Source: Acidobacterium sp. S8 (GTDB taxonomy: Bacteria > Acidobacteriota > Terriglobia > Terriglobales > Acidobacteriaceae). From it: a DNA stretch of 64,000 nucleotides. Each line of letters begins with the position of its first letter. Positions within the stretch are counted from its first letter, which is position 1. The notes beneath the pieces were generated by a model. The model searched no databases, was not told the DNA's origin, and was given only the letters and a program-made list of their open reading frames with translations. The translations under genes were made by a program, and so were the position numbers. The stretch is taken from contig NZ_LMUM01000015.1 in the NCBI RefSeq assembly GCF_009765985.1, forward strand, positions 1 through 64,000, read 5' to 3'. This document shows positions 1 through 64,000 of this stretch, piece after piece.

Positions 1-789
1 GACCTTTCAAGAACGAATTGGACGCGGAAAAAAAATGCGTGGAGTAGTGTGGAGTTCACCCTCGTGAGCCCTAGCAACTGGCTCGCGGACGAAGCGCGCC
101 GCAGCAGCCTCATGGCCGACCAAAATGTAATGGTGATTCCAAATGGGATCGATTTGAATTGCTTCATTCCTCTGGACAGGCAGGATGCTCGTAAGACGGT
201 CGGTCCGTCGAACGACAAATTCGTCATCGCCTTCGGAGCTGCTTCTCCAATGGATGCCCGAAAGGGTCTCGATCTGCTCTGGGAAGCTCTGCAGGGCTTC
301 AACAAGCGTATAGGGGAGGGGAATTGCGAATTGCTCGTCTTCGGTTCGGGGAGCTGGAATCCACCAGGTTCGTCCATACCGATCCGCAACGTTGGAATGA
401 TTGACGATGATCGAAAGCTTGCGCTTTTGTACTCGGCAGCCAATGCATTCTGCGCACCGTCACGCGAAGAAAATCTGGCCAACATGGCGCTCGAATCGCT
501 GGGGTGCGGAACTCCGGTGCTGGCATTCAATATCGGCGGATTTCCCGATATCATCGATCATCGGCGAACCGGATATCTCGCAAACCCATTTGACGTTAAG
601 AGCTTGACGGACGGATTGGAATTTCTGTATTCGAGTCACCTGGCAGGCGAAGATGGCAGGGCCGCTTGCCGCGAGAGAGCAGAGCGTCTCTATAACGGAA
701 GAACCAATGCAAATCGTTACATCGATTTGTACAACATCCTAAGTTCAGGAAATATCGACCGAGCCGCAGCCTCCTATGTTCTGCGCTGA
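1..789 (+). CDS. Glycosyltransferase family 4 (GT-B), 5'-partial
   Basis: The reading frame is open to the first base of the window, so the gene begins upstream. The residues before the internal GTG at 49 (R-K-K-N-A-W-S-S) fit the usual lead into the V-S-P-S-N-W-L-A motif. The visible part is the C-terminal Rossmann half of a GT-B enzyme: IPNGID at about residues 30-36, then a donor-nucleotide half with APSREENLANMALESLGCGTPVLAFNIGGFPDII, the EX7E-type region that binds the sugar nucleotide diphosphate. The enzyme would transfer a sugar to a lipid-linked or polymer acceptor at the cytoplasmic face. The downstream FkbM, flippase and export genes place it in exopolysaccharide synthesis. Donor and acceptor cannot be read from the sequence. 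Confidence 0.88.
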   Translation, partial: DLSRTNWTRKKNAWSSVEFTLVSPSNWLADEARRSSLMADQNVMVIPNGIDLNCFIPLDRQDARKTVGPSNDKFVIAFGAASPMDARKGLDLLWEALQGFNKRIGEGNCELLVFGSGSWNPPGSSIPIRNVGMIDDDRKLALLYSAANAFCAPSREENLANMALESLGCGTPVLAFNIGGFPDIIDHRRTGYLANPFDVKSLTDGLEFLYSSHLAGEDGRAACRERAERLYNGRTNANRYIDLYNILSSGNIDRAAASYVLR

Positions 790-1013
790 CATCGGTAGCT
801 GAAAGAAATATCGAGCCCGTTGAATGGACGCCTCAAGCCGTAACTCGTGGGGTTTGCCGCCCCGCGAGAATTGACCAGCAGATTATCTACGCAGATCCGG
901 GTTTTGCCTTCTGGCTCCCGATTTTGCGCAACTCGGGATGATAGACTTCAATATACTTTTCAGCGTTAAAGCTGGAGTTTGCCGGAGCCTGTGATGAAAA
1001 GTCACGATGCCTG

Positions 1014-1829
1014 ATGAATATACATGATATTCCCAACTTTTATGCCTACTTGTTTGCCAGGAAGAAGTTTTACCGCTTCAACCGAATATTGTTCAATCTT
1101 TCATTGCGCGGCTTAGGCATCTTAAATTACAAAAACGATATTGTTAGCGGTGAAAGACGCTTTTTGGAACGACAACTCCAGAAGGTTATTGAGCCGATTG
1201 TCCTTGATGTTGGCGCCAATGTTGGGGCTTATTCATGCGCTGTATTAAGCTCGAATTCGCGCGCTAAAGTTTTTGCCTTCGAACCCCACCCGAACACCTT
1301 TAAGCGTTTGTCAGAGAGAGTGGTTCCGCTCGGTATACGAGTGTTCAACGTGGCCTGCGGCAGCGCTACGGGTTCGATGACGCTTTACGACTATGGTTTT
1401 GGGGGTACCGAACATGCTTCGCTATACCAGGAGGTAATTGAAGAATTGCACAACCAGCAGCCGAATCGCCATGACGTAGAGGTCATAGATCTCGACTCAT
1501 TTACCACGGAACATCAGATCGATCACATCGATTTATTAAAGATCGACGCTGAAGGCCACGAATTGCAGGTGCTGCAAGGGGCTGAAGGCTTGATACGACG
1601 TCAACGTGTGCGAGCAATTCATTTCGAATTCAACGAGATGAATGTGGTGAGCCGCACGTTTCTTCGCGACTACTACAAAGCTCTTCCGAAATACAAACTG
1701 TATCGGATGCTTCGCGATGGCCTTATAGCATTTCCTGATAAGTATTCACCGACGTTTTCTGAGATTTTTGCGTTTCAGAATATCGTTGCGATTCCTCGTC
1801 AATCTATACAAGGAAACAGCGAGCTTTAG
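1014..1829 (+). CDS. FkbM family SAM-dependent methyltransferase
   Basis: 271 aa, normal for the FkbM (Methyltransf_21) family. The SAM-binding motif I is VLDVGANVGAYS (about residues 63-74), followed by the acidic motif II VFAFEPHPNTFKRL (about 88-101) and the family signature LLKIDAEGHELQVLQGA (about 175-191). FkbM enzymes O-methylate sugars or polyketides. Here, among glycosyltransferases, methylation of an exopolysaccharide sugar hydroxyl is the likely role (inference). The ATG overlaps by one base the stop of a six-codon reading frame that starts at 994 behind a GGAG, so translation may be coupled to that minicistron. The gene is somewhat more AT-rich than its neighbours, which is common in sugar-modification genes moved by transfer. 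Confidence 0.88.
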   Translation: MNIHDIPNFYAYLFARKKFYRFNRILFNLSLRGLGILNYKNDIVSGERRFLERQLQKVIEPIVLDVGANVGAYSCAVLSSNSRAKVFAFEPHPNTFKRLSERVVPLGIRVFNVACGSATGSMTLYDYGFGGTEHASLYQEVIEELHNQQPNRHDVEVIDLDSFTTEHQIDHIDLLKIDAEGHELQVLQGAEGLIRRQRVRAIHFEFNEMNVVSRTFLRDYYKALPKYKLYRMLRDGLIAFPDKYSPTFSEIFAFQNIVAIPRQSIQGNSEL

Positions 1830-2083
1830 GGATGGCGGAGAGGGGAGGATTCGGGCCCGATATGCGTAAAGGTATGCCTGGTGTCATCATCGCTGCATAT
1901 ACGAGCCAAAAGAGCTACAGCTTCGATTTCTCGTACCTGCTCGTAGCGCTCCGCATCAGCTACGTGCGTCTGTCGCCGATCATCCGCCACCAAAAATAAA
2001 TGTTTGGTCTGGCGTCCGCTATGGCTCTAAAGACCCGCCGGGTGGTTTCAGTCCGGTTGAAAACCAGAAAGGCAACAGGAGTT
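1830..2083. other. Intergenic region between convergent genes, no gene seen
   Basis: About 250 bp separate the convergent methyltransferase and flippase genes. Only short, non-homologous reading frames occur here. I saw no clear T-tract terminator. Confidence 0.4.
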
Positions 2084-3460
2084 TCAAGCTGCGTCATTCG
2101 TTGTCCTTCGAAGGACTGTAAGAGGCAAGAGCCAGAATCGCAGATAAGCCCCGGTCTTCATTCGGAAGATGTGCCGTGTGCGAGGATCGACCGCATCAGC
2201 TAAATAGGCAGCAACGCCTTGCGCCACCAGAGTAGCCATTGCGGACCCGATTATTCCATAGCGAGGAATCCAGAGCAGATTCAGGCCCACATTGACTATT
2301 GCGCCCAAAGCGCTTCGTTGCAGCGAAGAGATGGTGAGATTTTCCTGGACATATTGCTGGCCGCTTACGCAACCCACAAAAACAAATACGCCTGTCCAGA
2401 TATGGACGGAAAGTACTCGAGCGGCAGGGGCGTATTGCGAGCCATAGAGCAATCGCACCATGAGAGGACCAGCGATTTGTGTGGCCAATGCCACAAGCAC
2501 GCTAACCAGGACCATGGAGTCGTAGAGTTGTTGGAGGCGTGCCTTGTACTTCTCCGGATCCTCTTCGCGCTGCCTGAGTAGGCGCGGCATCACACTGACG
2601 CATACGATCATCGGTATCATATACCAGATCTCAGACAACCGGACCGCTGCAGTGTATTGGCCCACTGCTTCCTTGGAAGCCATTTTGCCCAACAGGATCT
2701 GATCCGTGCGCATGTAGATCAGCCCAAGCATACTGGATATCAGAAGTGGCCAACTCTCATTCAGGAGTGCCAATGCGTGGGTGAGCACGAAGTTCCAACT
2801 AGGCATGGCCTTGCGAAAATACAAAAACGAAACGCCAAGACCGAGTTCGGCAAAGAGCACTTCCAGTGCCGCGATCGATCCGAAGACCAGCAGGGAAGCA
2901 TGAGCAAACAATGCTGCTATTCGGGCGAGGCTGCCAAGAAGAAAGGCTGCGTTCCGCGGGATGACTGAGAGGCGGGAACGTGTGTTGGCTTGGAAAAAAT
3001 AATCAATAACATCGAGGCTTGTTGAGATATATGCGACCGATAAGAGAGTTACGAGGATGCCGACGGTTCGATCGCCTGGGCTCAGAATCATAGCCGTCAG
3101 GACGGCGGCCACAGCTGTCACAATACCGGCGACAAACTTCAACAGAAACGAAGTGCCGAGAATCTGGTCCTCGTGTTCCGGGTGTAACGCCACGTCGCGG
3201 ATCACCAGATAGTCAAGCCCAAGGTTTGACGCCATATTCCAAAGCGCAGCAATGGCCGTTGCGTAACCTAGCGTGCCGAACTGGTCGGGTCCGAGGTAGC
3301 GAGCTACGGTGGTTCCAACAGCCACACCACCTACCATACGCAGAACGCGGTCGCCACTTAGCCAGCCGATATTGCTGAGCGACTCGCGAAGTCCCCTGCG
3401 ACGTCGAATTGTCTCGAGTACACTCATGCGATGTGAAGAGGTACCTCCAGTATCTCTCAT
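2084..3460 (-). CDS. Wzx-type polysaccharide flippase (MOP superfamily)
   Basis: 458 aa with about 12 predicted hydrophobic segments from residue 30 onwards. The N-terminal pattern W-L-S-G-D-R-V-L-R-M-V-G-G, then ARYLGPDQFGTLGYATAIAALW, is the signature of oligosaccharide flippases in the MOP/PST group. Such proteins translocate undecaprenyl-linked repeat units across the inner membrane. Its position beside glycosyltransferases, an SLBB export protein, a Wzc-like kinase and a Wzy-like protein completes a Wzx/Wzy-dependent pathway. It is on the opposite strand to the export gene, and the two start codons are separated by about 150-240 bp, so they probably share a divergent promoter region. A C-terminal basic tail (R-R-T-T-N-D-A-A) is cytoplasmic. 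Confidence 0.88.
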   Translation of the reverse strand: MRDTGGTSSHRMSVLETIRRRRGLRESLSNIGWLSGDRVLRMVGGVAVGTTVARYLGPDQFGTLGYATAIAALWNMASNLGLDYLVIRDVALHPEHEDQILGTSFLLKFVAGIVTAVAAVLTAMILSPGDRTVGILVTLLSVAYISTSLDVIDYFFQANTRSRLSVIPRNAAFLLGSLARIAALFAHASLLVFGSIAALEVLFAELGLGVSFLYFRKAMPSWNFVLTHALALLNESWPLLISSMLGLIYMRTDQILLGKMASKEAVGQYTAAVRLSEIWYMIPMIVCVSVMPRLLRQREEDPEKYKARLQQLYDSMVLVSVLVALATQIAGPLMVRLLYGSQYAPAARVLSVHIWTGVFVFVGCVSGQQYVQENLTISSLQRSALGAIVNVGLNLLWIPRYGIIGSAMATLVAQGVAAYLADAVDPRTRHIFRMKTGAYLRFWLLPLTVLRRTTNDAA

Positions 3461-3608
3461 GGAGGCTACTTAAACATTTGGAAAAGCCACCACTGTCGAT
3501 TAAGCCTCGATTTGGCTGGAGACGTATAGCAATTAGGCTTTCGTTACAATGGGTTAGTGGATATCGGCCGCGAATTCTTTACGTACGGTTCCATGCTACA
3601 CTCCGTAC

Positions 3609-4694
3609 ATGTATCTCGACGGGCGGCGGGTCCCCCAATTCTTACTGGCTCGGCTATGTGCTTTGGGGATATTTAGTGCCGATAGTGTCGGCATTCTTTA
3701 CGTCGTGGAGCGCCATTTATTAGTGATAGCGTTGGTGATGGCCGTCTTGGTCGCCCCAGTTCTTTCTGCTGCCCAGATGTCCGGGCCCGTTGTCACCTCA
3801 GGCGAGTCGCAAGCGATTGCACCTTCAAGGTCGTCCGCGACAGGTTCAGGGTCTGCAGCGACTTCGGCACCAGGATTGACCGACGCACCTATCTCGCCCG
3901 GTGAAGTTGTCCACGTAGAAGTATTTAGAAGCCCAGACTTTTCGACTGTTACGCGCGTCTCGCAAACCGGAGACATAGCATTTCCCGTGCTCGGAATCCT
4001 TCATATCGCCGGTCTATCCAGCGCAGAAACATCCGACCTGGTCAGCAAGGTGCTTAAGGACAACCATTTGATGTTGGATCCGCATGTACTCGTAACGGTG
4101 GATTCCACATCGACCGGAATTACGGTTCTCGGCGAAGTGCGAAACCCTGGTATCTTCACCCCTCCTGGGAAACATCAACTCTCCGATATCATCTCCCTGG
4201 CCGGCGGCTTGACCGTTAATACAGGCAAGCTCATCGAAATCTCAAACGCCGATGCTCCGCAACAGAAAACCCTGGTTCCCTGGGATCCAACGATGCGCAA
4301 GACCAGCAATTACGATCGCCCAGTGTACCCTGGGCAAACAGTTCTGGTGCGTCCCTGCGGCTTTATCTATGTTGGAGGAAATGTCGCAAAACCTGGCGCA
4401 TACGCAACATGCTTTTTCTCCTTATCTCGACTGTCGCAGGTAATTGCGCAAGCTGGAGGAACGGTACCGCTTACAAGTCTCAGCAGGACCATCTTGATCC
4501 GAACAAAAGCAGACGGATCAAGAGTAATTATTCAGCTTGACTTGGACCGCATTTTCAAAGCTAAAGATGGTGATCCAGTAGTCCAAGAAGGGGATATCGT
4601 ATACGTTCCAGCTAGTGCGCTCAAGGCAAACCTCAAACAGTTGACTCAATACGCGTTTGGTCTTGGTACGACCCTTCTCTACGTGTACCACTAG
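3609..4694 (+). CDS. Wza-like polysaccharide export protein (Poly_export + SLBB)
   Basis: 361 aa from the first ATG. The first 32 residues do not look like a signal peptide. A GTG at 3705 would give M-E-R-H followed by the hydrophobic run LLVIALVMAVLVAPVLSAAQ, a good Sec signal, so that start is likelier, although neither start has a strong Shine-Dalgarno. After a Ser/Ala-rich linker comes the Poly_export domain (ISPGEVVHVEVFRSPDFSTVTRVSQTGDIAFPVLG, about residues 96-130), followed by two SLBB-like beta-grasp repeats (ITVLGEVRNPGIF and FIYVGGNVAKPGAY). Family members form the outer-membrane or periplasmic export channel and work with Wzc-type copolymerases, one of which is encoded at 7.0-9.2 kb. 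There is no lipobox cysteine, unlike E. coli Wza. Confidence 0.88.
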   Translation: MYLDGRRVPQFLLARLCALGIFSADSVGILYVVERHLLVIALVMAVLVAPVLSAAQMSGPVVTSGESQAIAPSRSSATGSGSAATSAPGLTDAPISPGEVVHVEVFRSPDFSTVTRVSQTGDIAFPVLGILHIAGLSSAETSDLVSKVLKDNHLMLDPHVLVTVDSTSTGITVLGEVRNPGIFTPPGKHQLSDIISLAGGLTVNTGKLIEISNADAPQQKTLVPWDPTMRKTSNYDRPVYPGQTVLVRPCGFIYVGGNVAKPGAYATCFFSLSRLSQVIAQAGGTVPLTSLSRTILIRTKADGSRVIIQLDLDRIFKAKDGDPVVQEGDIVYVPASALKANLKQLTQYAFGLGTTLLYVYH

Positions 4695-4772
4695 AACTCG
4701 GCGTTGCGGAGATAACAGCCCCATTCGTACCGCAAGTCTTTACAGAATCGCATGCGCAATCCTGAAAGAAGT

Positions 4773-5570
4773 ATGAAGATTAGCATCGTGACACTATCTT
4801 TCAATCAGAAGCGCTATCTGCAGGACGCCATAGAGTCTGTTCTCCAGCAGAACCACCCTGACGTGGAGTACATCGTCGTGGATCCCGGATCGACGGATGG
4901 GAGCAGGGAAGAAATTGAAAGCTACGGCACCAGAATCGCCTGCAAAATCTTCGAACCAGACGAGGGTGCAGCAGATGGTCTAAACAAAGGCTTTCGTAAA
5001 GCTACAGGCGCGGTGTATGGATTCCTCAATGCTGACGACCTGTTGATGCCTCTGGCTCTCAGCCGTGTTGCGTCGTTCTTCCAATCGAATCCGCAATGTG
5101 ACCTGGTCATGGGTAATGGGTTCATCATAGACGCGGACGGCGCACCGAAGCGTCATATTCGGGCGCGAGATTTCACGGTGAGGCGGTATCTCCATGGGGG
5201 AACGCGCTGGTTGCAGCAATCAACTTTCTTTCGGGCCAAAGCCTTTGCCCAGTCTCCGAGATTCAATATTGATAACCGCACCTGCTGGGATGGCGAATTG
5301 TTTGTATCCATGGCGAAGCAGGGCGCAGCGGTAGCATATCTAGAAGCTGACCTGGCCAAATTTCGTATCCACAGTGAGTCGATTTCAGGATCCGGATCGG
5401 GGAACGAACGATACAAAGCTGACCGTATGCGAATCTTCGAACAGCTTTTGGGTAGGAAGTGGAGCTCAATCGATGAACTTTGGCGATTTTTGTACAGGGG
5501 AGAAGGCGTGGTTCTACGGGCCTGGGATTGGCCGCGGACTCTGGCAGCGAGAGACGATCAAGGTTTCTGA
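4773..5570 (+). CDS. Glycosyltransferase family 2 (GT-A)
   Basis: 265 aa from the ATG at 4773. An in-frame ATG lies at 4752, but AGAAG sits just before 4773 and the GT2 fold starts immediately there with M-K-I-S-I-V-T-L-S-F-N-Q. Visible motifs are the GT-A opening ISIVTLSFNQKRYLQDAIESVLQQ, VEYIVVDPGSTDGS, and the metal-binding FLNADD (the DxD position, about residue 85). The C-terminal half has the W-Q-Q-S-T-F-F-R and W-D-G-E-L-F segments seen in WcaA/WcaE-like enzymes. It transfers a sugar from a nucleotide donor during repeat-unit assembly. The stop TGA directly abuts the ATG of the next glycosyltransferase, so the two are almost certainly cotranslated. Confidence 0.9.
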   Translation: MKISIVTLSFNQKRYLQDAIESVLQQNHPDVEYIVVDPGSTDGSREEIESYGTRIACKIFEPDEGAADGLNKGFRKATGAVYGFLNADDLLMPLALSRVASFFQSNPQCDLVMGNGFIIDADGAPKRHIRARDFTVRRYLHGGTRWLQQSTFFRAKAFAQSPRFNIDNRTCWDGELFVSMAKQGAAVAYLEADLAKFRIHSESISGSGSGNERYKADRMRIFEQLLGRKWSSIDELWRFLYRGEGVVLRAWDWPRTLAARDDQGF

Positions 5571-6680
5571 ATGAGAATAGCAGTTCTATGGACCCGTTTA
5601 TCAGGTTATTTGAATGCTTGTCTGAAAGAGCTTCACAGCCGTTCTCAGGTTGAATTATTCGTTACCCACCAAGTGCCCGCTACAGTTGCACCCTTCGAGG
5701 AGGAGCAGGTTGCTTGGATCAAAAACCGCTTGACCTGGCGCTCGCAAGCAGATCTGGCAGGTCTCAATGAACGGCTTTGGTCGTTTTCCCCTGAGATTCT
5801 GGTTGTTAGCGGATGGGCAATCCCTAGATACCGTCAGGCTCTCAAGGAAAACAGGGGAAGGTGCTTCCGCATCATGACCATGGATAATTGTTGGCTAGCG
5901 ACACCACGGCAGTGGTTCGCCACCATGATCGCGCGAGCCTATCTTCAGCCGCTTGCAGATGCAGTCTGGTTACCTGGTGAACGGCAGGCGATCTTCGCCA
6001 GAAAACTAGGTTTTGTCCAGCGAGCAATACTCGGCGGCTTGTACTCCTGTGACCAAGTTGATCTTGAAGCAATGCACGTTCTGCGGGTTCAAGAGGGCCG
6101 CCATGTGCCGCGACAATTTCTTTTCGTAGGGCGATTTGTGCCGGAAAAGGGAATTGATACTCTCGTCCGGGCCTATCAAGACTACCACGCCAAATCTGCG
6201 GAACCTTGGCCGCTAGTCTGCTGTGGTGCAGGACCATTGCTCTCTCGACTCGAAGGCCAACCCGGTATCACGGTCGAGGGTTTTTTGCAGCCGCAGGCCC
6301 TGCGGGCGAAGTTTGGGGCTTCAGGATGTCTTGTTTTACCCAGCGAATTCGAGCCGTGGGCTGTTGTGGTTCACGAGGCTACCTCAGCCGGCCTCCTCGT
6401 CCTCGCGTCCGATAAAGTAGGCTCCGTTGTGCACCTTGTCCAAGATAAGTGGAATGGCTATGTATTTGACAGCAATGACGTCAAGGGCCTGTCTTCACTG
6501 ATGACGCGCATAGAACACATGAACGATCGAGAGCGTGATGCCATGTCACGAGCAAGCAATCTTCTCTCCAAGCAGTTCTCCCCCACGCGGTGGGCCGACA
6601 CTTTACTACAAGCCGGCGACAGAGGCAGGACCTTGGAGAAAACGTGCGTTCCCTTTACAGCTGGAAGACACCCTGAGTAG
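5571..6680 (+). CDS. Glycosyltransferase family 4 (GT-B)
   Basis: 369 aa. The C-terminal domain carries FLFVGRFVPEKGIDTLVRAY (about residues 184-203), CCGAGPLLSRLEGQPGITVEGFLQPQ, and the EX7E-type motif PSEFEPWAVVVHEATSAGLLVLAS (about 259-282). This is the classic donor-binding half of GT4 enzymes. The N-terminal half is divergent, as usual for the acceptor side. It starts on the base after the preceding gene's stop codon, so the two glycosyltransferases form one translational unit and probably add successive sugars to the same lipid-linked intermediate (inference). Confidence 0.9.
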   Translation: MRIAVLWTRLSGYLNACLKELHSRSQVELFVTHQVPATVAPFEEEQVAWIKNRLTWRSQADLAGLNERLWSFSPEILVVSGWAIPRYRQALKENRGRCFRIMTMDNCWLATPRQWFATMIARAYLQPLADAVWLPGERQAIFARKLGFVQRAILGGLYSCDQVDLEAMHVLRVQEGRHVPRQFLFVGRFVPEKGIDTLVRAYQDYHAKSAEPWPLVCCGAGPLLSRLEGQPGITVEGFLQPQALRAKFGASGCLVLPSEFEPWAVVVHEATSAGLLVLASDKVGSVVHLVQDKWNGYVFDSNDVKGLSSLMTRIEHMNDRERDAMSRASNLLSKQFSPTRWADTLLQAGDRGRTLEKTCVPFTAGRHPE

Positions 6681-7036
6681 TGGGTAGGTGTTTAGTTCCG
6701 GCATTTGATGGTGCCTTCTAATCCACAGACTTCTCCGAGCGACACAAGACTTTCGACGGTCTAATGGCCTACGGATCCATCTGCAAATCCTAGTGGAAAG
6801 AACCGGATCAATTTGCTCACGATCCTTTCCATCAAGTGCCAGGACTGAATAGGTAGGCAATCATATACAATTGACACCATTCCCTAGGTACTCGCTGGTA
6901 GCTGTGCTTGCGTCACCAAATACCAGCCTAACAAGGACTGCGGGTAAACGCGAAGATCCCGGGAGGCGAACGGAAGTGCTCTTTGATCGCCGACGGAGCT
7001 CCGCCTTAGAATCGATCCTAAGTCCCGACGAGGAAC
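6681..7036. other. 356-bp intergenic region, no gene supported
   Basis: The stretch between the GT4 gene and the tyrosine autokinase carries only short reading frames without family resemblance or ribosome-binding sites. A TTGACA hexamer at about 6870 could be part of a promoter for the downstream kinase, but no convincing -10 follows at the right spacing. Confidence 0.35.
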
Positions 7037-9241
7037 ATGAACCAATCGCTTGTCACAGAACCAATTCTTACTTCAGCTGATACGGAGACCGACGTTCAGC
7101 GAGCCGGGGTGTCTGCCGGATGGCGCGAAGAGGAGCCACTCGGCAATTTCATTCAGCTCGTCAAGAAGCGCGGGTGGCTGGTCATCGCGGCATCGTTGAT
7201 TGGTCTTGTTTGTGGGACCACGGCGAATCTGATCCTACAGAAGCAATATACGGCAAGGGCAAGCATTGAGGTCACGCCGGATATCTCCGGCCAATTTCGA
7301 TTGGAACAGGTGACGGGCGGGGAGGGAGCCGGTGTTGACAGTGTAAAGATAGACACTGAGATTGCAATCCTGAAGAGTCCGACATTGCTGCTGGAGACGA
7401 TCAAATCACTCCAATTGAATAAGAATCCCGATTTTTGCCAAGTAAAGGCCGGGGTTCCATGGGATCTCTCGAAACCGGCTATCCGCTCAGCATTGATTTC
7501 CATTCTTTCCGGGAGTCTCGATATTACCCGCCAAGGCCACACAAACATCATTGAGATTCGCGTCACGTCTAATCGCCCTGACCTGGCATCGCTGATCGCT
7601 AATACTCTGATCGACAACTACATCGCACATAGCTTCAAGGACAGCTACACGGCGACCGAGCAAGTATCACGGTGGCTGGGTTCCCAATTGGGCGGAATCC
7701 AAGAGCGTCTGCAACAGAGTCAAGAGCGTATGCTATCTCTTCAGAGAGACATTGGTGTTGTTGGCCTGGAGGACCAGACTCATAGTGTGCTGCTGGCCAA
7801 TCTGGAGGAACTGAATAAGAACCTTGCGGATGCTCAGGAAGATCGCCTGCTTAAGGAGGCACGACTAAAGTCGCTTCAGGAGTCACCGCCGGCAATCATT
7901 GCCGAGATTACTGGACAGAATCCGGCGTTGCAATCTACGAAGCAACGTCTCGTTCAACTTCAGGCCGAATACACCTCGCTCATTCAGACTTACGGTCCAG
8001 CCTATGCCCCCATCAAGGAGGTAAGTGCTCAGATTGATGAACTGCAGAAGCTTATGGCTCAGGATGAATCTGCGGAGATATCGCGGATGAAGAAAGAGTT
8101 CGAGGCGGCTCAGGCAAATGAGAACATGGTCCGTAAGGCTTTAGAGGAACAAGAGCAAAAAGCCTACGGCCTCAATTCTAAAGCCCTGCAATACCTGCTC
8201 GCGAAAAGGGAGTACGAAGCAAATAGAACGTTATATGATGGATTGCAGGAGAGGTTGCAAGAGGCAGGCATTGTAGCAGGTCTTCATTCGACGGCGATCC
8301 ATGTCGTAGACAATGCCGACACGCCAGCCTATCCAAGCCGGCCTCGTACGAATCTCAACATGGTGGCGGGATTAGGAGGAGGACTCCTCCTTGGAATTGC
8401 ACTGGCAGTACTTCTTGAGACCCTCGACACGAACCTGAAAACCATTACTGAGATCGAACAGACTCTGCAGCTCCCTGTACTAGCTGCAGTTCCTAAGATC
8501 GATCCAAATGAGTTGTCGCCTGCAAGCCTTCTTGCGCACAGCGAGATTGGCGGTTCCGGATCTTGGTCTAAGATTGCCGAAGCGTTGCGCGGCTTGCGTA
8601 CCTCCGTAATGCTATCCAGTCCTGGAGCACCGCCGAAGGTTCTAATGATTACAAGTACGTTTCCGGCCGAAGGGAAGAGCGTGATTGCCATTCTTGGATC
8701 GATCATCTTCTCTCTGAACGGACCTCGTGTCCTGTTGATTGATGCGGATATGCGTCGACCTACGGCTCATCTCCGTTTTCATATCAGTAACCGTATTGGC
8801 CTTTCATCCGTTCTTTCCGGAAAGGCCACGCTGAAAGAGGCCATTCAATCTTGGGAGGCGCATCCAAACTTTCACATTCTCTCTTCGGGTCCTATACCGC
8901 CTCTGCCGTCTGAACTTCTCGGGTCAAACCAGATGCGGGATCTGCTCGAACAGGCACGGTCCCAGTACGATTTCGTTTTTATAGATACTCCTCCGGTACT
9001 CGCTGTCACGGATGCAACGATCCTAGCTGGTCTCGCAGATTGCGCGATTCTTGTCGTTCGCTATGGCCAAGCGCGTCGCCATGTTGTGTCGCGAACGGTT
9101 GAGCTACTTGAACGATCTAGGGCCCACATGCTGGGTGTCGTGGTGAATTTGGTAGACTTTCGCTCTCCCGAATATGCCGAGTACTATGGTCGTAAGTATA
9201 ACGACTACTATGGCGAGAGGACCGAACAACGAGATACTTAA
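7037..9241 (+). CDS. Polysaccharide copolymerase / BY-kinase (Wzc/ExoP-like tyrosine autokinase)
   Basis: 734 aa. A Wzz domain has its first TM segment at about residues 50-70 (W-L-V-I-A-A-S-L-I-G-L-V). A long periplasmic coiled-coil part with a GNVR-like region follows, then a second TM at about 432-452. The cytoplasmic BY-kinase domain has Walker A (TSTFPAEGKSV, about 538-548), Walker A' (VLLIDADMRRP, about 564-574) and Walker B (FVFIDTPPVL, about 646-655). The C-terminus ends in a tyrosine cluster (about 712-727; Y-A-E-Y-Y, Y-N-D-Y-Y) that would be autophosphorylated in trans. These proteins control chain length and export with the Wza-like channel encoded upstream. Walker A has Ala where Gly is usual (P-A-E-G-K-S), a tolerated variant. 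Confidence 0.92.
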   Translation: MNQSLVTEPILTSADTETDVQRAGVSAGWREEEPLGNFIQLVKKRGWLVIAASLIGLVCGTTANLILQKQYTARASIEVTPDISGQFRLEQVTGGEGAGVDSVKIDTEIAILKSPTLLLETIKSLQLNKNPDFCQVKAGVPWDLSKPAIRSALISILSGSLDITRQGHTNIIEIRVTSNRPDLASLIANTLIDNYIAHSFKDSYTATEQVSRWLGSQLGGIQERLQQSQERMLSLQRDIGVVGLEDQTHSVLLANLEELNKNLADAQEDRLLKEARLKSLQESPPAIIAEITGQNPALQSTKQRLVQLQAEYTSLIQTYGPAYAPIKEVSAQIDELQKLMAQDESAEISRMKKEFEAAQANENMVRKALEEQEQKAYGLNSKALQYLLAKREYEANRTLYDGLQERLQEAGIVAGLHSTAIHVVDNADTPAYPSRPRTNLNMVAGLGGGLLLGIALAVLLETLDTNLKTITEIEQTLQLPVLAAVPKIDPNELSPASLLAHSEIGGSGSWSKIAEALRGLRTSVMLSSPGAPPKVLMITSTFPAEGKSVIAILGSIIFSLNGPRVLLIDADMRRPTAHLRFHISNRIGLSSVLSGKATLKEAIQSWEAHPNFHILSSGPIPPLPSELLGSNQMRDLLEQARSQYDFVFIDTPPVLAVTDATILAGLADCAILVVRYGQARRHVVSRTVELLERSRAHMLGVVVNLVDFRSPEYAEYYGRKYNDYYGERTEQRDT

Positions 9242-9250
9242 GGCAATCAC

Positions 9251-9349
9251 ATGTCAATCGATTTTTGGTCCTGGACTTGGATCATTGTATGTGGGATCCC
9301 GTATACCTCTTTCTCCAGCATGGTCCATGCGTTGGGCTACCTGAGATAG
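9251..9349 (+). CDS. Candidate 32-aa hydrophobic ORF between kinase and polymerase genes
   Basis: An ATG lies 7 nt after a TAAGG that overlaps the stop region of the kinase gene. The frame runs 32 codons (M-S-I-D-F-W-S-W-T-W-I-I-V-C-G-I-P-Y...) and stops one base before the ATG of the polymerase gene. The peptide is Trp-rich and hydrophobic enough to lie in a membrane. It may be a translated leader coupling the two genes, or chance. I recognise no homologue. Confidence 0.3.
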   Translation: MSIDFWSWTWIIVCGIPYTSFSSMVHALGYLR

Positions 9350-9350
9350 C

Positions 9351-10712
9351 ATGACAGCAGCGACGAGAACTTTGATTCGGCATAGAAAATCATCAAGCCG
9401 TGACGCCGCGTCACTTGCAGCTGATTTTCTATGCTTTCTCACAGGCCTTGCCTCCTGCTTTGTGTTCCACCTCGTTGGTGACCTCCCAGGCAGCGAGCTG
9501 GTTTTGATCCCTTTCATTCCAATTCTGTTCGCTTTGCATCCGGAAAGGGTATCCCAAAAGAGCCTGAGGCCCGTTTTTCTGCTTATGGGGCTGTGGCTGC
9601 TCGGCCAGGTGATCAGCGACACATATCGCCACACTGAGATTACAGACTGGCTTCGAGGCGACGCCAGAATCGTCTTTTTCTTCCTAGACACAATCGGCCT
9701 TGCATCTTTGTTGGCGAGGAATGAACGCCGCAAGGGCTTATTCATTTTTGCCTACGCAGTCGGAACTATTCTTCAGGTAAAAATCCAACCGACGCCGTAC
9801 ATGCAGGTGGCACCCTGGAAATTTGGATACTCGTACGGTGTCACCCTTCTGGCAACCCTCGCCAGCTGCTATTTCTATGCGCGCCGCCGCTACCGATCTG
9901 CCTCTGTGATTCTCCTTGGAATGGCCGCCCTGCACCTAATCATGAACTTCCGCTCCCCGATGTTGATACTTTTGATCACTGTATTCATTCTATTTCCAAT
10001 TCTCCCGGAACGTATCGGACGACATCGCATCCTTCCACAACAAGGAAGCCTGGCGCGCGCATTCATGCTGGTTGTTCTCGTGCTGACAGCAGGGGGGCTT
10101 GCCGGTATTGCCCTCTCGCGCATCGCGGGGGCTGGGTTTCTCGGTGAGCAAGCCCAACTGAAGCAGCAGGCGCAATCATCAGGCAAGTTTGGTGTTTTGA
10201 TCGGTGGTCGTTCTGAAATCCTTGTTTCTGCACGCGCGGTGCTGGATAGCCCGATTCTTGGCCACGGATCTTATGCAAAGGATATGAGGTATGTAGAAAT
10301 GCTCAACGATCTTCGCATAACATACGGGTATAGCGATGAGGAGGCGGAAGTGGACGACGCAGACGAATCGGCCCTGATTCCGACCCACTCACATCTGATG
10401 GGAGCATGGGTGGAAGCTGGGATACTTGGAGCCGTCGTCTGGTGCTATATTTTGCTCTTGACAATGAAAAGCATCCTCAAAATTACATTGCACCCGCCAG
10501 CGCTAGCACCGCTATATTCGTTCATGTTGATCGGTACTGTATGGAGTGTTCTGTTTTCCCCTTTTGGGCTTACAGGCCGAATACTTCTGGCTTTTCTCTT
10601 GGTCGTGATGTCCGATCTAAGTCAAGGCTCCTCACCATCTGTCCTGAGGAGAGCAAGACAGTCTGTCCGCGTTTTCCGCGTGGATGCGAGACGGGGTTGG
10701 GTACGAATATAA
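9351..10712 (+). CDS. O-antigen polymerase/ligase-like membrane protein (Wzy/WaaL type)
   Basis: 453 aa with about 10-11 hydrophobic segments and one larger extracytoplasmic loop at about residues 245-355. That loop includes GVLIGGRSEILVSARAVLDSPILGHGSYAKD and a later PTHSHLMGAWVEAGILGAVVW. The pattern SP-I-L-G-H-G followed downstream by H-S-H-L-M-G-A-W-V-E-A-G-I-L-G is the hallmark of Wzy_C/O-antigen ligase family proteins, which join lipid-linked repeat units at the periplasmic face. Placement right after the copolymerase supports a polymerase role. Whether it polymerises or ligates cannot be decided from the sequence. Confidence 0.82.
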   Translation: MTAATRTLIRHRKSSSRDAASLAADFLCFLTGLASCFVFHLVGDLPGSELVLIPFIPILFALHPERVSQKSLRPVFLLMGLWLLGQVISDTYRHTEITDWLRGDARIVFFFLDTIGLASLLARNERRKGLFIFAYAVGTILQVKIQPTPYMQVAPWKFGYSYGVTLLATLASCYFYARRRYRSASVILLGMAALHLIMNFRSPMLILLITVFILFPILPERIGRHRILPQQGSLARAFMLVVLVLTAGGLAGIALSRIAGAGFLGEQAQLKQQAQSSGKFGVLIGGRSEILVSARAVLDSPILGHGSYAKDMRYVEMLNDLRITYGYSDEEAEVDDADESALIPTHSHLMGAWVEAGILGAVVWCYILLLTMKSILKITLHPPALAPLYSFMLIGTVWSVLFSPFGLTGRILLAFLLVVMSDLSQGSSPSVLRRARQSVRVFRVDARRGWVRI

Positions 10713-10916
10713 CCTAGAGCAAGAGTTTATTTCGAACTGAGATGTGGATTCGGTTGGTGCCGGAATTACCGGCATGTTTCGAGCGAATGTAACTCAAGTG
10801 ACGGTCTCTCCAGCAACAAGTCTGAGTAAGACGGCTCAGGAGCATAGATTCAACCACAGTCGTGCGGTGGAAATGTGGTAAACGCGAAGCGTTTTCCAAG
10901 GCGGCTTCATCGCTGT
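10713..10916. other. Spacer between polymerase gene and IS3 remnant
   Basis: About 200 bp, with a small GCCGG-5-CCGGC inverted repeat at about 10760. A 70-aa minus-strand frame covers it without recognisable similarity. I found no terminal inverted repeat matching the other end of the insertion element here. Confidence 0.3.
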
Positions 10917-11212
10917 TCAATTCCACGGCTGTGTAGCGCTGCGAATTCTTGCCGGGGTTCGATCATCGAGCGTTGAGTGTGGACGGTGATGGTTGTAATC
11001 GTGGTGCCACAAGGCCAGCTTGCGGCGAGCATCGGCCAGCGTGAAGAAGACCTCCACGTTCAGGCACTCGTCGCGCAGTCGTCCGTTGAAGCTCTTGAAG
11101 TAGCCGTTTTCGACCGGGCGCCCCGGCCGGATGAAATCCAGGTGCACTCGGTTCTGATAAGCCCAGAGATCCGTCGCTCTGCTCGCGAACTCGGTTCCAT
11201 TATCGAAAGGCC
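10917..11212 (-). pseudogene. IS3-family transposase OrfB C-terminal fragment
   Basis: In frame from the -1 shift, the sequence reads A-L-R-P-F-D-N-G-T-E-F-A-S-R and then HLDFIRPGRPVENGYF, FNGRLRDECLN and H-H-D-Y-N-H-H-R-P-H-S-T-L. This is the rve_3 integrase core of IS3-type transposases. Exactly 35 residues separate the Asp of D-N-G from a Lys in the position of the catalytic Glu (a GAG to AAG change), so the protein would be inactive even if the deletion were repaired. It is about a quarter of normal OrfB length. Confidence 0.85.
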
Positions 11213-11560
11213 TCAGAGCTTTTTTGCGACGATCTCCTGAAGGATATGCCGATCGAGGCTCAGGTCGGCCACCAGCCGCTTCAGCTTCCCGTTCTCCTCG
11301 CGCAACTGACGAAGCTCACGCAATTCGCTCAGGGCCCAGCCCCGCATACTTCTTCTTCCACAGGCAAAAATGTCAGCTGGCTGATGCCATGCATTCCGGC
11401 AAACCTCAACCACCGTTTCGCCTGACTCTGCTTCCCGCAGCACCGCAGAATCGCCTCTTCGCTGTGTCCCGCTTCTCCATTCGTTGGCTTCCTCTCTCTG
11501 CTTCAGGGAACCGCGACAGGTTGCGATCTCTCAACTTCCCGACGGTCTAGTTTTTGGGTT
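10917..11560 (-). mobile_element. Decayed IS3-family insertion sequence (internal deletion, frameshifts)
   Basis: On the minus strand, orfA (HTH_Tnp_1 type) can be pieced together from about 11515 down to 11213. Its end, LRELRQLREENGKLKRLVADLSLDRHILQEIVAKKL, is intact, but the upstream half needs at least two or three frameshift corrections. The A-AAA-AAG slippery heptamer that gives the -1 OrfAB fusion is kept at 11219-11225. After the first few orfB codons (K-A-L-R-P) the frame jumps directly to F-D-N-G-T-E-F, so the middle of orfB, including the first catalytic Asp, is deleted. In the remaining part the third DDE residue is Lys (F-K-S-F-N-G where I-E-S-F-N-G is normal). A likely right end (ctagtttttgggttttgggt) lies at about 11546-11567. 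The opposite terminal repeat was not found. Confidence 0.85.
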
Positions 11561-11605
11561 TTGGGTCATCCTTGTGCACTCACTTAGCTGTATAGTATTC
11601 TTGGT

Positions 11606-12781
11606 CTAGTAATTGATTTCTGAAGATTCACGATTAACTGGTTGATTGAAAATAGAAGAAATCGTGTCCGGCAATAGCATAGAATTGTAACGTGATTCGA
11701 AACTTTGCTTAGCATTAGCACGCATACGAATGCGGTCCACTTCGCTCAACGCAAGCCAGCAACGTATCAAAGAAATCGTACCCTCAAGTGTGTCGCTTTC
11801 GACAAGACCCGCTCCGTCTTCCTGAACCTCTGCGAAAATATTGACCTTGTCCGACATTAGAACAGGCAGGCCGCACGCAAGGGCTTCGGCGACGGCGATG
11901 CCGAAATTTTCCTGATGTGATGGCAGAATAAAGGCGTCCGCTTCGTAGAAGGCCCCCCATTTTGCATCGCCAGAAAGCATCCCTGGCCAGTGTATACGGT
12001 GACCGACACTTAATTGCTGTGCTCTTGCTTCTAGTTTAACCCGCCAGCCCTTTTGATCAGGTCCCGCAACCACAAGTTGTAATCCGGCATTGTTTGAGGC
12101 AGCTTGAGCAAATGCATCGATCAGCAAATCGCACCCCTTTTTAGGGTGGATTCGACCAAGAAACAACAAAAAGCGTTTACCAGCGAGGGCAGGGCAGAGT
12201 CGAAGAAATTCTTCTCTCTGAATGCCTGGGTCGCCGGTTGGTCCTGAGGTTCCATAAGGAACAACCTGACCGTGCCAATGGTGCAGCCAGAAGCTCTTCT
12301 CCGCTAAGCGCTGTTCTGCCTCTGAGGTAAACAAAACTCGAGTCGCATTTCGCAGAAGTCGGTACTCGACCAACAACCAATAGATCCACTTTTTCATGTG
12401 CTTCAGCGGATATTTAGCCTTGAACCATGGGTCGAGCATTCCATGAGTGAATACCGCGTAACGATGGCGCCCGTGGAATGCTCTCCACGCTGCCAGCCCG
12501 TGATATTGCCATAGCCCATTCACAACAATGCCATCAAATCGCGATGCATTTTGTCTCAGCCAAGGCAGTAAGCGCGGAGTGTAGCCATAAACACCGAATG
12601 CAGGCCCCTGTGGCCATACCGGGAAGGGCAAGGACGCAAGAAATGGAGCCCGAGGATCATCAAGTGTGGTGATCTCAACTTCATGTCCTGCATGAAGATA
12701 GCCTTCAGCGAGGCGTCGCATTCCTTCAGCGGGGCCTCCAGTGGTTGGATCAAGTGATGGTAAAACATGAAGAATGCGCAT
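11606..12781 (-). CDS. Glycosyltransferase family 4 (GT-B)
   Basis: 391 aa. The N-terminus MRILHVLPSLDPTTGGPAEGMRRLAEGYLHAGHEVEI is the acceptor-half opening with the Gly-rich G-G-P-A-E-G loop. The C-terminal half has FLLFLGRIHPKKGCDLLIDAF (about residues 203-223), VVAGPD, and PSHQENFGIAVAEALACGLPVLMSDKVNI (EX7E motif, about 302-330). This is typical of WcaI/PimB-like GT4 enzymes acting in the cytosol. It is separated from the plus-strand locus by the IS remnant and lies on the minus strand with the heparinase-like gene upstream of it (68 nt apart), probably one transcript. Confidence 0.9.
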   Translation of the reverse strand: MRILHVLPSLDPTTGGPAEGMRRLAEGYLHAGHEVEITTLDDPRAPFLASLPFPVWPQGPAFGVYGYTPRLLPWLRQNASRFDGIVVNGLWQYHGLAAWRAFHGRHRYAVFTHGMLDPWFKAKYPLKHMKKWIYWLLVEYRLLRNATRVLFTSEAEQRLAEKSFWLHHWHGQVVPYGTSGPTGDPGIQREEFLRLCPALAGKRFLLFLGRIHPKKGCDLLIDAFAQAASNNAGLQLVVAGPDQKGWRVKLEARAQQLSVGHRIHWPGMLSGDAKWGAFYEADAFILPSHQENFGIAVAEALACGLPVLMSDKVNIFAEVQEDGAGLVESDTLEGTISLIRCWLALSEVDRIRMRANAKQSFESRYNSMLLPDTISSIFNQPVNRESSEINY

Positions 12782-12848
12782 GGACCCTAAAGAAATAGTT
12801 GGAGAAGTCTGTAATAAAACTGCGTACTAGGGAAGAACTGAGTGCTGA

Positions 12849-15368
12849 TTACTGATTCAGCTGTGGCTTCATTTGCAGATTTAGTATTTTCCCGTCAGGC
12901 ATGCACCGTTGCGCGATCGCTGCTATTGTGGCCGGTGCACTGTTGATCGTCGTTGGCGTTGCAAAAGTCCATTTGTCTATTGTGCCATCTGGCCATGTTA
13001 TCGTGGCATTTCTTGCGTTGGAGACGACATTCGGAAGCGGGTCTTGCTTGTGATGCGGATATAACAGGACTCTGAACTTGGGTTCAATCGTCCGGGCCGC
13101 TGCGCTGAGACGGATTTCCGGCCCATGTCCCGCGTCGTACTCTTTGTTATCAGGCCGCACAAATTGAAATACGCTAGCGCTTAGGCTAGCTTCCTGGGGG
13201 TTGAGAACCTGAAATAGCATCTGCGGGGGGGTGCTATCCATAGCCCTCACACGCCACCCAGTCGGTAAGGATGGAAGGCTGGCAAAACGAATCATCGGAT
13301 AGCTTGGTGGGATGGAAAGCTGATTAGAGGCTACTGCATCAAAAGTTGACGGCGCAATGAGTAGCGCTGCATATGCAACTTGTTCGTCATGGGGCTCAGA
13401 TAATTCGAAAGAATGCTCTCCTGGCGACAAGATAAAGTCTGGAGCATTTTGACTTGGCGTGATCGGTTGCCAGTGCATCTGCGAATTGTCGCCTGCTTTC
13501 GCAAAAAAACGTATTGGATTGCTTCCGTCAATACGAATAGATCCACCCCAAGTCCAGAAAGTCCAGTAGTCCCGTCCAGCAAGCAGCCAAAGGCGATAGT
13601 GTCCAGCCTGAGGAAGCTTGAAGGTCGTCTTAAGCGCTTGGCGCTTGTTTCCATCCACAGCCGGATCAATTGCCACATTGGCCCCACTATCGGTTGGGAC
13701 GAGCACAGCCCGATGTGCGTCCATAGGCACGAAAGTGTTTCCCAAAGGCGTGAGGCTCATCCAGGCATATTCGTGGGGAGCGAGATCCTTCTGAATATCG
13801 TCAATGATCATCGCATATGCATGTGTCCCTCGTACGAGTACTGCCGTCCGTTTTGCCTTCTTGACTGCGTTATAGGGCGTAGACGCAATACCTCCTATCA
13901 TGACCGCGCCCGGCACCTGTTGTGCCTGCCAGCTATAAGCATCCTTTGCATCGCCAGTCACACCCGTCGCCCATCCAGCGTCTTCGTAGTCAATTACATT
14001 GCCTCTTTCCGGGAAGAAGCCTTCAGCATGACCATCAATGAACACAAGATTGTGGAATATGTCCTGGGGAAACCATCCACCACCATCAACAATCCACAGG
14101 CGTCCGCTGCCAGCCAATGAAAAAGAATCTCGATCAGCATGCGCATGGCCCCCAACACCTACGGGATCACTCTGAAATTCCAGATACATGCCGTCCGAGG
14201 TCCAGTCTGTTCGGGCATATACAAGACCATTAGTCACGAAGTAACGCGTTAGAGGTAACGCCGGAATTGATTCAGGCCTTGGCTCTTCGACAGGTGTTGC
14301 CCACAGAGCTTGAGTCATGTCGCTCGGTGGGCCGTTATGATTTTGGATGTAGCTGGCATAAACCCAGTGCATAACGGGATTATTTGGCCACGCCAGATTC
14401 AGTAGATAATAGATCTCACCTGCTCCCGGCATCAAATCCCGCGTGTCCTGTAGCGCATTGAAGTCTCCATGTGCCCATGGAAACATGTCATAGGCCCACC
14501 ATAATGGGACGTTTTTTAAATGTGGATCCTCCAGTGCCAAATCGCCCCGTCGAGCCATGGCGTCGAGAAGAAGAGCGCCGTTTGACATGCCATATGAAAA
14601 ATACCAAATGCTTTCGACCGGTGCGCCTTCACTGCCGATACCGTAGTGCAGGAAGTCTTTTAGGCTTGAGGCTGCACTTTGATACCACTGTGCGTTGTAA
14701 CCAGGCTCACCTTCGATCGCCAGGGCGCTGGTTCCAATTGCACCACAAGCAAAACCCACCCAATTGAAAGTGCGGCTTTCTTGGGCGTTTGGCTCAAATC
14801 CCCAAGCTTCGCCGGACAGCTCACTGGCATACTCATTCAGGGCAGCAACGAGCCATTTCCGTACGCTCTGGCGTTGCGACTGCGACAAATGGTTATAGAG
14901 CCAGTCGTATCCGAAGGCTATGCCAGGCAAGTTTCTTGAAAAATCGAGCTTCGATGTGATCGGAACCCGCTCCACATAGATCATCAGGGCTTGCGAGACA
15001 ACATCCATCAATTTTTGATCCTGGAGGACGTAAGCTGCGAACGAACCTTCCCGGATCCCGCCTGAGATGACCTCGAGTTCGTTTTCTAAGGCTGGCTCGC
15101 CGCCGTTGAGCTTGGCGACTAGATTTGCAACCTTTGAATTGGTGTCAGCAAAACCCTGCGCCGCGCGTTGAGCCGCCATGAATCCAACGAGTGCCGGTCC
15201 ATTTCTAGTTCTCTGTTCCAGTTCAGGAAGTTCAGAGGGGGAGAAGATGATTCTTGGGTGAATTCCTGGGGCGGGAGGCTTCACAAAGCCATATTTCTCT
15301 TGTGCCGGGCTTGAGATGCTATGACAAAAGATCAGGACAGATATAGCAAGCCTCAGTTGTCGCAGCAT
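12849..15368 (-). CDS. Secreted heparinase II/III-like polysaccharide lyase
   Basis: 839 aa with a Sec signal (L-R-L-A-I-S-V-L-I-F-C-H-S-I-S-S-P-A-Q). Residues about 100-350 form the alpha-helical toroid of alginate-lyase-like enzymes (Y-D-W-L-Y-N-H-L, F-N-W-V-G-F-A-C-G-A). The heparinase II/III beta-sandwich follows, with the signature GGHAHADRDSFSLAGSGRLWIVDGGG at about residues 402-427, whose His residues are family catalytic/metal positions. A jelly-roll-like insert at about 585-680 (H-Y-R-L-W-L-L-A-G-R-D) resembles a carbohydrate-binding fold. Lyases of this type in EPS loci trim or release the polymer in the periplasm, comparable in principle to AlgL. Substrate is not readable from the sequence. 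The presence in the same locus suggests it acts on the locus's own glycan. Confidence 0.85.
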   Translation of the reverse strand: MLRQLRLAISVLIFCHSISSPAQEKYGFVKPPAPGIHPRIIFSPSELPELEQRTRNGPALVGFMAAQRAAQGFADTNSKVANLVAKLNGGEPALENELEVISGGIREGSFAAYVLQDQKLMDVVSQALMIYVERVPITSKLDFSRNLPGIAFGYDWLYNHLSQSQRQSVRKWLVAALNEYASELSGEAWGFEPNAQESRTFNWVGFACGAIGTSALAIEGEPGYNAQWYQSAASSLKDFLHYGIGSEGAPVESIWYFSYGMSNGALLLDAMARRGDLALEDPHLKNVPLWWAYDMFPWAHGDFNALQDTRDLMPGAGEIYYLLNLAWPNNPVMHWVYASYIQNHNGPPSDMTQALWATPVEEPRPESIPALPLTRYFVTNGLVYARTDWTSDGMYLEFQSDPVGVGGHAHADRDSFSLAGSGRLWIVDGGGWFPQDIFHNLVFIDGHAEGFFPERGNVIDYEDAGWATGVTGDAKDAYSWQAQQVPGAVMIGGIASTPYNAVKKAKRTAVLVRGTHAYAMIIDDIQKDLAPHEYAWMSLTPLGNTFVPMDAHRAVLVPTDSGANVAIDPAVDGNKRQALKTTFKLPQAGHYRLWLLAGRDYWTFWTWGGSIRIDGSNPIRFFAKAGDNSQMHWQPITPSQNAPDFILSPGEHSFELSEPHDEQVAYAALLIAPSTFDAVASNQLSIPPSYPMIRFASLPSLPTGWRVRAMDSTPPQMLFQVLNPQEASLSASVFQFVRPDNKEYDAGHGPEIRLSAAARTIEPKFRVLLYPHHKQDPLPNVVSNARNATITWPDGTIDKWTFATPTTINSAPATIAAIAQRCMPDGKILNLQMKPQLNQ

Positions 15369-15667
15369 CGTGGTTTTTCCCTCCAGGGGTGAGTCTCCCT
15401 AAAAATATGACATATCGGGTTAATTGTGACCAGCCCTGTAGGCCCCGCACTTTTACGGCAAAGCAACCGCCTTCAATGATCTAAGATCATTCCCTTTGAT
15501 TTCTTCCTACACGTAATCGTCGGAACTCCTCCTTCATAAGATGCTTACACACTCATGAGATTAAGCGGGCACTATGGTTCCTCATACCAGATGGCTCGCG
15601 ACTGAACGAGTGCCTGTTCTGCTTCGGAATTCTTGAGCCAGTTGTGATGTTAGTCCTCGGCGTTGCC
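15369..15667. other. About 300 bp without a gene, upstream of the lyase
   Basis: This contains the promoter region of the minus-strand lyase and then sequence without supported reading frames leading into an IS3 scrap. No inverted repeat or terminator is obvious. Confidence 0.35.
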
Positions 15668-15785
15668 GCGAAGAAGAAGCGATTTTCTGTAGAGCAGACA
15701 GTGGCGGTGATGAAGCGGGCCGAAGCTGGGGTTCCTATGGCCGAGTTGGATCCGGAAGGTAGGGCATGTGCTGTACTTAGATAAC
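15668..15785 (+). pseudogene. IS3-family transposase OrfA N-terminal scrap
   Basis: The frame reads K-K-K-R-F-S-V-E-Q-T-V-A-V-M-K-R-A-E-A-G-V-P-M-A-E-L and then diverges to a stop. This matches the K-x-x-R-F-S-x-E-Q-I-I-x-V-L-K-E-A-E-A-G opening of IS3 OrfA helix-turn-helix proteins and breaks off just where C-R-K-H-G-I-S would follow. It is in the opposite orientation to the element at 10.9-11.5 kb and has a different sequence, so it derives from another insertion. Confidence 0.7.
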
Positions 15786-15808
15786 GAGATCCACAGAGTG
15801 GACACGTC

Positions 15809-16096
15809 TCAGGCTGGACGGCGATCACCCTTGCGCTGGTTGGAGGAACCGACTTCCGGCCCTATTTCCGCTAGATCGAAGAACACAGAGTCATCCTTCA
15901 GACTCTGATCTTCCTCACGGATCTCTGTGGAATATTTCCATCGAACCACCCTATCCCGTCCTCTGGCATCGACGGAAACGCGTCCTACCCCTTCGGGAAG
16001 TCGTCCCGATGGAAAATGCTTAAGCACTTGCTGCAATAACGTGGATAGTGTGGCGTCAGAAGGGCGAGGAAGGGATTCGCCACCCGGTCCGTCCAC
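15809..16096 (-). CDS. Possible hypothetical protein fragment
   Basis: A 95-aa frame with a protein-like central part (LLQQVLKHFPSGRLPEGV, R-V-S-V-D-A-R-G-R-D-R-V-V-R-W-K-Y). I do not recognise it. Its start lies just upstream of, and divergent from, the RNase HI pseudogene. Given the debris on both sides it may be a surviving fragment rather than a working gene. Confidence 0.3.
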   Translation of the reverse strand: MDGPGGESLPRPSDATLSTLLQQVLKHFPSGRLPEGVGRVSVDARGRDRVVRWKYSTEIREEDQSLKDDSVFFDLAEIGPEVGSSNQRKGDRRPA

Positions 16097-16117
16097 AAGT
16101 TTGATAAGGAGGTATCT

Positions 16118-16376
16118 TTGACAAGACCATTCGTATTTTTACCGCCGGCTTCCCCATCGGCAACCCTGGGCCTGGAGGATGGGCAGCGCATCATTTGGAT
16201 CACTCGAAAAGGACAGTACTAGAAAATCGTACAACTGAATTGCGGAAATGGAACTCCTGGCGACGCTCGAGGCCCTGCCCTCTTTCCATGAACCATTGAA
16301 GGTAGCACTCTTCTCGGATTCAGAACTATTGATCAAAGGCATGCAACGTCTGGCCGCAAAATGGGCGAGCGGCTAA
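16118..16376 (+). pseudogene. rnhA: Decayed ribonuclease HI gene
   Basis: Two frames together give an RNase HI. From 16120: K-T-I-R-I-F-T-A-G-F-P-I-G-N-P-G-P-G-G-W-A-A, the family's N-terminal beta-strand and GNPGPGGWA turn. From 16248 in another frame: MELLATLEALPSFHEPLKVA followed by L-F-S-D-S-E-L-L-I-K-G, the helix carrying the catalytic Glu and the strand carrying the second Asp (S-D-S). A good AAGGAGG precedes a TTG at 16118, but that frame needs a one-base correction. The first catalytic Asp (F-T-D-G) is Ala here. The protein is about 85 codons against about 150 for a full enzyme and lacks the last helices. The enzyme would remove RNA from RNA-DNA hybrids; this copy cannot. Confidence 0.72.
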
Positions 16377-16539
16377 AGCGTCCTTTTCTGCGTTTTAGTT
16401 TCTATTTCCCTATCCGGATCATTTCAATCGCGAACGATCGGAAGAAGCGCACAATCATTTGAGGAATGCACATTGAATATCCAATGAACACTCCCCAAAG
16501 CGATGGCGGTGACTTGTTTCTGCGGCTATGCGGCGTCTG

Positions 16540-17562
16540 TTACCAGCGATAGATGGTCAGGTCATCCAGATATACGACTGGGGTTCCGCCGGAACCGAGT
16601 CCGTCGACCTGGAAGTTGGTCAGAATGGTCGGCGCCCAGCCGAGTGCAAACGCAGAATATACGGTGGCATTGATTTGCTGCTGAACTCCGTCCAGCCATA
16701 CAGATTTATATGTGACATAACCGGAGTCGGTACGCGAATAGCTGACCTGGATATGATGCCAGGCGTTCTTGCTCCAGTTCTTCAAATTGCAGGAAGCCTT
16801 TGTGTTGACCCACGAATCGACAGGCTTCTGAGCCGAGCCCTTATTCATCGTGTAATCCCAGGTGCCCGAGTAGCCATCACATTGGAAACCGAAGATCACG
16901 GTTTGACCGTTGGGCATGACCTGATTCATATCCATTTCCAGGTTAGCCATTGTGGAAGTCGAACTCGTAAGGTACACCCATCCGTCATAGATGAAATTTG
17001 TGGCGTTTACGTCATCTCCAAAGGAAGCGGAGTAGAGCTCGCCACCATAGTTCTTAAAAGTGGTGGAGAACACACGCGCCTGGCCGCTTTTCGATGGCGA
17101 GCCTGTAAGGCCTGTATAGCCGGTGGCACTTCCGGAACCGGTGCCTGAATCGAAAACTGCCTTCCAATTACCTAATGTCTGAATGCTGCCCACGCTGGTT
17201 GCATTTGAGGGAATGGCAGGACCATCGGCCGCTCCCGTAACGTTTACGGCGACATCTGTAACGCATACCGCGCCTTTTGCACCCCAAGCCTTGACATGTA
17301 CCGTATGCGAGCCGGTGCCAGAGCTGATCTGCGCGTTCATGGAACTGTTGTAAATGATCGTCGTGCTACTGCTATTGTCGAGCGAATATCCCATAGCGGA
17401 TACATTCTGCGACGAGCAGTTAGCGGCGATTGCCGATAAGGTAAAAGGCGACTGGACCTGATTTCCGCTGCTCGGGCTGCTGATGACGACTCCGGCCGCA
17501 GCGGGAAGTACTGAGGCCACCAGGAGTGAAAAGGTAAGGGGGAGATTTCTGCGAATATTCAA
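16540..17562 (-). CDS. Secreted Ig-like / LamG-like (concanavalin-fold) protein
   Basis: 340 aa with a clear Sec signal ending P-A-A-A-G (about residue 24). Residues about 25-110 are an Ig-like beta sandwich (VVISSPSSGNQVQSPFTLSA and H-T-V-H-V-K-A-W-G), often seen in acidobacterial secreted proteins as a repeated adhesion-type domain. The rest (about 130-340) resembles a LamG/concanavalin fold: WHHIQVSYSRTDSGYVTYKS followed by V-W-L-D-G-V-Q-Q-Q, and P-V-V-Y-L-D-D-L-T-I-Y-R. This resembles proteins that bind or degrade glycans, but I see no catalytic signature. It is monocistronic on the minus strand, between the pseudogene zone and the signalling operon. Confidence 0.75.
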   Translation of the reverse strand: MNIRRNLPLTFSLLVASVLPAAAGVVISSPSSGNQVQSPFTLSAIAANCSSQNVSAMGYSLDNSSSTTIIYNSSMNAQISSGTGSHTVHVKAWGAKGAVCVTDVAVNVTGAADGPAIPSNATSVGSIQTLGNWKAVFDSGTGSGSATGYTGLTGSPSKSGQARVFSTTFKNYGGELYSASFGDDVNATNFIYDGWVYLTSSTSTMANLEMDMNQVMPNGQTVIFGFQCDGYSGTWDYTMNKGSAQKPVDSWVNTKASCNLKNWSKNAWHHIQVSYSRTDSGYVTYKSVWLDGVQQQINATVYSAFALGWAPTILTNFQVDGLGSGGTPVVYLDDLTIYRW

Positions 17563-18239
17563 GAGAAATTACCTTATTCAAATTTGGTTGAAGCTGTGGG
17601 TAACACCGCCTGAAATTCCGCATCTTATGCGTAGCTCACAAAAGAAGCTTCAGACTGGACTTCGAGCAAAAACGCCAGGGGCTCTGCTGACACAGTGTTC
17701 CTGGCCTTGATTTACGACACACGTGTGCGTTTCGGTCTACAGACGTAGTAGGCACGCGCAGGGTTCGAGTCGAAGCCTTGTTTTGGGCGGATTGGCGAAG
17801 CTTTATACGCCAGGCATCCGGATCTGATTTAGTTCACCCGGTTTCCACATCCTGTCCAAATCGAGGTTCCGATCGAAGACTTACAAGTGGGATTTGCTAA
17901 GAGGCATACTACACGTTTCGATCAGCAAGAACAGCCCTTTTTCAAAGGAAAATCAAAAAAAAATCGCATCTCAGACATCCTTTTTCCTAACTGTGCAAAT
18001 AGCACCTAAATGGCCCGAAAGAAATACATTTAGCTGTAATAATTACATTCAATTTGAGAGTGTTTTCCTCTTATGGGTCAACCTTTTGGGGTGTGAGAAC
18101 ATTCATTCCAAGCCTAAAGCCACAAGACATTCTGTAAATTCCAAAACGTCTATAATCCGCAAATGAGGACGACCGCTGGGACGATTTCAGTCCGTCTTCG
18201 GCACCAGACTGCAGGTGCCTCAGCGGGGAGTGGTTAGAA
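17563..18239. other. 677-bp AT-rich intergenic region upstream of the poly-HAMP kinase
   Basis: No gene is supported. The segment from about 17900 to 18160 is distinctly AT-rich (including a run of nine A at about 17957). Close to the kinase start is a GGCACC-8-GGTGCC inverted repeat at 18199-18218, then GGGGAGTGG just before the ATG. It probably holds the divergent promoters for the secreted protein and the kinase plus a structured 5' leader. Confidence 0.45.
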
Positions 18240-21200
18240 ATGAAAAAGACGAGTGGCGGTGCATCAGATGTGGTTGCTGCCGGGCAGCGCCGGCGGACGG
18301 GCACACAGAATGGACACAGCATGCAGACCCAGGAAACGGTCGCAGATCTGAGTGTCATCCTATCAAGCTTGCAGTCTATGCAGGAAGGCGATTTTTCAGT
18401 CCGCCTGCCAGGTTCATGGACAGGATTGCCGGGCAAGATCGCCGACACCTTCAACAATATAGTGGCGGCCAATGAGCAGATGGCTCTGGAGCTGAAGCGC
18501 GTGGGCCAGGCTGTAGGTAAAGAGGGGCGCATCCGCGAGCGAACGCTCCTTCGCGAACCCAAGGGTTCCTGGGGCCAGATGCAAACCTCGATGAATACAC
18601 TTGTCGATGATCTTCTCCGTCCGACCACCGAAATTACTCGAGCGATCGCGGCTGTAGCTGAGGGAGATCTCAGCGAGAAAGTTCGCATGGATGTGGATGG
18701 AAGGCCGCTGGAAGGGGAATTCCTCCGCTCCGCCAATATTGTGAACACCATGATTCAGCAGTTGAGCGTGTTCACATCAGAGGTGACGCGCGTAGCTCGC
18801 GAGGTGGGAACCGAGGGCAAGCTGGGCGGCCAGGCAAACGTGCCGGGTGTAGCAGGTACCTGGAAGGACCTGACAGACTCGGTCAACTCCATGGCTGGAA
18901 ACCTCACAGCGCAGGTCCGCAATATCGCGGAAGTAGCCACCGCCGTAGCGAGCGGTGATTTGTCCCGCAAGATTACGGTCGATGTGCGCGGCGAAATTCT
19001 ACAGCTCAAAGAAGCGATTAACTCGATGGTGGATCAGCTGCGCTCCTTCGCCTCGGAGGTGACGCGCGTAGCTCGCGAAGTGGGAACTGACGGCAAACTT
19101 GGCGGTCAGGCTGTGGTTCCGGGTGTGGCAGGCACGTGGAAAGATCTGACCGACTCGGTCAACGCAATGGCCGGAAACCTCACTGCCCAGGTCCGCAATA
19201 TCGCAGAAGTAACGACGGCCGTGGCTCGCGGCGATTTGTCGCGCAAGATTACCGTAGACGTAAAGGGAGAGATTCTGGAGCTGAAGGAAACCATCAACAC
19301 CATGGTGGATCAGCTCAATGCTTTTGCCGGCGAAGTGACGCGCGTGGCGCGCGAAGTAGGAACCGAAGGCAAGCTGGGCGGCCAGGCGAATGTGCCGGGC
19401 GTGGCCGGTACCTGGAAAGACCTTACCGACAACGTAAACTTTATGGCCAGCAACCTGACTGGCCAGGTCCGTAACATCGCGGAAGTAGCCACCGCCATTG
19501 CCAACGGCAATCTGTCGCGCAAAATCACAGTCGACGTCCGCGGCGAAATTCTCCAATTAAAAGAAACGCTGAATACGATGGTGGACCAGCTGAACCGCTT
19601 TGCCGGCGAAGTGACGCGTGTAGCCCGTGAAGTGGGAACGGAAGGACGTCTTGGCGGCCAGGCAAACGTGCCGGGAGTTGCCGGAACGTGGAAGGATCTC
19701 ACGGATTCGGTGAATTCCATGGCTGGAAACCTCACCGCCCAGGTCCGAAATATTGCAGAAGTAACGACAGCCGTGGCGCGCGGAGACTTGTCCCGCAAGA
19801 TTACGGTTGACGTAAAGGGCGAAATTCTTGAGCTGAAGAACACTATTAACACGATGGTGGATCAGCTGAATGCGTTCGCCAGCGAAGTAACCCGTGTGGC
19901 ACGTGAAGTGGGCACGGAGGGCAAGCTCGCAGGCCAGGCGCAGGTATCAGGCGTTGCTGGCACATGGAAAGACCTCACAGACAATGTGAACTTCATGGCA
20001 GGTAATCTTACCGCGCAGGTCCGCAACATTGCCGAGGTGGCGACAGCTGTAGCCCGCGGCGATTTGTCGCGCAAGATTACGGTGGATGTGCGCGGAGAGA
20101 TCCTCGAGCTGAAGGACACCATTAATACGATGGTGGACCAGCTCCGCTCCTTCGCTTCGGAAGTAACGCGCGTGGCACGCGAGGTCGGCACAGATGGAAA
20201 GCTCGGCGGCCAGGCTGCAGTGCCCGGTGTGGCTGGAACATGGAAGGATTTGACAGACTCGGTCAACTCCATGGCGAGCAACCTGACCAACCAGGTCCGA
20301 AACATTGCGGAAGTAGCGACGGCCATTGCGAATGGGGATCTTTCCAAAAAGATCACTGTAAGCGTCAGCGGCGAAATCTTCCTGCTGAAGGAAACCATCA
20401 ACACGATGGTGGACCAGCTGAATGCATTCGCCGGCGAAGTGACCCGCGTGGCACGCGAAGTCGGCAGCGAAGGACGGCTCGGTGGGCAGGCTCACGTGCC
20501 AGGAGTGGCCGGCACGTGGAAGGATCTTACAGACTCAGTCAACTCCATGGCCGGAAACCTCACGGCGCAGGTGCGAAATATTGCAGAAGTCACGACAGCA
20601 GTGGCTCGCGGTGACCTGTCGCGAAAAATTACGGTCGATGTAAAGGGCGAAATTCTGGAGTTAAAAGACACCATCAATACGATGGTGGACCAGTTGAACG
20701 CCTTCGCAGCCGAAGTGACGCGCGTTGCCCGCGAAGTAGGAACGGAAGGCAAGCTCGGCGGCCAAGCGCAGGTGCCCGGTGTCGCAGGCACCTGGAAGGA
20801 TCTCACCGACAATGTGAACGTCATGGCCAGCAACCTGACTGGCCAGGTGCGCGGAATCGTAAAGGTAGTGACGGCCGTCGCTAACGGTGTTCTCACGCAG
20901 AAGCTCACGGTGAACGCGAAGGGCGAAGTCGCTGCACTGGCGGATACGATCAATAACATGACCGACACGCTGGCGACATTTGCCGACCAGGTAACTACAG
21001 TTGCTCGCGAAGTCGGTGTAGAAGGACGCCTCGGCGGCCAGGCGAACGTGCCCGGAGCCTCTGGTACGTGGAAAGACCTTGTCGATAACGTTAATTTGCT
21101 TGCTGACAACCTCACGAACCAGGTGCGCGCCATCGCGGAGGTTGCGACGGCCGTCACGAAAGGTGATCTCACGCGCTCCATTCAGGTGGAGGCGCGCGGC

Positions 21201-24008
21201 GAAGTCTCGGAGCTGAAAGACAACATCAACACGATGATCAACAACCTCCGTCTCACCACGGAGCGCAACACCGAGCAGGATTGGCTGAAGACCAATCTTG
21301 CCCGCTTTACCAGTATGTTGCAGGGACAGCGCGATCTTACGGCGGTGGGACGCATGCTGCTCTCAGAGCTGGCTCCGCTTGTGAATGCGCAACAGGGACT
21401 GATCTATCAGATGGCTTCGGAAGAATCCAATGCGATGGTTCTGCTCTCGGCGTATGCAAGCACGCCCGATGGCCATCTGCAACACATACAAACAGGGGAC
21501 GGCCTGATCGGCCAGTGCGCGGTCGAGAAACGGCGCATGTTGATTACTGATCTGCCATCGCATACACAACCCATTCGCTCAGGTCTGTTTGAAGCTGTGC
21601 CCAGCAATGTGATTGTGCTTCCAGTGTTGTTTGAAGATCAGGTCAAAGCTGTTATCGAGCTGGCGACGCTCAGCACATTTACTGCCTCGCATCTCGCCTT
21701 TCTTGAACAGCTCACCTCCAGCATCGGCATCGTGCTGAACAGCATTGAAGTAACGATGCAGACGGAAGCCTTGTTGAAACAATCTCAGCAACTCGCTACC
21801 GAACTGCAATCGCAGAAAAAAGAGCTCCAACAGACAAACGAACAGCTTGCGCAAAAGGCGCAGCAGCTAGCCGAACAAAACGTAGAAGTCGAACGCAAGA
21901 ATGAACAGATTGAGCAGGCACGCCGGGCGCTCGAAGAGAAAGCAAAGGAACTGGCTCTCACCTCGAAGTACAAGTCAGAGTTCCTTGCCAATATGTCTCA
22001 CGAACTGCGCACTCCTCTTAACAGTATCCTGGTGCTGGGACAACAGCTCAGCGACAATCCGGATGGCAATCTTTCGCCGAAGCAGACCGAGTTTGCGCGT
22101 ACGATTCATGGAGCTGGGACCGACCTTCTGAACCTGATCAGCGACATTCTCGATCTCTCCAAAATTGAGTCGGGGACGGTTTCGATTGAAGCCGAGGAAG
22201 TTTTCTTTGCCAGCCTGCTCGATATGATTGCCAGGCCCTTCCGGCATGAGGCAGAGAACAGAAAACTTTCGTTCGATCTGCATACCGATCCGTATCTCAG
22301 CCGTAGCCTGGTGACGGATTCAAAGCGTCTGCAGCAGGTGCTAAAGAATCTGCTGTCGAACGCATTCAAGTTCACTGAGCAGGGTGGTGTCCGGCTGTCC
22401 GTATTCCGTGCCGAGAACGGCTGGAGTGAAGGACATCATATTCTAAGCAGCGCCGGTGCAGTTATAGCTTTCCAGGTCAACGACACAGGTATCGGCATTC
22501 CGCAGGAGAAACAGAAGATTATCTTCGAGGCATTCCAACAGGCAGATGCAGGTACGAGCCGCAAGTACGGCGGCACCGGATTAGGATTGGCCATCAGCCG
22601 TGAGCTTACGTCGCTCCTGGGCGGTGAAATTCAATTGAGGAGTATTTCGGGCAAGGGAAGCACATTCACCCTGTACCTGCCACAAGCGTATGTTGCCCCT
22701 GTTAGCGCAGCCGGCGCTTCTGCCACCGAGATACTTCATACCTCCTCGGTAAATGTGCTGCAGCCGCCGGCAGTCATGCAAATGGAGCGGCCCCTGGAGG
22801 AGATTGAAGATGATCGCAATCGGCTTGAGCCTGGAGACGCAGTATTGCTGATTGTGGAAGACGATCCGCATTATGCTCGCATCCTGCGGGATCTTGCGCG
22901 CGACAACGGTTTCAGGGTTCTAGTTGCTTTGCGCGGTGCGGACGCACTGACGCTGGCGCGGGAATTCCTGCCCACCGCTGTATCGCTCGACGTCTTCCTG
23001 CCCGACATGCTGGGCTGGACCGTGCTCAACCATCTCAAGCAGGAGCCCGGCATGCGGCATATTCCGGTGCAGATGCTTACGATCGACGGAGACCGCCATC
23101 ATGGGTTATCGCGCGGCGCATTCTCTTTCGTAAGCAAGCCGACCACTACTGAGGGGCTGACTGCGGCGTTGACGAGAATCAAGGAATTCTCTACTTCGCG
23201 GCGTAAGCGTCTGCTGGTAGTGGAGGACAATCCGGCAGAACAATTGAGCATTCGATCTCTGCTCGACTATGACGACATCGATGTGACCGTTGTATCGACA
23301 GGTCAGGATGCGCTGTCTGCGCTTTCCGAAGAGCGATTCGATTGCGTTGTGCTTGACCTTCGCCTGCCTGACATGACGGGTCTCGATCTTCTGGAACAAT
23401 TGCGGGACACACCCTCGCTGAACGAGGTTCCGGTGGTGGTATTTACCGGCAAGGAACTCTCGTCGGAAGAGGACGCCAAATTGCATAAGCTTGCGCGTAG
23501 CGTCGTGATCAAAGGTGTTGAGTCTCCGGAACGCCTGCTCGACGAAACCGCTCTGTTCCTGCATCGAATTGTGAGCGATCTGCCTCCGGAGAAGCAACGA
23601 TTGCTCGACCGTTTGCATCGATCTGATGATGCACTTCTAGAAAAGAAAGTTCTGGTCATCGATGACGATGTGCGCAATATTTTTGCCCTGAGCAGCGTAT
23701 TGGAAAGGCGGGGCATGGCCGTTCTCGCCGCCAGCACCGGTCGCGAGGCGATTGAGACTCTGGAGTCCACTCCCGATATCGCGATCGCGCTGATGGACAT
23801 TATGATGCCGGAGATGGATGGATACGAGACGATGCGGGTGATCCGCCAGAACCCTGCTTTACGTCGCCTGCCAATCATTGCGCTGACGGCGAAGGCGATG
23901 AAGGGTGACCGTGAAAAGTGCCTGGAGGCCGGGGCTTCAGAATATCTCGCGAAACCGGTGAATACTGATCAACTACTGGCTGTTTTGCGTATGTGGCTCC
24001 ACAGGTAG
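18240..24008 (+). CDS. Soluble poly-HAMP hybrid histidine kinase with GAF and three receiver domains
   Basis: 1922 aa without a transmembrane segment. Residues about 30-1010 are tandem HAMP domains: two divergent units, then nine 92-residue units (core [18 protein letters not shown], then [10 protein letters not shown]). A GAF domain (about 1013-1170) and a Gln/Glu-rich coiled coil (about 1175-1245) follow. HisKA has the phospho-acceptor His at about 1254 ([13 protein letters not shown]). HATPase shows N-box ([12 protein letters not shown]), DTGIGIP and [10 protein letters not shown]. Three REC domains have acceptor Asp at about 1584, 1706 and 1853. The layout resembles the group III (Nik1/Os-1) osmosensing kinases of fungi and their bacterial relatives. 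Signal input probably comes through HAMP-stack conformation and the GAF ligand. It heads an operon with two further signalling genes. GGGGAGTGG supports this start. Confidence 0.93.
18780..21263 (+). repeat. Nine tandem 276-bp HAMP-coding repeats
   Basis: Units begin at 18780, 19056, 19332, 19608, 19884, 20160, 20436, 20712 and 20988, exactly 276 bp apart, with no indels between them. Protein identity between the first eight is very high. The ninth ([20 protein letters not shown]) is more divergent. Alternate units differ consistently: the [13 protein letters not shown] and [13 protein letters not shown] versions tend to interleave, as do E-V-A-T-A and E-V-T-T-A-V-A-R-G, so duplication may have gone in pairs. 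Such an array is prone to unequal recombination and copy-number change. Confidence 0.92.
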
Positions 24009-24023
24009 GAAGCACACTTTATT

Positions 24024-25652
24024 ATGATGTCGATGAACCCTATTGGTGGACGGTGGAAGTCACCCATGGAACCTGCGAAATCTAATGGCTCGGAAGACAC
24101 GAACGACCGGGTCAACATTCTCCTTGTTGATGACCAGCCTGCGAAATTGTTAAGTTACGAGGCTATCCTCGGCGATCTGGACGCAAATCTCATCAAGGCT
24201 TCTTCCGGTACGGAAGCGCTCGAACATCTTCTGAAGCACGACATTGCCGTCGTACTGGCCGATGTGAGCATGCCGGGAATCGACGGCTTTCAGCTTGCCG
24301 ACATGATCCGCGAACATCCGCGTTTCCAAAAGACGGCCATCCTGTTTATTTCGGCGATCCATCTCTCCGATATCGACCGCATTAAAGGCTATCAGCGCGG
24401 CGCCGTGGACTATCTTTCCGTGCCCATCGTGCCCGAAGTATTACGCGCAAAAGTAGGTGTCTTTGCGGAACTGCATCGAAGCCGCCGTGCTCTTGAAGCT
24501 CTGAATCGGAACCTCGAACAGCGTGTAACCGATCGAACGGAAGAGCTGCGGGAACGGGCGGATCTGCTTGACTTGGCATCCGAAGCAATCATGGTGCGGG
24601 ATATGAATGGCGTGGTTCTGTTCTGGAATTCCGGGGCAGAGACCCTCTATGGCTGGACCCGCGAGGACGTGATCGGACAGGATCTTCACACGATTTTGTC
24701 CACCCGCTTTCCTGTTCCAGTGAGCGACATTGAATCGTCACTCTTAAAGACCGGACGATGGGAGGGAAACCTTGTTCAATTCACTCGCGACGGCAGAGAA
24801 GTAACAGTAGCGTGCCGCAAGGCTCTCAGGAATGAGAGAGCAGGAGCGCCGGGAGTCATCCTGGAGATCAGCCGCGATATGACCGAGAGATTGCGCGCCG
24901 AAGATGCGCTGCGAAACGCAGAGAAACTAGCTGCGATGGGCAGGGTAGCGGGCATCATCGCGCACGAAATCAATAACCCCCTGGAAGCGATTCTCAATAT
25001 ATTCCATCTGCTGCGTGGCCACGTAGCGCTGAATGAAGAAGCGGCTGACTATACCCGTCTGGCAGAACAGGAACTGCTACGCGTAGTACATATTGTGAAG
25101 CACACGTTGAGCTTTTATCGCGAGTCTCAGCAGCCCGTTGCGGTTTCTATTACGGAGGTGCTCGACAATATCCTCGAACTGCAATCCAGGACCTTGCATC
25201 TCCAGGGGATTTCCATAGAGAGGCGTTTTCTTACGGATGCCACCATTCAGGGATTCCCCGGTGAACTGAGACAGGTCTTTATGAACCTCATCGTGAACGC
25301 CACACACGCTATGCCTGATGGCGGACGGTTGCGCATTACAGTCCGCAGACGTGTGGATCCGAAGACTCATCTCCGCGGAATGGCTGTTTCTGTCTGCGAT
25401 ACCGGCACCGGAATAAAACGCGAACACATCCGGCAATTATTTGAGCCCTTTTTCAGTACCAAGTCGGCGAAGGGCACAGGCCTTGGCTTATGGGTCAGCA
25501 AGGGAATTGTTCAGAAATACGATGGCGCGATCGAATGCCGTAGCATATCCTACCGAGATGGAAACGCCACGTGCTTCCGCGTTGTATTCCCCAGACATAT
25601 TTCCATGCGGCAGATACACTCGGATGCGGCCTATAGCGCTCAGGAAAGCTAA
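24024..25652 (+). CDS. REC-PAS-histidine kinase (hybrid sensor)
   Basis: 542 aa, no membrane segment. An N-terminal receiver (VNILLVDDQPAKLLSYEAIL, acceptor Asp in L-A-D-V-S-M-P-G-I-D-G, about residues 30-150) is followed by a short coiled coil and a PAS domain (LDLASEAIMVRDMNGVVLFW, G-A-E-T-L-Y-G-W, about 180-290). Then come HisKA with the His in IIAHEINNPLEAIL (about residue 315) and a HATPase (L-I-V-N-A-T-H-A-M-P-D-G-G, VCDTGTGIKREH, K-G-T-G-L-G-L-W). The kinase core is the NtrB/HupT-like H-E-I-N-N-P class. It begins 15 nt after the poly-HAMP kinase, so phosphotransfer from that protein to this REC, or a shared output, is plausible. No DNA-binding output domain is present in the operon. 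Confidence 0.92.
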   Translation: MMSMNPIGGRWKSPMEPAKSNGSEDTNDRVNILLVDDQPAKLLSYEAILGDLDANLIKASSGTEALEHLLKHDIAVVLADVSMPGIDGFQLADMIREHPRFQKTAILFISAIHLSDIDRIKGYQRGAVDYLSVPIVPEVLRAKVGVFAELHRSRRALEALNRNLEQRVTDRTEELRERADLLDLASEAIMVRDMNGVVLFWNSGAETLYGWTREDVIGQDLHTILSTRFPVPVSDIESSLLKTGRWEGNLVQFTRDGREVTVACRKALRNERAGAPGVILEISRDMTERLRAEDALRNAEKLAAMGRVAGIIAHEINNPLEAILNIFHLLRGHVALNEEAADYTRLAEQELLRVVHIVKHTLSFYRESQQPVAVSITEVLDNILELQSRTLHLQGISIERRFLTDATIQGFPGELRQVFMNLIVNATHAMPDGGRLRITVRRRVDPKTHLRGMAVSVCDTGTGIKREHIRQLFEPFFSTKSAKGTGLGLWVSKGIVQKYDGAIECRSISYRDGNATCFRVVFPRHISMRQIHSDAAYSAQES

Positions 25653-25669
25653 GGCCGATAGAAGTTGAT

Positions 25670-26053
25670 ATGAGCGAACGAAAGTTTGTGATTTTGTGCG
25701 TGGACGATGAGCCGGTTTCACTCCTGGTACGGTCGCGAGTGCTGGAAAAGGCCGGGCATGAGGTGATCACCGCAAGTTCCGGATCCGATGCGCTCAAGAC
25801 TCTCCGATCAACCCCTGTAGATCTGGTTCTCACTGATCTGCTTATGCCGACTATGACCGGGATTGAACTTACACGTAACATCAAAAAAGAGCATCCCAGC
25901 CTTCCCGTTGTTATGTTTTCAGGGGTAAATGAACTTCCACAGGAAGAATTCCACGCCGATCTTTTTCTGAGCAAACTTGAAGGACCACAGATCCTCTGCG
26001 AAAAAATTGCCGAGGTTCTACATCGATCCGAGTATGCCAGGAACCATCCCTAA
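25670..26053 (+). CDS. Single-domain response regulator (CheY-like)
   Basis: 127 aa, one receiver domain only: acidic pocket V-D-D-E at about residues 11-14, acceptor Asp in DLVLTDLLMPTMTGIEL (about residue 58), Thr/Ser position V-M-F-S-G (about 85) and Lys in L-S-K-L (about 107). Stand-alone receivers act as phosphate shuttles or by protein binding. It lies 17 nt after the second kinase and is the third gene of the signalling operon. Confidence 0.9.
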   Translation: MSERKFVILCVDDEPVSLLVRSRVLEKAGHEVITASSGSDALKTLRSTPVDLVLTDLLMPTMTGIELTRNIKKEHPSLPVVMFSGVNELPQEEFHADLFLSKLEGPQILCEKIAEVLHRSEYARNHP

Positions 26054-26188
26054 CCAACCAATCGCCTATAAGAAATATTGCTGTATTCTGCCTCAAGTCT
26101 GTTCTTCTCAAGCCTCTCCTTAGGTCTTTTTATGCATCAAACAATGCGTCAAGCCTGTTTTGATTCAGCAAGAGGAGATAAGAACGAC

Positions 26189-27229
26189 ATGCAATCCAAA
26201 TACCGGCGTCGCAGTGTGCCACACACATTGCTACTTGCCTTTGCCGGTGCATTGCTTACTGCCGCCGCTGCACACGGTGATACCTGTACTACTCAATCAC
26301 AAATTCCTGTAGCGCAGAGAGAAACCATCGCAGGCGCCGCTCGAACCATCGTCAATGAAGCACAGGGCGGAGATATCCAGGGTATTCGCGCAAAGACCAT
26401 GCCCACGGTCGCAGCCGACTTTACCGGTATCGCCAACTCCATTGAGGCGCTGAAACCGGCGTTGCAAAGTGCCACCATCACGGTAAATACGCTTTACCTG
26501 CTGGATGCTCAGAGCGCAGCAGGTGCGCAGGGAAATACTTTTTATTGCAGTCCGCCGGCGTCGACCATGACCGTGGTACTCAATTTTTCTGCTCTGCCCT
26601 CAGGAAAATATGCTATCGCGATCCTGCATGCTACCGGCGTAGCGAAGCCGCAACAGGTTGCTCTGGTGCTTTCGCAGGGTGATGGCGGCCAGTGGCAGCT
26701 TGCAGGATTTTTCAGCAAGCCGATGCTGGAGTCCGGCCATGACGGAATCTGGTACTGGACGCAGGCTCGCCAATTCGCCGCGAAAAAGATGGATCTGGAT
26801 GCCTGGTATTACTACCAGACGGCCGCTGGTCTTCTACAGCCTGCGGATTTCCTTTCGAGCCCGAATCTGGACAAATTGAGGCGGGAAGCCGATCAGGTAC
26901 ATCCCGGCGATTTACCCGAAGGGAAGTCGATGACATTGGCTTCGGGCGGTAATTCGTTCGAAGTGACGGGAATCTACATGAGCAGCGAGTTGGGTAGTTT
27001 TGATCTTGCGGTTCACTACACTCCGACCGCTGCGCAAGCTGCTCAGTTACGTGATCCTGTTGCAGCCAGGCAGCAGGCAGTGGACCTGATGAAGGCTATA
27101 CTTGCTGTCCATCCCGAATTGCGCGAAGCCTTCCACGGTATCTGGGTGCATGCGGATTCAGGGAATGCTTCGATTTTTGCCCTTGAATTATCTATGGACC
27201 AGATCACGGGTTCGCATCCGACCGCTTAA
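26189..27229 (+). CDS. Secreted protein of unknown function
   Basis: 346 aa from the ATG at 26189, which has AGAGGAG in front of it and yields a good signal peptide (LLLAFAGALLTAAAAHGDT). The open frame extends upstream to 26078, but without a ribosome site. The mature part has an alpha-helical N-terminal segment (E-T-I-A-G-A-A-R-T-I-V-N-E-A-Q-G-G-D), a beta-rich middle (TMTVVLNFSALPSGKYAIAI) and a helical repeat-like stretch (F-A-A-K-K-M-D-L-D-A-W-Y-Y-Y-Q-T-A-A-G-L-L-Q) that resembles a TPR unit. I do not recognise the family. It follows the signalling operon and ends at a shared terminator. Confidence 0.7.
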   Translation: MQSKYRRRSVPHTLLLAFAGALLTAAAAHGDTCTTQSQIPVAQRETIAGAARTIVNEAQGGDIQGIRAKTMPTVAADFTGIANSIEALKPALQSATITVNTLYLLDAQSAAGAQGNTFYCSPPASTMTVVLNFSALPSGKYAIAILHATGVAKPQQVALVLSQGDGGQWQLAGFFSKPMLESGHDGIWYWTQARQFAAKKMDLDAWYYYQTAAGLLQPADFLSSPNLDKLRREADQVHPGDLPEGKSMTLASGGNSFEVTGIYMSSELGSFDLAVHYTPTAAQAAQLRDPVAARQQAVDLMKAILAVHPELREAFHGIWVHADSGNASIFALELSMDQITGSHPTA

Positions 27230-27278
27230 GTGGACGACTCTGCGTTCGGTAAGTTGGGAAAGAAAAACGAAGTAAAAC

Positions 27279-27322
27279 AAATGGCGGGTAAGACAGGATA
27301 ATTCCTGTCTTACTCGCCATTT
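27279..27322. terminator. Strong bidirectional terminator between convergent genes
   Basis: Two 20-nt arms (27279-27298 and 27303-27322) with a TAAT loop pair at 19 positions as Watson-Crick, plus one G-T wobble. A-rich sequence lies on one side and T-rich on the other, suitable for both directions. It sits between the plus-strand stop at 27229 and the minus-strand stop at 27323, which directly abuts the stem. Confidence 0.9.
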
Positions 27323-28015
27323 CTAGCTTGCTTTTGCCCGGGAATAATCAAGAGGCAGATGTGCGAGAGCATGACCAAGAATCTGACGCTGCACATCGGG
27401 AATAGGCATAGGATCTATCACGGTGATGCTGCCTGCCAGCCTGCATAGATCCAGATACGATTCACGGCAGGTAATGAGGAAGTCAAGCGGGTATTCAGGC
27501 TTGCGAGCCCGCGCCTGGACAGGATCGGCGTCAAGAAAATATCCGACGTCCGGCTTCGGGACGAAGCTCAGAATGAACTTGGCGTACGCTCGGGAGATTG
27601 GATTACCGAGTTTCAGGTTCGCCAGCTCGTCATAGGCGTACCGATCGAAGACGACAAAGTCCGCACCTGAGCTGAGTGACTTTTTTACGACATGCCGCAA
27701 TGAAACGGCATCGACAAAGTAGAGGAAATATCTCACCAGCGTCATCGGTGCTGATTGTACGTTCTTATCTCTGCGGTTCACCGGAGCATCAGGTCTGCCG
27801 ACACCTTTTTCACCCTTGAATAAAGTATGGCCGGTGGTTTCGCGTACGCCTTTCAATCTCGCAACTTCATCCCAGAAGGGAATGACCCGAACCTTGAGCC
27901 CGGCATCTCTCAAGTACTCACAGAGCACCTCTATCTGAGTACTCTTGCCAGCGCCATCAATTCCGGAAAACGACACGAACCTGGCCTGCAATTTGCTTTT
28001 TTTCCTATTCGTCAT
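27323..28015 (-). CDS. Thymidylate-kinase-like P-loop kinase
   Basis: 230 aa. Walker A FSGIDGAGKSTQIEVLCEYL lies at about residues 14-33, the D-R-Y motif in FVVFDRYAYDELANL at about 122-136, and a lid-like Arg-rich stretch (A-R-A-R-K-P-E-Y-P) at about 170. The overall layout is thymidylate kinase, but the R-R-D-K-N-V-Q-S-A-P insert and the glycan context differ from housekeeping Tmk. Similar P-loop proteins occur in polysaccharide loci, where the substrate is unknown. AGGAG just before the ATG overlaps the stop of the upstream gene, so translation is coupled. It is the last gene of a four-gene minus-strand operon. Confidence 0.75.
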   Translation of the reverse strand: MTNRKKSKLQARFVSFSGIDGAGKSTQIEVLCEYLRDAGLKVRVIPFWDEVARLKGVRETTGHTLFKGEKGVGRPDAPVNRRDKNVQSAPMTLVRYFLYFVDAVSLRHVVKKSLSSGADFVVFDRYAYDELANLKLGNPISRAYAKFILSFVPKPDVGYFLDADPVQARARKPEYPLDFLITCRESYLDLCRLAGSITVIDPMPIPDVQRQILGHALAHLPLDYSRAKAS

Positions 28016-28022
28016 CTTTCTC

Positions 28023-28496
28023 CTAGTGAGGTTCGCTGGGACTTGCTTTTGAAAGTGCGACTACTGTTCCTACAGCGATACATGCACCGATAACGATTCC
28101 AGTCTTGATCAAAATGGACCGGGTCCGTTTCTGCTTCGCCGGAGCGATTGCTGCGCCAGCCGGACGCGAGGCTGCCACGCCTGTTGTCTTTTCATAAGGC
28201 GCTGCCGCCGTTCCAACAGGAGCAGGGTTGTTCTGCTGTTGCGCATCCGGGCTTTGGCCAGTCGGGCTGCTCTGTGTTGTAGCCGGACTGGTCGATTGCG
28301 ACTGGGGTGCGTCTATGCTTGATTTTGTCGCTCCGCTATCAGTAGATTGCAGTTTGACAGGAGCCGTGGATGGATCCGTTTGTTGAACAGATGACTGCAG
28401 CGGCAATGCGGCAGCCGTACGAGCAAGGGGCAGAGTCAAAAATAATACAAGGCAACCGGCAGTCTGCCGCCGTAGCCAATTACTAGCGTTCTTCAT
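28023..28496 (-). CDS. Small secreted or membrane-anchored Pro/Ser/Thr/Gln-rich protein
   Basis: 157 aa from the ATG at 28496, which has GAGGAAATC before it (an ATG at 28520 is in frame but unsupported). An N-terminal signal (W-L-R-R-Q-T-A-G-C-L-V-L-F-L-T-L-P-L-A) is followed by a low-complexity linker of about 80 residues rich in S, T, P, Q and A. A C-terminal basic patch (K-Q-K-R-T-R-S) leads into one TM helix (ILIKTGIVIGACIAVGTVVA). The topology suggests an envelope anchor or spacer, with no enzyme domain. It lies between the STAS and thymidylate-kinase-like genes. Confidence 0.65.
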   Translation of the reverse strand: MKNASNWLRRQTAGCLVLFLTLPLARTAAALPLQSSVQQTDPSTAPVKLQSTDSGATKSSIDAPQSQSTSPATTQSSPTGQSPDAQQQNNPAPVGTAAAPYEKTTGVAASRPAGAAIAPAKQKRTRSILIKTGIVIGACIAVGTVVALSKASPSEPH

Positions 28497-28555
28497 GATT
28501 TCCTCGAAATGCATCGTCACAAATTGGTATCAAAGTGACTGCATCAAACTGTCGT

Positions 28556-28951
28556 CTAGGCTGCACTTTCGGTCCCAAAGCCCGAAGGCTCAGCTGCAAT
28601 CGCGGGTGAAAATGTGCCGGCCGTAAGACGGCCAAAGCTGGTTACTGCTTCAGCCGGTGTATGAAAAACTTCAAAGAGCCGACTTACACCAGAAGTTGTC
28701 AGCATGGCTGCGACTTTAGAAGGTACCGCCGCGAGCTTGATGTCGCCATTGCGCTTAATCGCTTCTTCCAGACAGCAGATAAGCAGGTAGATGACCGTAT
28801 TGTCCATTTGGCGCATATGGCTGCAATCCAGAACAAGACGAGGACGCTCTACTTTCATAGCAGTCTTTATTCCATCTAAAAATGCGCGTGTTTGCTTCAA
28901 ACTCAGATCTTGTGGAAATTGTTTCAGCATTACCGCAGATATTTTTCTCAT
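28556..28951 (-). CDS. STAS-domain protein (anti-sigma-factor-antagonist-like)
   Basis: 131 aa. The central part fits a STAS fold: PRLVLDCSHMRQMDNTVIYLLICCLEEAIKRNGDIKLAAVPSK across about residues 36-80. The regulatory site that is D-S-S/T-G in SpoIIAA reads M-D-N-T, with Thr available for phosphorylation. No partner kinase or sigma factor is adjacent. It lies between the flippase-fusion gene and a secreted protein, so it may regulate the glycan machinery rather than a sigma factor (inference). AGGGGTAGGAA precedes the ATG. Confidence 0.78.
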   Translation of the reverse strand: MRKISAVMLKQFPQDLSLKQTRAFLDGIKTAMKVERPRLVLDCSHMRQMDNTVIYLLICCLEEAIKRNGDIKLAAVPSKVAAMLTTSGVSRLFEVFHTPAEAVTSFGRLTAGTFSPAIAAEPSGFGTESAA

Positions 28952-29022
28952 TTCCTACCCCTTGATTCTGGTCTTTTGCTTCTCTTGTTTTAACTGCGAA
29001 TGGTTTTTATTCATCTTTCTCG

Positions 29023-30993
29023 TTATCCGAAACTTTGCAATACGCGTGCAAGCTCCTTGCCCGGATTGCGGACTATATGTCGTAAGAGGTTTTTTCCATA
29101 CCGAAAGAGGGTCGCCGGGTTCGTTTTGTACCAGCAGCACTCGGTCATGCGCGGCGACATCCCGCACAGAAAACGGAGACTCTCCATCTGGTCGGGGGTC
29201 GCAAGCACGGCGGACACAAAGCGATGGTTTCCATCAAGAATCGTCAAAGGCTCATTTTCATTGAGTCCGATGAGGATGACCGCGCCCATATCGTTGCTTC
29301 GTTGGGTGAGGCTCTTGCTGATGCTTGCAATCTTGTCCAGGAATGGACCCTGCGATTCCTTTTGCATGGTCTGCAGCCGTTCGGCCACCTCGAGAATCGA
29401 GAAATTGCCTCTGGCTATCTTTCTCCACTGAGCTCTCGGAAAAACTTTGATTTGATGCAGACATGACTTTCGCACTTCTACTTCATACCACTCTGTTTCC
29501 TGTGGTATTTCATTCCACAGAGAGCGGTGGCGAAGGAAGAAAAGAGCGCGCCGTTTGGCATTCTCGCGGGCATCGTCCAGGTTTGGATTGATTACGATTT
29601 CGCGTAGAGTTTCTCTATAGTCGGCAAAGACCGGACTATGAAAATCCGTTCGGAGAAACTCTGAAATCACCTCATCTTCTGAGACGTGGCGCATTACTCT
29701 TACGGACTGGTAATTTTCGCGCGGCAAGTTATTTTTTGACCTCACAATTAAATCGATCAGGAACGGTATAGCAACAAGAACGAACAGAACGCTCATCAGT
29801 ATGAGCTGCACAAGAATGACCTGCTGCAGCGAGGAGTGGTACCGGCAAAGACCCAGAATAAGAACACCACTGAACGCCAGCTGTACCCAGCTTGTGTTTG
29901 CAATCTTGTATGACATTTCGTAGGTGATGATCACGACGCTGAGCGAATAGATCACAGTCGTGATGGCATATAAAGCCAACAGGTAGGGGAAGCCGAACTT
30001 CCCATCGAGCTCAAAGCCAGAACCAAAAAACACGGTCCAGACGACGGCCGGCGTGACACGCAGCGCCAAAGCCAATACGGAGCCAATGCCGAGAACTAGC
30101 AGCAGCGACGTGCTGATAACTTTAGTATTCTTTCGCTCTTCGTCGCTCGTACCTGCCACAATCGGAAACATCGTGTTTACGACCGCGGAGGAAAAAGCAA
30201 AGATCACCCGGCCCACCATGGCAATGGCCGCATACAGGCCTGCCTCTCGGGACTCAAAGAAATGTTTTACCAGAACGATGTCGCAGTTGTTGATCAGCAC
30301 CTGTCCCGCGAAAAATACTATGCCTTGCAGAACTTCGCGAACTGCCCGCATAAAGTGAACAGGATTTGGAGCGGGAGCAGCAAGCTTCGACGCTGCGGCA
30401 AAGTAGGCAACGGCCACGGCGGCGGCGTTGGCCGCGATGACTCCTCGCACGCCAAAGCCTAAAAGGATAAGAGTAAGAGAGCCGCCAAACCGGACGACCC
30501 CTTCTAGTACGAGATTGGTGGCAAGGCGACGAAAACCGTAAGCGCCCTGAATGTAACCCCTACGGCTGCCTAAAGGAACATAGAAGGCAGCTCCGATGGC
30601 GAGGAGCGCGACGAGATCTGATCCCGGGAGATGCAGGTAACCTGCAATCCCTTTTTGAAAAACGAACAAGAGCAGAGCAACGACAATGCCACAGCCCCAA
30701 GCGGCTCTATGAAGATCTCGATAGGCGGCACTCTTGCCTTTCTGCGTTTCCTGCTGGGCCACCACCTTCGCGGTGACAATCTGAAATGAGAGCGTGATCG
30801 CGGAAATCAGAGTGAGCAGGGTATAAACGACGGTGGCATGCCCGAAACCAGTCGGTCCCAGGAACCTTGCTACCGCCATGTTATAAGCGAGATTGATTGC
30901 AGTGGTTAACCCCGAACCAGAAAGCAATACGATAGTTCCTGACAAAATACGGGCTTGCAGTGTTTTTGCTTTCTGGATCTGGCCATTTACCAA
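29023..30993 (-). CDS. Flippase fused to a C-terminal ParB/sulfiredoxin-like domain
   Basis: 656 aa with a TTG start (GGAG about 10 nt before). Residues about 15-430 are a MOP-type polysaccharide flippase (V-A-R-F-L-G-P-T-G-F-G-H-A-T-V-V-Y, about 12-14 TM segments). Residues about 440-656 are soluble and of another origin. They carry W-Y-E-V-E-V-R-K-S-C-L-H-Q-I-K-V-F-P-R-A-Q-W, then LTILDGNHRFVSAVLA (about 594-609), which resembles the L-D-G-x-H-R core of ParB/Srx-fold proteins, then FLCGMSPRMTECCWYKTNPATL. I know similar C-terminal segments as stand-alone proteins from memory only. The fusion would place this domain at the cytoplasmic face of the transporter. First gene of the minus-strand operon. 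Confidence 0.8.
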   Translation of the reverse strand: MVNGQIQKAKTLQARILSGTIVLLSGSGLTTAINLAYNMAVARFLGPTGFGHATVVYTLLTLISAITLSFQIVTAKVVAQQETQKGKSAAYRDLHRAAWGCGIVVALLLFVFQKGIAGYLHLPGSDLVALLAIGAAFYVPLGSRRGYIQGAYGFRRLATNLVLEGVVRFGGSLTLILLGFGVRGVIAANAAAVAVAYFAAASKLAAPAPNPVHFMRAVREVLQGIVFFAGQVLINNCDIVLVKHFFESREAGLYAAIAMVGRVIFAFSSAVVNTMFPIVAGTSDEERKNTKVISTSLLLVLGIGSVLALALRVTPAVVWTVFFGSGFELDGKFGFPYLLALYAITTVIYSLSVVIITYEMSYKIANTSWVQLAFSGVLILGLCRYHSSLQQVILVQLILMSVLFVLVAIPFLIDLIVRSKNNLPRENYQSVRVMRHVSEDEVISEFLRTDFHSPVFADYRETLREIVINPNLDDARENAKRRALFFLRHRSLWNEIPQETEWYEVEVRKSCLHQIKVFPRAQWRKIARGNFSILEVAERLQTMQKESQGPFLDKIASISKSLTQRSNDMGAVILIGLNENEPLTILDGNHRFVSAVLATPDQMESLRFLCGMSPRMTECCWYKTNPATLFRYGKNLLRHIVRNPGKELARVLQSFG

Positions 30994-31205
30994 GGGTCGA
31001 GGACTCCAATTTCAAAAGGCGGGGGAAGTTTTAATAAGATCAGCGCATTTTGCTGTTTATATCTTTCTTAAACAGCGAGATGGCGACACTTGTTACGATG
31101 CAAATTGGCCCAATAATGCTGCTTGAATTGATGAAATGGAAGCTTTATGCGTCGGATGCAACAACCATAAACCCGATTAGAACTTCTAAAAACTAATAAA
31201 CTTTT

Positions 31206-32174
31206 ATGTTCGATCGCTTAAGCGCTGCATTACTTTGCTTTTTCCTGCTGCCCCATGGATGCTCAAATCCTGGATCGCGCCAGAACCTCAGGCTGAAGTA
31301 CCGTGCTACAGGCACGTCTCCCGAAATACTGGCACTCTATGAACCCTGGTTTGGACATCCCAAGCATATCTCTGTTGGCTATTCATCGCATGACCCCAAG
31401 GTGATCGAAAAGCAAATCCACAAGGCCAAGGACATGGGAATCTCGGCCTTCATTGTGGATTGGTATGGTGATCGCGAGCCCTTCATTGATGAAAGTTACA
31501 AGTTGATGCAAACTATTGCCGCCAAAAAGAAGCTCCAGGTTGCAATGTTGTATGACGAAACCGACGAAGAAGAAGGCGCTACGGATGAGGCTATCGCAGA
31601 TTTCAGAACCTTTCGCGATACTTATCTGGCCCAAAATGCGCCTGGACGCGAAGCATATCTCACTTATCAAGGCCGTCCAGTGATCTTTATTTTCCCGAAG
31701 GGGAATCATACGGACTGGAACAAAGTGCGCTCTGAAGTCAATAAGTGGAATCCTGCACCCATTCTGATTACAGAAAACTTACCCGACAAGTACATGAATG
31801 CCTTCGATGGATTTTATGCCTGGGTACAGCCTGGAAGTAAGGGCTGGTCTGCAGACGGGAGTAATTGGGGGGAGGACTACCTGAATAACTTCTACGATGT
31901 CATGCGGTCAAAGCACCCAGACAAGATTGTAGTCGGGGGAGCCTGGTCAAGCTTCGATGACAGCAAAGCATCATGGGGGTTAAATCGTCATATATCTGCG
32001 CGCTGCGGACAAACCTTTACTGATACCTTTAACTATTGGAAGAAGTATTTCTCTGCAGATGACCCAATTCCATTCATTCTTGTAGAGACTTGGAATGACT
32101 ACGAAGAAGGGACTGCAGTTGAACCGGGAATTCCAACCTGCAAAGATCAGCCGCAAGCTATCCCTGCACACTAA
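31206..32174 (+). CDS. GH99/GH71-like glycoside hydrolase, secreted
   Basis: 322 aa. The N-terminus has a hydrophobic signal ending in L-P-H-G-C, possibly a lipobox. The body matches GH99-like (endo-alpha-mannosidase/mannanase) and GH71 proteins: ILALYEPWFGHPKHISVGY, G-I-S-A-F-I-V-D-W-Y-G (about residues 79-89), VAMLYDE-T-D, and the C-terminal ILVETWNDYEEGTAVEPG (about 294-311), where the W-N-D-Y-E-E-G-T signature carries acidic candidates for catalysis. Predicted TIM barrel acting outside the cytoplasm on alpha-mannan-like glycans. The exact linkage is unknown. It is transcribed divergently from the flippase-fusion operon. Confidence 0.75.
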   Translation: MFDRLSAALLCFFLLPHGCSNPGSRQNLRLKYRATGTSPEILALYEPWFGHPKHISVGYSSHDPKVIEKQIHKAKDMGISAFIVDWYGDREPFIDESYKLMQTIAAKKKLQVAMLYDETDEEEGATDEAIADFRTFRDTYLAQNAPGREAYLTYQGRPVIFIFPKGNHTDWNKVRSEVNKWNPAPILITENLPDKYMNAFDGFYAWVQPGSKGWSADGSNWGEDYLNNFYDVMRSKHPDKIVVGGAWSSFDDSKASWGLNRHISARCGQTFTDTFNYWKKYFSADDPIPFILVETWNDYEEGTAVEPGIPTCKDQPQAIPAH

Positions 32175-32227
32175 CCAAAACTAGAACTTTCACCGCGGCC
32201 ATAACTTTCGGCGCTTATGGTTCTATG

Positions 32228-32251
32228 CCGGCAATCGTATTCGATTGCCGG
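32228..32251. terminator. Bidirectional terminator hairpin
   Basis: A perfect 10-bp stem (CCGGCAATCG / CGATTGCCGG) with a TATT loop lies between the convergent hydrolase (ends 32174) and GT2 (ends 32260) genes, followed by TTT on the plus strand. Confidence 0.75.
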
Positions 32252-32259
32252 TTTCGCCG

Positions 32260-33240
32260 TTATGCTACCCGTGCAATCTTGTCTGAAAACTCTTCCTCGA
32301 AGCTAAGTTCACCCTCAACTGCCAACGCATCAGAGGTATAGATTTTGTTGATGATCGAGAGGGGCCGACGCCGTACTTCGTCATGAACGCGTCCGAGGTA
32401 CTCGCCCAGTACTCCTAAGCACAGGAACATGAAGCTTCCGAGCAGAAAGATTGCAGAAGTCACGCCAAAGCCGACAGCATCGATCTGGTTCTTCGAGAAA
32501 ATCGCCAGAAGACCAAGCACGAAAACCGTCAGGCAAGAGATGGCAGACATCAGGAAGCAGAGCCGAAGCGGTTTATAGCTGAAGCTCGTAATAGCGTCCA
32601 TTGCATACTTGATCCGGCTGATGAACGAAAGCTTGCCCTCGCCAGCAGCGCGATCGTGCCGGTCGTAGTAGACCACTCCAGTTTTATATCCAACCCACGC
32701 CCGGATGCCGGGCAGATACCGGTTGATTTCGCCCATGGAATTCATCGAATCAACCGCTTGACGATCCATGAGGCCGAAAATGCCCGCATTCAGTGGAATT
32801 GGGTAATCGGAGAGGGCTCCAAGAACGCGGTAAAACATCGGGAAGAGCAGGGCAAGAACCTTGCGAGATTCCTGACGGCTCCGGCGCACCGCGGTCACAA
32901 CCTGAGCTCCGTCTTTCCACGCCTGTATCAATTGAGGTACGACTTCCGGTGGATCCTGAAAATCACCGTCCATGAGAACGACTGCGTCGCCGCTTGCTAC
33001 CTTAAGCCCCGCGGAGATTGCTCCCATATGACCCCAGTTGCGCGAAAGATCTGCGACCACCACATGCGGATCGTTGGCCTGAAGTTCCTGCAAGAGAGAA
33101 AGTGAGGAATCGCGGGAGCCATCATTGACATAAACAACCTCCCACTCTTCGTGAGTTGTGTCTAGTGCATTTGCAATCGCCTGGTGAAACGGGAAAATAT
33201 TTTCTTCTTCGTTGAAGATAGGAACAACTACAGAAATCAT
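32260..33240 (-). CDS. Membrane glycosyltransferase family 2 (DPM1/GtrB/ArnC-like)
   Basis: 326 aa from the ATG at 33240, chosen because AAGGAG lies 8 nt upstream and M-I-S-V-V-V-P-I-F-N-E-E-E-N is the GT2 opening (the frame is open to 33324). Motifs: VVYVNDGSRDSSL, VVLMDGDFQDPPEV (DxD region, about residues 94-107), and the R-x-x-R-Q-E-S-R segment. Two C-terminal TM helices follow (about 230-250 and 262-285), ending in G-E-Y-L-G-R-V-H-D-E-V-R-R-R-P, typical of polyisoprenyl-phosphate hexose synthases. The product is likely an undecaprenyl-phosphate sugar used on the periplasmic side. Confidence 0.9.
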   Translation of the reverse strand: MISVVVPIFNEEENIFPFHQAIANALDTTHEEWEVVYVNDGSRDSSLSLLQELQANDPHVVVADLSRNWGHMGAISAGLKVASGDAVVLMDGDFQDPPEVVPQLIQAWKDGAQVVTAVRRSRQESRKVLALLFPMFYRVLGALSDYPIPLNAGIFGLMDRQAVDSMNSMGEINRYLPGIRAWVGYKTGVVYYDRHDRAAGEGKLSFISRIKYAMDAITSFSYKPLRLCFLMSAISCLTVFVLGLLAIFSKNQIDAVGFGVTSAIFLLGSFMFLCLGVLGEYLGRVHDEVRRRPLSIINKIYTSDALAVEGELSFEEEFSDKIARVA

Positions 33241-33363
33241 TTTTTGTACTCCTTGGGTCTGTTCAGTAATCAACAACGCTTGCTTTGTACTTATTTTTCT
33301 TGCCGGCTGTGCTTGGGGAATCACAGCCTTGTACGTTCTCTTACTAAAATTGGATTTCGAACG

Positions 33364-33861
33364 TTACTGAGAATCCGCCTGAAAAAGACGAACTCTCCAC
33401 CTTGCCTCAGCGGGAGTGAGAACGACAACGTACCGAGCATGCACCCGCTGCGTGGTTAAAACTTTGTCGTGATCGAGAACCTGGGTATCGTAATCCACGT
33501 TATCGATCAGCTGAATGGATAGACCCTCGGGAGAGTAAAAGACTATCTGAATGTCGTGCGCGCGATCCTGGTATCTGGTACGAATTCCCAGGCTCGCCTG
33601 CTGTTGAATTGTGGCTGCAAGCTTGTCGTGCGCGGTTCCCACGAAGTCGGGATCAAGCAAAGCAGCATTGTTTTGATCGAGCGCTGTATGCAAACTCTGC
33701 CATGACTGGAGGTAGTCACGAATGACGGCACTTTGAGTTTGCCCTTGAAGCTGCCTCGGCCCTTGAAAATTAGTGGGTTGCACATGTACTGAAACTTGAT
33801 CATCGCCAAAGGCGAAGGAAGCTGTCAATACTATTGTTGCGGCGAGAATATGTTTGATCAT
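33364..33861 (-). CDS. Secreted NTF2-like protein of unknown function
   Basis: 165 aa from the ATG at 33861 (GGGGAGG 6 nt upstream, lying inside the end of the preceding gene; an ATG at 33876 is less likely). The signal peptide is I-L-A-A-T-I-V-L-T-A-S-F-A-F-G. The mature protein has the helix-then-beta order of a SnoaL/NTF2-like fold (Y-L-Q-S-W-Q-S-L-H-T-A-L-D-Q-N-N-A-A-L-L..., ARYVVVLTPAEARWRVRLF). No catalytic residues can be assigned. Last gene of the four-gene coupled operon. Confidence 0.68.
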   Translation of the reverse strand: MIKHILAATIVLTASFAFGDDQVSVHVQPTNFQGPRQLQGQTQSAVIRDYLQSWQSLHTALDQNNAALLDPDFVGTAHDKLAATIQQQASLGIRTRYQDRAHDIQIVFYSPEGLSIQLIDNVDYDTQVLDHDKVLTTQRVHARYVVVLTPAEARWRVRLFQADSQ

Positions 33862-33863
33862 AA

Positions 33864-34733
33864 CTATCCTCCCCACCGAATCTCATTGCCCATCACAATT
33901 CCGCTGGCGGCTGAGATCTTCGCACCGCGGCGAGCAGGTAATTCCACTTGAGCGATTCCACGCTTGAGTGGAACGTCCACCGTCGACTGATTACCGTTAT
34001 ACGTCTCTGTGAAGGTTACGATTGTTCCGTCAGGTATCGCATTTCCGCCGCAGTCCCGTACCGGATCAGTCTGCAAAGCAATATTTTGTCCCGCCGGGCG
34101 TGCTGTAATTCTGAGCGAGCACGGGTCGCCGGGAACCTGCTGAATGATGCGCTCGCTGGAAACACCGCCGGCATTCGCCACAAACTTCGCTGCGCCTTCC
34201 TTAGCGCCGGAATTCATCTCTGTCCATGCGGCTCCGTCGCGTGTCGTTACTGTGCGGGCTTGCACAGGACTGGAGAGATTTGAAAGGGCAAACGATATCG
34301 GCAAGGGCTTTGTCACCAGGTTCTGATATGCATCGAAAACATAAACTGCCCCCGTTATTCCATTCTGCAAACTGACTGGAAGACGGGAAGGTTTTGCAAG
34401 GAAGCTTAAAGTTGCTGGCTTGCTCGACGATAAGACATCAAATGCACCATTTTCGGTTGCCTCTCCTGCCGCAAGAATTACCAGGTAGTGACCAGAGTTA
34501 TAGAGAGTGCCTGCGGGAAAGGTTACTGTTTCTCCTAATTGCACGTCACGACGTAACGCCTGAGCAGGACTAACGATATACAGAACGCCTTTACCAGTGC
34601 CGGTGGTTTGAATGGAGAAGGCGCTGCCAGCCTCGACACTCGTCGGCACCTTGATACCGGAGCCTTGAGCGCGAGCAGCTGGCATCAAGAGCGCAGCGAA
34701 CCCTCCGAGGAGAAATGCGAGTCGCAACCTCAT
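33864..34733 (-). CDS. Secreted Ig-like/beta-sandwich protein of unknown function
   Basis: 289 aa with a signal peptide ending L-M-P-A-A-R-A-Q. The mature part is all-beta, with three likely Ig-like modules: I-K-V-P-T-S-V-E-A-G-S-A-F-S-I-Q at the start, Q-N-G-I-T-G-A-V-Y-V-F-D-A-Y-Q-N-L-V in the middle, and a last module (NAIPDGTIVTFTETYNG and Q-V-E-L-P-A-R-R-G) resembling Big_1/invasin-type folds. I see no enzyme motif. Its ATG overlaps the TGA of the upstream gene (ATGA), and its own end contains the ribosome site of the next gene. Confidence 0.68.
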   Translation of the reverse strand: MRLRLAFLLGGFAALLMPAARAQGSGIKVPTSVEAGSAFSIQTTGTGKGVLYIVSPAQALRRDVQLGETVTFPAGTLYNSGHYLVILAAGEATENGAFDVLSSSKPATLSFLAKPSRLPVSLQNGITGAVYVFDAYQNLVTKPLPISFALSNLSSPVQARTVTTRDGAAWTEMNSGAKEGAAKFVANAGGVSSERIIQQVPGDPCSLRITARPAGQNIALQTDPVRDCGGNAIPDGTIVTFTETYNGNQSTVDVPLKRGIAQVELPARRGAKISAASGIVMGNEIRWGG

Positions 34734-35857
34734 TGCATACTCCCTGCGCTGTAGGTAGTGGTGAAAGCCCGTTCGCTGCTCACTTTTCTTGCGAGGTCTT
34801 CTGGTACCGTGATGCGGAAGGGAACCGGAGTTTGTGGCTGGAGTGCGCGGTCGATATATTGATCCGCAACCCAGACGAGCTGCCCTGACTTGTCGTAGAA
34901 GGTACCCAGGACATGGGCAATGTTCACTACCTGTCCACTCTGGTTCACCAACTGGCCTGTAAGCGACGCGCCCGGCGCCGGGTTGAACTGCTGGTCCTGG
35001 ATTGCAATCACCGGATCTGCCGAAGCGGAAACCAGAGACGCTGAAGGATCCATACGCACGCTGCTTACATCCGACAGCGACACGTTGTGAAAGGTGATGA
35101 GGAAGGGCGTGACCTGCTTTGGAAGAAGGAGATGGGCGATCTTGTCGAAACTGCCTTCGCTCGCGATGACAGAGCCGTTCTTAGCCAGGAGTGTCGCCTT
35201 CACCGAGACGTGAGCAGGCACGATATCTTCGTTGAGAAGCTCGCCCATGATCACTACGCCATCGGCGCGCTCGACGGGGTGCATATCGACGATGCGTACA
35301 TGAGGTGCCTCAACATCCTGGGCGCCCCAATCATCGCCGGCGCCGCGGTAGATTACATCCCAACGCAGGTAGTTGACTGGGATGACCTGCGGGGGAACGC
35401 GTGTTTCCTTTACAATCGGCCACTGAACTTGCCAGCGGTCGCCGTTCTTAACAACGTGCAGGTCGCGGGTCTCGGGAAAAGTACCCACTACCGTTGACCA
35501 GTGCAGCCGGAGTTGCACTTCAGCTTCGTTCGCGCTGGAATGCAGCGGGCGCAGATCGAAGTTCTCCAGTGTTGCATAGGTGCGAAGGCTGAGACGGTTT
35601 CCAGTCAGGTCTTGTTGAAATTCGGGCTGCGTAAACTCAGCCTTATTCGCAAGGCTGGAATATGCTTTTCCCCAGTCCCGGCGGCCAATATCCTGTGCAA
35701 GGTTGGTTACTGCCGCTTCGGGTGTTGACGAAGATTGAAGCAGATTTCCACCACCCGCCAGCGCCAATGCGGCTGCATTCGGCCAAAGGGTTCCGATTAC
35801 GATCAGCGCGACAGTCGCACCGGCGATCAATATCGCTAGAAGTTTTCCTTTATTCAC
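34730..35857 (-). CDS. Envelope protein with N-terminal anchor and beta-sandwich (FxLYD-like) region
   Basis: 375 aa from the GTG at 35857, supported by GGGAGG 8 nt upstream and by the GTGA overlap with the upstream stop. A single TM helix near the N-terminus (LLAILIAGATVALIVIGTLW) is followed by a globular NTF2-like part (TPEAAVTNLAQDIGRRDWGK, A-Y-S-S-L). Two FxLYD-like beta domains follow (V-V-I-M-G-E-L-L-N-E-D and GQLVNQSGQVVNIAHVLGTF, Y-D-K-S-G-Q), a pattern known from bacterial envelope proteins of unknown role. Function is not recognisable. The tight overlaps suggest it works with the membrane protein encoded before it. Confidence 0.7.
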   Translation of the reverse strand: MNKGKLLAILIAGATVALIVIGTLWPNAAALALAGGGNLLQSSSTPEAAVTNLAQDIGRRDWGKAYSSLANKAEFTQPEFQQDLTGNRLSLRTYATLENFDLRPLHSSANEAEVQLRLHWSTVVGTFPETRDLHVVKNGDRWQVQWPIVKETRVPPQVIPVNYLRWDVIYRGAGDDWGAQDVEAPHVRIVDMHPVERADGVVIMGELLNEDIVPAHVSVKATLLAKNGSVIASEGSFDKIAHLLLPKQVTPFLITFHNVSLSDVSSVRMDPSASLVSASADPVIAIQDQQFNPAPGASLTGQLVNQSGQVVNIAHVLGTFYDKSGQLVWVADQYIDRALQPQTPVPFRITVPEDLARKVSSERAFTTTYSAGSMQ

Positions 35858-37605
35858 GATACCAGCCTCCCGGATGCAATGTCGTCGTGGGTGATGGCAT
35901 CTTGGTCCGTCGGATTTTCCTGCCACCGTTTATCTGGAATCAGCACGATCAACAGCGCCAGAAGGCTGCTGCCGAAAGGCAGAATTCCCCACATCAGACC
36001 CTGCCAGTGAGGCGGCATCTGCGCCGCGTTCAGCGGAGTTGCCGGCGGTACGCCATCCTTCATCCACACGGCGATCGTATTATCTTCGAGGTCGTCCACG
36101 TGACGCCATCCGGCGAAGGAAAGCAGTGGCTCGTAATAGGGATCCTTGAGGAACACCCACTTCAGCCCGTACTTATCCGCGTGACCTAAGATCGCCGTCA
36201 GCGCATCGGTTCCTTGTTTGCCGAAGTACTTTGAGCTGGTCAGTGCCCCTGCTCCATGCTCGGTCAGCTCTGGAAGCATGCGGCCTGAATTCCACTCACC
36301 ATCGACGCTGCCTGCATCCGTCAATACGGCCAGGCGTGCGATTTTATTGCCGAAGCCGAGCGTGACGTACCGATAGTTGTCGTGCCCGTCGCGGTTCAGC
36401 CATGCGGCCACAGAGTCAACTTGGAAGTTCGACGCGTCAGCCGGGTGATACACGACCCAGGCAACTGACAGTCCACAAGTCAATGTTGCCGCCACACTCA
36501 GTCCAATGACCGCCCGCATGCGGAATCGATCAATCAGTTCAGAAGCCAGCAACCCGACGAAGGGGAGGGCAAGCAGGGTCGCCCAGTAGCTGAATCGCTC
36601 CATGGTCAACACTTCATACGCGCGACCGAGCACAAGATGCCCAACCGGCGTAGTACCGCCGAGACCAACCAGCATCGCAACCCAGAAGCCGAGCAGCAGG
36701 GGCCGCAGCCGCACTGAAATGGCGCCGCGCCAGATGATGAACGGTATGGCGAGTACCAGGGCTCCGTAAGGAATGATGAAGTAGTTCAGCCCCCACTCCG
36801 GACTTAAAATATAGTTAGCGCGGCTGGGATGCGGAATCGGAGTCTGCGTGACCGGATAGTGAATCAGCGCGATCCAGAAAGGCAGCAGCACAAGCGCAAT
36901 TCCGGCACCTACTACGACTGCGATCGAAACAGTGCGAGCGATGAAAGAAGGAGTTGAGGTGGGTTCACCCTCATTACGGTCAATCAACACCAGCGCCAGA
37001 ACCGGCAGGGCAAAAAAGAATGAGCCGAAGAGAAGCGTCGCGTGGTGGGCCGCCGCAGCAGCGACGAAGAGTACGCTGCCCTTCAGGAATGACCGCCAGC
37101 TGCCGTGTCGCACCCAGTCGAAGAGATAGGGAAGAGCATTAAGATAAATCGGAGCGGCCGAGGTCGTTCCAAGCTGGCCTGCGGAATATACCAGAAAGCT
37201 TTCGGAACCGAGAAAAACGCTTGCTAATGCAGCATAGGATGCCGCGCGCGGGCTGACCCACAGAAGCGAGAAGCGGTATACACCAACAACGAGTAGCAGA
37301 ATGGCAGCAAACTGGACCGCCATGTAGGCCATATCCAGGCCCGTAATATGCGAGATCAGAGCCACCCACTGCTGAGGAAGCGGAGGATATGTGGCCTGTG
37401 AAAATCCCGCGTACCATTTTGTGTTCCAGGGATCAAACCAGTGATGAACGTAGTGCGATGCGAAGAAAATATGAAAATTTGTGTCATATGACTTCAAAGG
37501 AAGTTTCATGAGCAGCAAAGGCAGATGTACCGCACATGCAGCCAACATAATGAAAGTCATTGACAATGGTGGGGTAACGGGTGTGGCAGACAAGGTTTTA
37601 CGCAA
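35854..37605 (-). CDS. Large integral membrane protein (PTPS-related / GT-C-like)
   Basis: 583 aa with about 11-12 TM segments and a C-terminal soluble loop (about residues 380-530). The N-terminus L-P-L-K-S-Y-D-T-N-F-H-I-F-F-A-S-H-Y has an acidic residue and His in the first loop, as in GT-C enzymes. Y-S-A-G-Q-L-G-T-T-S-A-A-P-I-Y and the general layout resemble the 6-pyruvoyl-tetrahydropterin-synthase-related membrane family (PF10131), which despite the name is thought to be glycosyltransferase-like. A mannosyl/arabinosyl-type transfer from a polyprenyl donor is possible but unproven. First gene of a minus-strand operon with GTGA and ATGA overlaps to the next genes. Confidence 0.72.
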   Translation of the reverse strand: MRKTLSATPVTPPLSMTFIMLAACAVHLPLLLMKLPLKSYDTNFHIFFASHYVHHWFDPWNTKWYAGFSQATYPPLPQQWVALISHITGLDMAYMAVQFAAILLLVVGVYRFSLLWVSPRAASYAALASVFLGSESFLVYSAGQLGTTSAAPIYLNALPYLFDWVRHGSWRSFLKGSVLFVAAAAAHHATLLFGSFFFALPVLALVLIDRNEGEPTSTPSFIARTVSIAVVVGAGIALVLLPFWIALIHYPVTQTPIPHPSRANYILSPEWGLNYFIIPYGALVLAIPFIIWRGAISVRLRPLLLGFWVAMLVGLGGTTPVGHLVLGRAYEVLTMERFSYWATLLALPFVGLLASELIDRFRMRAVIGLSVAATLTCGLSVAWVVYHPADASNFQVDSVAAWLNRDGHDNYRYVTLGFGNKIARLAVLTDAGSVDGEWNSGRMLPELTEHGAGALTSSKYFGKQGTDALTAILGHADKYGLKWVFLKDPYYEPLLSFAGWRHVDDLEDNTIAVWMKDGVPPATPLNAAQMPPHWQGLMWGILPFGSSLLALLIVLIPDKRWQENPTDQDAITHDDIASGRLVS

Positions 37606-37825
37606 AGTTTTTTATCTCTCGAAAATGCATTGGATTCTATTTCACCCGTATATGGTTGTTTGCAAACCATGCTCAACTGGATAGAGATCACACTTTTGAC
37701 TTCACGATATTGAAAAGTATCTCAATCTATGTGCGGCAATGAAGCCAACACTCTGAGCATTTTTGGAATCAAATGGGCTTGAACTTTGAATATTTGAACA
37801 AGTAAGAAGTTCCACAGGTGAATCG
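37606..37825. other. Divergent promoter region
   Basis: About 220 bp of rather AT-rich sequence between the divergent PTPS-related membrane gene and the TPR/beta-barrel gene. It must hold both promoters. I could not fix -35/-10 pairs with confidence, and no gene is supported. Confidence 0.4.
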
Positions 37826-40800
37826 TTGATTGCAAGGTTTAGCTATTTAAAGGGCGTACTTACGTTCTCCCTTATTGTTGCACTGTCTTGGCCACTCGGA
37901 GCGCAAACTTACCAGGTAGGACCCGACTCAAAGGCAACGCCTAAGAGCTCGGCCGGTCAGGCGCAGCAGCAGCCAGATGGCCAGTCTCTGGGCTGGGGAT
38001 CGAACATTCAAAATGCGCGCCTCGCACGGGCTGCCCAGCTGGCTCTCCAGCGCGGCGACCACGCGCAGGCTGTGGAATATGCTCAGCGCGCCGCACAGGC
38101 AGCTCCAAGCGATCCTCAGCTATGGTTCCTGCTGGGTTACGCGGCTCGGCTCGATAGCAAGACGCAGTTGGCAATCGACGCTTACAATCACGGCCTTCAC
38201 TTGAATCCATCGTCCCTGGAAGGCCTTTCCGGCCTGGCTCAGACCTACAACGTTATGGGCCGCACAGAGGATGCTGAGCGGCTGCTGAAACAGGTGCTTG
38301 CTGCCGATCCGCGGCGCAAGGATGACGCGCTGCTCCTTGGCGACATCTACATGAGGTCCAGCGATTACACTTCCGCCCTCGATTGGCTGGGCAAAGCCGA
38401 GCGAATGGAGCCTTCGGCGCGGTCTGAGTTGTTGATGGCGCTTTCCTATCAGCATCTCAAGCAAATGGACATGGCAAATCGCTACCTGGAACTGGCCAAG
38501 CGCCACGCGCCCGATAATCCGGAAGTACAGCGTTCGCTCGCAGGATATTACCGAGAGACAGGCAATTATTCCGCTGCAATTGCATCGTTGAAGGCGATCA
38601 AAAATCCCAAGCCGGACGTTACGGCAGAACTCGCGTATACCTATCAGCTCGATGGCAAACTGGACCAGGCTGCTGCAATTTATGCGCAGGCCGCAAATGC
38701 GATGCCGCGTGATCTAGGCCTCCAGCTTTCTGCCGCGCAAGCAGCTGTTGCAGCAGGGTCGATCGATCATGCTGATTCTTTCCTGAAACGCGCGGAAGTA
38801 ATCGATGCTGATTACTATCGTTTGCACGCGATTCGCGGACAGATTGCCCAAATCCAGGAACGCGATCCTGACGCCGTTCGCGAATACAGCGTTGCCATTG
38901 CTCACCTACCGGCTTCGCCGGTCGAAGGGCAGCTCTACGGTATTCAGCTGCACATGGATTTAATGCAGCTTTACAAGAATCTCAACGAGACCAATGAGGC
39001 GCAGCAAAACCTCGAAATCGCCAAAACTGAAATCGGAAAAATAGACGATCGCGGACCGGGAAGAGGACAGTTCCTCCGTCTTCGCGCTCTCATCAAAATG
39101 AACGATGGTCAGCTCGATAGCGCATTGAGTGATATGAATGAAGCTCTCGCGCTCAATTCCGGCGATCTCAACAATCTGCAGCTCGATGGCGATTTGCTGA
39201 TGAAGATGGGCCGCACGGAGCAGGCAATCTCGGCTTACAAACAGATTCTTACAGCAGACAAGAACAACCGCTTCGCTCTTACTTCACTCGGCTATGCTTC
39301 ACGCGCCGCGGGTCGTGACGAGGATGCTATAAAATATTTCCAGCAACTCGCCAGAGCCTATCCTACGCTATACGTCCCCTACCTTGCTCTTGGAGATATG
39401 TACACCGCACATCGGGAGTTTGCGAAAGCTGAAGCCCTCTATAAAAAGAGCTTTGCACTGGCTCCCAAAAACGTAGCCATCGTCACCGGCGGGATGAATG
39501 CCGCAATCGAAGCGCATAATACCGATCTCGCTGGAGTGTGGTTAGGCCGCTCGACTGATGACATGCAGCACGATCCGCACTTCATGCGTGAAAAGGAAAG
39601 ATATCTCCGGTTCAAGGGCAACTACGAAGAATCTGCAAAGATCGGCAGGGAAGCCATTCAAGCATTGCCTAAAGACCGCGATGTTGTGGTCTATCTCGGG
39701 TACGATCTCCTGAATCTGAATCAGTACGATGAGTTGCTGACCCTTACAGATAAATACAGGAATGTCTTTCCACAGGAACCCGATATTCCTCTCCTCGCCG
39801 GCTACGTGCACAAGCACCAGGGCGAGTCCGAATTGGCGAAGCAAGACTTCACAGAAGCACTGAATCGCGATCCCAATGTCGTGACCGCGTATGTCAACCG
39901 TGGCTATATGCTGAACGATTTGCATCAGCCTGCGGATGCAGCTTCAGACTTCGAAGCGGCAATCAAGCGCGAGCCGAAAAACGGCGAAGCGCATCTTGGA
40001 CTCGCATATGCGAACCTCGATATGCATAAATCGCAAGCTGCGGTGAAGGAATCCGAGCTAGCCGAGGCGGAGATGGGCGATTCGCTGCCTCTCCATCTGA
40101 TTCGCGCAACGGCATATGCCCGCGAAGGTATGCTATCCAAGGCTGCGGACGAATATCAGGTGGCCTTGAAATTCTCGCCGCACGATGGTTCGCTTTATCT
40201 GGCCCTGGCGGGAGTGCACTACTCGCAGCGCGAATATCATCAGTCCATCGACGATCTTCAGACGGCGCAGAGGCTCTTGCCTGACGATCCTAAGATCTAC
40301 GCTCTGCTTGCGCGTTCCTATGCGGAGTTGCCGGACAAAGACCAGACGCTCCACTATGTCGAGCTCGCCGAGCAGCATGCGCAGCCTGACGCGAAAGATC
40401 CCGACTCGCGGCCGAGTGCCATCTACATCTCTACCGGCCAGGCTCTAAGCACCGTTGGAGATCAGCATGGAGCGATGGATCGCTTCAGCAAGGCACTCAC
40501 TGCAGCAGGCAGCAACCGCGTCGGCGTGCGTCTTGCGATTGCGCAGTTAATGGCTATGCAGGGCAATGCCGACGATGCGAAACGACAGATCGCGCTCGCA
40601 CAGATGGAAGCTCAGACGGGAGACACGTCAGCCCCCTCGGCTGATCAATATATTGCAGCGGCGGATGTATTCCGCAGTCTGCACGAATACGACTTGTCTC
40701 AAAACTATCTTGATCGAGCCCAGGCCGCAGGCGCTCCCGATGCCTCCGTAAGAATCGGCATGGCAAATAACTATCTCGCAGTCGGCGACACCGCCAGGGC

Positions 40801-42052
40801 TAAAGGTGAGCTCGCTGCAATTCCTGATAACGATGAGAGCGCAGAGAGTTACCAGTACCTGATGGCAAAGGCAAACATCTTTCGCCAGGAACATCAGGGA
40901 GCGCAGGCGTTGACTGCTTTCGCCGAGGCAACCAACGCCGCGGGCGAGGATCAATCTGCTGAGCAGAACCTGCTCTCCGCGGGTGCAGACGAGGGATTGC
41001 GTATCAATCCGACCCTCAGCGTGCTCACCAACTTCTCCATCGATCCAATCTACGAAGATACGACAGTGTATGTTCTGGACTCCAAGCTCGATGCCCCGAC
41101 GCCAATCGCAAGCAATGAAAGCAGCCTGCTTCCACCGCCGCGCTCGTCGCTGCAAACACAGTGGACAGGCGCCTATCACCTTCATCTCGGCGAAATGGCT
41201 CCCGCTGCGGGTGGCTTCGTTCAGATTCGACATGCAAACGGTCAGATCTCGGTACCGAGCACGAATACCATCGTGAATCGAAGCACGACCGACTATACGT
41301 TCAACTTCGGCGTAAGTCCCACGGTTCACTTCGGATCGAATGTGCTGACCTTCAATCCCGGCATTCAGGGAACAATTCGCAGGGACTCGGAATCACCTGT
41401 CGAGATGGATCAGAATCTTCTGCGCGAGTTTGTATATGCAAGCACCAGCTCATTCTTCAATGCAGTCTCTGTCAGCGGATATTTCATTCATGAATCAGGC
41501 CCCTTTACGGAAAGCGATCAGCACTCGCAGGCGTTGACAGGTGCGGTTGATTTTCGCGTGGGTTCGCCCTGGGGTAAAACGGCTCTTGTGACCGGCTGGG
41601 GTGCGAATCATCAGGAATACTCGCCGCAGAATTATAAGAACTACTACACCTCGTCTTACATCGGTCTTGAACGCAGGTTCGGAGATCGGCTGAATGTGCG
41701 GGCTGTGGCGGAAGATTTGCGCGCATGGCGCGTCTTCGGAGATAACTCCGCTATTGCGCAGAACCTCCGCCCAAGCGGTACCGTTGATTTCACTCCATCC
41801 CGCAGTTGGGACGTGCAGGGCAGCTTCGCTTACTCGAGCACGCGAGGGTTCCACGTATACGACGCAATGCAGAGCGGGTTTTCAGTCTCGTATGCAAGAC
41901 CGTTCCATCGCAAATTTAACGCTGAAGATGGGGAAGTATCCCTTCAATATCCCATTCGTTTCTCGGCAGGCATGCAAGACGAGAGCTTCTTCAATTTTCC
42001 CGGAGCACATAGCCAGCAATTCCGGCCATACGTAAGCATTACGTTGTTTTAA
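37826..42052 (+). CDS. Giant TPR protein with C-terminal outer-membrane beta-barrel (BcsC/PgaA-like)
   Basis: 1408 aa with a TTG start (AGGTG 5 nt before). Signal peptide: LTFSLIVALSWPLGAQ. Residues about 60-1030 are some two dozen TPR-type helical repeats (for example Q-L-W-F-L-L-G-Y-A-A-R-L, A-I-S-A-Y-K-Q-I-L). From about residue 1055 the sequence becomes beta-rich with alternating aromatic/polar strands (W-T-G-A-Y-H-L-H-L-G, Y-T-F-N-F-G-V-S-P-T-V-H-F-G, Y-V-S-I-T-L-F) and ends in Phe, the outer-membrane insertion signal. This architecture is that of BcsC and PgaA/PelB-type exporters, which pass a polymer through a periplasmic TPR scaffold and a 16-strand barrel. A synthase partner is not obvious nearby. 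The next gene (22 nt later) is a glycosyltransferase. Confidence 0.85.
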   Translation: MIARFSYLKGVLTFSLIVALSWPLGAQTYQVGPDSKATPKSSAGQAQQQPDGQSLGWGSNIQNARLARAAQLALQRGDHAQAVEYAQRAAQAAPSDPQLWFLLGYAARLDSKTQLAIDAYNHGLHLNPSSLEGLSGLAQTYNVMGRTEDAERLLKQVLAADPRRKDDALLLGDIYMRSSDYTSALDWLGKAERMEPSARSELLMALSYQHLKQMDMANRYLELAKRHAPDNPEVQRSLAGYYRETGNYSAAIASLKAIKNPKPDVTAELAYTYQLDGKLDQAAAIYAQAANAMPRDLGLQLSAAQAAVAAGSIDHADSFLKRAEVIDADYYRLHAIRGQIAQIQERDPDAVREYSVAIAHLPASPVEGQLYGIQLHMDLMQLYKNLNETNEAQQNLEIAKTEIGKIDDRGPGRGQFLRLRALIKMNDGQLDSALSDMNEALALNSGDLNNLQLDGDLLMKMGRTEQAISAYKQILTADKNNRFALTSLGYASRAAGRDEDAIKYFQQLARAYPTLYVPYLALGDMYTAHREFAKAEALYKKSFALAPKNVAIVTGGMNAAIEAHNTDLAGVWLGRSTDDMQHDPHFMREKERYLRFKGNYEESAKIGREAIQALPKDRDVVVYLGYDLLNLNQYDELLTLTDKYRNVFPQEPDIPLLAGYVHKHQGESELAKQDFTEALNRDPNVVTAYVNRGYMLNDLHQPADAASDFEAAIKREPKNGEAHLGLAYANLDMHKSQAAVKESELAEAEMGDSLPLHLIRATAYAREGMLSKAADEYQVALKFSPHDGSLYLALAGVHYSQREYHQSIDDLQTAQRLLPDDPKIYALLARSYAELPDKDQTLHYVELAEQHAQPDAKDPDSRPSAIYISTGQALSTVGDQHGAMDRFSKALTAAGSNRVGVRLAIAQLMAMQGNADDAKRQIALAQMEAQTGDTSAPSADQYIAAADVFRSLHEYDLSQNYLDRAQAAGAPDASVRIGMANNYLAVGDTARAKGELAAIPDNDESAESYQYLMAKANIFRQEHQGAQALTAFAEATNAAGEDQSAEQNLLSAGADEGLRINPTLSVLTNFSIDPIYEDTTVYVLDSKLDAPTPIASNESSLLPPPRSSLQTQWTGAYHLHLGEMAPAAGGFVQIRHANGQISVPSTNTIVNRSTTDYTFNFGVSPTVHFGSNVLTFNPGIQGTIRRDSESPVEMDQNLLREFVYASTSSFFNAVSVSGYFIHESGPFTESDQHSQALTGAVDFRVGSPWGKTALVTGWGANHQEYSPQNYKNYYTSSYIGLERRFGDRLNVRAVAEDLRAWRVFGDNSAIAQNLRPSGTVDFTPSRSWDVQGSFAYSSTRGFHVYDAMQSGFSVSYARPFHRKFNAEDGEVSLQYPIRFSAGMQDESFFNFPGAHSQQFRPYVSITLF

Positions 42053-42074
42053 GACTTCTGAGAGCAGGGGCCTG

Positions 42075-43541
42075 ATGAAAATCTGTTTAGTTGCGACATT
42101 CCCCCCCAGTGGACGCCAGTTAAATGAATACGCGCTACATATCGCGCGGGAATTGCAAAACAATCCCGATGTGAGCCTGACCATTCTTGCCGATGAATTG
42201 ACGGATTATGAATTCGCCACGGATGGCAACGGCCAATCGATCAATGCTAAGGAACAACCTGAGTTGCCCGGGTTCAATGTCATCCGTTGCTGGAAGTTCA
42301 ACAGCCTGGCTACACCCATGCGGCTGTTAAACACCATTCGCGAGTTAAAGCCAGATATTGTGTGGTTCAATCTCGTTTTTTCCAGCTTCGCGACGCCCGA
42401 TAATCCGCTGGCTGCGTTTGCGGGTCTTTCAGCGCCCGCACTTACACGTTCTTCCGGCTTCTACACGCACGTCACTTTGCATCACATTATCGAGCATATC
42501 GATTTTGCGGCAGCCGGTGTACGCAGAGAGAAACTCTATCGCATGGGAACGAACGTGGCTACCAAAGCCCTGTTGAAGGCGAATTCCGTTTCTGTCCTGC
42601 TGTCCGGGTATCGCCGCACGCTCATGGAAAAGTATGCAGCACAAAACGTCCTGCTGGGAACTCATGGAACGCTGACATCCGTTCCGACACCTCCGGACTT
42701 CTCCAAGCGTGGCAATCCTGAAGTTCGCATCCTGGCAATCGGACATTGGGGAACTTATAAGCGTCTGGAAACGCTGATGGAGGCCTTTCCTGCCGTTCTG
42801 GAAGCGGTTCCGAATGCGAAACTCATCATCGCCGGCGCCAATCATCACACTAAGGCTGGCTATTGGGAATCGATACGCGAAGCACAGCCCGCACATCTGC
42901 CCATTGAATTCCGCGGCTATGTTCCCGAAGACGATATTCCAGAGCTGATGCAGTCTACATCGCTTCTCGTTCTGCCATACGATTCTGCAACCGGCTCCAG
43001 CGGACCGGCCCATCAGGCCTGCGAATATGGAATACCAGTCGTCTCTGCCGATCTCCACGACTTCCGTGAGATGGCGGAGGACGAACACATGTCGATCCGC
43101 TTCTATAAGAAAGGTGACTCCGAAGATCTGGCCAGCCAGATGATTTCCATCTTGAATTCGGCGGAAACTCTGTGGCAAATGTCGGAACAGAACTACGCTG
43201 CTGGAATACAGATGACGATGGCCAGTGTTGTCAGAAATTATCTTCGCTGGTTTGAACTTAATAAATACAAGCGATCCATTGGACGTCACGGCTCGCTTCG
43301 GCGTCGTGGACGCCATTGGTTTCGTTCCCGTTCTACAAAGTGGCAAGACTCTTTGCATGAAGGACGCAACTCCCAAGACAAAGATGGCGCAGGAGCGCAC
43401 TTTGAATTGGAAGTTGCCGACACAATGACACCAGCGCTGGAATCGGCACTCCTCCATGCCCGGCTTGGAAATCAAGCTGATGTAGAACGTCCTGCTGGCG
43501 ATGGCTACAAGACAAATCCGGTACTCGAAACAGATTTTTAA
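42075..43541 (+). CDS. Glycosyltransferase family 4 with unusual C-terminal tail
   Basis: 488 aa. The GT-B core ends at about residue 400. The acceptor half starts MKICLVATFPPSGRQLNEYALHIARELQ. The donor half has VRILAIGHWGTYKRLETLMEAFP, LIIAGANHHTKAGYWESI, and LLVLPYDSATGSSGPAHQACEYGIPVVSAD, a variant of the EX7E region in which the first Glu is Asp/Ser. The last 85 or so residues are basic then polar and low in complexity (R-R-R-G-R-H-W-F-R-S-R-S) and not part of the GT fold. A 348-aa frame on the opposite strand is a shadow. The gene follows the beta-barrel exporter closely and is probably cotranscribed. Confidence 0.85.
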   Translation: MKICLVATFPPSGRQLNEYALHIARELQNNPDVSLTILADELTDYEFATDGNGQSINAKEQPELPGFNVIRCWKFNSLATPMRLLNTIRELKPDIVWFNLVFSSFATPDNPLAAFAGLSAPALTRSSGFYTHVTLHHIIEHIDFAAAGVRREKLYRMGTNVATKALLKANSVSVLLSGYRRTLMEKYAAQNVLLGTHGTLTSVPTPPDFSKRGNPEVRILAIGHWGTYKRLETLMEAFPAVLEAVPNAKLIIAGANHHTKAGYWESIREAQPAHLPIEFRGYVPEDDIPELMQSTSLLVLPYDSATGSSGPAHQACEYGIPVVSADLHDFREMAEDEHMSIRFYKKGDSEDLASQMISILNSAETLWQMSEQNYAAGIQMTMASVVRNYLRWFELNKYKRSIGRHGSLRRRGRHWFRSRSTKWQDSLHEGRNSQDKDGAGAHFELEVADTMTPALESALLHARLGNQADVERPAGDGYKTNPVLETDF

Positions 43542-43546
43542 TTTTT

Positions 43547-43564
43547 GGGCGAAATTGCCCTTTT
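43547..43564 (+). terminator. Weak hairpin terminator
   Basis: A short GGGC-6-GCCC hairpin followed by TTTT lies just after the glycosyltransferase stop. The stem is only 4 bp, so support is modest. Confidence 0.35.
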
Positions 43565-43653
43565 ACTTTGGATTCGCTCTGCCTGAAGATGAGCAGCTTT
43601 AACCGTAAAACTACGCGATAGCTGCGTGCGTGAATGTGAGAAGGAGAACACCC

Positions 43654-46600
43654 TTGACGACCTTATTCTTTCCCCGATCTATTAGCCGATTTCGTACCTC
43701 AGTGTCTTTGGTCGCGGCGCTTTTGTTCGGTGTTGTGCTAGTAGGATGTGGCACTGACCATCAAGAGGGAGTGACTCCGCCATCTGCGCCCACTGTCAGT
43801 ATCACTTCCAGTGCCACTACGATAGCGCCTGGACAGTCGGCGACTTTATCGGTAACAGCTACGAATGCATCGCAGGTCGTCGTCGCCGGAACCGATGGCA
43901 GCTCCTATACGCTGCCGGCCAACGGGGGATCACAGGTCGTCACGCCCACTGCCACGACGACCTATACGGCAACGGCAAGCGGTAACGGAATGTCAGCCAC
44001 CGCGCTTACGAAAATTACGATCTCAGCGTCGCCCGCCCCAACGGTTGCAATCACGGCTAGTCCCGCCAGCATTGCACCCGGAGATTCTTCCGTTTTAACC
44101 GTGACGGCAGCAAACGCCACGCAGGTGACGATCTCTGGATCGGACGGTTCCTCATACAGTCTGCCTGCAACTGGCGGCACGCAATCTGTCACACCCACGG
44201 CAACCGCTACTTATACTGCAACTGCTACGGGAGCAGGTGGAAGTACCACGGCAACTGCTACCGTAACCGTTACTGCGACCCCTCCTCCTGGAACTCCAAC
44301 AGTCACCATTACACCGAGTCCAACAGCGGTCACGCCTGGCCAATCGTCTACGCTCACCGTAACTGCAACCAACTCCACGCAAGTCACAATCGCCGGTTCC
44401 GATGGCAGTTCCTATACTCTTCAACCGACTGGCGGCACGCAATTGGTGACGCCGATGACGACGACTACCTATACCGCGACAGCAACCGGCGCGGGTGGAA
44501 CCGTTACGGCAAAAGCCACAGTTACAGTCACGCCGAATCCACCCCCTACCGTTATTATTTCGGCGAATCCCACTGCCATCACGCAGGGAAGCTCATCGCT
44601 TCTTACTGTCACTGCTACCAATGCAACGCAGGTGACGATTACCGGTTCGGATAAGAGCTCCTACACGCTGCCAGGAACCGGCGGAGCACAGCCGGTTTCA
44701 CCCGCAGCGACAACGACCTATACCGCCACCGCGACCGGACCGGGTGGAACCATTACTGCTACCGCTACGGTTACTGTTACGCCCAATCCAATTCCAACGG
44801 TCACAATGACCGCTAGCCCGGCGTCAGTCACGGCAGGGAACTCATCCACACTGACAGTTAGTTCTGCCAATGCTACGACGGTGACGATTACAGGCAATGA
44901 TGGCAGCAGCTATACTCTGGCTTCTGCAAACGGCGCTCAGGCGGTGACACCGGCAAAAACAACGACTTATACAGCGACTGCCACTGGTCCAGGCGGATCA
45001 GCCAACGCTACAGCGACAGTCACTGTAACGCCCGACCCGATTCCGACTGTGAATATCACAGCTAACCCGACGACGATTATCGCGGGCAATACCTCTACCC
45101 TTACCATCACCGCTACGAATGCCACTCAGGTGACTGTAGCCGGTTCCGATGGAACCTCCTATAGCATCCCCACGAGCGGAGGATCGCAACCAGTCACGCC
45201 GGCAAAGACCACTATCTATACCGCTACCGCAACCGGCGCTGGAGGAAGTGTCACAAACAGCACGACTGTGACCGTTACGCCTGCTGGCACCGTTCAGTCG
45301 ATTGATCACGTCGTCTTCATGCTCCAGGAAAACCATACCTTTGATAATTACTTCGGTATGCTCAATCCCTATCGCAAATCCAACAACTACTACAAAGGCG
45401 ATGACGGCAAGGAATACGACGTAGATGGTATCGATGACAAACTGACCACAATAAGCAATGTCAACGATGAAGGCACATCCTATGCGCTCTTCAAGTTGAA
45501 GAGCACCTGCGTCGATGACATGAGCTCAGACTGGTTAGCCAGCTTTGGAGATGTAAACCGCTATAACTTCCTGACCGACCGCCCGATCGTCATGGATGGC
45601 TTCGTGCATAACGCTGAAGGCTATGCCACGAGCTGCAAGAATTCGACCTCATGCTCGGGTACTTTCACTGATACTGCAGGCCAGCGCTCGATGGGCTATT
45701 ACGATGAAGGCTACTTGAACTACTACTACTACATGGCCTCGCAGTTCGCCCTCTCAGATCGTTGGTTCTCACCCATCGCCAGCAAGAGCATTGATAACCG
45801 CATTGCAACGTTTACCGGAGGTACCACCCAGGGATTGGTAAAAGATCCGGGAGGCGACGACCACCTGACCAGCCAACTTGCCATCACCACCATCTTCGAG
45901 AAATTGGATAACGCGAAAGTGTCCTGGAAGATTTATTACACGGTCACGCAGGGCTTCTGTCTCGACCAGGATGACTGCACAGGTGGTCCGAGCGCCAGAT
46001 ATCCCGCAACTGACTTCTCGAATCTCTCTTATTCATATCAATACCTGCACGAAAACACTCCAGATCAGCCGTGCGTGGCGCCGACCGTACCTTCGAGCGC
46101 AGTGGGAGACGATACGAATTCTTTCTGCATCGATACGGATCACATAGCGCCACTATCGCAGTACTACAGCGATGTGAATAACGGAACATTGCCTAGCTTC
46201 GCTTTCATTGAAGCAGGCTATGGAAATAACGACGAGCATCCCGGCTCCGGGCAATCCGTACTCATGGGACAAGCGCAGGTGGCGAATATAGTGAATACCT
46301 TCATGAAGAGTCCTTCATGGAAGGATTCTGTTTTCTTCCTCAGCTACGATGAAGGCGGTGGTCCGTACGAACACGTACCGCCGGTCCCTAACCATTCCAA
46401 CGACAACACCAGTGCTTCGCTCGGAACGATTCCGGATATCTCGGGAATTACGGTAAGTCCGGATACCTACAAACCGTGTATTCCAACCGGAGCAGCCGAC
46501 GACCCTTCCAGGACGCACTGCGACCTATCAGCCATCGACCCGGGAGCCAACTCAGGCGATGCAGCAGCGCAACAGGGCTTCGCCGCGCAACTCGGCTTCC

Positions 46601-46869
46601 GTCTGCCGAACATAGTGATCTCTCCGTTCACACGACGTCATTATGTTTCGCATATTCCCATGGATCATACCGCCGTGATCAAATTCGTCGAAAACCGGTT
46701 TATCGGCTCTTCGGCGCACCTGACCGCTCGTGACGCCGCGCAACCCGCTTTGCTCGATTTCTTCGACTTCGACAATATTCCGTGGGCCACGCCGCCTGCA
46801 CCGCCTACACCAGTTACTGCAGAGTCGTTGGGTACCGATCCATGCACACCAACCAGCATGGGCCCGTAG
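43654..46869 (+). CDS. Lipoprotein phosphoesterase (PLC/acid phosphatase-like) with six Ig-like repeats
   Basis: 1071 aa from the TTG at 43654 (AGAAGGAG 8 nt upstream; an in-frame GTG lies at 43630). The signal ends in L-V-G-C, a lipobox. Residues about 45-545 are six tandem Ig-like units of about 84 residues (P-T-V-x-I-T-x-x-P, then Q-V-T-I-x-G-S-D-G-S-S-Y, then T-T-T-Y-T-A-T-A-T-G). The enzyme domain begins at about 550 with IDHVVFMLQENHTFDNYFG, the PF04185 (phospholipase C / acid phosphatase) signature. It continues with FFLSYDEGGGPYEHVPP and M-D-H-T-A-V-I-K-F-V-E, whose Asp/His ligate metal. It hydrolyses phosphate esters at the cell surface. The Ig stalk probably holds the catalytic domain away from the membrane. 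The cation antiporter gene follows 26 nt later. Confidence 0.88.
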   Translation: MTTLFFPRSISRFRTSVSLVAALLFGVVLVGCGTDHQEGVTPPSAPTVSITSSATTIAPGQSATLSVTATNASQVVVAGTDGSSYTLPANGGSQVVTPTATTTYTATASGNGMSATALTKITISASPAPTVAITASPASIAPGDSSVLTVTAANATQVTISGSDGSSYSLPATGGTQSVTPTATATYTATATGAGGSTTATATVTVTATPPPGTPTVTITPSPTAVTPGQSSTLTVTATNSTQVTIAGSDGSSYTLQPTGGTQLVTPMTTTTYTATATGAGGTVTAKATVTVTPNPPPTVIISANPTAITQGSSSLLTVTATNATQVTITGSDKSSYTLPGTGGAQPVSPAATTTYTATATGPGGTITATATVTVTPNPIPTVTMTASPASVTAGNSSTLTVSSANATTVTITGNDGSSYTLASANGAQAVTPAKTTTYTATATGPGGSANATATVTVTPDPIPTVNITANPTTIIAGNTSTLTITATNATQVTVAGSDGTSYSIPTSGGSQPVTPAKTTIYTATATGAGGSVTNSTTVTVTPAGTVQSIDHVVFMLQENHTFDNYFGMLNPYRKSNNYYKGDDGKEYDVDGIDDKLTTISNVNDEGTSYALFKLKSTCVDDMSSDWLASFGDVNRYNFLTDRPIVMDGFVHNAEGYATSCKNSTSCSGTFTDTAGQRSMGYYDEGYLNYYYYMASQFALSDRWFSPIASKSIDNRIATFTGGTTQGLVKDPGGDDHLTSQLAITTIFEKLDNAKVSWKIYYTVTQGFCLDQDDCTGGPSARYPATDFSNLSYSYQYLHENTPDQPCVAPTVPSSAVGDDTNSFCIDTDHIAPLSQYYSDVNNGTLPSFAFIEAGYGNNDEHPGSGQSVLMGQAQVANIVNTFMKSPSWKDSVFFLSYDEGGGPYEHVPPVPNHSNDNTSASLGTIPDISGITVSPDTYKPCIPTGAADDPSRTHCDLSAIDPGANSGDAAAQQGFAAQLGFRLPNIVISPFTRRHYVSHIPMDHTAVIKFVENRFIGSSAHLTARDAAQPALLDFFDFDNIPWATPPAPPTPVTAESLGTDPCTPTSMGP
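43789..45290 (+). repeat. Six tandem about 250-bp Ig-like repeats
   Basis: Repeat openings (P-T-V-x-I/M-T/S) fall at about 43789, 44038, 44299, 44548, 44797 and 45043, with spacing of 246-261 bp. Coding is Thr/Ala/Gly/Ser rich. Copies are similar in protein but have diverged in codon usage, unlike the HAMP array. Confidence 0.85.
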
Positions 46870-46895
46870 GAAAGTGAGTTTTGCGAGGAGCAAAC

Positions 46896-48188
46896 ATGTC
46901 TGACTCTGATCTGTCTTCGATCCTGTTCGCCCTCCTGCTTCTCGCAGGGTTGTCGCAGCTGCTCGGTTACTTTTTCGTAAAGCTGCGGCAGCCTAAAGTG
47001 ATTGGCGAGATTCTAGCCGGCGTCGTGCTTGGGCCAGCGTTACTCGGGCGCATTCCGTTCATTGCCCATACCCTGCAAAACGCAGACAAAGGTCATATCC
47101 TCACCTTTATCTATTGGCTTGGACTGCTGCTGTTGATGTTTCTTTCCGGAGCTGAAGTACGACAGCTCTTCAGTCGCGACGAGCGACGTGAGGTAGGCTG
47201 GCTCACGATTGTAGGCACAGGCTTGCCGTTTCTGCTCGCACTTGTCATGGGTCCGCGTTTAATTCGCCCCTCGCTGGCCGGTCCTCACGGAAATACCATC
47301 TCGCTCATCATCGTTCTTGCCGTCGGCGTCGCAGTCACATCGGTCCCGGTAGTTTCGAAGATATTTACAGACCTTAAAATTCTCCATACCCGCTTTGCTC
47401 GACTCGTTCTGGGTGTAGCAGTACTCGAAGACATCGTATTGTGGCTGGCACTTGCCGTGGCTACTGCCATGGCAGGTAAAACCGCTCTCAATCTGCGGCA
47501 GATGTCATTCCATCTGATCGCCACTGCCGTCTTTTTCGCACTTGGACTAACGCTCCTTCCGCGAGCCATCAAGCGCATCAACAAAGCGCCTGCGAACGTT
47601 CTCGCAAAGCACTCGCCCGTTGGCTATGCACTTGCTGTGCTTCTCGGATACTGTGTGATTGCCGGCGCATTGAACGTAAGCCTGGTATTCGCCGCATTCC
47701 TTGCCGGCTTCGCAGTAGTACATAAAAAGCGCCGACTCTTTGCTGATGCGCTCGATGCGATCGGCAAAGTGTCCTTCGCATTCTTTATCCCGGTCTACTT
47801 CGCGATCGTAGGGCTAAAGCTCGATCTCATCCGCGGATTCTCGTGGAAGATGGTCGCTGCCTTTATTCTCGGTAGCTGCATCATCAAGATTCTCTCGGTA
47901 TCTCTGGCCGGACGTCTCGCTGGCTTTCGAGGTCTGGATCTCATCAACCTGGCCATCACCACGAATGCGCGCGGCGGACCGGGCATCGTACTTGCAAGCG
48001 TGGCATTCGATGCAGGTATTATCAGCGCGAAGTTCTATACGACGCTGGTACTTGCCGCTGTTCTTACTTCGCAACTGGCTGGCGCATGGCTGGACTACAT
48101 CTTGCGTAAAGGCTTGCCCCTGCTCAGTTCCACGTCAGAATCCGAACAGCAAACTGCTTCTATCGAAGATCACGCACCCGTTGTGTGA
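46896..48188 (+). CDS. Kef/CPA2-type monovalent cation:proton antiporter
   Basis: 430 aa from the ATG at 46896, which has GCGAGGAG in front (the frame extends to 46881). About 12-13 TM segments. Family motifs: LGYFFVKLRQPKVIGEILAGVVLGP (TM2 and the P-x-V-I-G-E-I motif), V-L-E-D-I-V-L-W (the transport aspartate in TM6, about residue 175), and V-A-F-D-A-G in TM12. No RCK/TrkA domain is present, so it is the short form, closer to plain Na+/H+ or K+/H+ exchangers. It is cotranscribed with the phosphoesterase. Confidence 0.88.
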   Translation: MSDSDLSSILFALLLLAGLSQLLGYFFVKLRQPKVIGEILAGVVLGPALLGRIPFIAHTLQNADKGHILTFIYWLGLLLLMFLSGAEVRQLFSRDERREVGWLTIVGTGLPFLLALVMGPRLIRPSLAGPHGNTISLIIVLAVGVAVTSVPVVSKIFTDLKILHTRFARLVLGVAVLEDIVLWLALAVATAMAGKTALNLRQMSFHLIATAVFFALGLTLLPRAIKRINKAPANVLAKHSPVGYALAVLLGYCVIAGALNVSLVFAAFLAGFAVVHKKRRLFADALDAIGKVSFAFFIPVYFAIVGLKLDLIRGFSWKMVAAFILGSCIIKILSVSLAGRLAGFRGLDLINLAITTNARGGPGIVLASVAFDAGIISAKFYTTLVLAAVLTSQLAGAWLDYILRKGLPLLSSTSESEQQTASIEDHAPVV

Positions 48189-48191
48189 GGG

Positions 48192-49877
48192 TTAGATGAC
48201 TTCGTAAGGCCGCATCATGTCGTTGTCTTCGTGCTCCAGCATGTGGCAGTGGAAGACATATTTGCCTGTATAGCCTTCGAATCGGGCAAGGATGGTAAGC
48301 ACGTCGCGCGGATTGACGATCGCGGTGTCTTTCCATCCCGCTTCATTTGCCTCCGGAGGCCTGGGAATTCCAATAGGCTCGAGCACTCCGCGTGTGAATG
48401 CAGCGGTATTGAATCCCTGGCGATGTAAGACCTGAAATTGCACCAGGTGTAGATGCATGGGGTGAGCGTCATCGGTCGTATTGATAAACCGCCATTTCTC
48501 CACCGTCCCAAGCTTCACCGACTCCGTAACCGGGTCATCGTATCCCTTGTTGTTAATGCGTATACCTTTAGTTTGCCCCTGTTCATCGAGCCACTCGGAG
48601 AGAACAAAATCGCGCGTAATGACGGATGCCTTCTCGTCCAGTCTGCTGAAATCAAACTCGCTTGGCATGCTGAAAGACCTGCCATTCTCCGACTTCTTAC
48701 GGGTCACCCGGAATTGCATCAGCTCATACAGCGATGGATGCTCCTTGACGAGCATGCTCCATCCCGGAAATGGAGCCCCGGCATCGTTCGACAGCGTCAC
48801 TGTCTTGTCTTCCAGGCCAGAAAAATCGACGATCAGATCGGCACGTTCTGCCGGTCCCAATAGCAGCTTCGTCAGCGCCGCTGGCTTTGGTAGAAAACCA
48901 CCGTCCGTTCCAATCTGGTGAAAGGTGACAAGTGAAGGAATATCCGTGGGACGCTTTGCAAGGTTGAGCGATAGATTGAAAAAACGCGAATTCGCGCCAT
49001 TCAGCAAACGCAGGCGATACAGCCGTGGCTCAACTTCCAGATAGGGATAGATCGCCCCATTCACGACAGGTAATTCACCAAAGAACTCCGGCCCCCAAAC
49101 TCCTGGAGGAAGCGCCTGGCCAACTTCACCTGTCGGTGCATAAACGAGTTGTCCATGCTCATCGAGAGTACGGTCCTGCAATAGAAGAGGAATTTCGTAA
49201 TCACCCGAGGGCAGATTCATTCTGCGCTCCTGATCGTCGTGCAGCAGATAGAACCCCGAAAGCCCTGCGTACACATTCAAACGCGTTATTCCCACGGCGT
49301 GGTCGTGATACCACAATGTGGCTGCCTGCTGATTGTTCTCGTAAAAGTAACGTGCCGACGACCCGGGCGTAAACCACTTCTCCGGCAGTCCATCGAATTC
49401 CGACCGCGTCCGCGCGCCATGCAGATGAGGAACCGTGCGCACCTCGGGAGCTGGCGGCATAGCGCCGTGAATATGAGTATCCACTTTGAAAATATGAGTG
49501 GCTGGCAGCCGATTTTCCCACTCGACTTCAATAGCTCGACCCCGCGTCGCTTCAATAATCGGGCCAGGGTATTGACCCTCAAACCCCCAGCAATGCGTCG
49601 GCGGCAGTTGTGAATGCATCTGTGATGTGCATTCCATCATGCGGATGATGTATAGATCCTTGTCCTTGCGCGTCTCACGGGGAGCTACGCGCTTTAATAG
49701 CGGTAGTGGATCGATATAGCGCGAAACCGAGACATGAGCCTGATGCAGTGCCTCAGCGCCTATTCCTTCGCAGTGGAAAATATTTGTCCCAGCCAGAGCT
49801 GATGCAGACGTGGCGCACAGCCTGAGAAATTCGCGCCTGTTTTTCAGATACAATTCGCCCTCAGCATTCCCGCTCAC
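48192..49877 (-). CDS. Multicopper oxidase (CotA/bilirubin-oxidase-like)
   Basis: 561 aa from GTG 49877. A TTG at 49853 with GAGG just upstream would put the Tat-like signal N-R-R-E-F-L-R-L-C-A-T-S-A at the very N-terminus and may be the true start. Copper ligands: T-H-I-H-G (about residues 137-141), LWYHDHAVGITRLNVYAG (about 188-205), HPMHLHLVQFQVLHRQGF (about 473-490) and KYVFHCHMLEHEDNDMMRP (about 540-558), so all T1, T2 and T3 sites are present. The axial position is Met (H-x-x-x-x-M). It oxidises phenols or metal ions with O2 in the periplasm. The gene is convergent with the antiporter, with a gap of only 3 bp. Confidence 0.92.
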   Translation of the reverse strand: MSGNAEGELYLKNRREFLRLCATSASALAGTNIFHCEGIGAEALHQAHVSVSRYIDPLPLLKRVAPRETRKDKDLYIIRMMECTSQMHSQLPPTHCWGFEGQYPGPIIEATRGRAIEVEWENRLPATHIFKVDTHIHGAMPPAPEVRTVPHLHGARTRSEFDGLPEKWFTPGSSARYFYENNQQAATLWYHDHAVGITRLNVYAGLSGFYLLHDDQERRMNLPSGDYEIPLLLQDRTLDEHGQLVYAPTGEVGQALPPGVWGPEFFGELPVVNGAIYPYLEVEPRLYRLRLLNGANSRFFNLSLNLAKRPTDIPSLVTFHQIGTDGGFLPKPAALTKLLLGPAERADLIVDFSGLEDKTVTLSNDAGAPFPGWSMLVKEHPSLYELMQFRVTRKKSENGRSFSMPSEFDFSRLDEKASVITRDFVLSEWLDEQGQTKGIRINNKGYDDPVTESVKLGTVEKWRFINTTDDAHPMHLHLVQFQVLHRQGFNTAAFTRGVLEPIGIPRPPEANEAGWKDTAIVNPRDVLTILARFEGYTGKYVFHCHMLEHEDNDMMRPYEVI

Positions 49878-49954
49878 TTATAAGTGACCTGGTTCGGGTA
49901 GACCCGGACAGGCGCTATGAGTCAACTTCTATAGTTTCCCTCATGCGTGCTGGA

Positions 49955-50836
49955 TCAGTCGACTGAGATGTCGCTTGCTACGTAACGTTCGCCATCAAAG
50001 TTGGCAGTTACCTTCACGTGTGTCCCTTCGCGAAAATCGCGGCTGACGGGAAAACGGGCGGGGTCGAAAGTGATGGAGTAATTCTTCTGATCACCCGCAT
50101 CGGCGATGGCAAGCCGGCCTGCGTGAACGTCGAAGTAGGTGATACTTCCGGTGAACACAAATGACGAGCCGGGTGCTGCAAGCACTGAAATGCGCTTTGC
50201 AATGCCGCGACCATCGCTGCCCGATTGGAAATTAATCGAAACCAGAGTGCCTTTTATAAGAGATGCTGCACTGCCGCTTTCTGAGACGGCCGCCGCTTGC
50301 CCGACATTCGTAACCATCATTCCCGCAGGCACCTGCACTTTGATCGGCTGATGAGAGAGCGTATCGCGCACCGTCAATTCTTCCTTTTGCGGATCATAGC
50401 CAACTACTTGCGCCTGCATCTCGCCTTCAGGCGTCTGCGAAAGAATATGAATGCTCACCGCAAACACGGATGTTCCATCCAATGTCGTTTGGATAGAGGC
50501 ATGGTCTTCCGGGCTAAGGTCGCGCAGGGAAATCTTCTTTCCATCCCGGAATGCCTGGGTGCGCTCATCAAAGAAAATCTTCATCGAGTGGCCGCCGAAT
50601 ACTTTCAGCGTTAGCTGATCGCGAACAGGATCAACGGTGCGGATCGCTCCGCCAATCACGGTGCTCTTTCCTTTCGGCATCATGGGCAGAGACGGCAGAC
50701 TCGCAACGTTAGATGACGAGGTGGAAGGTATTGAGATGGGCTGCGCGACTGCCCCCTGCGCCGGCTTAACACCGGTAGAGGCCAGTTGAGCAATTACGAC
50801 ACTTTTCAAAATAGCTACTGCTAATACACAACCCAT
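49955..50836 (-). CDS. Secreted DUF5666-like protein
   Basis: 293 aa with an N-terminal hydrophobic segment (C-V-L-A-V-A-I-L-K-S-V-V-I-A) and a Ser/Pro linker. Three OB-like beta modules follow: G-G-A-I-R-T-V-D-P-V-R-D-Q-L-T-L-K-V, V-V-G-Y-D-P-Q-K-E-E-L-T-V-R-D, and FTGSITYFDVHAGRLAIADA. The repeated x-G-x-I-x-x-V-D-x-x-x-x-x-L-x-V pattern matches the DUF5666 family of extracytoplasmic proteins. No enzymatic motif. It lies 77 bp upstream of the multicopper oxidase on the same strand, possibly in one transcript. Confidence 0.65.
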   Translation of the reverse strand: MGCVLAVAILKSVVIAQLASTGVKPAQGAVAQPISIPSTSSSNVASLPSLPMMPKGKSTVIGGAIRTVDPVRDQLTLKVFGGHSMKIFFDERTQAFRDGKKISLRDLSPEDHASIQTTLDGTSVFAVSIHILSQTPEGEMQAQVVGYDPQKEELTVRDTLSHQPIKVQVPAGMMVTNVGQAAAVSESGSAASLIKGTLVSINFQSGSDGRGIAKRISVLAAPGSSFVFTGSITYFDVHAGRLAIADAGDQKNYSITFDPARFPVSRDFREGTHVKVTANFDGERYVASDISVD

Positions 50837-51047
50837 GCGACTTGAACCTTATTCTATAAATATTTTCGGCAGTTATTAGATGTGGAGGACATCCATATAG
50901 TCGCCTGACAATTGCTTAAAAGTCTTTTTTCTATAATTACAGTTCTCATGTTCCCGGATTCGGGCAACGAATTTTCTTTTCTTGGTATCGAATGTAAGGT
51001 GCGCCTCTCCTCCGGCCTAAGACATACAAGGTGAATAAATCACGAAA

Positions 51048-52187
51048 ATGAGTGTGGAATCCAAAAAATGGCTCGCGATAGCTGCGCTTACAACAATTTT
51101 TTGCAGCGGAAATATATGGGCGCGCGATATACAGCTCATGCTTCCCAGGCATAGTGAGCTTACTCCTGTACAACGTCTCAATCGAGAAGGCGTCAGCGCA
51201 GTGAGAAATCATCAGTACGACAAAGCTGAAGCGATCTTCTACAAAGCATATCTGTACGATCCTGCCGATCCTTTCACTCTGAACAATCTCGGGTACATCT
51301 CCGAGCTGCAGGGCGAACTGGAACGTGCTCAGAAATTTTATTCTCTGGCATCGCAACAGGGAAGCAACGCATTCATTGATACCAGTAGTGCAAAATCGCT
51401 CGAAGGTAAGCCCATGATGGAAGCTCTCAACGGCATACAGGACATGCCGATGAGGGTAAACCGCATGAACATCCAGGCGATTGATCTATTGCAGCAGGGA
51501 CGAAATTCTGAGGCTCAGCAGCTTCTCCAGAAAGCTCTTTCGCTCGACTCAAACAATCCTTTCACGCAGAACAATCTTGGCGTTGCCGAGGAAGGACTTG
51601 GAAACTTTGAGCAGGCATTGAAGTATTACGATCAGGCATCCGGATCGTCCTCTTCCGACGTGGTCGTCGTCACCCTGAATCGGTCATGGCGCGGAAAGCC
51701 AGCCAGTGAGATGGCAACAGAAAATGCGCGGAAACTGACGGCGCGCATGCAAAAACTGGATGTACCCGAGGCACGTGCAGCATTGCTCGCATTTCGTGGC
51801 GTGTCCGCGATAAACAGAAATGATTGGAGCACCGCTCGAAAGGATTTTCTTGAGGCTTACTCCCTCAATCCCTACAGTGCGTTCTCGCTCAATAATCTTG
51901 GTTATGTGTCCGAAAGAGATGGCGACATGGAAACCGCAGCCTTCTTTTATGACAGAGCCCGTAAAGCAGATAACGCCAATGCCCGTATCGGTTTGGCAAG
52001 TCAGAGCTCGGCACAGGGAAAACATCTCCTTGCTGTAGCCGCTGACAGCGGGGAACAGGTGGACGGCGAAATAGATCGCTACACACAAAGCCGCCGCCAG
52101 CTCACAGAGCCCGTACAGTTAAAACGCCGCGAGGACAGCACATCGCAGCCCAATGTTCCACCTTCATCCCCCGTTCCCCACCAATGA
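51048..52187 (+). CDS. Secreted TPR protein
   Basis: 379 aa with a signal peptide (WLAIAALTTIFCSGNIWARD). Three repeats of a long TPR unit contain the same sentence: N-x-x-G-V-x-A-x-x-x-x-x-Y-x-K-A, then DPADPFTLNNLGYISELQGELERAQKFY, then SNNPFTQNNLGVAEEGLGN, then NPYSAFSLNNLGYVSERDGD. The repeats at about residues 45-105, 150-205 and 250-305 are separated by an S-W-R-G-K-P-A-S-E-M or S-L-E-G-K-P-M-M-E-A spacer. The C-terminus is a charged, disordered tail. A periplasmic scaffold is likely. First of three closely spaced genes with a nucleotidyltransferase and TonB. Confidence 0.82.
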   Translation: MSVESKKWLAIAALTTIFCSGNIWARDIQLMLPRHSELTPVQRLNREGVSAVRNHQYDKAEAIFYKAYLYDPADPFTLNNLGYISELQGELERAQKFYSLASQQGSNAFIDTSSAKSLEGKPMMEALNGIQDMPMRVNRMNIQAIDLLQQGRNSEAQQLLQKALSLDSNNPFTQNNLGVAEEGLGNFEQALKYYDQASGSSSSDVVVVTLNRSWRGKPASEMATENARKLTARMQKLDVPEARAALLAFRGVSAINRNDWSTARKDFLEAYSLNPYSAFSLNNLGYVSERDGDMETAAFFYDRARKADNANARIGLASQSSAQGKHLLAVAADSGEQVDGEIDRYTQSRRQLTEPVQLKRREDSTSQPNVPPSSPVPHQ

Positions 52188-52196
52188 TGAAAAGGA

Positions 52197-53315
52197 TTGT
52201 TGCTAAATATGCCTAAGGCCGTCGCCGTTCCCCATCCATCGCAGGAGTCCATGCGTAAGCTGTCTCGTCTGTTGCTGTCACCCTATGACGGCCTGACATC
52301 CCCAACAGGCCTTTACTCAGAATTCGCCCAGATCAGCCGGGAAGAATTCGATGATCTCGTTGCCCTTGCAAACTCCAACCACGTAATTGTGCGCGGCATG
52401 GAAATCTTTCTGCAGATAATGAATGATGCGAAAGATAACCTCCGTTCGCAGTGGGCTGGCGAAGCACTTGCGACGGAGAAGGCTCGCATCCAGAAAGCAA
52501 TCCCGTTTCTCCACAAGATCTGTGAGACCTTCGACGACCACGGCTATGACGTAACTGTCATCAAGTCTCTTGATCACTGGCCCGACCTTGGAAGCGATCT
52601 CGACCTCTACACCAACACAACTCCGGAAAAAGTCTGCGCAATGATGAAATCTCGCTTCCACGCGACCATCGCATCGCGCAGCTGGGGTGATCGTCTGGCG
52701 CGCAAGTGGAACTTTGAAATTCCGGGTTTGCCGGAAGCAGTTGAAATCCACATGGGCCGCCTCGGCCAGACCGGCGAGCAAATCGCAATTGCCGCCAACA
52801 TTGCCCAATATTCCAGAACCGTGGAAGTTGACAATCTCTCTTTTCGCGTGACTTCCATCTCAGATCGTCTCATGATCTCCACGCTGCAGCGTATGTATCG
52901 CCACTTCTACTTCAGACTCTGTGACATCGTCGACAGCGCCAGCCTGGTAGAGAGCGGCGCCATCGATTACGAGAATCTGCGCCGTGCCGCAACAACGGCG
53001 GGCATATGGGAAGGCGTGGCTACCTACCTGTTAATCGTGTCCGATTACGTAAAGCAATACCGCGGTACAGGTCTCGATCTGCCGCAGATCGTCAAGGCCT
53101 CTGCGCGTTTCGGTGCGGACCCTGTCTATTACAAGCGTGATTTCATCCGGGTGCCGATCATGCCGCATTCTGTTGGTCTTTACAGCACGCAACTTACCGG
53201 TTTGCTGCGTAAGAGGGAATTGCAGAGCAGCGCCCGTCTTGGTTTACTGCCATGGCTTGCCACCGCGGCAGTTGTCGGACAAAAGATCACCGGAAGCGAC
53301 AAAGGTATCTGGTAA
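52197..53315 (+). CDS. Nucleotidyltransferase-fold protein (PF14907-like)
   Basis: 372 aa. AAAGGA precedes both a TTG pair (52197/52200) and the ATG at 52209 (spacing about 12), so the start is uncertain by four codons. The core motif VTVIKSLDHWPDLGSDLDLYTN (about residues 119-140) contains the G-S-D-L-D-L metal site of Pol-beta-type nucleotidyltransferases. Flanking helices (RMYRHFYFRLCDIVDSASLV) match the family named uncharacterised nucleotidyltransferase, which is often found in exopolysaccharide/exosortase loci. Whether it transfers nucleotides to a protein, sugar or RNA is unknown. It begins 9 nt after the TPR gene. Confidence 0.75.
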   Translation: MLLNMPKAVAVPHPSQESMRKLSRLLLSPYDGLTSPTGLYSEFAQISREEFDDLVALANSNHVIVRGMEIFLQIMNDAKDNLRSQWAGEALATEKARIQKAIPFLHKICETFDDHGYDVTVIKSLDHWPDLGSDLDLYTNTTPEKVCAMMKSRFHATIASRSWGDRLARKWNFEIPGLPEAVEIHMGRLGQTGEQIAIAANIAQYSRTVEVDNLSFRVTSISDRLMISTLQRMYRHFYFRLCDIVDSASLVESGAIDYENLRRAATTAGIWEGVATYLLIVSDYVKQYRGTGLDLPQIVKASARFGADPVYYKRDFIRVPIMPHSVGLYSTQLTGLLRKRELQSSARLGLLPWLATAAVVGQKITGSDKGIW

Positions 53316-53364
53316 CCGCAAGGCCTCATCCACAGCTAGTGCAAGTAGTGCATCAGTATTCATC

Positions 53365-53402
53365 AAGGAGGTGCCGGGCTTCGGTCTCGGCATTATAAAA
53401 AT
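53365..53402 (+). promoter_or_regulatory. Displaced Shine-Dalgarno with hairpin before the TonB gene
   Basis: A perfect AAGGAGG ends at 53371, 31 nt before the ATG at 53403, far beyond normal spacing. A 6-bp hairpin (GCCGGG, 7-nt loop, CTCGGC; 53373-53391, one G-T pair) lies between and, when folded, would reduce the effective distance to about 12 nt. No better start lies within range of the AAGGAGG. Confidence 0.4.
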
Positions 53403-54404
53403 ATGAGCAATCTCGGATTAACGAGTGCCGATTTGCAATTCAGCGGCTCAAATGCCGCAGCCATTGAGGCTCCCAGCATTCTGCTTGAAACTGATACTTC
53501 TGTCTGGTCATCGTTGCTTTCAAACCTCGGAGACGCATTTTCTTTCAAGAAGCAGCCGCCTCTTGAACTCACCTCGACACCAATTGCAGTCGCCGATCCA
53601 ATGGCGGTCAAGCGCAGTCCCGCGTCGAGCGCCGTCTCTTTTGTTCTTCATGCGGGAATTATCTCTCTGATCGCATGGCTGACATTGGTTGCGCACAACC
53701 ACGTCGTCGTGCAACCGCAGGTAAAGGTCACGCCTGTCGACATCTCGCCCTTCATTCCCATTACCATGCCCGCTGCTAAAGCGATGGGCGGCGGTGGTGG
53801 TGGTGGAGTTCATTCGGTAGTGCAGGCCAGCAAAGGCCATCTTCCCCCAATTGAAAAAGTGCAGACCGCACCTCCGCAGTTGCTCGTGGTCGATCACCCG
53901 AAGCTTGCTGCTCAACAGGCAGTGGCTATGCCGCAGGCAGTAAAGCTTCCTGACAGCAACATGCCAAACATCGGCGTTACCCAGTCGACGCAGGTTGCGC
54001 TCGCTTCACAAGGCTCCGGTAGTGGTTCTGGATTCGGCCAAGGCTTGGGCGGCGGCATCGGCTCTGGTCACGGCAGCGGCATCGGACCGGGCAGTGGCGG
54101 TGGCTACGGCGGCGGTGTTATGAGCGTTGGCGGTGGAGTCGCTGCTCCGCAGGTTCTTCATTCTGTCGATCCGGAATTTACCGATGAAGCTCGCCGCGCA
54201 AGGTACGAAGGAGCTGTCTCTATTCGGCTGATCGTTGACACCAACGGCAACCCGCAGAATATCGAAGTCGTTCGTCATCTCGGTATGGGCCTGGACGAGA
54301 AAGCCATCGAAGCCGTTCGGCAGTATAAGTTCAAGCCGGCAATTTACCAAGGACATCCGGTTGCCGTACGAATGGTAGTCGATGTAGCCTTCCACCTGTA
54401 CTGA
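53403..54404 (+). CDS. Energy transducer TonB family protein
   Basis: 333 aa. One TM helix at about residues 78-98 (VSFVLHAGIISLIAWLTLVA) follows an unusually long cytoplasmic N-terminus of about 75 residues. The periplasmic linker is not the usual Pro-Glu/Pro-Lys but Gly-rich (runs of G and G-S-G at about 127-136 and 200-245). The C-terminal TonB domain reads VLHSVDPEFTDEARRARYEGAVSIRLIVDTNGNPQNIEVVRHLGMGLDEKAIEAVRQYKF (about 248-310), including Y-E-G-x-V and the V-D-x-x-G-x-P motif. It couples proton-motive force to outer-membrane transport. No ExbB/ExbD is adjacent. Confidence 0.9.
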   Translation: MSNLGLTSADLQFSGSNAAAIEAPSILLETDTSVWSSLLSNLGDAFSFKKQPPLELTSTPIAVADPMAVKRSPASSAVSFVLHAGIISLIAWLTLVAHNHVVVQPQVKVTPVDISPFIPITMPAAKAMGGGGGGGVHSVVQASKGHLPPIEKVQTAPPQLLVVDHPKLAAQQAVAMPQAVKLPDSNMPNIGVTQSTQVALASQGSGSGSGFGQGLGGGIGSGHGSGIGPGSGGGYGGGVMSVGGGVAAPQVLHSVDPEFTDEARRARYEGAVSIRLIVDTNGNPQNIEVVRHLGMGLDEKAIEAVRQYKFKPAIYQGHPVAVRMVVDVAFHLY

Positions 54405-54423
54405 GTTCGACTCCTTCTTAAAG

Positions 54424-54468
54424 ACCGCTCCGCAGGAAAGCAAAGATGTTGCTCTCCTGCAGAGCGGT
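54424..54468 (+). terminator. Terminator after the TonB gene
   Basis: A long stem (14-nt arms with one mismatch, plus an inner AGCAA/TTGCT pair, loop AGATG) is followed by TTCTCTTCT, 20 bp after the stop codon. Confidence 0.75.
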
Positions 54469-54581
54469 TCTCTTCTGCGGGATGCCTTTCATAATCGAAG
54501 TTCTGCGTCGCCTAACTACAAACAACCGGATAAAAGCTCTTTCACGATCTGATTACATTCCATCTCACTAGGAAGAAGAGC

Positions 54582-54613
54582 CGTCATTCTGAGCCGCAGG
54601 CGAAGAATCTCCG
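54582..54613. repeat. Candidate interspersed intergenic repeat
   Basis: The stretch beginning GTCATTCTGAGCC and continuing into GAAGAATCTCC resembles a repeat motif I remember from intergenic regions of many Acidobacteria. Only one copy is in this window, so it cannot be confirmed here. A degenerate inverted arrangement (ACCTTCG ... CGAAGGT) follows at about 54622-54655. Confidence 0.35.
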
Positions 54614-54742
54614 ACAATGTTTACCTTCGAGACTTCACAAGCCGAAGAGCGAAGGTCTGACATAAATCGCGACAGGAGAATAGAAGGGTAGATGCTTTTA
54701 GAACGGGTCGTCGTCGGCTCATTTAAAGCCCTGCCTGCCGTA

Positions 54743-54777
54743 GCGAGAGGAGAGCGTTACTCACACTCTCCTCTCGC
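54743..54777 (-). terminator. Terminator of the minus-strand VWFA gene
   Basis: A perfect 12-bp stem (GCGAGAGGAGAG / CTCTCCTCTCGC) with an 11-nt loop lies 13 bp beyond the stop codon of the VWFA gene, in its direction of transcription. Confidence 0.75.
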
Positions 54778-54789
54778 AAGGAACTAGCC

Positions 54790-56061
54790 TCAGTTCTGAG
54801 GTGCAGCAGCGGGATCCGTCGGGGTAGTCGTCACCACGCCGTTCAAATTGTTGGCACTGTTCACGCTCTTTCCTTGCATTTGCGAAGGATAGTAGCCCTT
54901 GCGCGTTCTCGCGATCAGCTTGCCACGCTTAGGCCCTGCCGCTTCCACGCGTACAGTTCGATAGCCGCCCAGATTAGCTGCCTTTGTCGAGTGGTAGCCA
55001 ATCGTGTACTGGTTGCGAATATCGGTGGCGACCTCTGCCGCAATCGCATTCACATCTTCCAGCGAGCGAGGGAAGTAGGCAATTCCACCCGTCTCCCGCG
55101 ACAGCGTCTCCAGGGCATCTCTCGCGTGCTGCGTTTTTTCCTTATTATCGTTTCCGAACAGCAGCCCGATCGAATAAACCACCGGGCCGCCAAGATTCTG
55201 CACACGCCGGACAGCCTGCTGCAGATCCAGTCTCGATGCGTTGTCCTCGCCATCGGTGATGATCAGAATGACCTGCTTCGGACGTTTCGCATGGCCGGAA
55301 AGCTGATCGGCCGAGGCCACCACCGCGTCATAGATCGCTGTCGTGCCCCTGGAATCAACGTGAGAAAGTCCACGCTGTAACTGAGCTACATCGGAAGTGA
55401 AATCCTGATCAATGTAGGCGTTATCCGAAAAGTTTACGACGAATGCCTCATCCGCACTGTTTGAAGCTCTCATCAAATCCAGCGCTGCAGCATTCACAGC
55501 TGCGCGTTTATCACGCATGGAACCGGAGTTATCGATAAGAATTCCCAGCGAAACTGGAAGATCCTGGTGCTGAAACGAAGCAATTGTCTGCGGAACGTCG
55601 TCTTCCCAAACCTTAAAGTCACCGCGGTTGAGATCGCGAACCATCTGTCCCTTTTCATCCACAACCGTGACACTGAGGAGTACCTCGTTCACATCTTCGT
55701 GAAGCGTATAGATATCCCCCTGCTTGTGGCTCTCTTTCGCCTGAGTCTCGATCTTCAATGTGGCGGGGTTTATGGGGGCGTTATCAGCGGAATCCGGCGA
55801 AAGAATCGGATCGCGATCGAGCCCCAGATCCGGCTGGCTCTCGGGCTTCGTGGGATTTGGCGTGACTGTCGCACTCGGTGCAGACTGTGTCTGGCCAAAA
55901 CAAGGCAAGTAACTACCGCAGAGCAGAACCAGGATGACAGAAGAAATACAGAAAATGCGAACTCTCAAAAAAAACCTTCCAAGTGTAAAACCAATCGATT
56001 CTTTTACTTTGTGCATAGAAACAAACTTACTAATTAGGCTTTCGATTACCGGTTCTGGCAT
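54790..56061 (-). CDS. Acidobacterial-type VWFA-domain secreted protein
   Basis: 423 aa. An ATG at 56016 would place the hydrophobic signal (I-F-C-I-S-S-V-I-L-V-L-L-C-G-S-Y-L-P-C-F-G) closer to the N-terminus and may be the true start. After a Pro/Ser linker comes a conserved module (VNEVLLSVTVVDEKGQMVRDLNRGDFKVWEDDVPQ, about residues 122-156), typical of the VWFA-related family known mostly from Acidobacteria. It is followed by a VWA domain with an intact MIDAS (LGILIDNSGSMRDKRAAV, about 170-187; T-T-A-I-Y-D-A-V; ILIITDGEDNASRLD). It probably binds divalent metal and a protein ligand in the envelope. Ligand unknown. Confidence 0.9.
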   Translation of the reverse strand: MPEPVIESLISKFVSMHKVKESIGFTLGRFFLRVRIFCISSVILVLLCGSYLPCFGQTQSAPSATVTPNPTKPESQPDLGLDRDPILSPDSADNAPINPATLKIETQAKESHKQGDIYTLHEDVNEVLLSVTVVDEKGQMVRDLNRGDFKVWEDDVPQTIASFQHQDLPVSLGILIDNSGSMRDKRAAVNAAALDLMRASNSADEAFVVNFSDNAYIDQDFTSDVAQLQRGLSHVDSRGTTAIYDAVVASADQLSGHAKRPKQVILIITDGEDNASRLDLQQAVRRVQNLGGPVVYSIGLLFGNDNKEKTQHARDALETLSRETGGIAYFPRSLEDVNAIAAEVATDIRNQYTIGYHSTKAANLGGYRTVRVEAAGPKRGKLIARTRKGYYPSQMQGKSVNSANNLNGVVTTTPTDPAAAPQN

Positions 56062-56554
56062 GGATTTATATCGGTAAATTAGATGTCAACCAGTAGATAA
56101 ATGTTTTCTCCTGATGCAAGAACGTGGACTTTATTTGGCAGTGAGGTGACCACTTTACTCCGAAGGTCCCGCCACCATGGCGCGCCACTACCACATCGGA
56201 CAGTTTCGCTCATGACCCACGCATCGCGTTACATCAACGCAGCAAAGCAATATCCGACCATCCGGCAAGTAGAGAAGCCGCCAGAACTCTGGTCTTCGAC
56301 GCATCCGGCTGCAAGTCATTATTAAAGGCCAAGGTTCTGATAAGCATCGATACGGTAAAGCCAATTTCGGCCAGCGCGCTTGCGCCTGCAACTGCAAAGG
56401 TCGACAAAAAGGCTGTTGAGCGTCTCTTAACAAGAGAACACGCCAGTCAAGGGTTTTCTTTGTTTTCGTTACACTGGAACATCCCGGCTCGCATCCTACT
56501 TCTGGTTAGTTCATGCACGAAACTATCACTTGGCACTATTAAAAAGGAGAAGTC
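56062..56554. other. 493-bp region without a supported gene
   Basis: Short frames on both strands (74-81 aa) show no family features and no ribosome sites. The last part must carry the promoter of the metallothionein gene. No repeat or terminator was seen. Confidence 0.4.
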
Positions 56555-56713
56555 ATGGCTGAATCGAAGAAATGCGCCAACCCTGCCTGTAGCTGCGTCG
56601 CGGCCGACGGCGAAAAATTTTGCAGCGCTCATTGCGAAGGATTGAAAGGCTCTGTGGAAGTTCTATGTCAGTGCGGTCATCCGTCCTGCCGCGGTGATGC
56701 TCTCGAGGCTTGA
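56555..56713 (+). CDS. Bacterial metallothionein-like Cys-rich protein
   Basis: 52 aa with nine Cys and two His: C-x4-C-x-C, F-C-S-A-H-C, and V-L-C-Q-C-G-H-P-S-C near the C-terminus. The order (K-C-A-N-P-A-C-S-C-V...F-C-S-A-H-C-E-G...V-L-C-x-C-G-H-x-x-C) is that of the bacterial SmtA/BmtA metallothionein family, which binds Zn, Cd or Cu through a zinc-finger-like cluster. AAAAGGAG lies 6 nt before the ATG. It is monocistronic and about the usual length. No SmtB-type repressor is seen nearby. Confidence 0.82.
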   Translation: MAESKKCANPACSCVAADGEKFCSAHCEGLKGSVEVLCQCGHPSCRGDALEA

Positions 56714-56794
56714 TCTCTGGCATCCAGCAGGCCGCCGGCGATCATTTAGATTTCCGGCGCAAGCCTGTCATTGAACGTATGCGAAGGAAAAATC

Positions 56795-56938
56795 ATGCAT
56801 GACACTCAAGAGATCGACAAGCCGAAAAGTGTAAAGCAGATCTGCGGATTTCTGCTTACCGCATTGATCGCAGTCTTGATTGTGGTAGTTCTTGTGCTGC
56901 TTATGTTTACCCATCACGCGCCAGTACTGCGGCAGTGA
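56795..56938 (+). CDS. Small single-TM protein
   Basis: 47 aa. GAAGGA precedes the ATG. A charged N-terminus (M-H-D-T-Q-E-I-D-K-P-K-S) leads to one strong TM helix (FLLTALIAVLIVVVLVLLMF) and a short tail. No recognised family. It follows the metallothionein gene by 81 bp on the same strand and may be cotranscribed. Confidence 0.6.
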   Translation: MHDTQEIDKPKSVKQICGFLLTALIAVLIVVVLVLLMFTHHAPVLRQ

Positions 56939-56963
56939 GAAAGTATAGCCACTGGCGGCCATC

Positions 56964-57188
56964 TTAAGCCCGGCGGCGAGCCTTCCGAGCCCATTCATGG
57001 AAATCGAACGATAGCCTACCTTGAAAAATGTCTGCCGGCAGGTACCGGCGTCTTTCCCGACACAACGGACACTCAACGACAATCCAGGAATCCGGCATTG
57101 TCTCCACCGGGGCTGCGATATTCTCCCGGCAGCGTTTGCAGGTGATCACGAAGGGATGCAGGTGCGGCGTCGGACCATGAAATGACAT
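56964..57188 (-). CDS. Small zinc-ribbon-like hypothetical protein
   Basis: 74 aa from the ATG at 57188. The frame extends to 57263, but the upstream part contains the terminator hairpin of the next gene, so the shorter form is preferred. Two C-x-x-C pairs (I-T-C-K-R-C-R and V-E-C-P-L-C-R) about 27 residues apart form a likely zinc ribbon, with a basic C-terminus. Function unknown. Confidence 0.65.
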   Translation of the reverse strand: MSFHGPTPHLHPFVITCKRCRENIAAPVETMPDSWIVVECPLCRERRRYLPADIFQGRLSFDFHEWARKARRRA

Positions 57189-57200
57189 ACCCCATTCTAG

Positions 57201-57244
57201 CGAATAAAAGGCGAATATCATCTGTGGATTCGCCTTTATTCGCA
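57201..57244 (-). terminator. Hairpin terminator downstream of the 57.3-57.6 kb gene
   Basis: Arms GCGAATAAAAGGCGAAT and ATTCGCCTTTATTCGC pair almost fully with a one-base bulge and an 11-nt loop, about 30 bp after the minus-strand stop at 57273. Confidence 0.65.
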
Positions 57245-57272
57245 TGCCAAAATTTAGTCTCACCGTCCACGG

Positions 57273-57641
57273 TCATTGAGACATAAATCCCAGCCGCGCA
57301 AGTTTCGCCAGGCGTTGGGCTAACGGCGTGGACACGTCGGGTGTTAATCCGAACGCAACCGAGCAGATAAAACAATCCTTGACATGATCAAACTGCGCCG
57401 TCATGGCAGTCTGGCGCAAACTTATGACTGCTTTCAAAGCTTCGAACCATTCGGTGCGGCTCGCTTCGTCGGAAGCTTTAGTTAGCCCGTAGTTAGTGGA
57501 TACTTCGATCGTCTGTGCCTCGGAATGCCGATGGTTCAGAGCAAACCCGGAAGGACAAAGCTTATATTCGTTCCCGCTGTGCAATGGATCAGGGAGCGCA
57601 CAATCCTTCAGCAGGGAATAGGTGCGTTCAGAAGATGACAT
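57273..57641 (-). CDS. Hypothetical protein
   Basis: 122 aa from the ATG at 57641 (AAAAGGCGAG just upstream; a TTG at 57683 is also in frame). The sequence has polar N-terminal (S-E-R-T-Y-S-L-L-K-D-C-A-L-P) and helical C-terminal parts (E-W-F-E-A-L-K-A-V-I-S-L-R-Q-T-A; L-A-Q-R-L-A-K-L-A). Three Cys in the middle and end (A-L-P-D, Y-K-L-C-P-S-G, D-C-F-I-C) have no clear metal-site spacing. Not recognised. Confidence 0.5.
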   Translation of the reverse strand: MSSSERTYSLLKDCALPDPLHSGNEYKLCPSGFALNHRHSEAQTIEVSTNYGLTKASDEASRTEWFEALKAVISLRQTAMTAQFDHVKDCFICSVAFGLTPDVSTPLAQRLAKLARLGFMSQ

Positions 57642-57770
57642 GGAAACTCGCCTTTTCTTGGGGGAGGAGAGGGAGGACTTCAATATTGCATGAATCGGCG
57701 CAGAAGCGTTAATTACGAGGGTAACCTGGAGAAAAGGTTCGTTCTATTGACAACACCGGCAAAATGCAAA

Positions 57771-57799
57771 ACGCCAGTGAACGGTAAGTTCACTGGCGT
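57771..57799 (-). terminator. Hairpin terminator downstream of the minus-strand membrane gene
   Basis: A perfect 12-bp stem (ACGCCAGTGAAC / GTTCACTGGCGT) with a GGTAA loop, 139 bp beyond the stop of the gene that ends at 57938 in its direction of transcription. It could also protect the start region of the next gene. Confidence 0.6.
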
Positions 57800-57937
57800 C
57801 ACAACTCAGTAGCCCTCCCCCAAGTGCTACTCAATGAATTGACTGTACCTCTAGTAGACTGCGCTGCCTAGTGACTCTTTAGTTCCAAAGCAATAACTTG
57901 TTGTAACCATAAATTGATTACTTCGCGGGCGGGCCGT

Positions 57938-58711
57938 CTATAGATGTGCTGCTACCGTGCGATTCAGGAATGCGGCGAAGCTATGCCACGCGGGTGTCAT
58001 TCCAATCGGGACAGCAAAGGCTCCAATCGCGAAGGTCAATGGTGCTGCCCACATTGTGGAACGGTGAATCCGGTGTAGCGAGACAAGGTCATAGACAACC
58101 GCCAGGAGCACCAGAATCCCAAGGCCGGTTACCGCGCCCGCGGCGGGTGCAAGACCGATCTGACTCCACGGAAAGCGGCCGAACGCGGCTTCTGTGAGCC
58201 CGACCGTAGCGAAAAGTATCAGGCGTTTGTGCGAGTCCGGCTTGCGGCGCGTTTGCCACGCAGCGAAAATGATGACCGCAAAACAGATGATACCCAGCAG
58301 CGGAATTGCGAGCGAGACCGCCGGATCGAGCGGCCCGATCGAGACGCCTCGATGCAGCGCATCAAGCGCTGCAATGAGTCCGAGAATCACCATCACTGGC
58401 GGCAGGTAGAATGCAATCGTGCCAAGCGACCGGTGCCATGACACACGCCGCACTGAAATCAGGGCTGACTGCACGAGGTAAAGAATCATCCATAGAGTGA
58501 AAGCCGCTCCGTGAAAATGCAGAATAGGACTGGGCAATGGAGCACGCAGCATTCCGGCACGGAAATAGGTTGGTGAAAAGCCGATAAATACAACAATGCA
58601 GAGCAGGATCGCCATTCCGCCAAAGAAAATGCGGTCTATCCTGCGATTGACGGGTCGATAAAGATGTCGCTGGGGCAAAGAATCCGGCTGAGCAAACGCC
58701 TCTGTTGCCAT
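57938..58711 (-). CDS. Integral membrane protein, six or seven TM, unknown function
   Basis: 257 aa from the ATG at 58711, supported by AGGAG 8 nt upstream (the frame extends to 58798 without a ribosome site). About seven TM segments. A conserved-looking pair F-H-G-A-A-F-T-L-W-M-I-L-Y-L-V-Q-S-A-L and W-H-R-S-L-G-T-I-A places two His near the membrane face, as in heme- or quinone-binding families, and D-L-V-S-L-H-R-I-H-R-S-T near the end adds more. I know unnamed families with these motifs but cannot assign a function. Confidence 0.65.
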   Translation of the reverse strand: MATEAFAQPDSLPQRHLYRPVNRRIDRIFFGGMAILLCIVVFIGFSPTYFRAGMLRAPLPSPILHFHGAAFTLWMILYLVQSALISVRRVSWHRSLGTIAFYLPPVMVILGLIAALDALHRGVSIGPLDPAVSLAIPLLGIICFAVIIFAAWQTRRKPDSHKRLILFATVGLTEAAFGRFPWSQIGLAPAAGAVTGLGILVLLAVVYDLVSLHRIHRSTMWAAPLTFAIGAFAVPIGMTPAWHSFAAFLNRTVAAHL

Positions 58712-59045
58712 AATCGTTCTCCTGAAATGGGCGGGGGCGGAATCTGCTCTGCGGAACGCAGTGAATGAAACAGAAACCTTATCCGCGCAGCCTATCACGT
58801 GGACACTAAAGGAAAAAGCTATTTTTCGTTGTCGACAAATCTATCGCCGCACAATCTCAGCAGGTAGATAGATAGTCAAGGTGGAACAAGGCCAGACCGG
58901 CACCGCATTATATGCGGCCCAGCAGTCACAAAAGAGTACAATAGAGGTTACGCACCCCCTGCCCTTTGGCCTGTAGACTTTCCCCCTCCGCCTCCAAGCC
59001 TTTCGCTAGCTCACGTACTAATCACAGTAGATCGGAGCTTCACTC
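58712..59045. other. Intergenic region between divergent genes
   Basis: About 330 bp with no gene. A TACAAT hexamer at about 58935 could be a -10 element for the plus-strand small gene, and GGAG lies 8 nt before that gene's ATG. Confidence 0.35.
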
Positions 59046-59237
59046 ATGCGATCCGAACAAATTTATCGCGCCCTTGCTCAAGGACACAATCGTTTCCAAA
59101 TCTGTCAACTTGTCTCGAAGGGAGTGAGGGTAAGCCATAAAACGGGAACGCGATTTGAAGACTCCATCTCGGACGTCCTCGATCTTCTGACGCCGCGGTA
59201 CAACATGCCCGCCAAGCTTCCTCCCGCTGTGAAGTGA
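59046..59237 (+). CDS. Small hypothetical protein with faint RpoZ (omega)-like pattern
   Basis: 63 aa with a good ribosome site (CGGAG, spacing 8). The sequence N-R-F-Q-I-C-Q-L-V-S-K-G-V-R followed by a polar stretch and an acidic helix (F-E-D-S-I-S-D-V-L-D-L-L) faintly recalls the N-R-F-x-L-x-x-x-A-A-K-R-A-R core of the RNA polymerase omega subunit. The similarity is short and may be chance. Small proteins with this opening occur in Acidobacteria to my recollection, without assigned function. Confidence 0.5.
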   Translation: MRSEQIYRALAQGHNRFQICQLVSKGVRVSHKTGTRFEDSISDVLDLLTPRYNMPAKLPPAVK

Positions 59238-59478
59238 TATTTCAAGAGCCGTTCCATTCAATATCGGTTCAAATCGAATACGCGACCTAAAGACAGCGCA
59301 TCTGATGCCATTCATCTGCATCCGCCCATGTCTCGTTTCTGAGACATGGGGATTATCTCTCCGCAATGTCTTCTAAATACCCCAAAAACTTAACGCACGT
59401 CCGTCATTTAACAGCTATATTATTCAATGGCGTTAGGCTGTCGCCTGCCCATCCCGATCGAAGCTGAAGGACTTCGAG

Positions 59479-59791
59479 ATGAGTGAAAGCATCTTCCCGC
59501 CTGGATATCTTCGCAATCGGCTGATTGGTAGCCTGTCTCTTGCGCTCCTCGTATACGGGTCGATATCCCTCAGCGTCATCATGTCGCAGAACTGGCGATG
59601 GCATGTCGGATCCGGTTTACCTGTCTGGAAAGAACACGGAACTTACGGTACAGGCATCGCCCTCACTATCGGAGTCCTGCTGTCTCTTGTCGCGCTGGCA
59701 GTGGACCCATGCACGTGACTGGGCTCTCATCTCTCTCTGCTTAGGAATCATCGCCGTATGCATCCTGAGCCTGTGGATCTTCCTGCTTTAG
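59479..59791 (+). pseudogene. Frameshifted small membrane protein gene
   Basis: The first frame (59479-59718) gives two TM segments (L-I-G-S-L-S-L-A-L-L-V-Y-G-S-I-S and T-G-I-A-L-T-I-G-V-L-L-S-L-V-A-L-A) and stops early after D-P-C-T. Continuing in the +1 frame adds a third TM segment, D-W-A-L-I-S-L-C-L-G-I-I-A-V-C-I-L-S-L-W-I-F-L-L, and a natural stop at 59789-59791. A single indel near 59690-59715 explains both. The intact protein would be about 103 aa with three TM helices. Family not recognised. Confidence 0.6.
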
Positions 59792-59980
59792 ATATCTCCG
59801 CATCTCTCTGCGCTGCATCTCAGGAGAAGCGCGCCACGTATAAAACCTGCGTGATAGTCTTATGGACCAAGGTTTCAGAAGAGGCATTCCTTGAAACTGT
59901 ATTGTCTGTTGCCCGCCGCTCGTCTTGCCAGCACTAGTATGGCCGCTCAATCAAAGCCACGTTTCAGCCAGAGGTGACGG

Positions 59981-60523
59981 ATGGGGATTTTGCTGGCATT
60001 CTTGCCATTCTTCGTATATTTCGTCGCCGTAAGGCTCTTCGGAATCATGATCGCGCTAACGTCCGCCACCATCGTCTCCGCCATCATGCTGATGCGCGAC
60101 GCCCTCAACAGCAGACGCTCGGTCAAAATACTGGAAGTCGGTACCGTGCTCCTATTCGGAGGACTCGCAGCCTACGTCTACTTCAAAGGAGGGTACTGGC
60201 CTATAGCGGCCGTACGTCTTCGCGTCGATATAGGATTGCTCCTGATCGTTCTCGTCTCGATTGCCTTGCGCTGGCCATTCACTCTGCAGTACGCGCGCGA
60301 ACAGGTAGCCAGAGAATATTGGACGAGCGATGGATTCGTCCGCACAAATTACATCATTACAGCCGTCTGGGGCGCTGCCTTTGCCCTCATGGTCATCGCC
60401 GATCTGCTCCTGCTCTACGCAACGAACCTGCCGCGCTGGATTGGCGTTGTAGTCACTATCGCAGCACTTTTGGGTGCATTCCGCTTTACCGAGTGGTATC
60501 CGAAACGCCAGCGCAGTTCATAA
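59981..60523 (+). CDS. Inner-membrane protein, about five TM, unknown function
   Basis: 180 aa. Hydrophobic segments at about residues 2-20, 24-42, 52-72, 78-98, 120-145 and 150-168. The loop R-W-P-F-T-L-Q-Y-A-R-E-Q-V and the end F-T-E-W-Y-P-K-R are reminiscent of small uncharacterised membrane families. An overlapping Arg-rich frame (59974-60549) is a shadow. GAGGTGA precedes the ATG. It is convergent with the DoxX-like gene, only 3 bp apart. Confidence 0.65.
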   Translation: MGILLAFLPFFVYFVAVRLFGIMIALTSATIVSAIMLMRDALNSRRSVKILEVGTVLLFGGLAAYVYFKGGYWPIAAVRLRVDIGLLLIVLVSIALRWPFTLQYAREQVAREYWTSDGFVRTNYIITAVWGAAFALMVIADLLLLYATNLPRWIGVVVTIAALLGAFRFTEWYPKRQRSS

Positions 60524-60526
60524 CGG

Positions 60527-60916
60527 CTAAGCCGCTAAATTCCGATTAGACTTCTCCGCACCCGCATGCTTCAATGCCCACGCAATAAGCGCGAATTGCA
60601 ACGGAATCCGTGCCCAGAGCGCCCACTTCGGTATCTCCGGGAACCGCTCCGCATGATGCAGCATAAAAATATGAACATCGAAATAGCCGACGAGCATCGC
60701 AGCAATCGAAAGCGCAGCGGTTCTTCTGGTCGCAGGCACCAGCAGCCCCACACCACCCGCAATTTCAGCCGCGCCGGTTAGCTGAACCCAGGCTCCCGGA
60801 TCAGTATAGTGGTCCGGCATAATGTGGACATAAAAAGGCGTGTGCCAAAAATGGTTCACGCCGCCTGCAATGTAGAACAGCGATTGGCCAATCAGAGATA
60901 TTTGGGATAGCCGCAT
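60527..60916 (-). CDS. DoxX-like small membrane protein
   Basis: 129 aa with four TM segments. F-Y-I-A-G-G-V-N-H-F-W-H-T-P-F-Y at residues 14-29, then WVQLTGAAEIAGGVGLLVPA (about 43-62), are the typical first and second helices of DoxX/DoxD-type proteins (x-G-x-x-E-I-x-x-G-x-G-L-L). R-I-P-L-Q-F-A-L-I-A-W-A forms the last helix. Such proteins are linked to redox stress or quinone chemistry, but the function here is undefined. Confidence 0.75.
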   Translation of the reverse strand: MRLSQISLIGQSLFYIAGGVNHFWHTPFYVHIMPDHYTDPGAWVQLTGAAEIAGGVGLLVPATRRTAALSIAAMLVGYFDVHIFMLHHAERFPEIPKWALWARIPLQFALIAWALKHAGAEKSNRNLAA

Positions 60917-60965
60917 ATTGGTTGGATGCGGAAAATCTATCTACATTTCCTGACCTAAGATGGTC

Positions 60966-61079
60966 TTATCCGAGCACGTAAACCCGCAGCATCCACCATA
61001 CGAGAAACAGTGAGACAATGGCCGCGATGATGTGGCCTATCCATTGACCCGGTGTCTCCGGTTTTCCCAACCTGAACAT
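60966..61079 (-). CDS. Tiny single-TM protein (37 aa)
   Basis: ATG at 61079 with AGGA 7 nt upstream. The peptide has a soluble start (M-F-R-L-G-K-P-E-T-P-G-Q-W) and one Trp-bounded TM helix (I-G-H-I-I-A-A-I-V-S-L-F-L-V-W-W-M-L-R). The composition is that of a genuine small membrane protein. A longer frame over the same bases on this strand is a shadow. No known family. Confidence 0.5.
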   Translation of the reverse strand: MFRLGKPETPGQWIGHIIAAIVSLFLVWWMLRVYVLG

Positions 61080-61331
61080 GCAGACATCCTAGCACCCGCA
61101 CGTCAGTATGCGCGCGCACCGTGTCTTGCCTCTCGTGTTCCCCGATTTTTCGCTGAGAAGTAAACAAATAACTCCTGCAGACGATAGAGAAGAAAGTTTC
61201 ACCGTTATGAGAAGAGTGGGCTACAAGCTATAGATAAAACATCACTTACAAATTAATTTCTGTTGACTCAGGCAAGTTGTTGCCATATCTTTAACTTACT
61301 CCCACAACATCTCAGTCTTAGGAAGAGTCCA

Positions 61332-61607
61332 TTGAACATTGACCTGGACGCTCTCTGCGATACGTGCAAGCCGCTCACGCCTTACACGCGTTTTCGCCTC
61401 GATACTCTCGTCAACCTGCTCCAGGGGAGCGGTTACGACATGCATACGGAGTGCCCTCGCGCCGTTGCCGCCCACCTGTCTGCCTCGTTAACTATGCCGG
61501 AGGGAGAACTGAATCCCTATAACGTGGACCGGGCCATCGAAATGATCCGGAAATTTGAGATCAACAGGGAAGACTTAGACACGCGCCTTGAGGCTCTCGT
61601 CCAATAA
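61332..61607 (+). CDS. Small hypothetical protein
   Basis: 91 aa from the TTG at 61332, which has AGGAAG in front (the frame is open from 61263 without a ribosome site). The sequence is soluble and helical: N-I-D-L-D-A-L-C-D-T-C-K-P-L-T-P-Y-T-R-F-R-L-D-T-L and N-P-Y-N-V-D-R-A-I-E-M-I-R-K-F-E-I-N-R-E-D-L. One C-x-x-C pair. Not recognised. Confidence 0.5.
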   Translation: MNIDLDALCDTCKPLTPYTRFRLDTLVNLLQGSGYDMHTECPRAVAAHLSASLTMPEGELNPYNVDRAIEMIRKFEINREDLDTRLEALVQ

Positions 61608-61749
61608 GCTTGCGGTTGGTTGCAGTAACGGCTATCAAATAAAGTTGCAGTAGAGTCACCATCTGTTTCATCCCTCGCCTCAAACATCCGATTGCACCAT
61701 TGCCTTCCATCAAGTCTTCGCGCGATTAGGGTTTTACGAAAGGCTTTGA

Positions 61750-61938
61750 ATGTTTGGCCCGACTGATCCAACACCGATAATCCCGCCTATCTATCTTCAA
61801 TCTTCTGACACCTTCAGCGGCGACTTCGGATGGCTATCCATGGCTATAACTAGCATTTTGCTTGCTTTGTTGGTCTCGATAACTGTCTTGTACATCAACG
61901 TGCAATTAATGAAACTCGTAAAAAAGTTAAACTTATAA
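61750..61938 (+). CDS. Small single-TM protein
   Basis: 62 aa, AAAGG 5 nt before the ATG. A Pro-rich outer segment (P-T-D-P-T-P-I-I-P-P-I-Y) is followed by one TM helix (MAITSILLALLVSITVLYI) and a Lys-rich tail (K-L-V-K-K-L-N-L) that suggests an N-out orientation. No recognised family. Confidence 0.5.
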   Translation: MFGPTDPTPIIPPIYLQSSDTFSGDFGWLSMAITSILLALLVSITVLYINVQLMKLVKKLNL

Positions 61939-62079
61939 GTCGTCAAAGTATCTCGAAAAAAAGTTGATCAAGCCCCAAGCTTGCTTAGAAGCCGGTGCGA
62001 GTCACCCTTGAAGAGTATTTCCAACGGCAGTCTTGGCCTACTCTTGTAAAATCAACTTCGGGCGATATGGGAGTCCTCA

Positions 62080-62469
62080 ATGGCCAATAGATACGGAGAA
62101 GCAGCGCTCATGGCGGCCCGGCGAGAATCTTCTGCCAACACCGATCCGGTAGCTCGATGGGAGAGCGCGATGAAGACACTCTACCCGACCAGTCCGACGG
62201 CGCGGAAGAAGAGCAGCCCACGTGGAGCTTTTCTCGGACTGTGCGAAGAGGGATTGGTTAAGGGCATTCCAGCGGGTAACTATGCAGCATCGAAGGACGA
62301 TAAGGCCTATGCGGTGCGTGCTGCAGCATTACTAATCGAAGGAATGCAGCGCTGGTCCATAAGCGAATTGTGGCGGGCAGTCGCGAATGATACTGGAAAA
62401 CCGCATAATAGCCAGATGGACATTGTCCTGGCGCTATGGAAGAACGGTCTCATCGTCCACAAATCATAA
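62080..62469 (+). CDS. Conserved hypothetical protein (DUF6979-like)
   Basis: 129 aa, GGGAG before the ATG. The sequence MANRYGEAALMAARRESS, then G-A-F-L-G-L-C-E-E-G-L-V-K-G-I-P-A-G-N-Y and A-A-A-L-L-I-E-G-M, matches my memory of the DUF6979 family of soluble proteins. The C-terminal part (N-S-Q-M-D-I-V-L-A-L-W-K-N-G) looks like a small winged helix. Function unknown. Confidence 0.62.
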   Translation: MANRYGEAALMAARRESSANTDPVARWESAMKTLYPTSPTARKKSSPRGAFLGLCEEGLVKGIPAGNYAASKDDKAYAVRAAALLIEGMQRWSISELWRAVANDTGKPHNSQMDIVLALWKNGLIVHKS

Positions 62470-62559
62470 TCAACAATCAACCGCATTTTAGAGAGTCGGC
62501 GACCGAGCTTTTTGGACTTTATCACCAATTGATAAAGGAATTGATTCGCCAGGACAGAA

Positions 62560-63735
62560 CTACTTATTGTTCGCTGTTTCGGCCTCCACCCAATATGCGT
62601 TGCGAGCCCTCAACAGAAGCTCCGGTCTGTCCTTAAGACTTAATTTCAGAGCATGGAATCCAGAGTGTGGCAATTGTGGACGAAAGCTCAGGACATAGTA
62701 GTTTGGTACGTCATGCGAGATAGCTACCAGGTGCCTATTGAGCGTGTTTGCGTCCTTGAAGGTGAAGTACTCGCCGCCCGTTAGTTGCGCGACGGATTCG
62801 GGCACATTGCGCGCGAGTCCGTCCTTTGCGGCGATATACATCATCCGAGCCAGTCGCAACGGCGGGAGTAGATCACTGGCGCAGTCCAACGCCTGCACGC
62901 TACGCTTTCCGTGGGCATCCGGATCGGCATCGGGGTCGTGGCTCATGCAACCACCCGGGGAATATGGCTCGTCCGAGTACGGACTTCCGCCCGGCCTGGG
63001 CAGCTCTGACGTCTGATGTTTCAGCGCCGATTTCGTACTAGAAAAGCCGAAACTATAGATCGAGGTATTTGTGTCGTCGACGGCGCGTATAGCGTTCTCG
63101 AAGCTCGTTTGGCTACCGATATCGATCGTCTCGCTGAATAACACAACGGCACGGCGATAGGCCGGCGGTTGCTTGGACAAAAGATTGATGCCGAAATTGA
63201 GCGCGTCAAGAATGGCTGCGCCCGGATCACCTTCGTGAAGGTTGGTAATCGTTTTGGCTGCCGCATCCGTATCGGCGATAAAATCCTGTTCGAGATGAGG
63301 CATGCTGTCGAAACTAACTACCGCAACACGATGTGGCACGTTGCCGATGATGGCATCGAGCACCGCCTCGAGATCGCGGTAGTCGTGCAGGTGTGACGCT
63401 CCCTGACCGCCGGTCTGTACGATGACCGCCAATGCCAGAGGTTGCGAGTCGGTATCGGACTCGAGTTGCAACGACTGCGGAACCCCGTCATCGGTGAGAA
63501 CGAAATCGTCGGCGTTGAGCGAGAAGACAATCTCGCCAGCCTTGGTCTTCACCAGGGCTGGCACCATTACTAAATTCGACCGCACGGTGATAGCCGGGAT
63601 TTCCATGCCAGCCAATGACTGTGCACTAGCCGTTGCAACGGCTAGTAAAATCATGCTCAACACAGGGGTTGCGATTGCGGAAAGCATATTCATTAGACGC
63701 AGCACCGAGTCAATGCGGGCGACGGTCGAATCCAA
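62560..63735 (-). CDS. Acidobacterial-type VWFA protein with degenerate MIDAS
   Basis: 391 aa (start at TTG 63735; ATG at 63693 or 63687 would also include the signal L-S-M-I-L-L-A-V-A-T-A-S-A-Q). The family's lead module is present (ITVRSNLVMVPALVKTKAGE, F-S-L-N-A-D-D-F-V-L-T-D-D-G-V-P-Q, about residues 49-85). The VWA follows, but the D-x-S-x-S motif reads V-I-V-Q-T-G-G, so metal binding as in the first copy (54.8 kb) is unlikely. A Pro/Asp-rich insert (about 245-290, P-G-G-S-P-Y-S-D-E-P-Y-S-P-G-G) interrupts the fold. Secreted, role unknown. Confidence 0.82.
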   Translation of the reverse strand: MDSTVARIDSVLRLMNMLSAIATPVLSMILLAVATASAQSLAGMEIPAITVRSNLVMVPALVKTKAGEIVFSLNADDFVLTDDGVPQSLQLESDTDSQPLALAVIVQTGGQGASHLHDYRDLEAVLDAIIGNVPHRVAVVSFDSMPHLEQDFIADTDAAAKTITNLHEGDPGAAILDALNFGINLLSKQPPAYRRAVVLFSETIDIGSQTSFENAIRAVDDTNTSIYSFGFSSTKSALKHQTSELPRPGGSPYSDEPYSPGGCMSHDPDADPDAHGKRSVQALDCASDLLPPLRLARMMYIAAKDGLARNVPESVAQLTGGEYFTFKDANTLNRHLVAISHDVPNYYVLSFRPQLPHSGFHALKLSLKDRPELLLRARNAYWVEAETANNK

Positions 63736-63912
63736 ATTTCCAACTTGTCATTGCTGGATGAGTTTCCGTACAGTGATCTACATCTGTAGAAATGAAGCAG
63801 CAAATCAGACAGAAGTTTTCTAACGTGAATGTTTTCGCGTCCCTGAGACGTACCAGATCACCCCAAGAAAAGCTGCTATTTTAATCCTGGAGTTTGACAC
63901 GAATCGTGCAAT

Positions 63913-63999
63913 TCACTTTTTCTCCGTAAGTGGCATGTACTGATCTCGCAGTTGCGTCTGGCGGCTTACCATGGGCACGGCTTCACCATCAATGAACAC
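63913..63999 (-). CDS. C-terminal end of a gene running in from the right
   Basis: On the minus strand an open frame enters from the window edge and encodes 28 residues (V-F-I-D-G-E-A-V-P-M-V-S-R-Q-T-Q-L-R-D-Q-Y) ending P-L-T-E-K-K and a TGA. The composition is protein-like, but the fragment is too short to identify. Confidence 0.35.
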   Translation of the reverse strand: MFIDGEAVPMVSRQTQLRDQYMPLTEKK

Positions 64000-64000
64000 C

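Follow-up and report, generated by a model that had tools for sequence, protein, structure and literature searches.

Proteins of the ParB/sulfiredoxin (ParB/Srx) fold are known to act in DNA partition, in redox repair and in the phosphorylation of serine, and in ParB and Noc the Glu of the GERR motif is generally known as the catalytic residue. In a 2025 survey of the ParB-CTPase fold, 11 of 28 purified ParB-like proteins bound an NTP, the choice of nucleotide turned out not to be predictable from sequence or AlphaFold3, and the fusions described were to DNA-, RNA- and CBS-type domains, the main text mentioning neither flippases nor polysaccharides (PMC12704722). Sulfiredoxins are proteins of about 90-120 residues, and the free serine kinases SerK and SbnI are small-molecule kinases of the same fold. 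Among flippases, MviN is of the MurJ type. The mycobacterial protein carries a C-terminal pseudokinase domain that does not bind ATP and recruits the inhibitor FhaA (PMC12599244), an arrangement which makes a flippase with a regulatory soluble domain a real possibility. STAS domains, in turn, may serve for docking in transporters, and in the syp locus of Vibrio fischeri, a polysaccharide locus, the single-domain STAS protein SypA is controlled through the phosphorylation of Ser56 (PMC8256260).

Here we describe a flippase gene of the window, which is the whole 64,000-nucleotide stretch of Acidobacterium sp. S8 DNA that was analysed. A 656-residue frame runs from 30993 to 29023 on the minus strand, with a TTG start and GGAG 10 bases upstream, and joins a flippase to a soluble domain, very probably of the ParB/Srx fold. 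The sequence-only reading that drew attention to this ORF gave no strand, and counted about 215 soluble residues after the flippase; there are about 227, with LDGNHR and the C-terminal block FLCGMSPRMTECCWY in the same frame, as had been stated. The architecture is real and conserved, and apparently undescribed: no paper on this gene set came up in literature searches, in agreement with the earlier remark that no such system was known.

The flippase part spans residues about 1-421 (29731..30993, minus strand) and has 12 predicted membrane helices of the MOP/Wzx type. Residues 17-280 match the Pfam family Polysacc_synt (PF01943) with 29.1 bits against a cut-off of 28.2, and a full-length model built on 58 sequences (pLDDT 82, pTM 0.63) places 12 membrane helices up to residue 421 and the soluble domain after them. 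In Foldseek, the best PDB matches of this model are MATE/MOP transporters (E about 2e-7), with the lipid III flippase WzxE reaching E 4e-7 and a TM to target of up to 0.74. Since these are the best solved matches, the label 'MOP flippase' is right, and the description of this part as a full MOP flippase is borne out by helices, family match and structural relatives. The 12-helix MOP fold is common to WzxE and to this protein; however, the WzxE chains in the PDB, of 409-418 residues, consist of the membrane part only, whereas the flippase of the window has an added soluble domain. The polysaccharide-type neighbouring genes suggest a lipid-linked sugar as its cargo. Given the MOP topology, an even helix count and the positively charged residues past the final helix (R418, K420 and R425) would place the C-terminus, and with it the soluble domain, on the cytosolic side of the membrane.

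The soluble domain comprises 227 residues (430-656; 29026..29706, minus strand), and the last ~227 residues of the frame hold no hydrophobic segment. When 40 relatives, each sharing 37-64% identity with the domain of the window, were aligned, 17 positions proved invariant, including E, F, L, R, P, W, R, W, T, G-N-H-R, S, M, C and W. The motif D587-G-N-H-R591 (29221..29235, minus strand) is the equivalent of Box II, or P motif (GxxR), of ParB and of GGCHR in sulfiredoxin. Further on lies a family-specific block, F608 to Y622 (29128..29172, minus strand), whose residues S613, M616, C620 and W621 are invariant in the 40 sequences, so that what had been called conserved-looking is indeed conserved, as is G-N-H-R; R481, W502, R520, W523 and T584 (full-length numbering, offset 429) are further invariant residues beyond Box II. 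Asn589, invariant as well, occupies the position of both the catalytic Glu of ParB GERR and the catalytic Cys of sulfiredoxin GGCHR, each of them absent from all 40 sequences. With Asn in place of these two residues, neither activity is to be assumed, and a hydrolytic on-off cycle of the ParB type would be unlikely.

Even though the motif recalls ParB, none of the 40 members matches PF02195 (ParB_N) at E<=1, and the domain has no usable match in Pfam, NCBIfam or PHROGs. As Pfam misses it, surveys based on PF02195 would not see it. Searches of PDB sequences with the domain and with its profile returned nothing, or designed repeat proteins and other chance matches. Two further hits were not taken as evidence: an NCBIfam match to Erm32 (E 6e-4), shown by one of the 40 members, and a weak phage ParB-like match (E 0.04) of a distant relative.

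The assignment to the ParB/Srx fold comes instead from predicted structure and from profiles. A model of the domain alone, made with AF2 from 73 related sequences (pLDDT 90.2, pTM 0.87), had no Foldseek match at E<=0.001; the best one was Noc, with an E value of only 1.1. In VIA-align, all of rows 1-22 belong to the ParB/Srx superfamily (Z 5.1 to 3.1), namely sulfiredoxins, Noc, ParB, KorB, SerK, SbnI, PadC, Osa and Atu1540, the last two of which we take to be members. The top match is the sulfiredoxin 6ky4 (Z 5.1, 87 of 89 residues, 2.9 A), and in a viral structure library many of the best matches carry the name ParB or ParB/sulfiredoxin. In addition, 19 genuine ParB-N domains (PF02195) from the window's genome and related genomes were aligned and compared with the domain in hhalign, which aligned 48 columns (probability 42%, E 0.00026, score 30.6) and put the [DE]GNHRxxAA of the domain on the AGERRxRAA of ParB. 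Against this score of 30.6, the highest value among 200 column-shuffled ParB alignments was 22.4; reversing the alignment gave 17.4, and the three unrelated families taken from the locus gave 11.5-15.2. The same ParB match was obtained with a small alignment headed by the distant stand-alone relatives; this alignment shares members with the first one, hence it is not independent.

A convergent likeness, in which an unrelated alpha/beta fold would have acquired a GNHR loop by chance, could be argued from the best Foldseek E value of 1.1 and the best Z of 5.1, both under the level usually trusted alone, and from the lack of a Pfam match. Nevertheless, the 22 top rows of VIA-align uniformly show one superfamily, as do many of the top viral matches, and the profile match falls independently on the functional motif, with shuffle controls, which makes convergence very improbable. 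We thus consider the ParB/Srx call of the sequence-only reading very likely correct, from the predicted structure and the controlled profile comparison taken together; with single scores being modest, membership holds at the level of the fold, on a predicted model. The fold assignment together with a functional link to the flippase is likewise highly probable.

With ParB (PF02195), the domain would have in common the predicted core fold, the GxxR motif (here G588-N-H-R591), the A-A after it and the profile match. Contrary to ParB, it has no Pfam match, no catalytic Glu and no HTH or dimerisation domain, and it has extra N-terminal helices, the C-terminal SxxMxxxCW block and a membrane flippase attached. 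Sulfiredoxin, its best structural match, shares the H-R of GGCHR, but differs in its length (about 230 residues in the present domain), in its Cys and in its link to peroxiredoxin, which has no counterpart in the context of the window. The match to SerK and SbnI is weak (Z 3.2-3.7), and the context here is glycan export rather than serine metabolism.

The link between domain and flippase is general in the family. The domain is present in 91 of 200 Acidobacteriaceae genomes and in 48 of 79 genera. Terriglobus albidus and Acidipila rosea, two cultured relatives, have the fused gene. Among the 61 loci read in detail, 40 are fused in frame, 19 are split and two are stand-alone, one locus (L082) being counted as split although its frame has 676 codons. 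In the split loci, the flippase gene lies directly upstream on the same strand and starts about 1.2 kb before the domain, L034:5874-6623 being the separate domain gene of one such locus; hence, the flippase is in frame or directly upstream in 59 of the 61 loci. Conservation on this scale, in genomes and in linkage, excludes chance. In the tree, the split forms are grouped to one side of a single branch with support 81/90, a placement which fits fusion first or fission first. Two stand-alone paralogues (L031:8561-9583:+ and L032:7587-8564:+) are encoded beside a gene that reads as aroA-like; each of the two genomes has a fused copy as well. Both proteins have, also by reading, a single N-terminal membrane helix, and since they begin with this helix, the domain would remain at the membrane even there.

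Downstream of the flippase-domain gene, and on the same minus strand, are encoded a single-domain STAS protein of 131 aa (28556-28951; PF13466/PF01740 over cut-off), a small protein of 165 aa without Pfam match (28023-28520), and a thymidylate-kinase-like P-loop protein of 230 aa (27323-28015; PF02223 over cut-off), the successive gaps being 71, 35 and 7 bases. Promoter and terminator scans gave no information on operon limits. All 19 split loci have STAS, flippase, domain, small protein and kinase in this order on one strand, and in 20 of the 40 fused loci the three partners lie within 3.5 kb on the same strand; in further fused loci they are inverted and 6-9 kb away. The kinase gene is within the flanks read in 31 of the 40 fused loci, and the small protein is linked in all 19 split and in 29 fused ones; in some fused loci, the STAS or the kinase gene was not found within the flanks read. 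The fusion and the gene set, whose conservation in relatives the sequence-only reading had left to be checked, are therefore kept, and that the link has survived several rearrangements is a good argument that these genes function together. When the flippase, the STAS protein and the kinase-like protein were each searched against the genome at E<=0.001, only this locus matched.

The STAS protein had been called a switch. The STAS domain is there, but the phosphorylatable serine of partner-switching STAS proteins is missing: its position in the DSSG loop is A in 20 of 32 homologues and S or T in only four, and the position beside it is A in 16 and S or T in five, the loop being mostly D-A-A-G. 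A phospho-switched STAS was thus rejected, as the canonical Ser of SpoIIAA, RsbV and SypA is absent from most homologues, and the protein is probably not a phospho-switch. Like SypA, it is a single-domain STAS protein encoded in a polysaccharide locus; contrary to SypA, it has no equivalent of Ser56, and the genes of the cassette showed none for a SypE-like partner. By analogy with STAS domains in transporters, it could be a docking protein.

The neighbour described earlier as a P-loop kinase does keep its P-loop: GxDGxGKxT and D124-R-Y are retained in 43-45 of 45 homologues. It is, however, not the housekeeping dTMP kinase, an identification that was rejected on its score of 44.9 bits against the TIGR00041 cut-off of 83.25 and on the presence of a true dTMP kinase (171.7 bits) on contig C29 of the same genome, of which it is a paralogue. 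The small protein has a hydrophobic segment at each end, a Pro/Gln/Ser-rich middle, and a strongly conserved TGVAASRPAGAAIAPAKQKRxRSILIK stretch before the hydrophobic C-terminus.

The wider locus fits exopolysaccharide synthesis and export, given the glycosyltransferases, the TPR outer-membrane-type protein, the 583-residue membrane protein and the GH99-like protein it encodes. The GH99/GH71-like secreted protein (31206..32174, plus strand), divergently oriented, is just under the Pfam cut-off and conserved in one fused clade. It is followed by a GT2 glycosyltransferase with C-terminal membrane helices (32260..33324, minus strand; PF00535 over cut-off) of the polyprenyl-phosphate sugar transferase type, which scores 246 bits with the NCBIfam model PgfS, under the cut-off of 500. 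The 583-aa multi-pass membrane protein (cluster c4; 35854..37605, minus strand) has no Pfam match, has homologues in 34 of the 61 loci and is, by reading only, possibly GT-C-like. A 1408-aa protein (37826..42052, plus strand) matches TPR families, has homologues in 46 of the 61 loci, and combines a C-terminal outer-membrane-type region with a layout that reads as BcsC/PelB-like. A group-1 glycosyltransferase (42075..43541, plus strand; PF13692/PF00534 over cut-off) has homologues in 25 loci. On the other side of the cassette, at 18240-24008 on the plus strand, the window encodes a histidine kinase of 1922 residues that contains a long tandem series of HAMP-like repeats, nearly identical to one another; genes for response regulators and kinases come after it.

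Our preferred reading is that a divergent ParB/Srx-fold domain would sit on the cytosolic side of the Wzx-type flippase, within a locus for exopolysaccharide export in Acidobacteriaceae, and would bind, through the invariant GNHR motif, an NTP or some other phosphorylated ligand. Through this binding, the domain might gate the flippase, or else bring the STAS protein and the kinase-like protein into contact with it, and the transfer of lipid-linked sugar across the membrane would thereby depend on nucleotide or precursor supply. Such a ligand-binding regulatory or scaffold module is put forward tentatively, with a probability somewhat short of even. The invariance of G-N-H-R in sequences down to 37% identical argues for a bound ligand, and no nucleotide is named because its choice in this fold cannot be predicted from sequence or AlphaFold3 (PMC12704722). 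Nucleotide binding and a control of flipping by the domain are what we infer from these features. The more specific idea, that a nucleotide-dependent switch or kinase of this fold works on or with the lipid-linked-sugar flippase together with a STAS protein devoid of phospho-serine and a thymidylate-kinase-like protein, as a putative and undescribed control of envelope glycan, is offered with more reserve still.

The invariant C/W block, being family-specific, would fit an enzyme as well as a switch, which speaks against a regulatory role. The main rival would be a phosphotransferase like SerK or SbnI, or another ligand-modifying enzyme, acting on the lipid-linked sugar or on a soluble precursor before flipping, with the kinase-like protein as the second phosphotransferase of the route. 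Both single-substrate kinases are indeed among the structural matches, invariance extends well past Box II to many polar and aromatic residues, two different kinase-type folds occur together in all split loci, and the kinase-like neighbour keeps its P-loop and DRY residues; yet the match to SerK and SbnI is weak, and a soluble kinase would not need fusion to a flippase, so that we regard an enzyme as rather unlikely. An adaptor that has the ParB/Srx shape only, binds no ligand and tethers glycosyltransferases, or else the STAS protein, to the flippase would explain why the catalytic positions of ParB and Srx are both Asn and why the STAS protein has no phospho-serine, and would have a precedent in the ATP-non-binding domain of MviN. 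The full invariance of G-N-H-R, even at 37% identity, counts against a non-binding adaptor, which we consider improbable. In MviN as in the protein of the window, the flippase ends in a soluble C-terminal domain whose fold is of a nucleotide-binding kind, but MviN has a protein-kinase fold, serves peptidoglycan rather than exopolysaccharide, and is without a STAS or thymidylate-kinase-like partner.

If one lineage of bacteria has tied the ParB/Srx fold to a glycan flippase, the range of this fold would widen to include envelope assembly, and a defined gene set would be at hand for asking whether the export of exopolysaccharide is coupled to nucleotide supply in bacteria. This polymer is thought to be important if Acidobacteria are to survive in soil (PMC5259719); of its synthesis, hardly anything is known.

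Few members of the domain family lie outside Acidobacteriaceae. Across 298 genomes of the order, all of the matches listed were in this family (97 genomes), and among 396 genomes of the phylum, a relative turned up in just one other lineage (G368, E 1e-13). When about 85,000 species genomes were scanned in a pattern-led way, 160 stretches proved to encode a relative, and of the 80 listed nearly all were labelled Acidobacteria. Plasmid and phage searches returned only distant relatives from Streptomycetaceae; these and the one from G368 are stand-alone, about 35% identical to each other, and have DGHIR or EGHLR instead of DGNHR. The domain is thus part of a thin, wider family, whose flippase-linked form is a speciality of Acidobacteriaceae. 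The annotated neighbours of one Streptomycetaceae relative are not glycan genes. Two such distant stand-alone relatives (L177:1296-1880:- and L178:10004-10594:+), from another Acidobacteriota family and from Streptomycetaceae megaplasmids, are unannotated or labelled 'hypothetical' and belong to an unnamed family without a Pfam model. A copy 50% identical over the domain lies on a contig binned as Rhodanobacteraceae (L153); the binning is probably wrong and the contig acidobacterial, and the copy was not treated as a transfer. Finally, a partial copy of the domain, covering profile positions 7-108 only, was found in a 207-codon frame (G082:C8:49458-49799:-).

Follow-up and report, generated by a model that had tools for sequence, protein, structure and literature searches.

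A TPR-barrel protein of Acidobacterium sp. S8 and its conserved gene cluster: a putative exopolysaccharide exporter in Acidobacteriaceae

The TPR-barrel protein studied here is not an orphan; it has a conserved gene cluster of its own, which contains parts of several known polymer pathways. We propose that it probably serves as outer-membrane exporter for an exopolysaccharide pathway of its own, whose genes surround the barrel gene. Such a pathway is the best explanation of the predicted folds, the linkage and the shared distribution that were observed, and from these we infer every enzymatic step, the direction of transport and the product. The window analysed is a stretch of 64,000 nucleotides of Acidobacterium sp. 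S8 (contig NZ_LMUM01000015.1), and its relevant features are collected in Table 1.

Table 1. Features of the window, with basis of assignment or occurrence in loci with long flanks
Feature	Position	Strand	Basis or occurrence
Wza	3609-4694		Wzx/Wzy locus of the window
Wzc-like	7037-9241		Wzx/Wzy locus of the window
Wzy-like, below cut-off	9351-10712		Wzx/Wzy locus of the window
Thymidylate-kinase-like protein, in several relatives close to the Wzx-like gene	27323-28015	-	11/43 full-flank loci
165-aa protein without assigned family, in several relatives close to the Wzx-like gene	28023-28520	-	6/43 full-flank loci
STAS-domain protein beside the Wzx-like gene	28556-28951	-	6/43 full-flank loci
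656-aa Wzx-like (Polysacc_synt) transporter with C-terminal D/E-G-N-H-R domain without family	29023-30993	-	25/43 full-flank loci
322-aa lipoprotein-like GH99/GH71-like glycoside hydrolase	31206-32174	+	39/43 full-flank loci
GT2 with two C-terminal TMs	32260-33324	-	29/43 full-flank loci
170-aa protein, hydrophobic N-terminus, presumed periplasmic accessory	33364-33876	-	41/43 full-flank loci
289-aa protein, signal-like N-terminus by eye, presumed periplasmic accessory	33864-34733	-	42/43 full-flank loci
398-aa protein, one N-terminal TM, presumed periplasmic accessory	34730-35926	-	43/43 full-flank loci
583-aa polytopic GT-C-fold protein (oligosaccharyltransferase/ArnT-like), divergent neighbour of the exporter	35854-37605	-	Predicted fold, linkage, distribution
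1408-aa putative polysaccharide exporter, TPR scaffold and C-terminal 16-strand outer-membrane barrel	37826-42052	+	Pfam, AlphaFold2, structural matches
488-aa GT4 glycosyltransferase, directly downstream of the exporter	42075-43541	+	42/43 full-flank loci
372-aa protein, membership uncertain, often adjoins the cluster in relatives	52197-53315	+	26/43 full-flank loci

Predicted fold of the exporter

The initial annotation had described a TPR-barrel protein ending in Phe. The ORF is real, with a TTG start and, by eye, a signal-peptide-like N-terminus. An alignment of the window protein with relatives from 42 of the 80 fetched loci was made (A2; L129, with a stop codon within the stretch, was left out). 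Phe is the last residue in 43/43 sequences, with the stop codon directly after it in 42/42 relatives; a C-terminal aromatic residue is a feature of the TPR-barrel exporter fold class.

Pfam TPR-type families have matches in the protein up to about residue 1035. AlphaFold2 modelling of residues 889-1408 from the 43-sequence alignment (mean pLDDT 88.3, pTM 0.78) gave a model in which the TPR helices lead into 16 long strands of at least 11 residues at about residues 1064-1407; two further strands have 4 residues each. Closure of the 16 strands into a barrel is suggested by their matches to solved barrels, rather than taken from the coordinates. The predicted model thus joins a periplasmic TPR superhelix to a C-terminal 16-strand barrel, as the initial annotation had anticipated.

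The best structural alignment over both TPR and barrel (VIA) was to PelB (9h80_M, Z 19.9, 335 residues, rmsd 3.9), with PgaA (4y25, Z 18.0) within 2 Z units and BcsC (6tzk) at Z 16.3; in Foldseek, BcsC leads (9b8a, E 3.4e-9). These matches agree with the exporter-type fold claimed at the outset, while on the barrel alone barrels of other function score equally (CymA, Z 18-19; OmpG-type, Z 17). The description as BcsC/PgaA-like holds for the fold, but not for the sequence families. The NCBIfam PgaA model gave 76 bits against a cut-off of 366, and Pfam found no BCSC_C match in the ORF. The barrel alignment had no profile similarity to the barrel of the genome's own BcsC, and its matches among sequences of solved structures were all of TPR type. 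Because of the missing profile relation to BcsC, the exporter reading leans on predicted structure and context.

Filing the protein under cellulose (BcsC) or PNAG (PgaA) was rejected on these family results. Both systems share the TPR scaffold and 16-strand barrel, but BcsC is accompanied by BcsA and BcsB, which are not found near the exporter, the genome's BcsC lying elsewhere; PgaA goes with PgaC in PgaABCD, whereas no BcsA- or PgaC-type synthase lies beside the exporter in the window, as initially noted.

The conserved gene cluster

A search of genome contigs yielded 120 exporter relatives, and the best 80 of these were retained for analysis. The full-flank set of Table 1 consists of the 43 loci that have long flanks. 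Across these 43, linkage of the barrel with the GT4, GT-C and GH99-like genes and with the three presumed periplasmic proteins is near-universal. The GT-C gene is present in 43/43; it lies upstream, divergent and within 700 bp of the barrel in 57/64 loci, further out in 6, and was not found in one (L054). The next gene downstream of the barrel encodes GT4 in 62/78 loci and the Wzx-like protein in 14/78. The GT4, GT2 and Wzx-like neighbours named in the initial annotation are all present, but it had left the closest and most constant partner, the GT-C protein, unnamed.

The predicted model of the GT-C protein has a multi-helix GT-C membrane domain, which matches OST (Z 23.1), PglB (Z 18.3) and ArnT (Z 17.6) over about 430-450 residues. 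Asp41, after the first helix, is invariant in the 35 aligned sequences (A3: 34 of 65 loci with usable GT-C extent, and the window; L093, with a stop codon in the stretch, and L126, of odd length, were excluded). We take this residue to be the acidic residue of the first external loop, its membrane side and catalytic role being presumed. The fold and the invariant Asp are shared with STT3/AglB/PglB and ArnT, GT-C enzymes with polyprenyl donors; by sequence, however, the protein is only weakly PTPS_related (matched in 25/35 members at E values of 1 or lower, the best being 3.3e-7), and its alignment gave weak unrelated matches only against sequences of solved structures (best E 0.19).

The GT2 is nearest to PgfS (246/500 bits) and ArnC-type transferases (157/529 bits), both below cut-off. 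The GH99-like protein has an invariant Cys19 and invariant acids in its WNDYEEG stretch. Pfam GH99 scored 31.7 bits against the window protein (cut-off 33), and matched 16/16 aligned members at E up to 0.01 (A5: 15 of 54 found, and the window); the alignment matches the endo-alpha-mannosidase 4acy (E 1.8e-10). In the Wzx-like alignment (A4, 24 members: 23 of 25 found, and the window), Polysacc_synt matches 19/24 members, and PelG does not appear among the matches listed. By hhalign, this alignment reached a low probability both with the one PelG-hit protein of the 61 genomes (1%) and with the window's canonical Wzx (14%). The D/E-G-N-H-R domain had one unrelated match among sequences of solved structures (E 0.67). 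GT4 had no such match, whether searched by itself (E up to 0.001) or through its alignment (E up to 0.0001). Alignment A6 comprised 11 of 82 found, and the window.

For the presumed periplasmic proteins, Pfam gave weak NTF2-like (MecA_N) and FxLYD/DUF3426 matches for the 398-aa protein, no family for the 289-aa protein and no credible family for the 170-aa protein. The STAS gene occurs in only 6/43 full-flank loci, and is therefore out of reach or not linked elsewhere. The 372-aa protein may be nucleotidyltransferase-like, although Pfam gave no match in support.

Genes of other polymer pathways were sought in the DNA available around the 80 barrel loci. The BcsA-BcsB fusion of the genome had no tblastn match there, and neither did Wza, Wzc, Wzy or Wzx of the window, a search that distant versions could escape. 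An OPX profile made from five sequences, three of them useful and two mis-framed (L150, L151), recovered the Wza of the window and nothing else; the same Wza is matched by two further OPX proteins of the genome. Wzy, Wzc/Wzz and OPX, which a Wzx/Wzy-dependent pathway would have linked to its Wzx, were thus not found around these loci. The cluster resembles such pathways in its Wzx-like transporter and GT4/GT2 transferases, but its putative exit is a TPR barrel.

Distribution over 61 genomes and alternative explanations

Near-full-length relatives of the barrel occur in 21/61 genomes, one of them split over two contigs. This is a manual count; an automatic tally of 60/61 takes in TPR cross-matches. 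The GT-C protein is found in the same 21 genomes and absent from the same 40, and the Wzx-like gene is found in 20 of the 21 and in G015 (shared ancestry uncorrected in both cases). G015 carries the Wzx-like gene but neither barrel nor GT-C; in G006 the barrel is present and no Wzx-like gene was matched. In G026, the barrel locus lacks a Wzx-like gene, and the genome's only Wzx-like match lies in a second GT-C locus without barrel. In G001, the only trace of GT-C is a pair of fragments, which lie on other contigs. These exceptions count against the proposed pathway, as does the fact that the Wzx-like gene and the GT2 gene are within reach in no more than 25/43 and 29/43 full-flank loci, respectively.

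The initial annotation had offered two possibilities, a mixed pathway or a synthase elsewhere. The mixed pathway is favoured, because the barrel co-occurs with GT-C in 21/21 and with the Wzx-like gene in 20/21 genomes, and because the other loci have exits of their own: the genome's separate cellulose locus, as checked, contains BcsC (C14:231083) together with BcsAB, GH8 and BcsQ, and the window's separate Wzx/Wzy locus (2.1-12.8 kb) has Wza. Cellulose BcsC does not track the barrel over the 61 genomes.

The search for an orphan synthase did find a candidate. An unlinked, fused GH18-deacetylase-GT2 (PgaC-like) protein at C29:281441-284935 is the genome's best place against PgaC (181 bits, cut-off 422), and no TPR exporter was found among the ORFs scanned in the surrounding 20 kb. 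The exporter, which resembles PgaA in fold, could serve this synthase as PgaA serves PgaC, but we consider this improbable. The distribution of the synthase is not tied to the barrel, being 15/21 barrel genomes against 18/40 others (p 0.06, shared ancestry uncorrected) and, inside the family, 15/21 against 13/16 (p 0.70). It is lacking in six barrel genomes, four of which are listed as 95-100% complete, and gave only 5 weak GT2-level tblastn matches around the 80 barrel loci. It is very improbable that the exporter instead gives the Wzx/Wzy locus a second gate in the outer membrane: the two polysaccharide loci share a contig, but the Wzx/Wzy locus owns Wza, Wzc-like and Wzy-like genes, none of which was matched around the barrel loci. 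A different role for the TPR-barrel (receptor, adhesin or general porin) would fit the CymA and OmpG-type scores, since the barrel alone does not reveal the cargo; the near-universal linkage to GT4, GT-C and the GH99-like enzyme, and a polysaccharide exporter as best match spanning TPR and barrel, make this quite unlikely.

PelF belongs to the GT4 class and PelG to the Wzx-like class. In the available text of PMC12141448, PelF elongates the polymer, PelD/E/G bring it across the inner membrane, and modification and export fall to PelA and PelB, respectively. The Pel system of Pseudomonas is a precedent for joining a TPR barrel to a GT4 and an inner-membrane protein of the Wzx-like class; the initial annotation had not mentioned it. 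The cluster could be a strongly diverged Pel system, with GT4, the Wzx-like protein and the barrel in the roles of PelF, PelG and PelB. The linked GT4 and Wzx-like genes are as expected from this, PelB is the top structural alignment, and both clusters contain a glycoside hydrolase. However, the PelB likeness is one of fold only, PgaA and BcsC score close to it or lead, as described above, and PelG (PF16933) had no match in the S8 genome; the one protein that it hits, in a single genome of the 61, fits the general Polysacc_synt model better. PelD-, PelA- and PelF-type families, as defined by models that we take to represent them, were found neither among the cluster proteins scanned with Pfam nor among 10 proteins scanned with NCBIfam (the Wzx-like and GH99-like proteins were left out of the latter). 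No PelC, the lipoprotein ring of Pel, was recognised; the small proteins had no credible Pfam family. The constant partner of the barrel is a GT-C protein, a core absent from the Pel description in the available text of PMC12141448, and the hydrolase is GH99-like. On the results for the PelG, PelF-type, PelD and PelA families we did not file the cluster as Pel, and we regard a diverged Pel system as unlikely.

Proposed pathway

In the dedicated exopolysaccharide pathway that we favour, GT4 and other cytoplasmic transferases would build a saccharide, which the Wzx-like protein would carry over the inner membrane, lipid-linked or as a chain. GT2 would supply a polyprenyl-phosphate sugar to the GT-C protein, which may polymerise or decorate the saccharide at the periplasmic face of the membrane. 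The polymer may then be guided by the TPR superhelix together with the three presumed periplasmic proteins, may be trimmed by the GH99-like lipoprotein, and would be released through the 16-strand barrel. The barrel protein is thus most likely a channel by which a sugar polymer is expelled from the cell. More tentatively, it is possible that the GT-C protein itself builds the polymer in the periplasm from polyprenyl-phosphate sugars, replacing a BcsA-like synthase or Wzy, with the TPR barrel replacing OPX and the D/E-G-N-H-R domain acting as a control or enzymatic part. The literature searched contained no description of a GT-C-built polymer leaving by a TPR barrel. The cluster itself was not described in the available text of the literature searched, including PMC7112194, PMC12141448, PMC5259719, PMC9693552 and PMC7112168, which is not proof of absence; in the main text of PMC5259719, on Acidobacteria exopolysaccharides, as available, the terms 'gene cluster', 'operon' and 'synthase' are absent.

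The pathway has so far been seen in one family of Acidobacteria, and we read it as an exopolysaccharide system of the family Acidobacteriaceae. Cultured, non-pathogenic soil strains with the cluster include Acidipila rosea DSM 103428 (L091), Terriglobus albidus DSM 26559 (L099) and Occallatibacter savannae AB23 (L076). In textbook schemes, every assembly route has an outer-membrane exit of its own. In this cluster, linkage and distribution connect an exit of the synthase type with a GT-C enzyme and a Wzx-like transporter. For one family of soil Acidobacteria, the cluster offers a defined set of genes for forming exopolysaccharide, and it makes the question of which protein polymerises directly testable.

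Predicted exporter-type fold of the 1408-aa protein

The 1408-aa protein has an N-terminus judged by eye to be signal-like, and ends in Phe. TPR-type Pfam families reach approximately residue 1035, and no Pfam barrel family was matched beyond it. The NCBIfam models for PgaA (76 bits, cut-off 366) and BcsC (24 bits, cut-off 858) matched through the TPR stretches only. Mean column identity across the C-terminal 400 aa was 57% in an alignment of the window protein and 19 relatives, and profile comparison of this alignment with the barrel of the genome's own BcsC revealed no relation.

AlphaFold2 modeling of residues 889–1408 (43 input sequences; pLDDT 88.3, pTM 0.78) predicted TPR helices followed by 16 long strands at approximately 1064–1407, and two additional strands of 4 residues each. 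The TPR scaffold and terminal Phe noted in the initial annotation are borne out, and the 16 predicted strands probably close into the proposed C-terminal barrel, judging from the matches to solved barrels. Foldseek ranked E. coli BcsC top (E 3.4e-9), PgaA sixth and PelB 27th; AlgE and several porins lay between BcsC and PelB. The best VIA-align match was PelB (Z 19.9, rmsd 3.9, 335 residues, model 74–520), followed by CymA barrels (Z 18–19), PgaA (Z 18.0), OmpG-type barrels (Z about 17) and BcsC (Z 16.3). These matches of the model support membership of the exporter-type fold class, whereas the failed family models and profile comparison do not support a family assignment. Filing in the PgaA or BcsC family was rejected, because the scores lay far under the cut-offs and the BcsC profile showed no relation.

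Conserved neighborhood and distribution

The best 80 of 120 relatives were examined, a sample biased to close relatives and extending down to 40% barrel identity; 79 of the 80 loci carry acidobacterial labels. One record (L095) is labelled as a Rhodanobacteraceae MAG, yet contains an Acidobacteriaceae-type cluster, which may reflect mis-binning or transfer. Of the 64 loci whose upstream flank is 2.3 kb or longer, 57 have the gene for the 583-aa protein divergent and no more than 700 bp from the barrel gene; it is more distant in six (L051, L065, L068, L082, L101, L103), and was not found in one (L054). In the 78 loci whose downstream flank reaches 1.5 kb or more, the next gene was GT4 in 62 and Wzx-like in 14; neither was scored in L083, where a GT4 match overlaps the end, or in L092, where no match was obtained.

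Features of the window and genome, and occurrence in the 43 full-flank loci (at least 5.5 kb upstream and at least 8.5 kb downstream; partner counted anywhere in the locus)
Feature	Position	Loci of 43	Remark
Wzx/Wzy-type locus	2084-12781		separate, canonical; Wzx, Wza/OPX, GT2, GT4, Wzc-like, Wzy-like, GT4
Wzx	2084-3460		separate Wzx/Wzy locus
Wza	3609-4694		separate Wzx/Wzy locus; own exit
Wzc-like	7037-9241		separate Wzx/Wzy locus
Wzy-like	9351-10712		separate Wzx/Wzy locus; 24.6 bits, 31.7 required
1922-aa histidine kinase	18240-24008		many HAMP repeats, GAF, several receiver domains
Wzx-like protein	29023-30993 (-)	25
C-terminal domain of Wzx-like protein	29023-29709		D/E-G-N-H-R motif, CCWY stretch
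GH99-like protein	31206-32174 (+)	39
GT2	32260-33324 (-)	29
170-aa protein	33364-33876 (-)	41	presumed periplasmic
289-aa protein	33864-34733 (-)	42	presumed periplasmic
398-aa protein	34730-35926 (-)	43	presumed periplasmic
583-aa protein	35854-37605 (-)	43
1408-aa protein	37826-42052 (+)
GT4	42075-43541 (+)	42
Phospholipase-like protein	43630-46869	25	after GT4; long, phosphoesterase/phospholipase-C-like; repeated segments ahead of enzyme domain
379-aa TPR protein		28
293-aa protein		28
372-aa protein		26
Thymidylate-kinase-like protein		11
Multicopper oxidase		7
STAS protein		6
165-aa protein		6
Na/H exchanger		1
Fused GH18-deacetylase-GT2 (PgaC-like) synthase	L143:9439-12936		elsewhere in the genome

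Our own count placed near-full-length relatives in 21 of the 61 genomes; these 21 all belong to one family, which contributed 37 genomes to the draw. When 396 genomes were drawn from the phylum, six strong matches were obtained, every one in the same family, and one further weak match of 56 positions with an internal stop. Across the 61 genomes, barrel and 583-aa protein were present together in 21/21 and absent together in 40/40 (Fisher p 8e-17; within the family 8e-11; p-values here and below ignore shared ancestry), although in one genome (G001) the latter is represented by just two fragments, located on other contigs. The Wzx-like protein was found in 20 of the 21 barrel genomes and one extra genome (p 7e-14).

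The predicted GT-C partner and associated enzymes

The 583-aa protein alone matched no Pfam family confidently. At an E limit of 1, PTPS_related matched 25 of the 35 aligned members (best 3.3e-7); DUF6541 matched three (best 1.4e-9). Its model (pLDDT 82.8, pTM 0.86) matched oligosaccharyltransferases (Z 23.1), AglB (21.8), AftD (18.4), PglB (18.3) and ArnT (17.6), enzymes of the GT-C fold, and as modeled the protein has this fold. Asp41, directly past the first helix, is invariant (35/35) and is the putative catalytic acid. The GT2 is closest to PgfS and ArnC-type transferases, under their NCBIfam cut-offs. Such transferases produce polyprenyl-phosphate sugars, the donors for many GT-C enzymes; here the GT2 may be paired with the GT-C protein and supply its donor.

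The lipobox-like Cys of the GH99-like protein is invariant (16/16). Its alignment matches the Bacteroides-type endo-alpha-mannosidase 4acy (E 1.8e-10), with its NDYEE stretch aligned to the NEWHE stretch of 4acy, the catalytic region of that enzyme. The C-terminal domain of the Wzx-like protein contains an invariant G-N-x-R motif (24/24; x is His in 23), gave no credible match in Pfam or among solved structures (PDB), and exists as a separate protein in several relatives.

Possible source of the polymer

The initial annotation proposed that the barrel either exports a Wzx/Wzy product or pairs with a synthase elsewhere. The genome has seven Poly_export matches, the window's Wza included. Searches of the retrieved DNA of the 80 barrel loci by tblastn (E up to 1e-5) gave no match for Wza, Wzc, Wzy, the Wzx of the separate locus or BcsAB, and five weak, GT2-level matches for the fused synthase. 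A broader OPX search of these loci (E up to 1e-3, plus profile) found none, with working queries that recovered the window's Wza.

As for a synthase elsewhere, the genome's cellulose locus (BcsQ, BcsA-BcsB fusion, GH8, BcsC) has its own exporter, and BcsC occurs in 4/21 barrel genomes versus 5/40 others (p 0.71; two of the matches counted are partial). The fused synthase is surrounded by tRNA-ligase and metabolic genes and one PMT-like gene. The ORFs scanned over 20 kb included no TPR exporter, so that the genome does contain an orphan synthase. However, its occurrence is not tied to the barrel (15/21 versus 18/40, p 0.06; within the family 15/21 versus 13/16, p 0.70), which makes a synthase elsewhere the less likely alternative. 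By our own count the fused synthase is present in 33 of 61 genomes, as strong matches including genes that contig ends split or truncate and one that has an internal stop.

In one account of Pel (PMC12141448), PelF elongates in the cytoplasm, PelD, PelE and PelG provide inner-membrane passage, and export is ascribed to PelB, the barrel of which has the same 16-strand fold as those of BcsC and PgaA. The barrel cluster resembles Pel in outline, having a GT4, a Wzx-like protein, a hydrolase and a TPR barrel. PelF is a GT4 and PelG is Wzx-like, in agreement with a single protein matching both Polysacc_synt and PelG across the same stretch. What chiefly sets the cluster apart is its constant GT-C partner, and since none of the tested Pel families was present it was not assigned to Pel.

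Genome G026 carries GT2, GT-C and GT4 at its barrel locus, and its only Wzx-like match at a second GT-C locus without a barrel. G015 lacks both barrel and GT-C but has a Wzx-like and a GH99-like gene, and no Wzx-like match was found in G006 (12.5-kb contig). Because of these exceptions, the Wzx-like protein may be shared with, or only partly devoted to, the barrel pathway. In L154 (G026, contig C61), the second GT-C cluster, a hexapeptide-repeat protein sits between the GT-C and Wzx-like genes, and no barrel is present.

The boldest reading, that the GT-C protein polymerizes in the periplasm and the product exits via the TPR barrel, is conceivable, though rather unlikely. As modeled, the barrel is an exporter-type protein, and the polysaccharide cluster to which it belongs is conserved, confined to one family and hybrid in composition.
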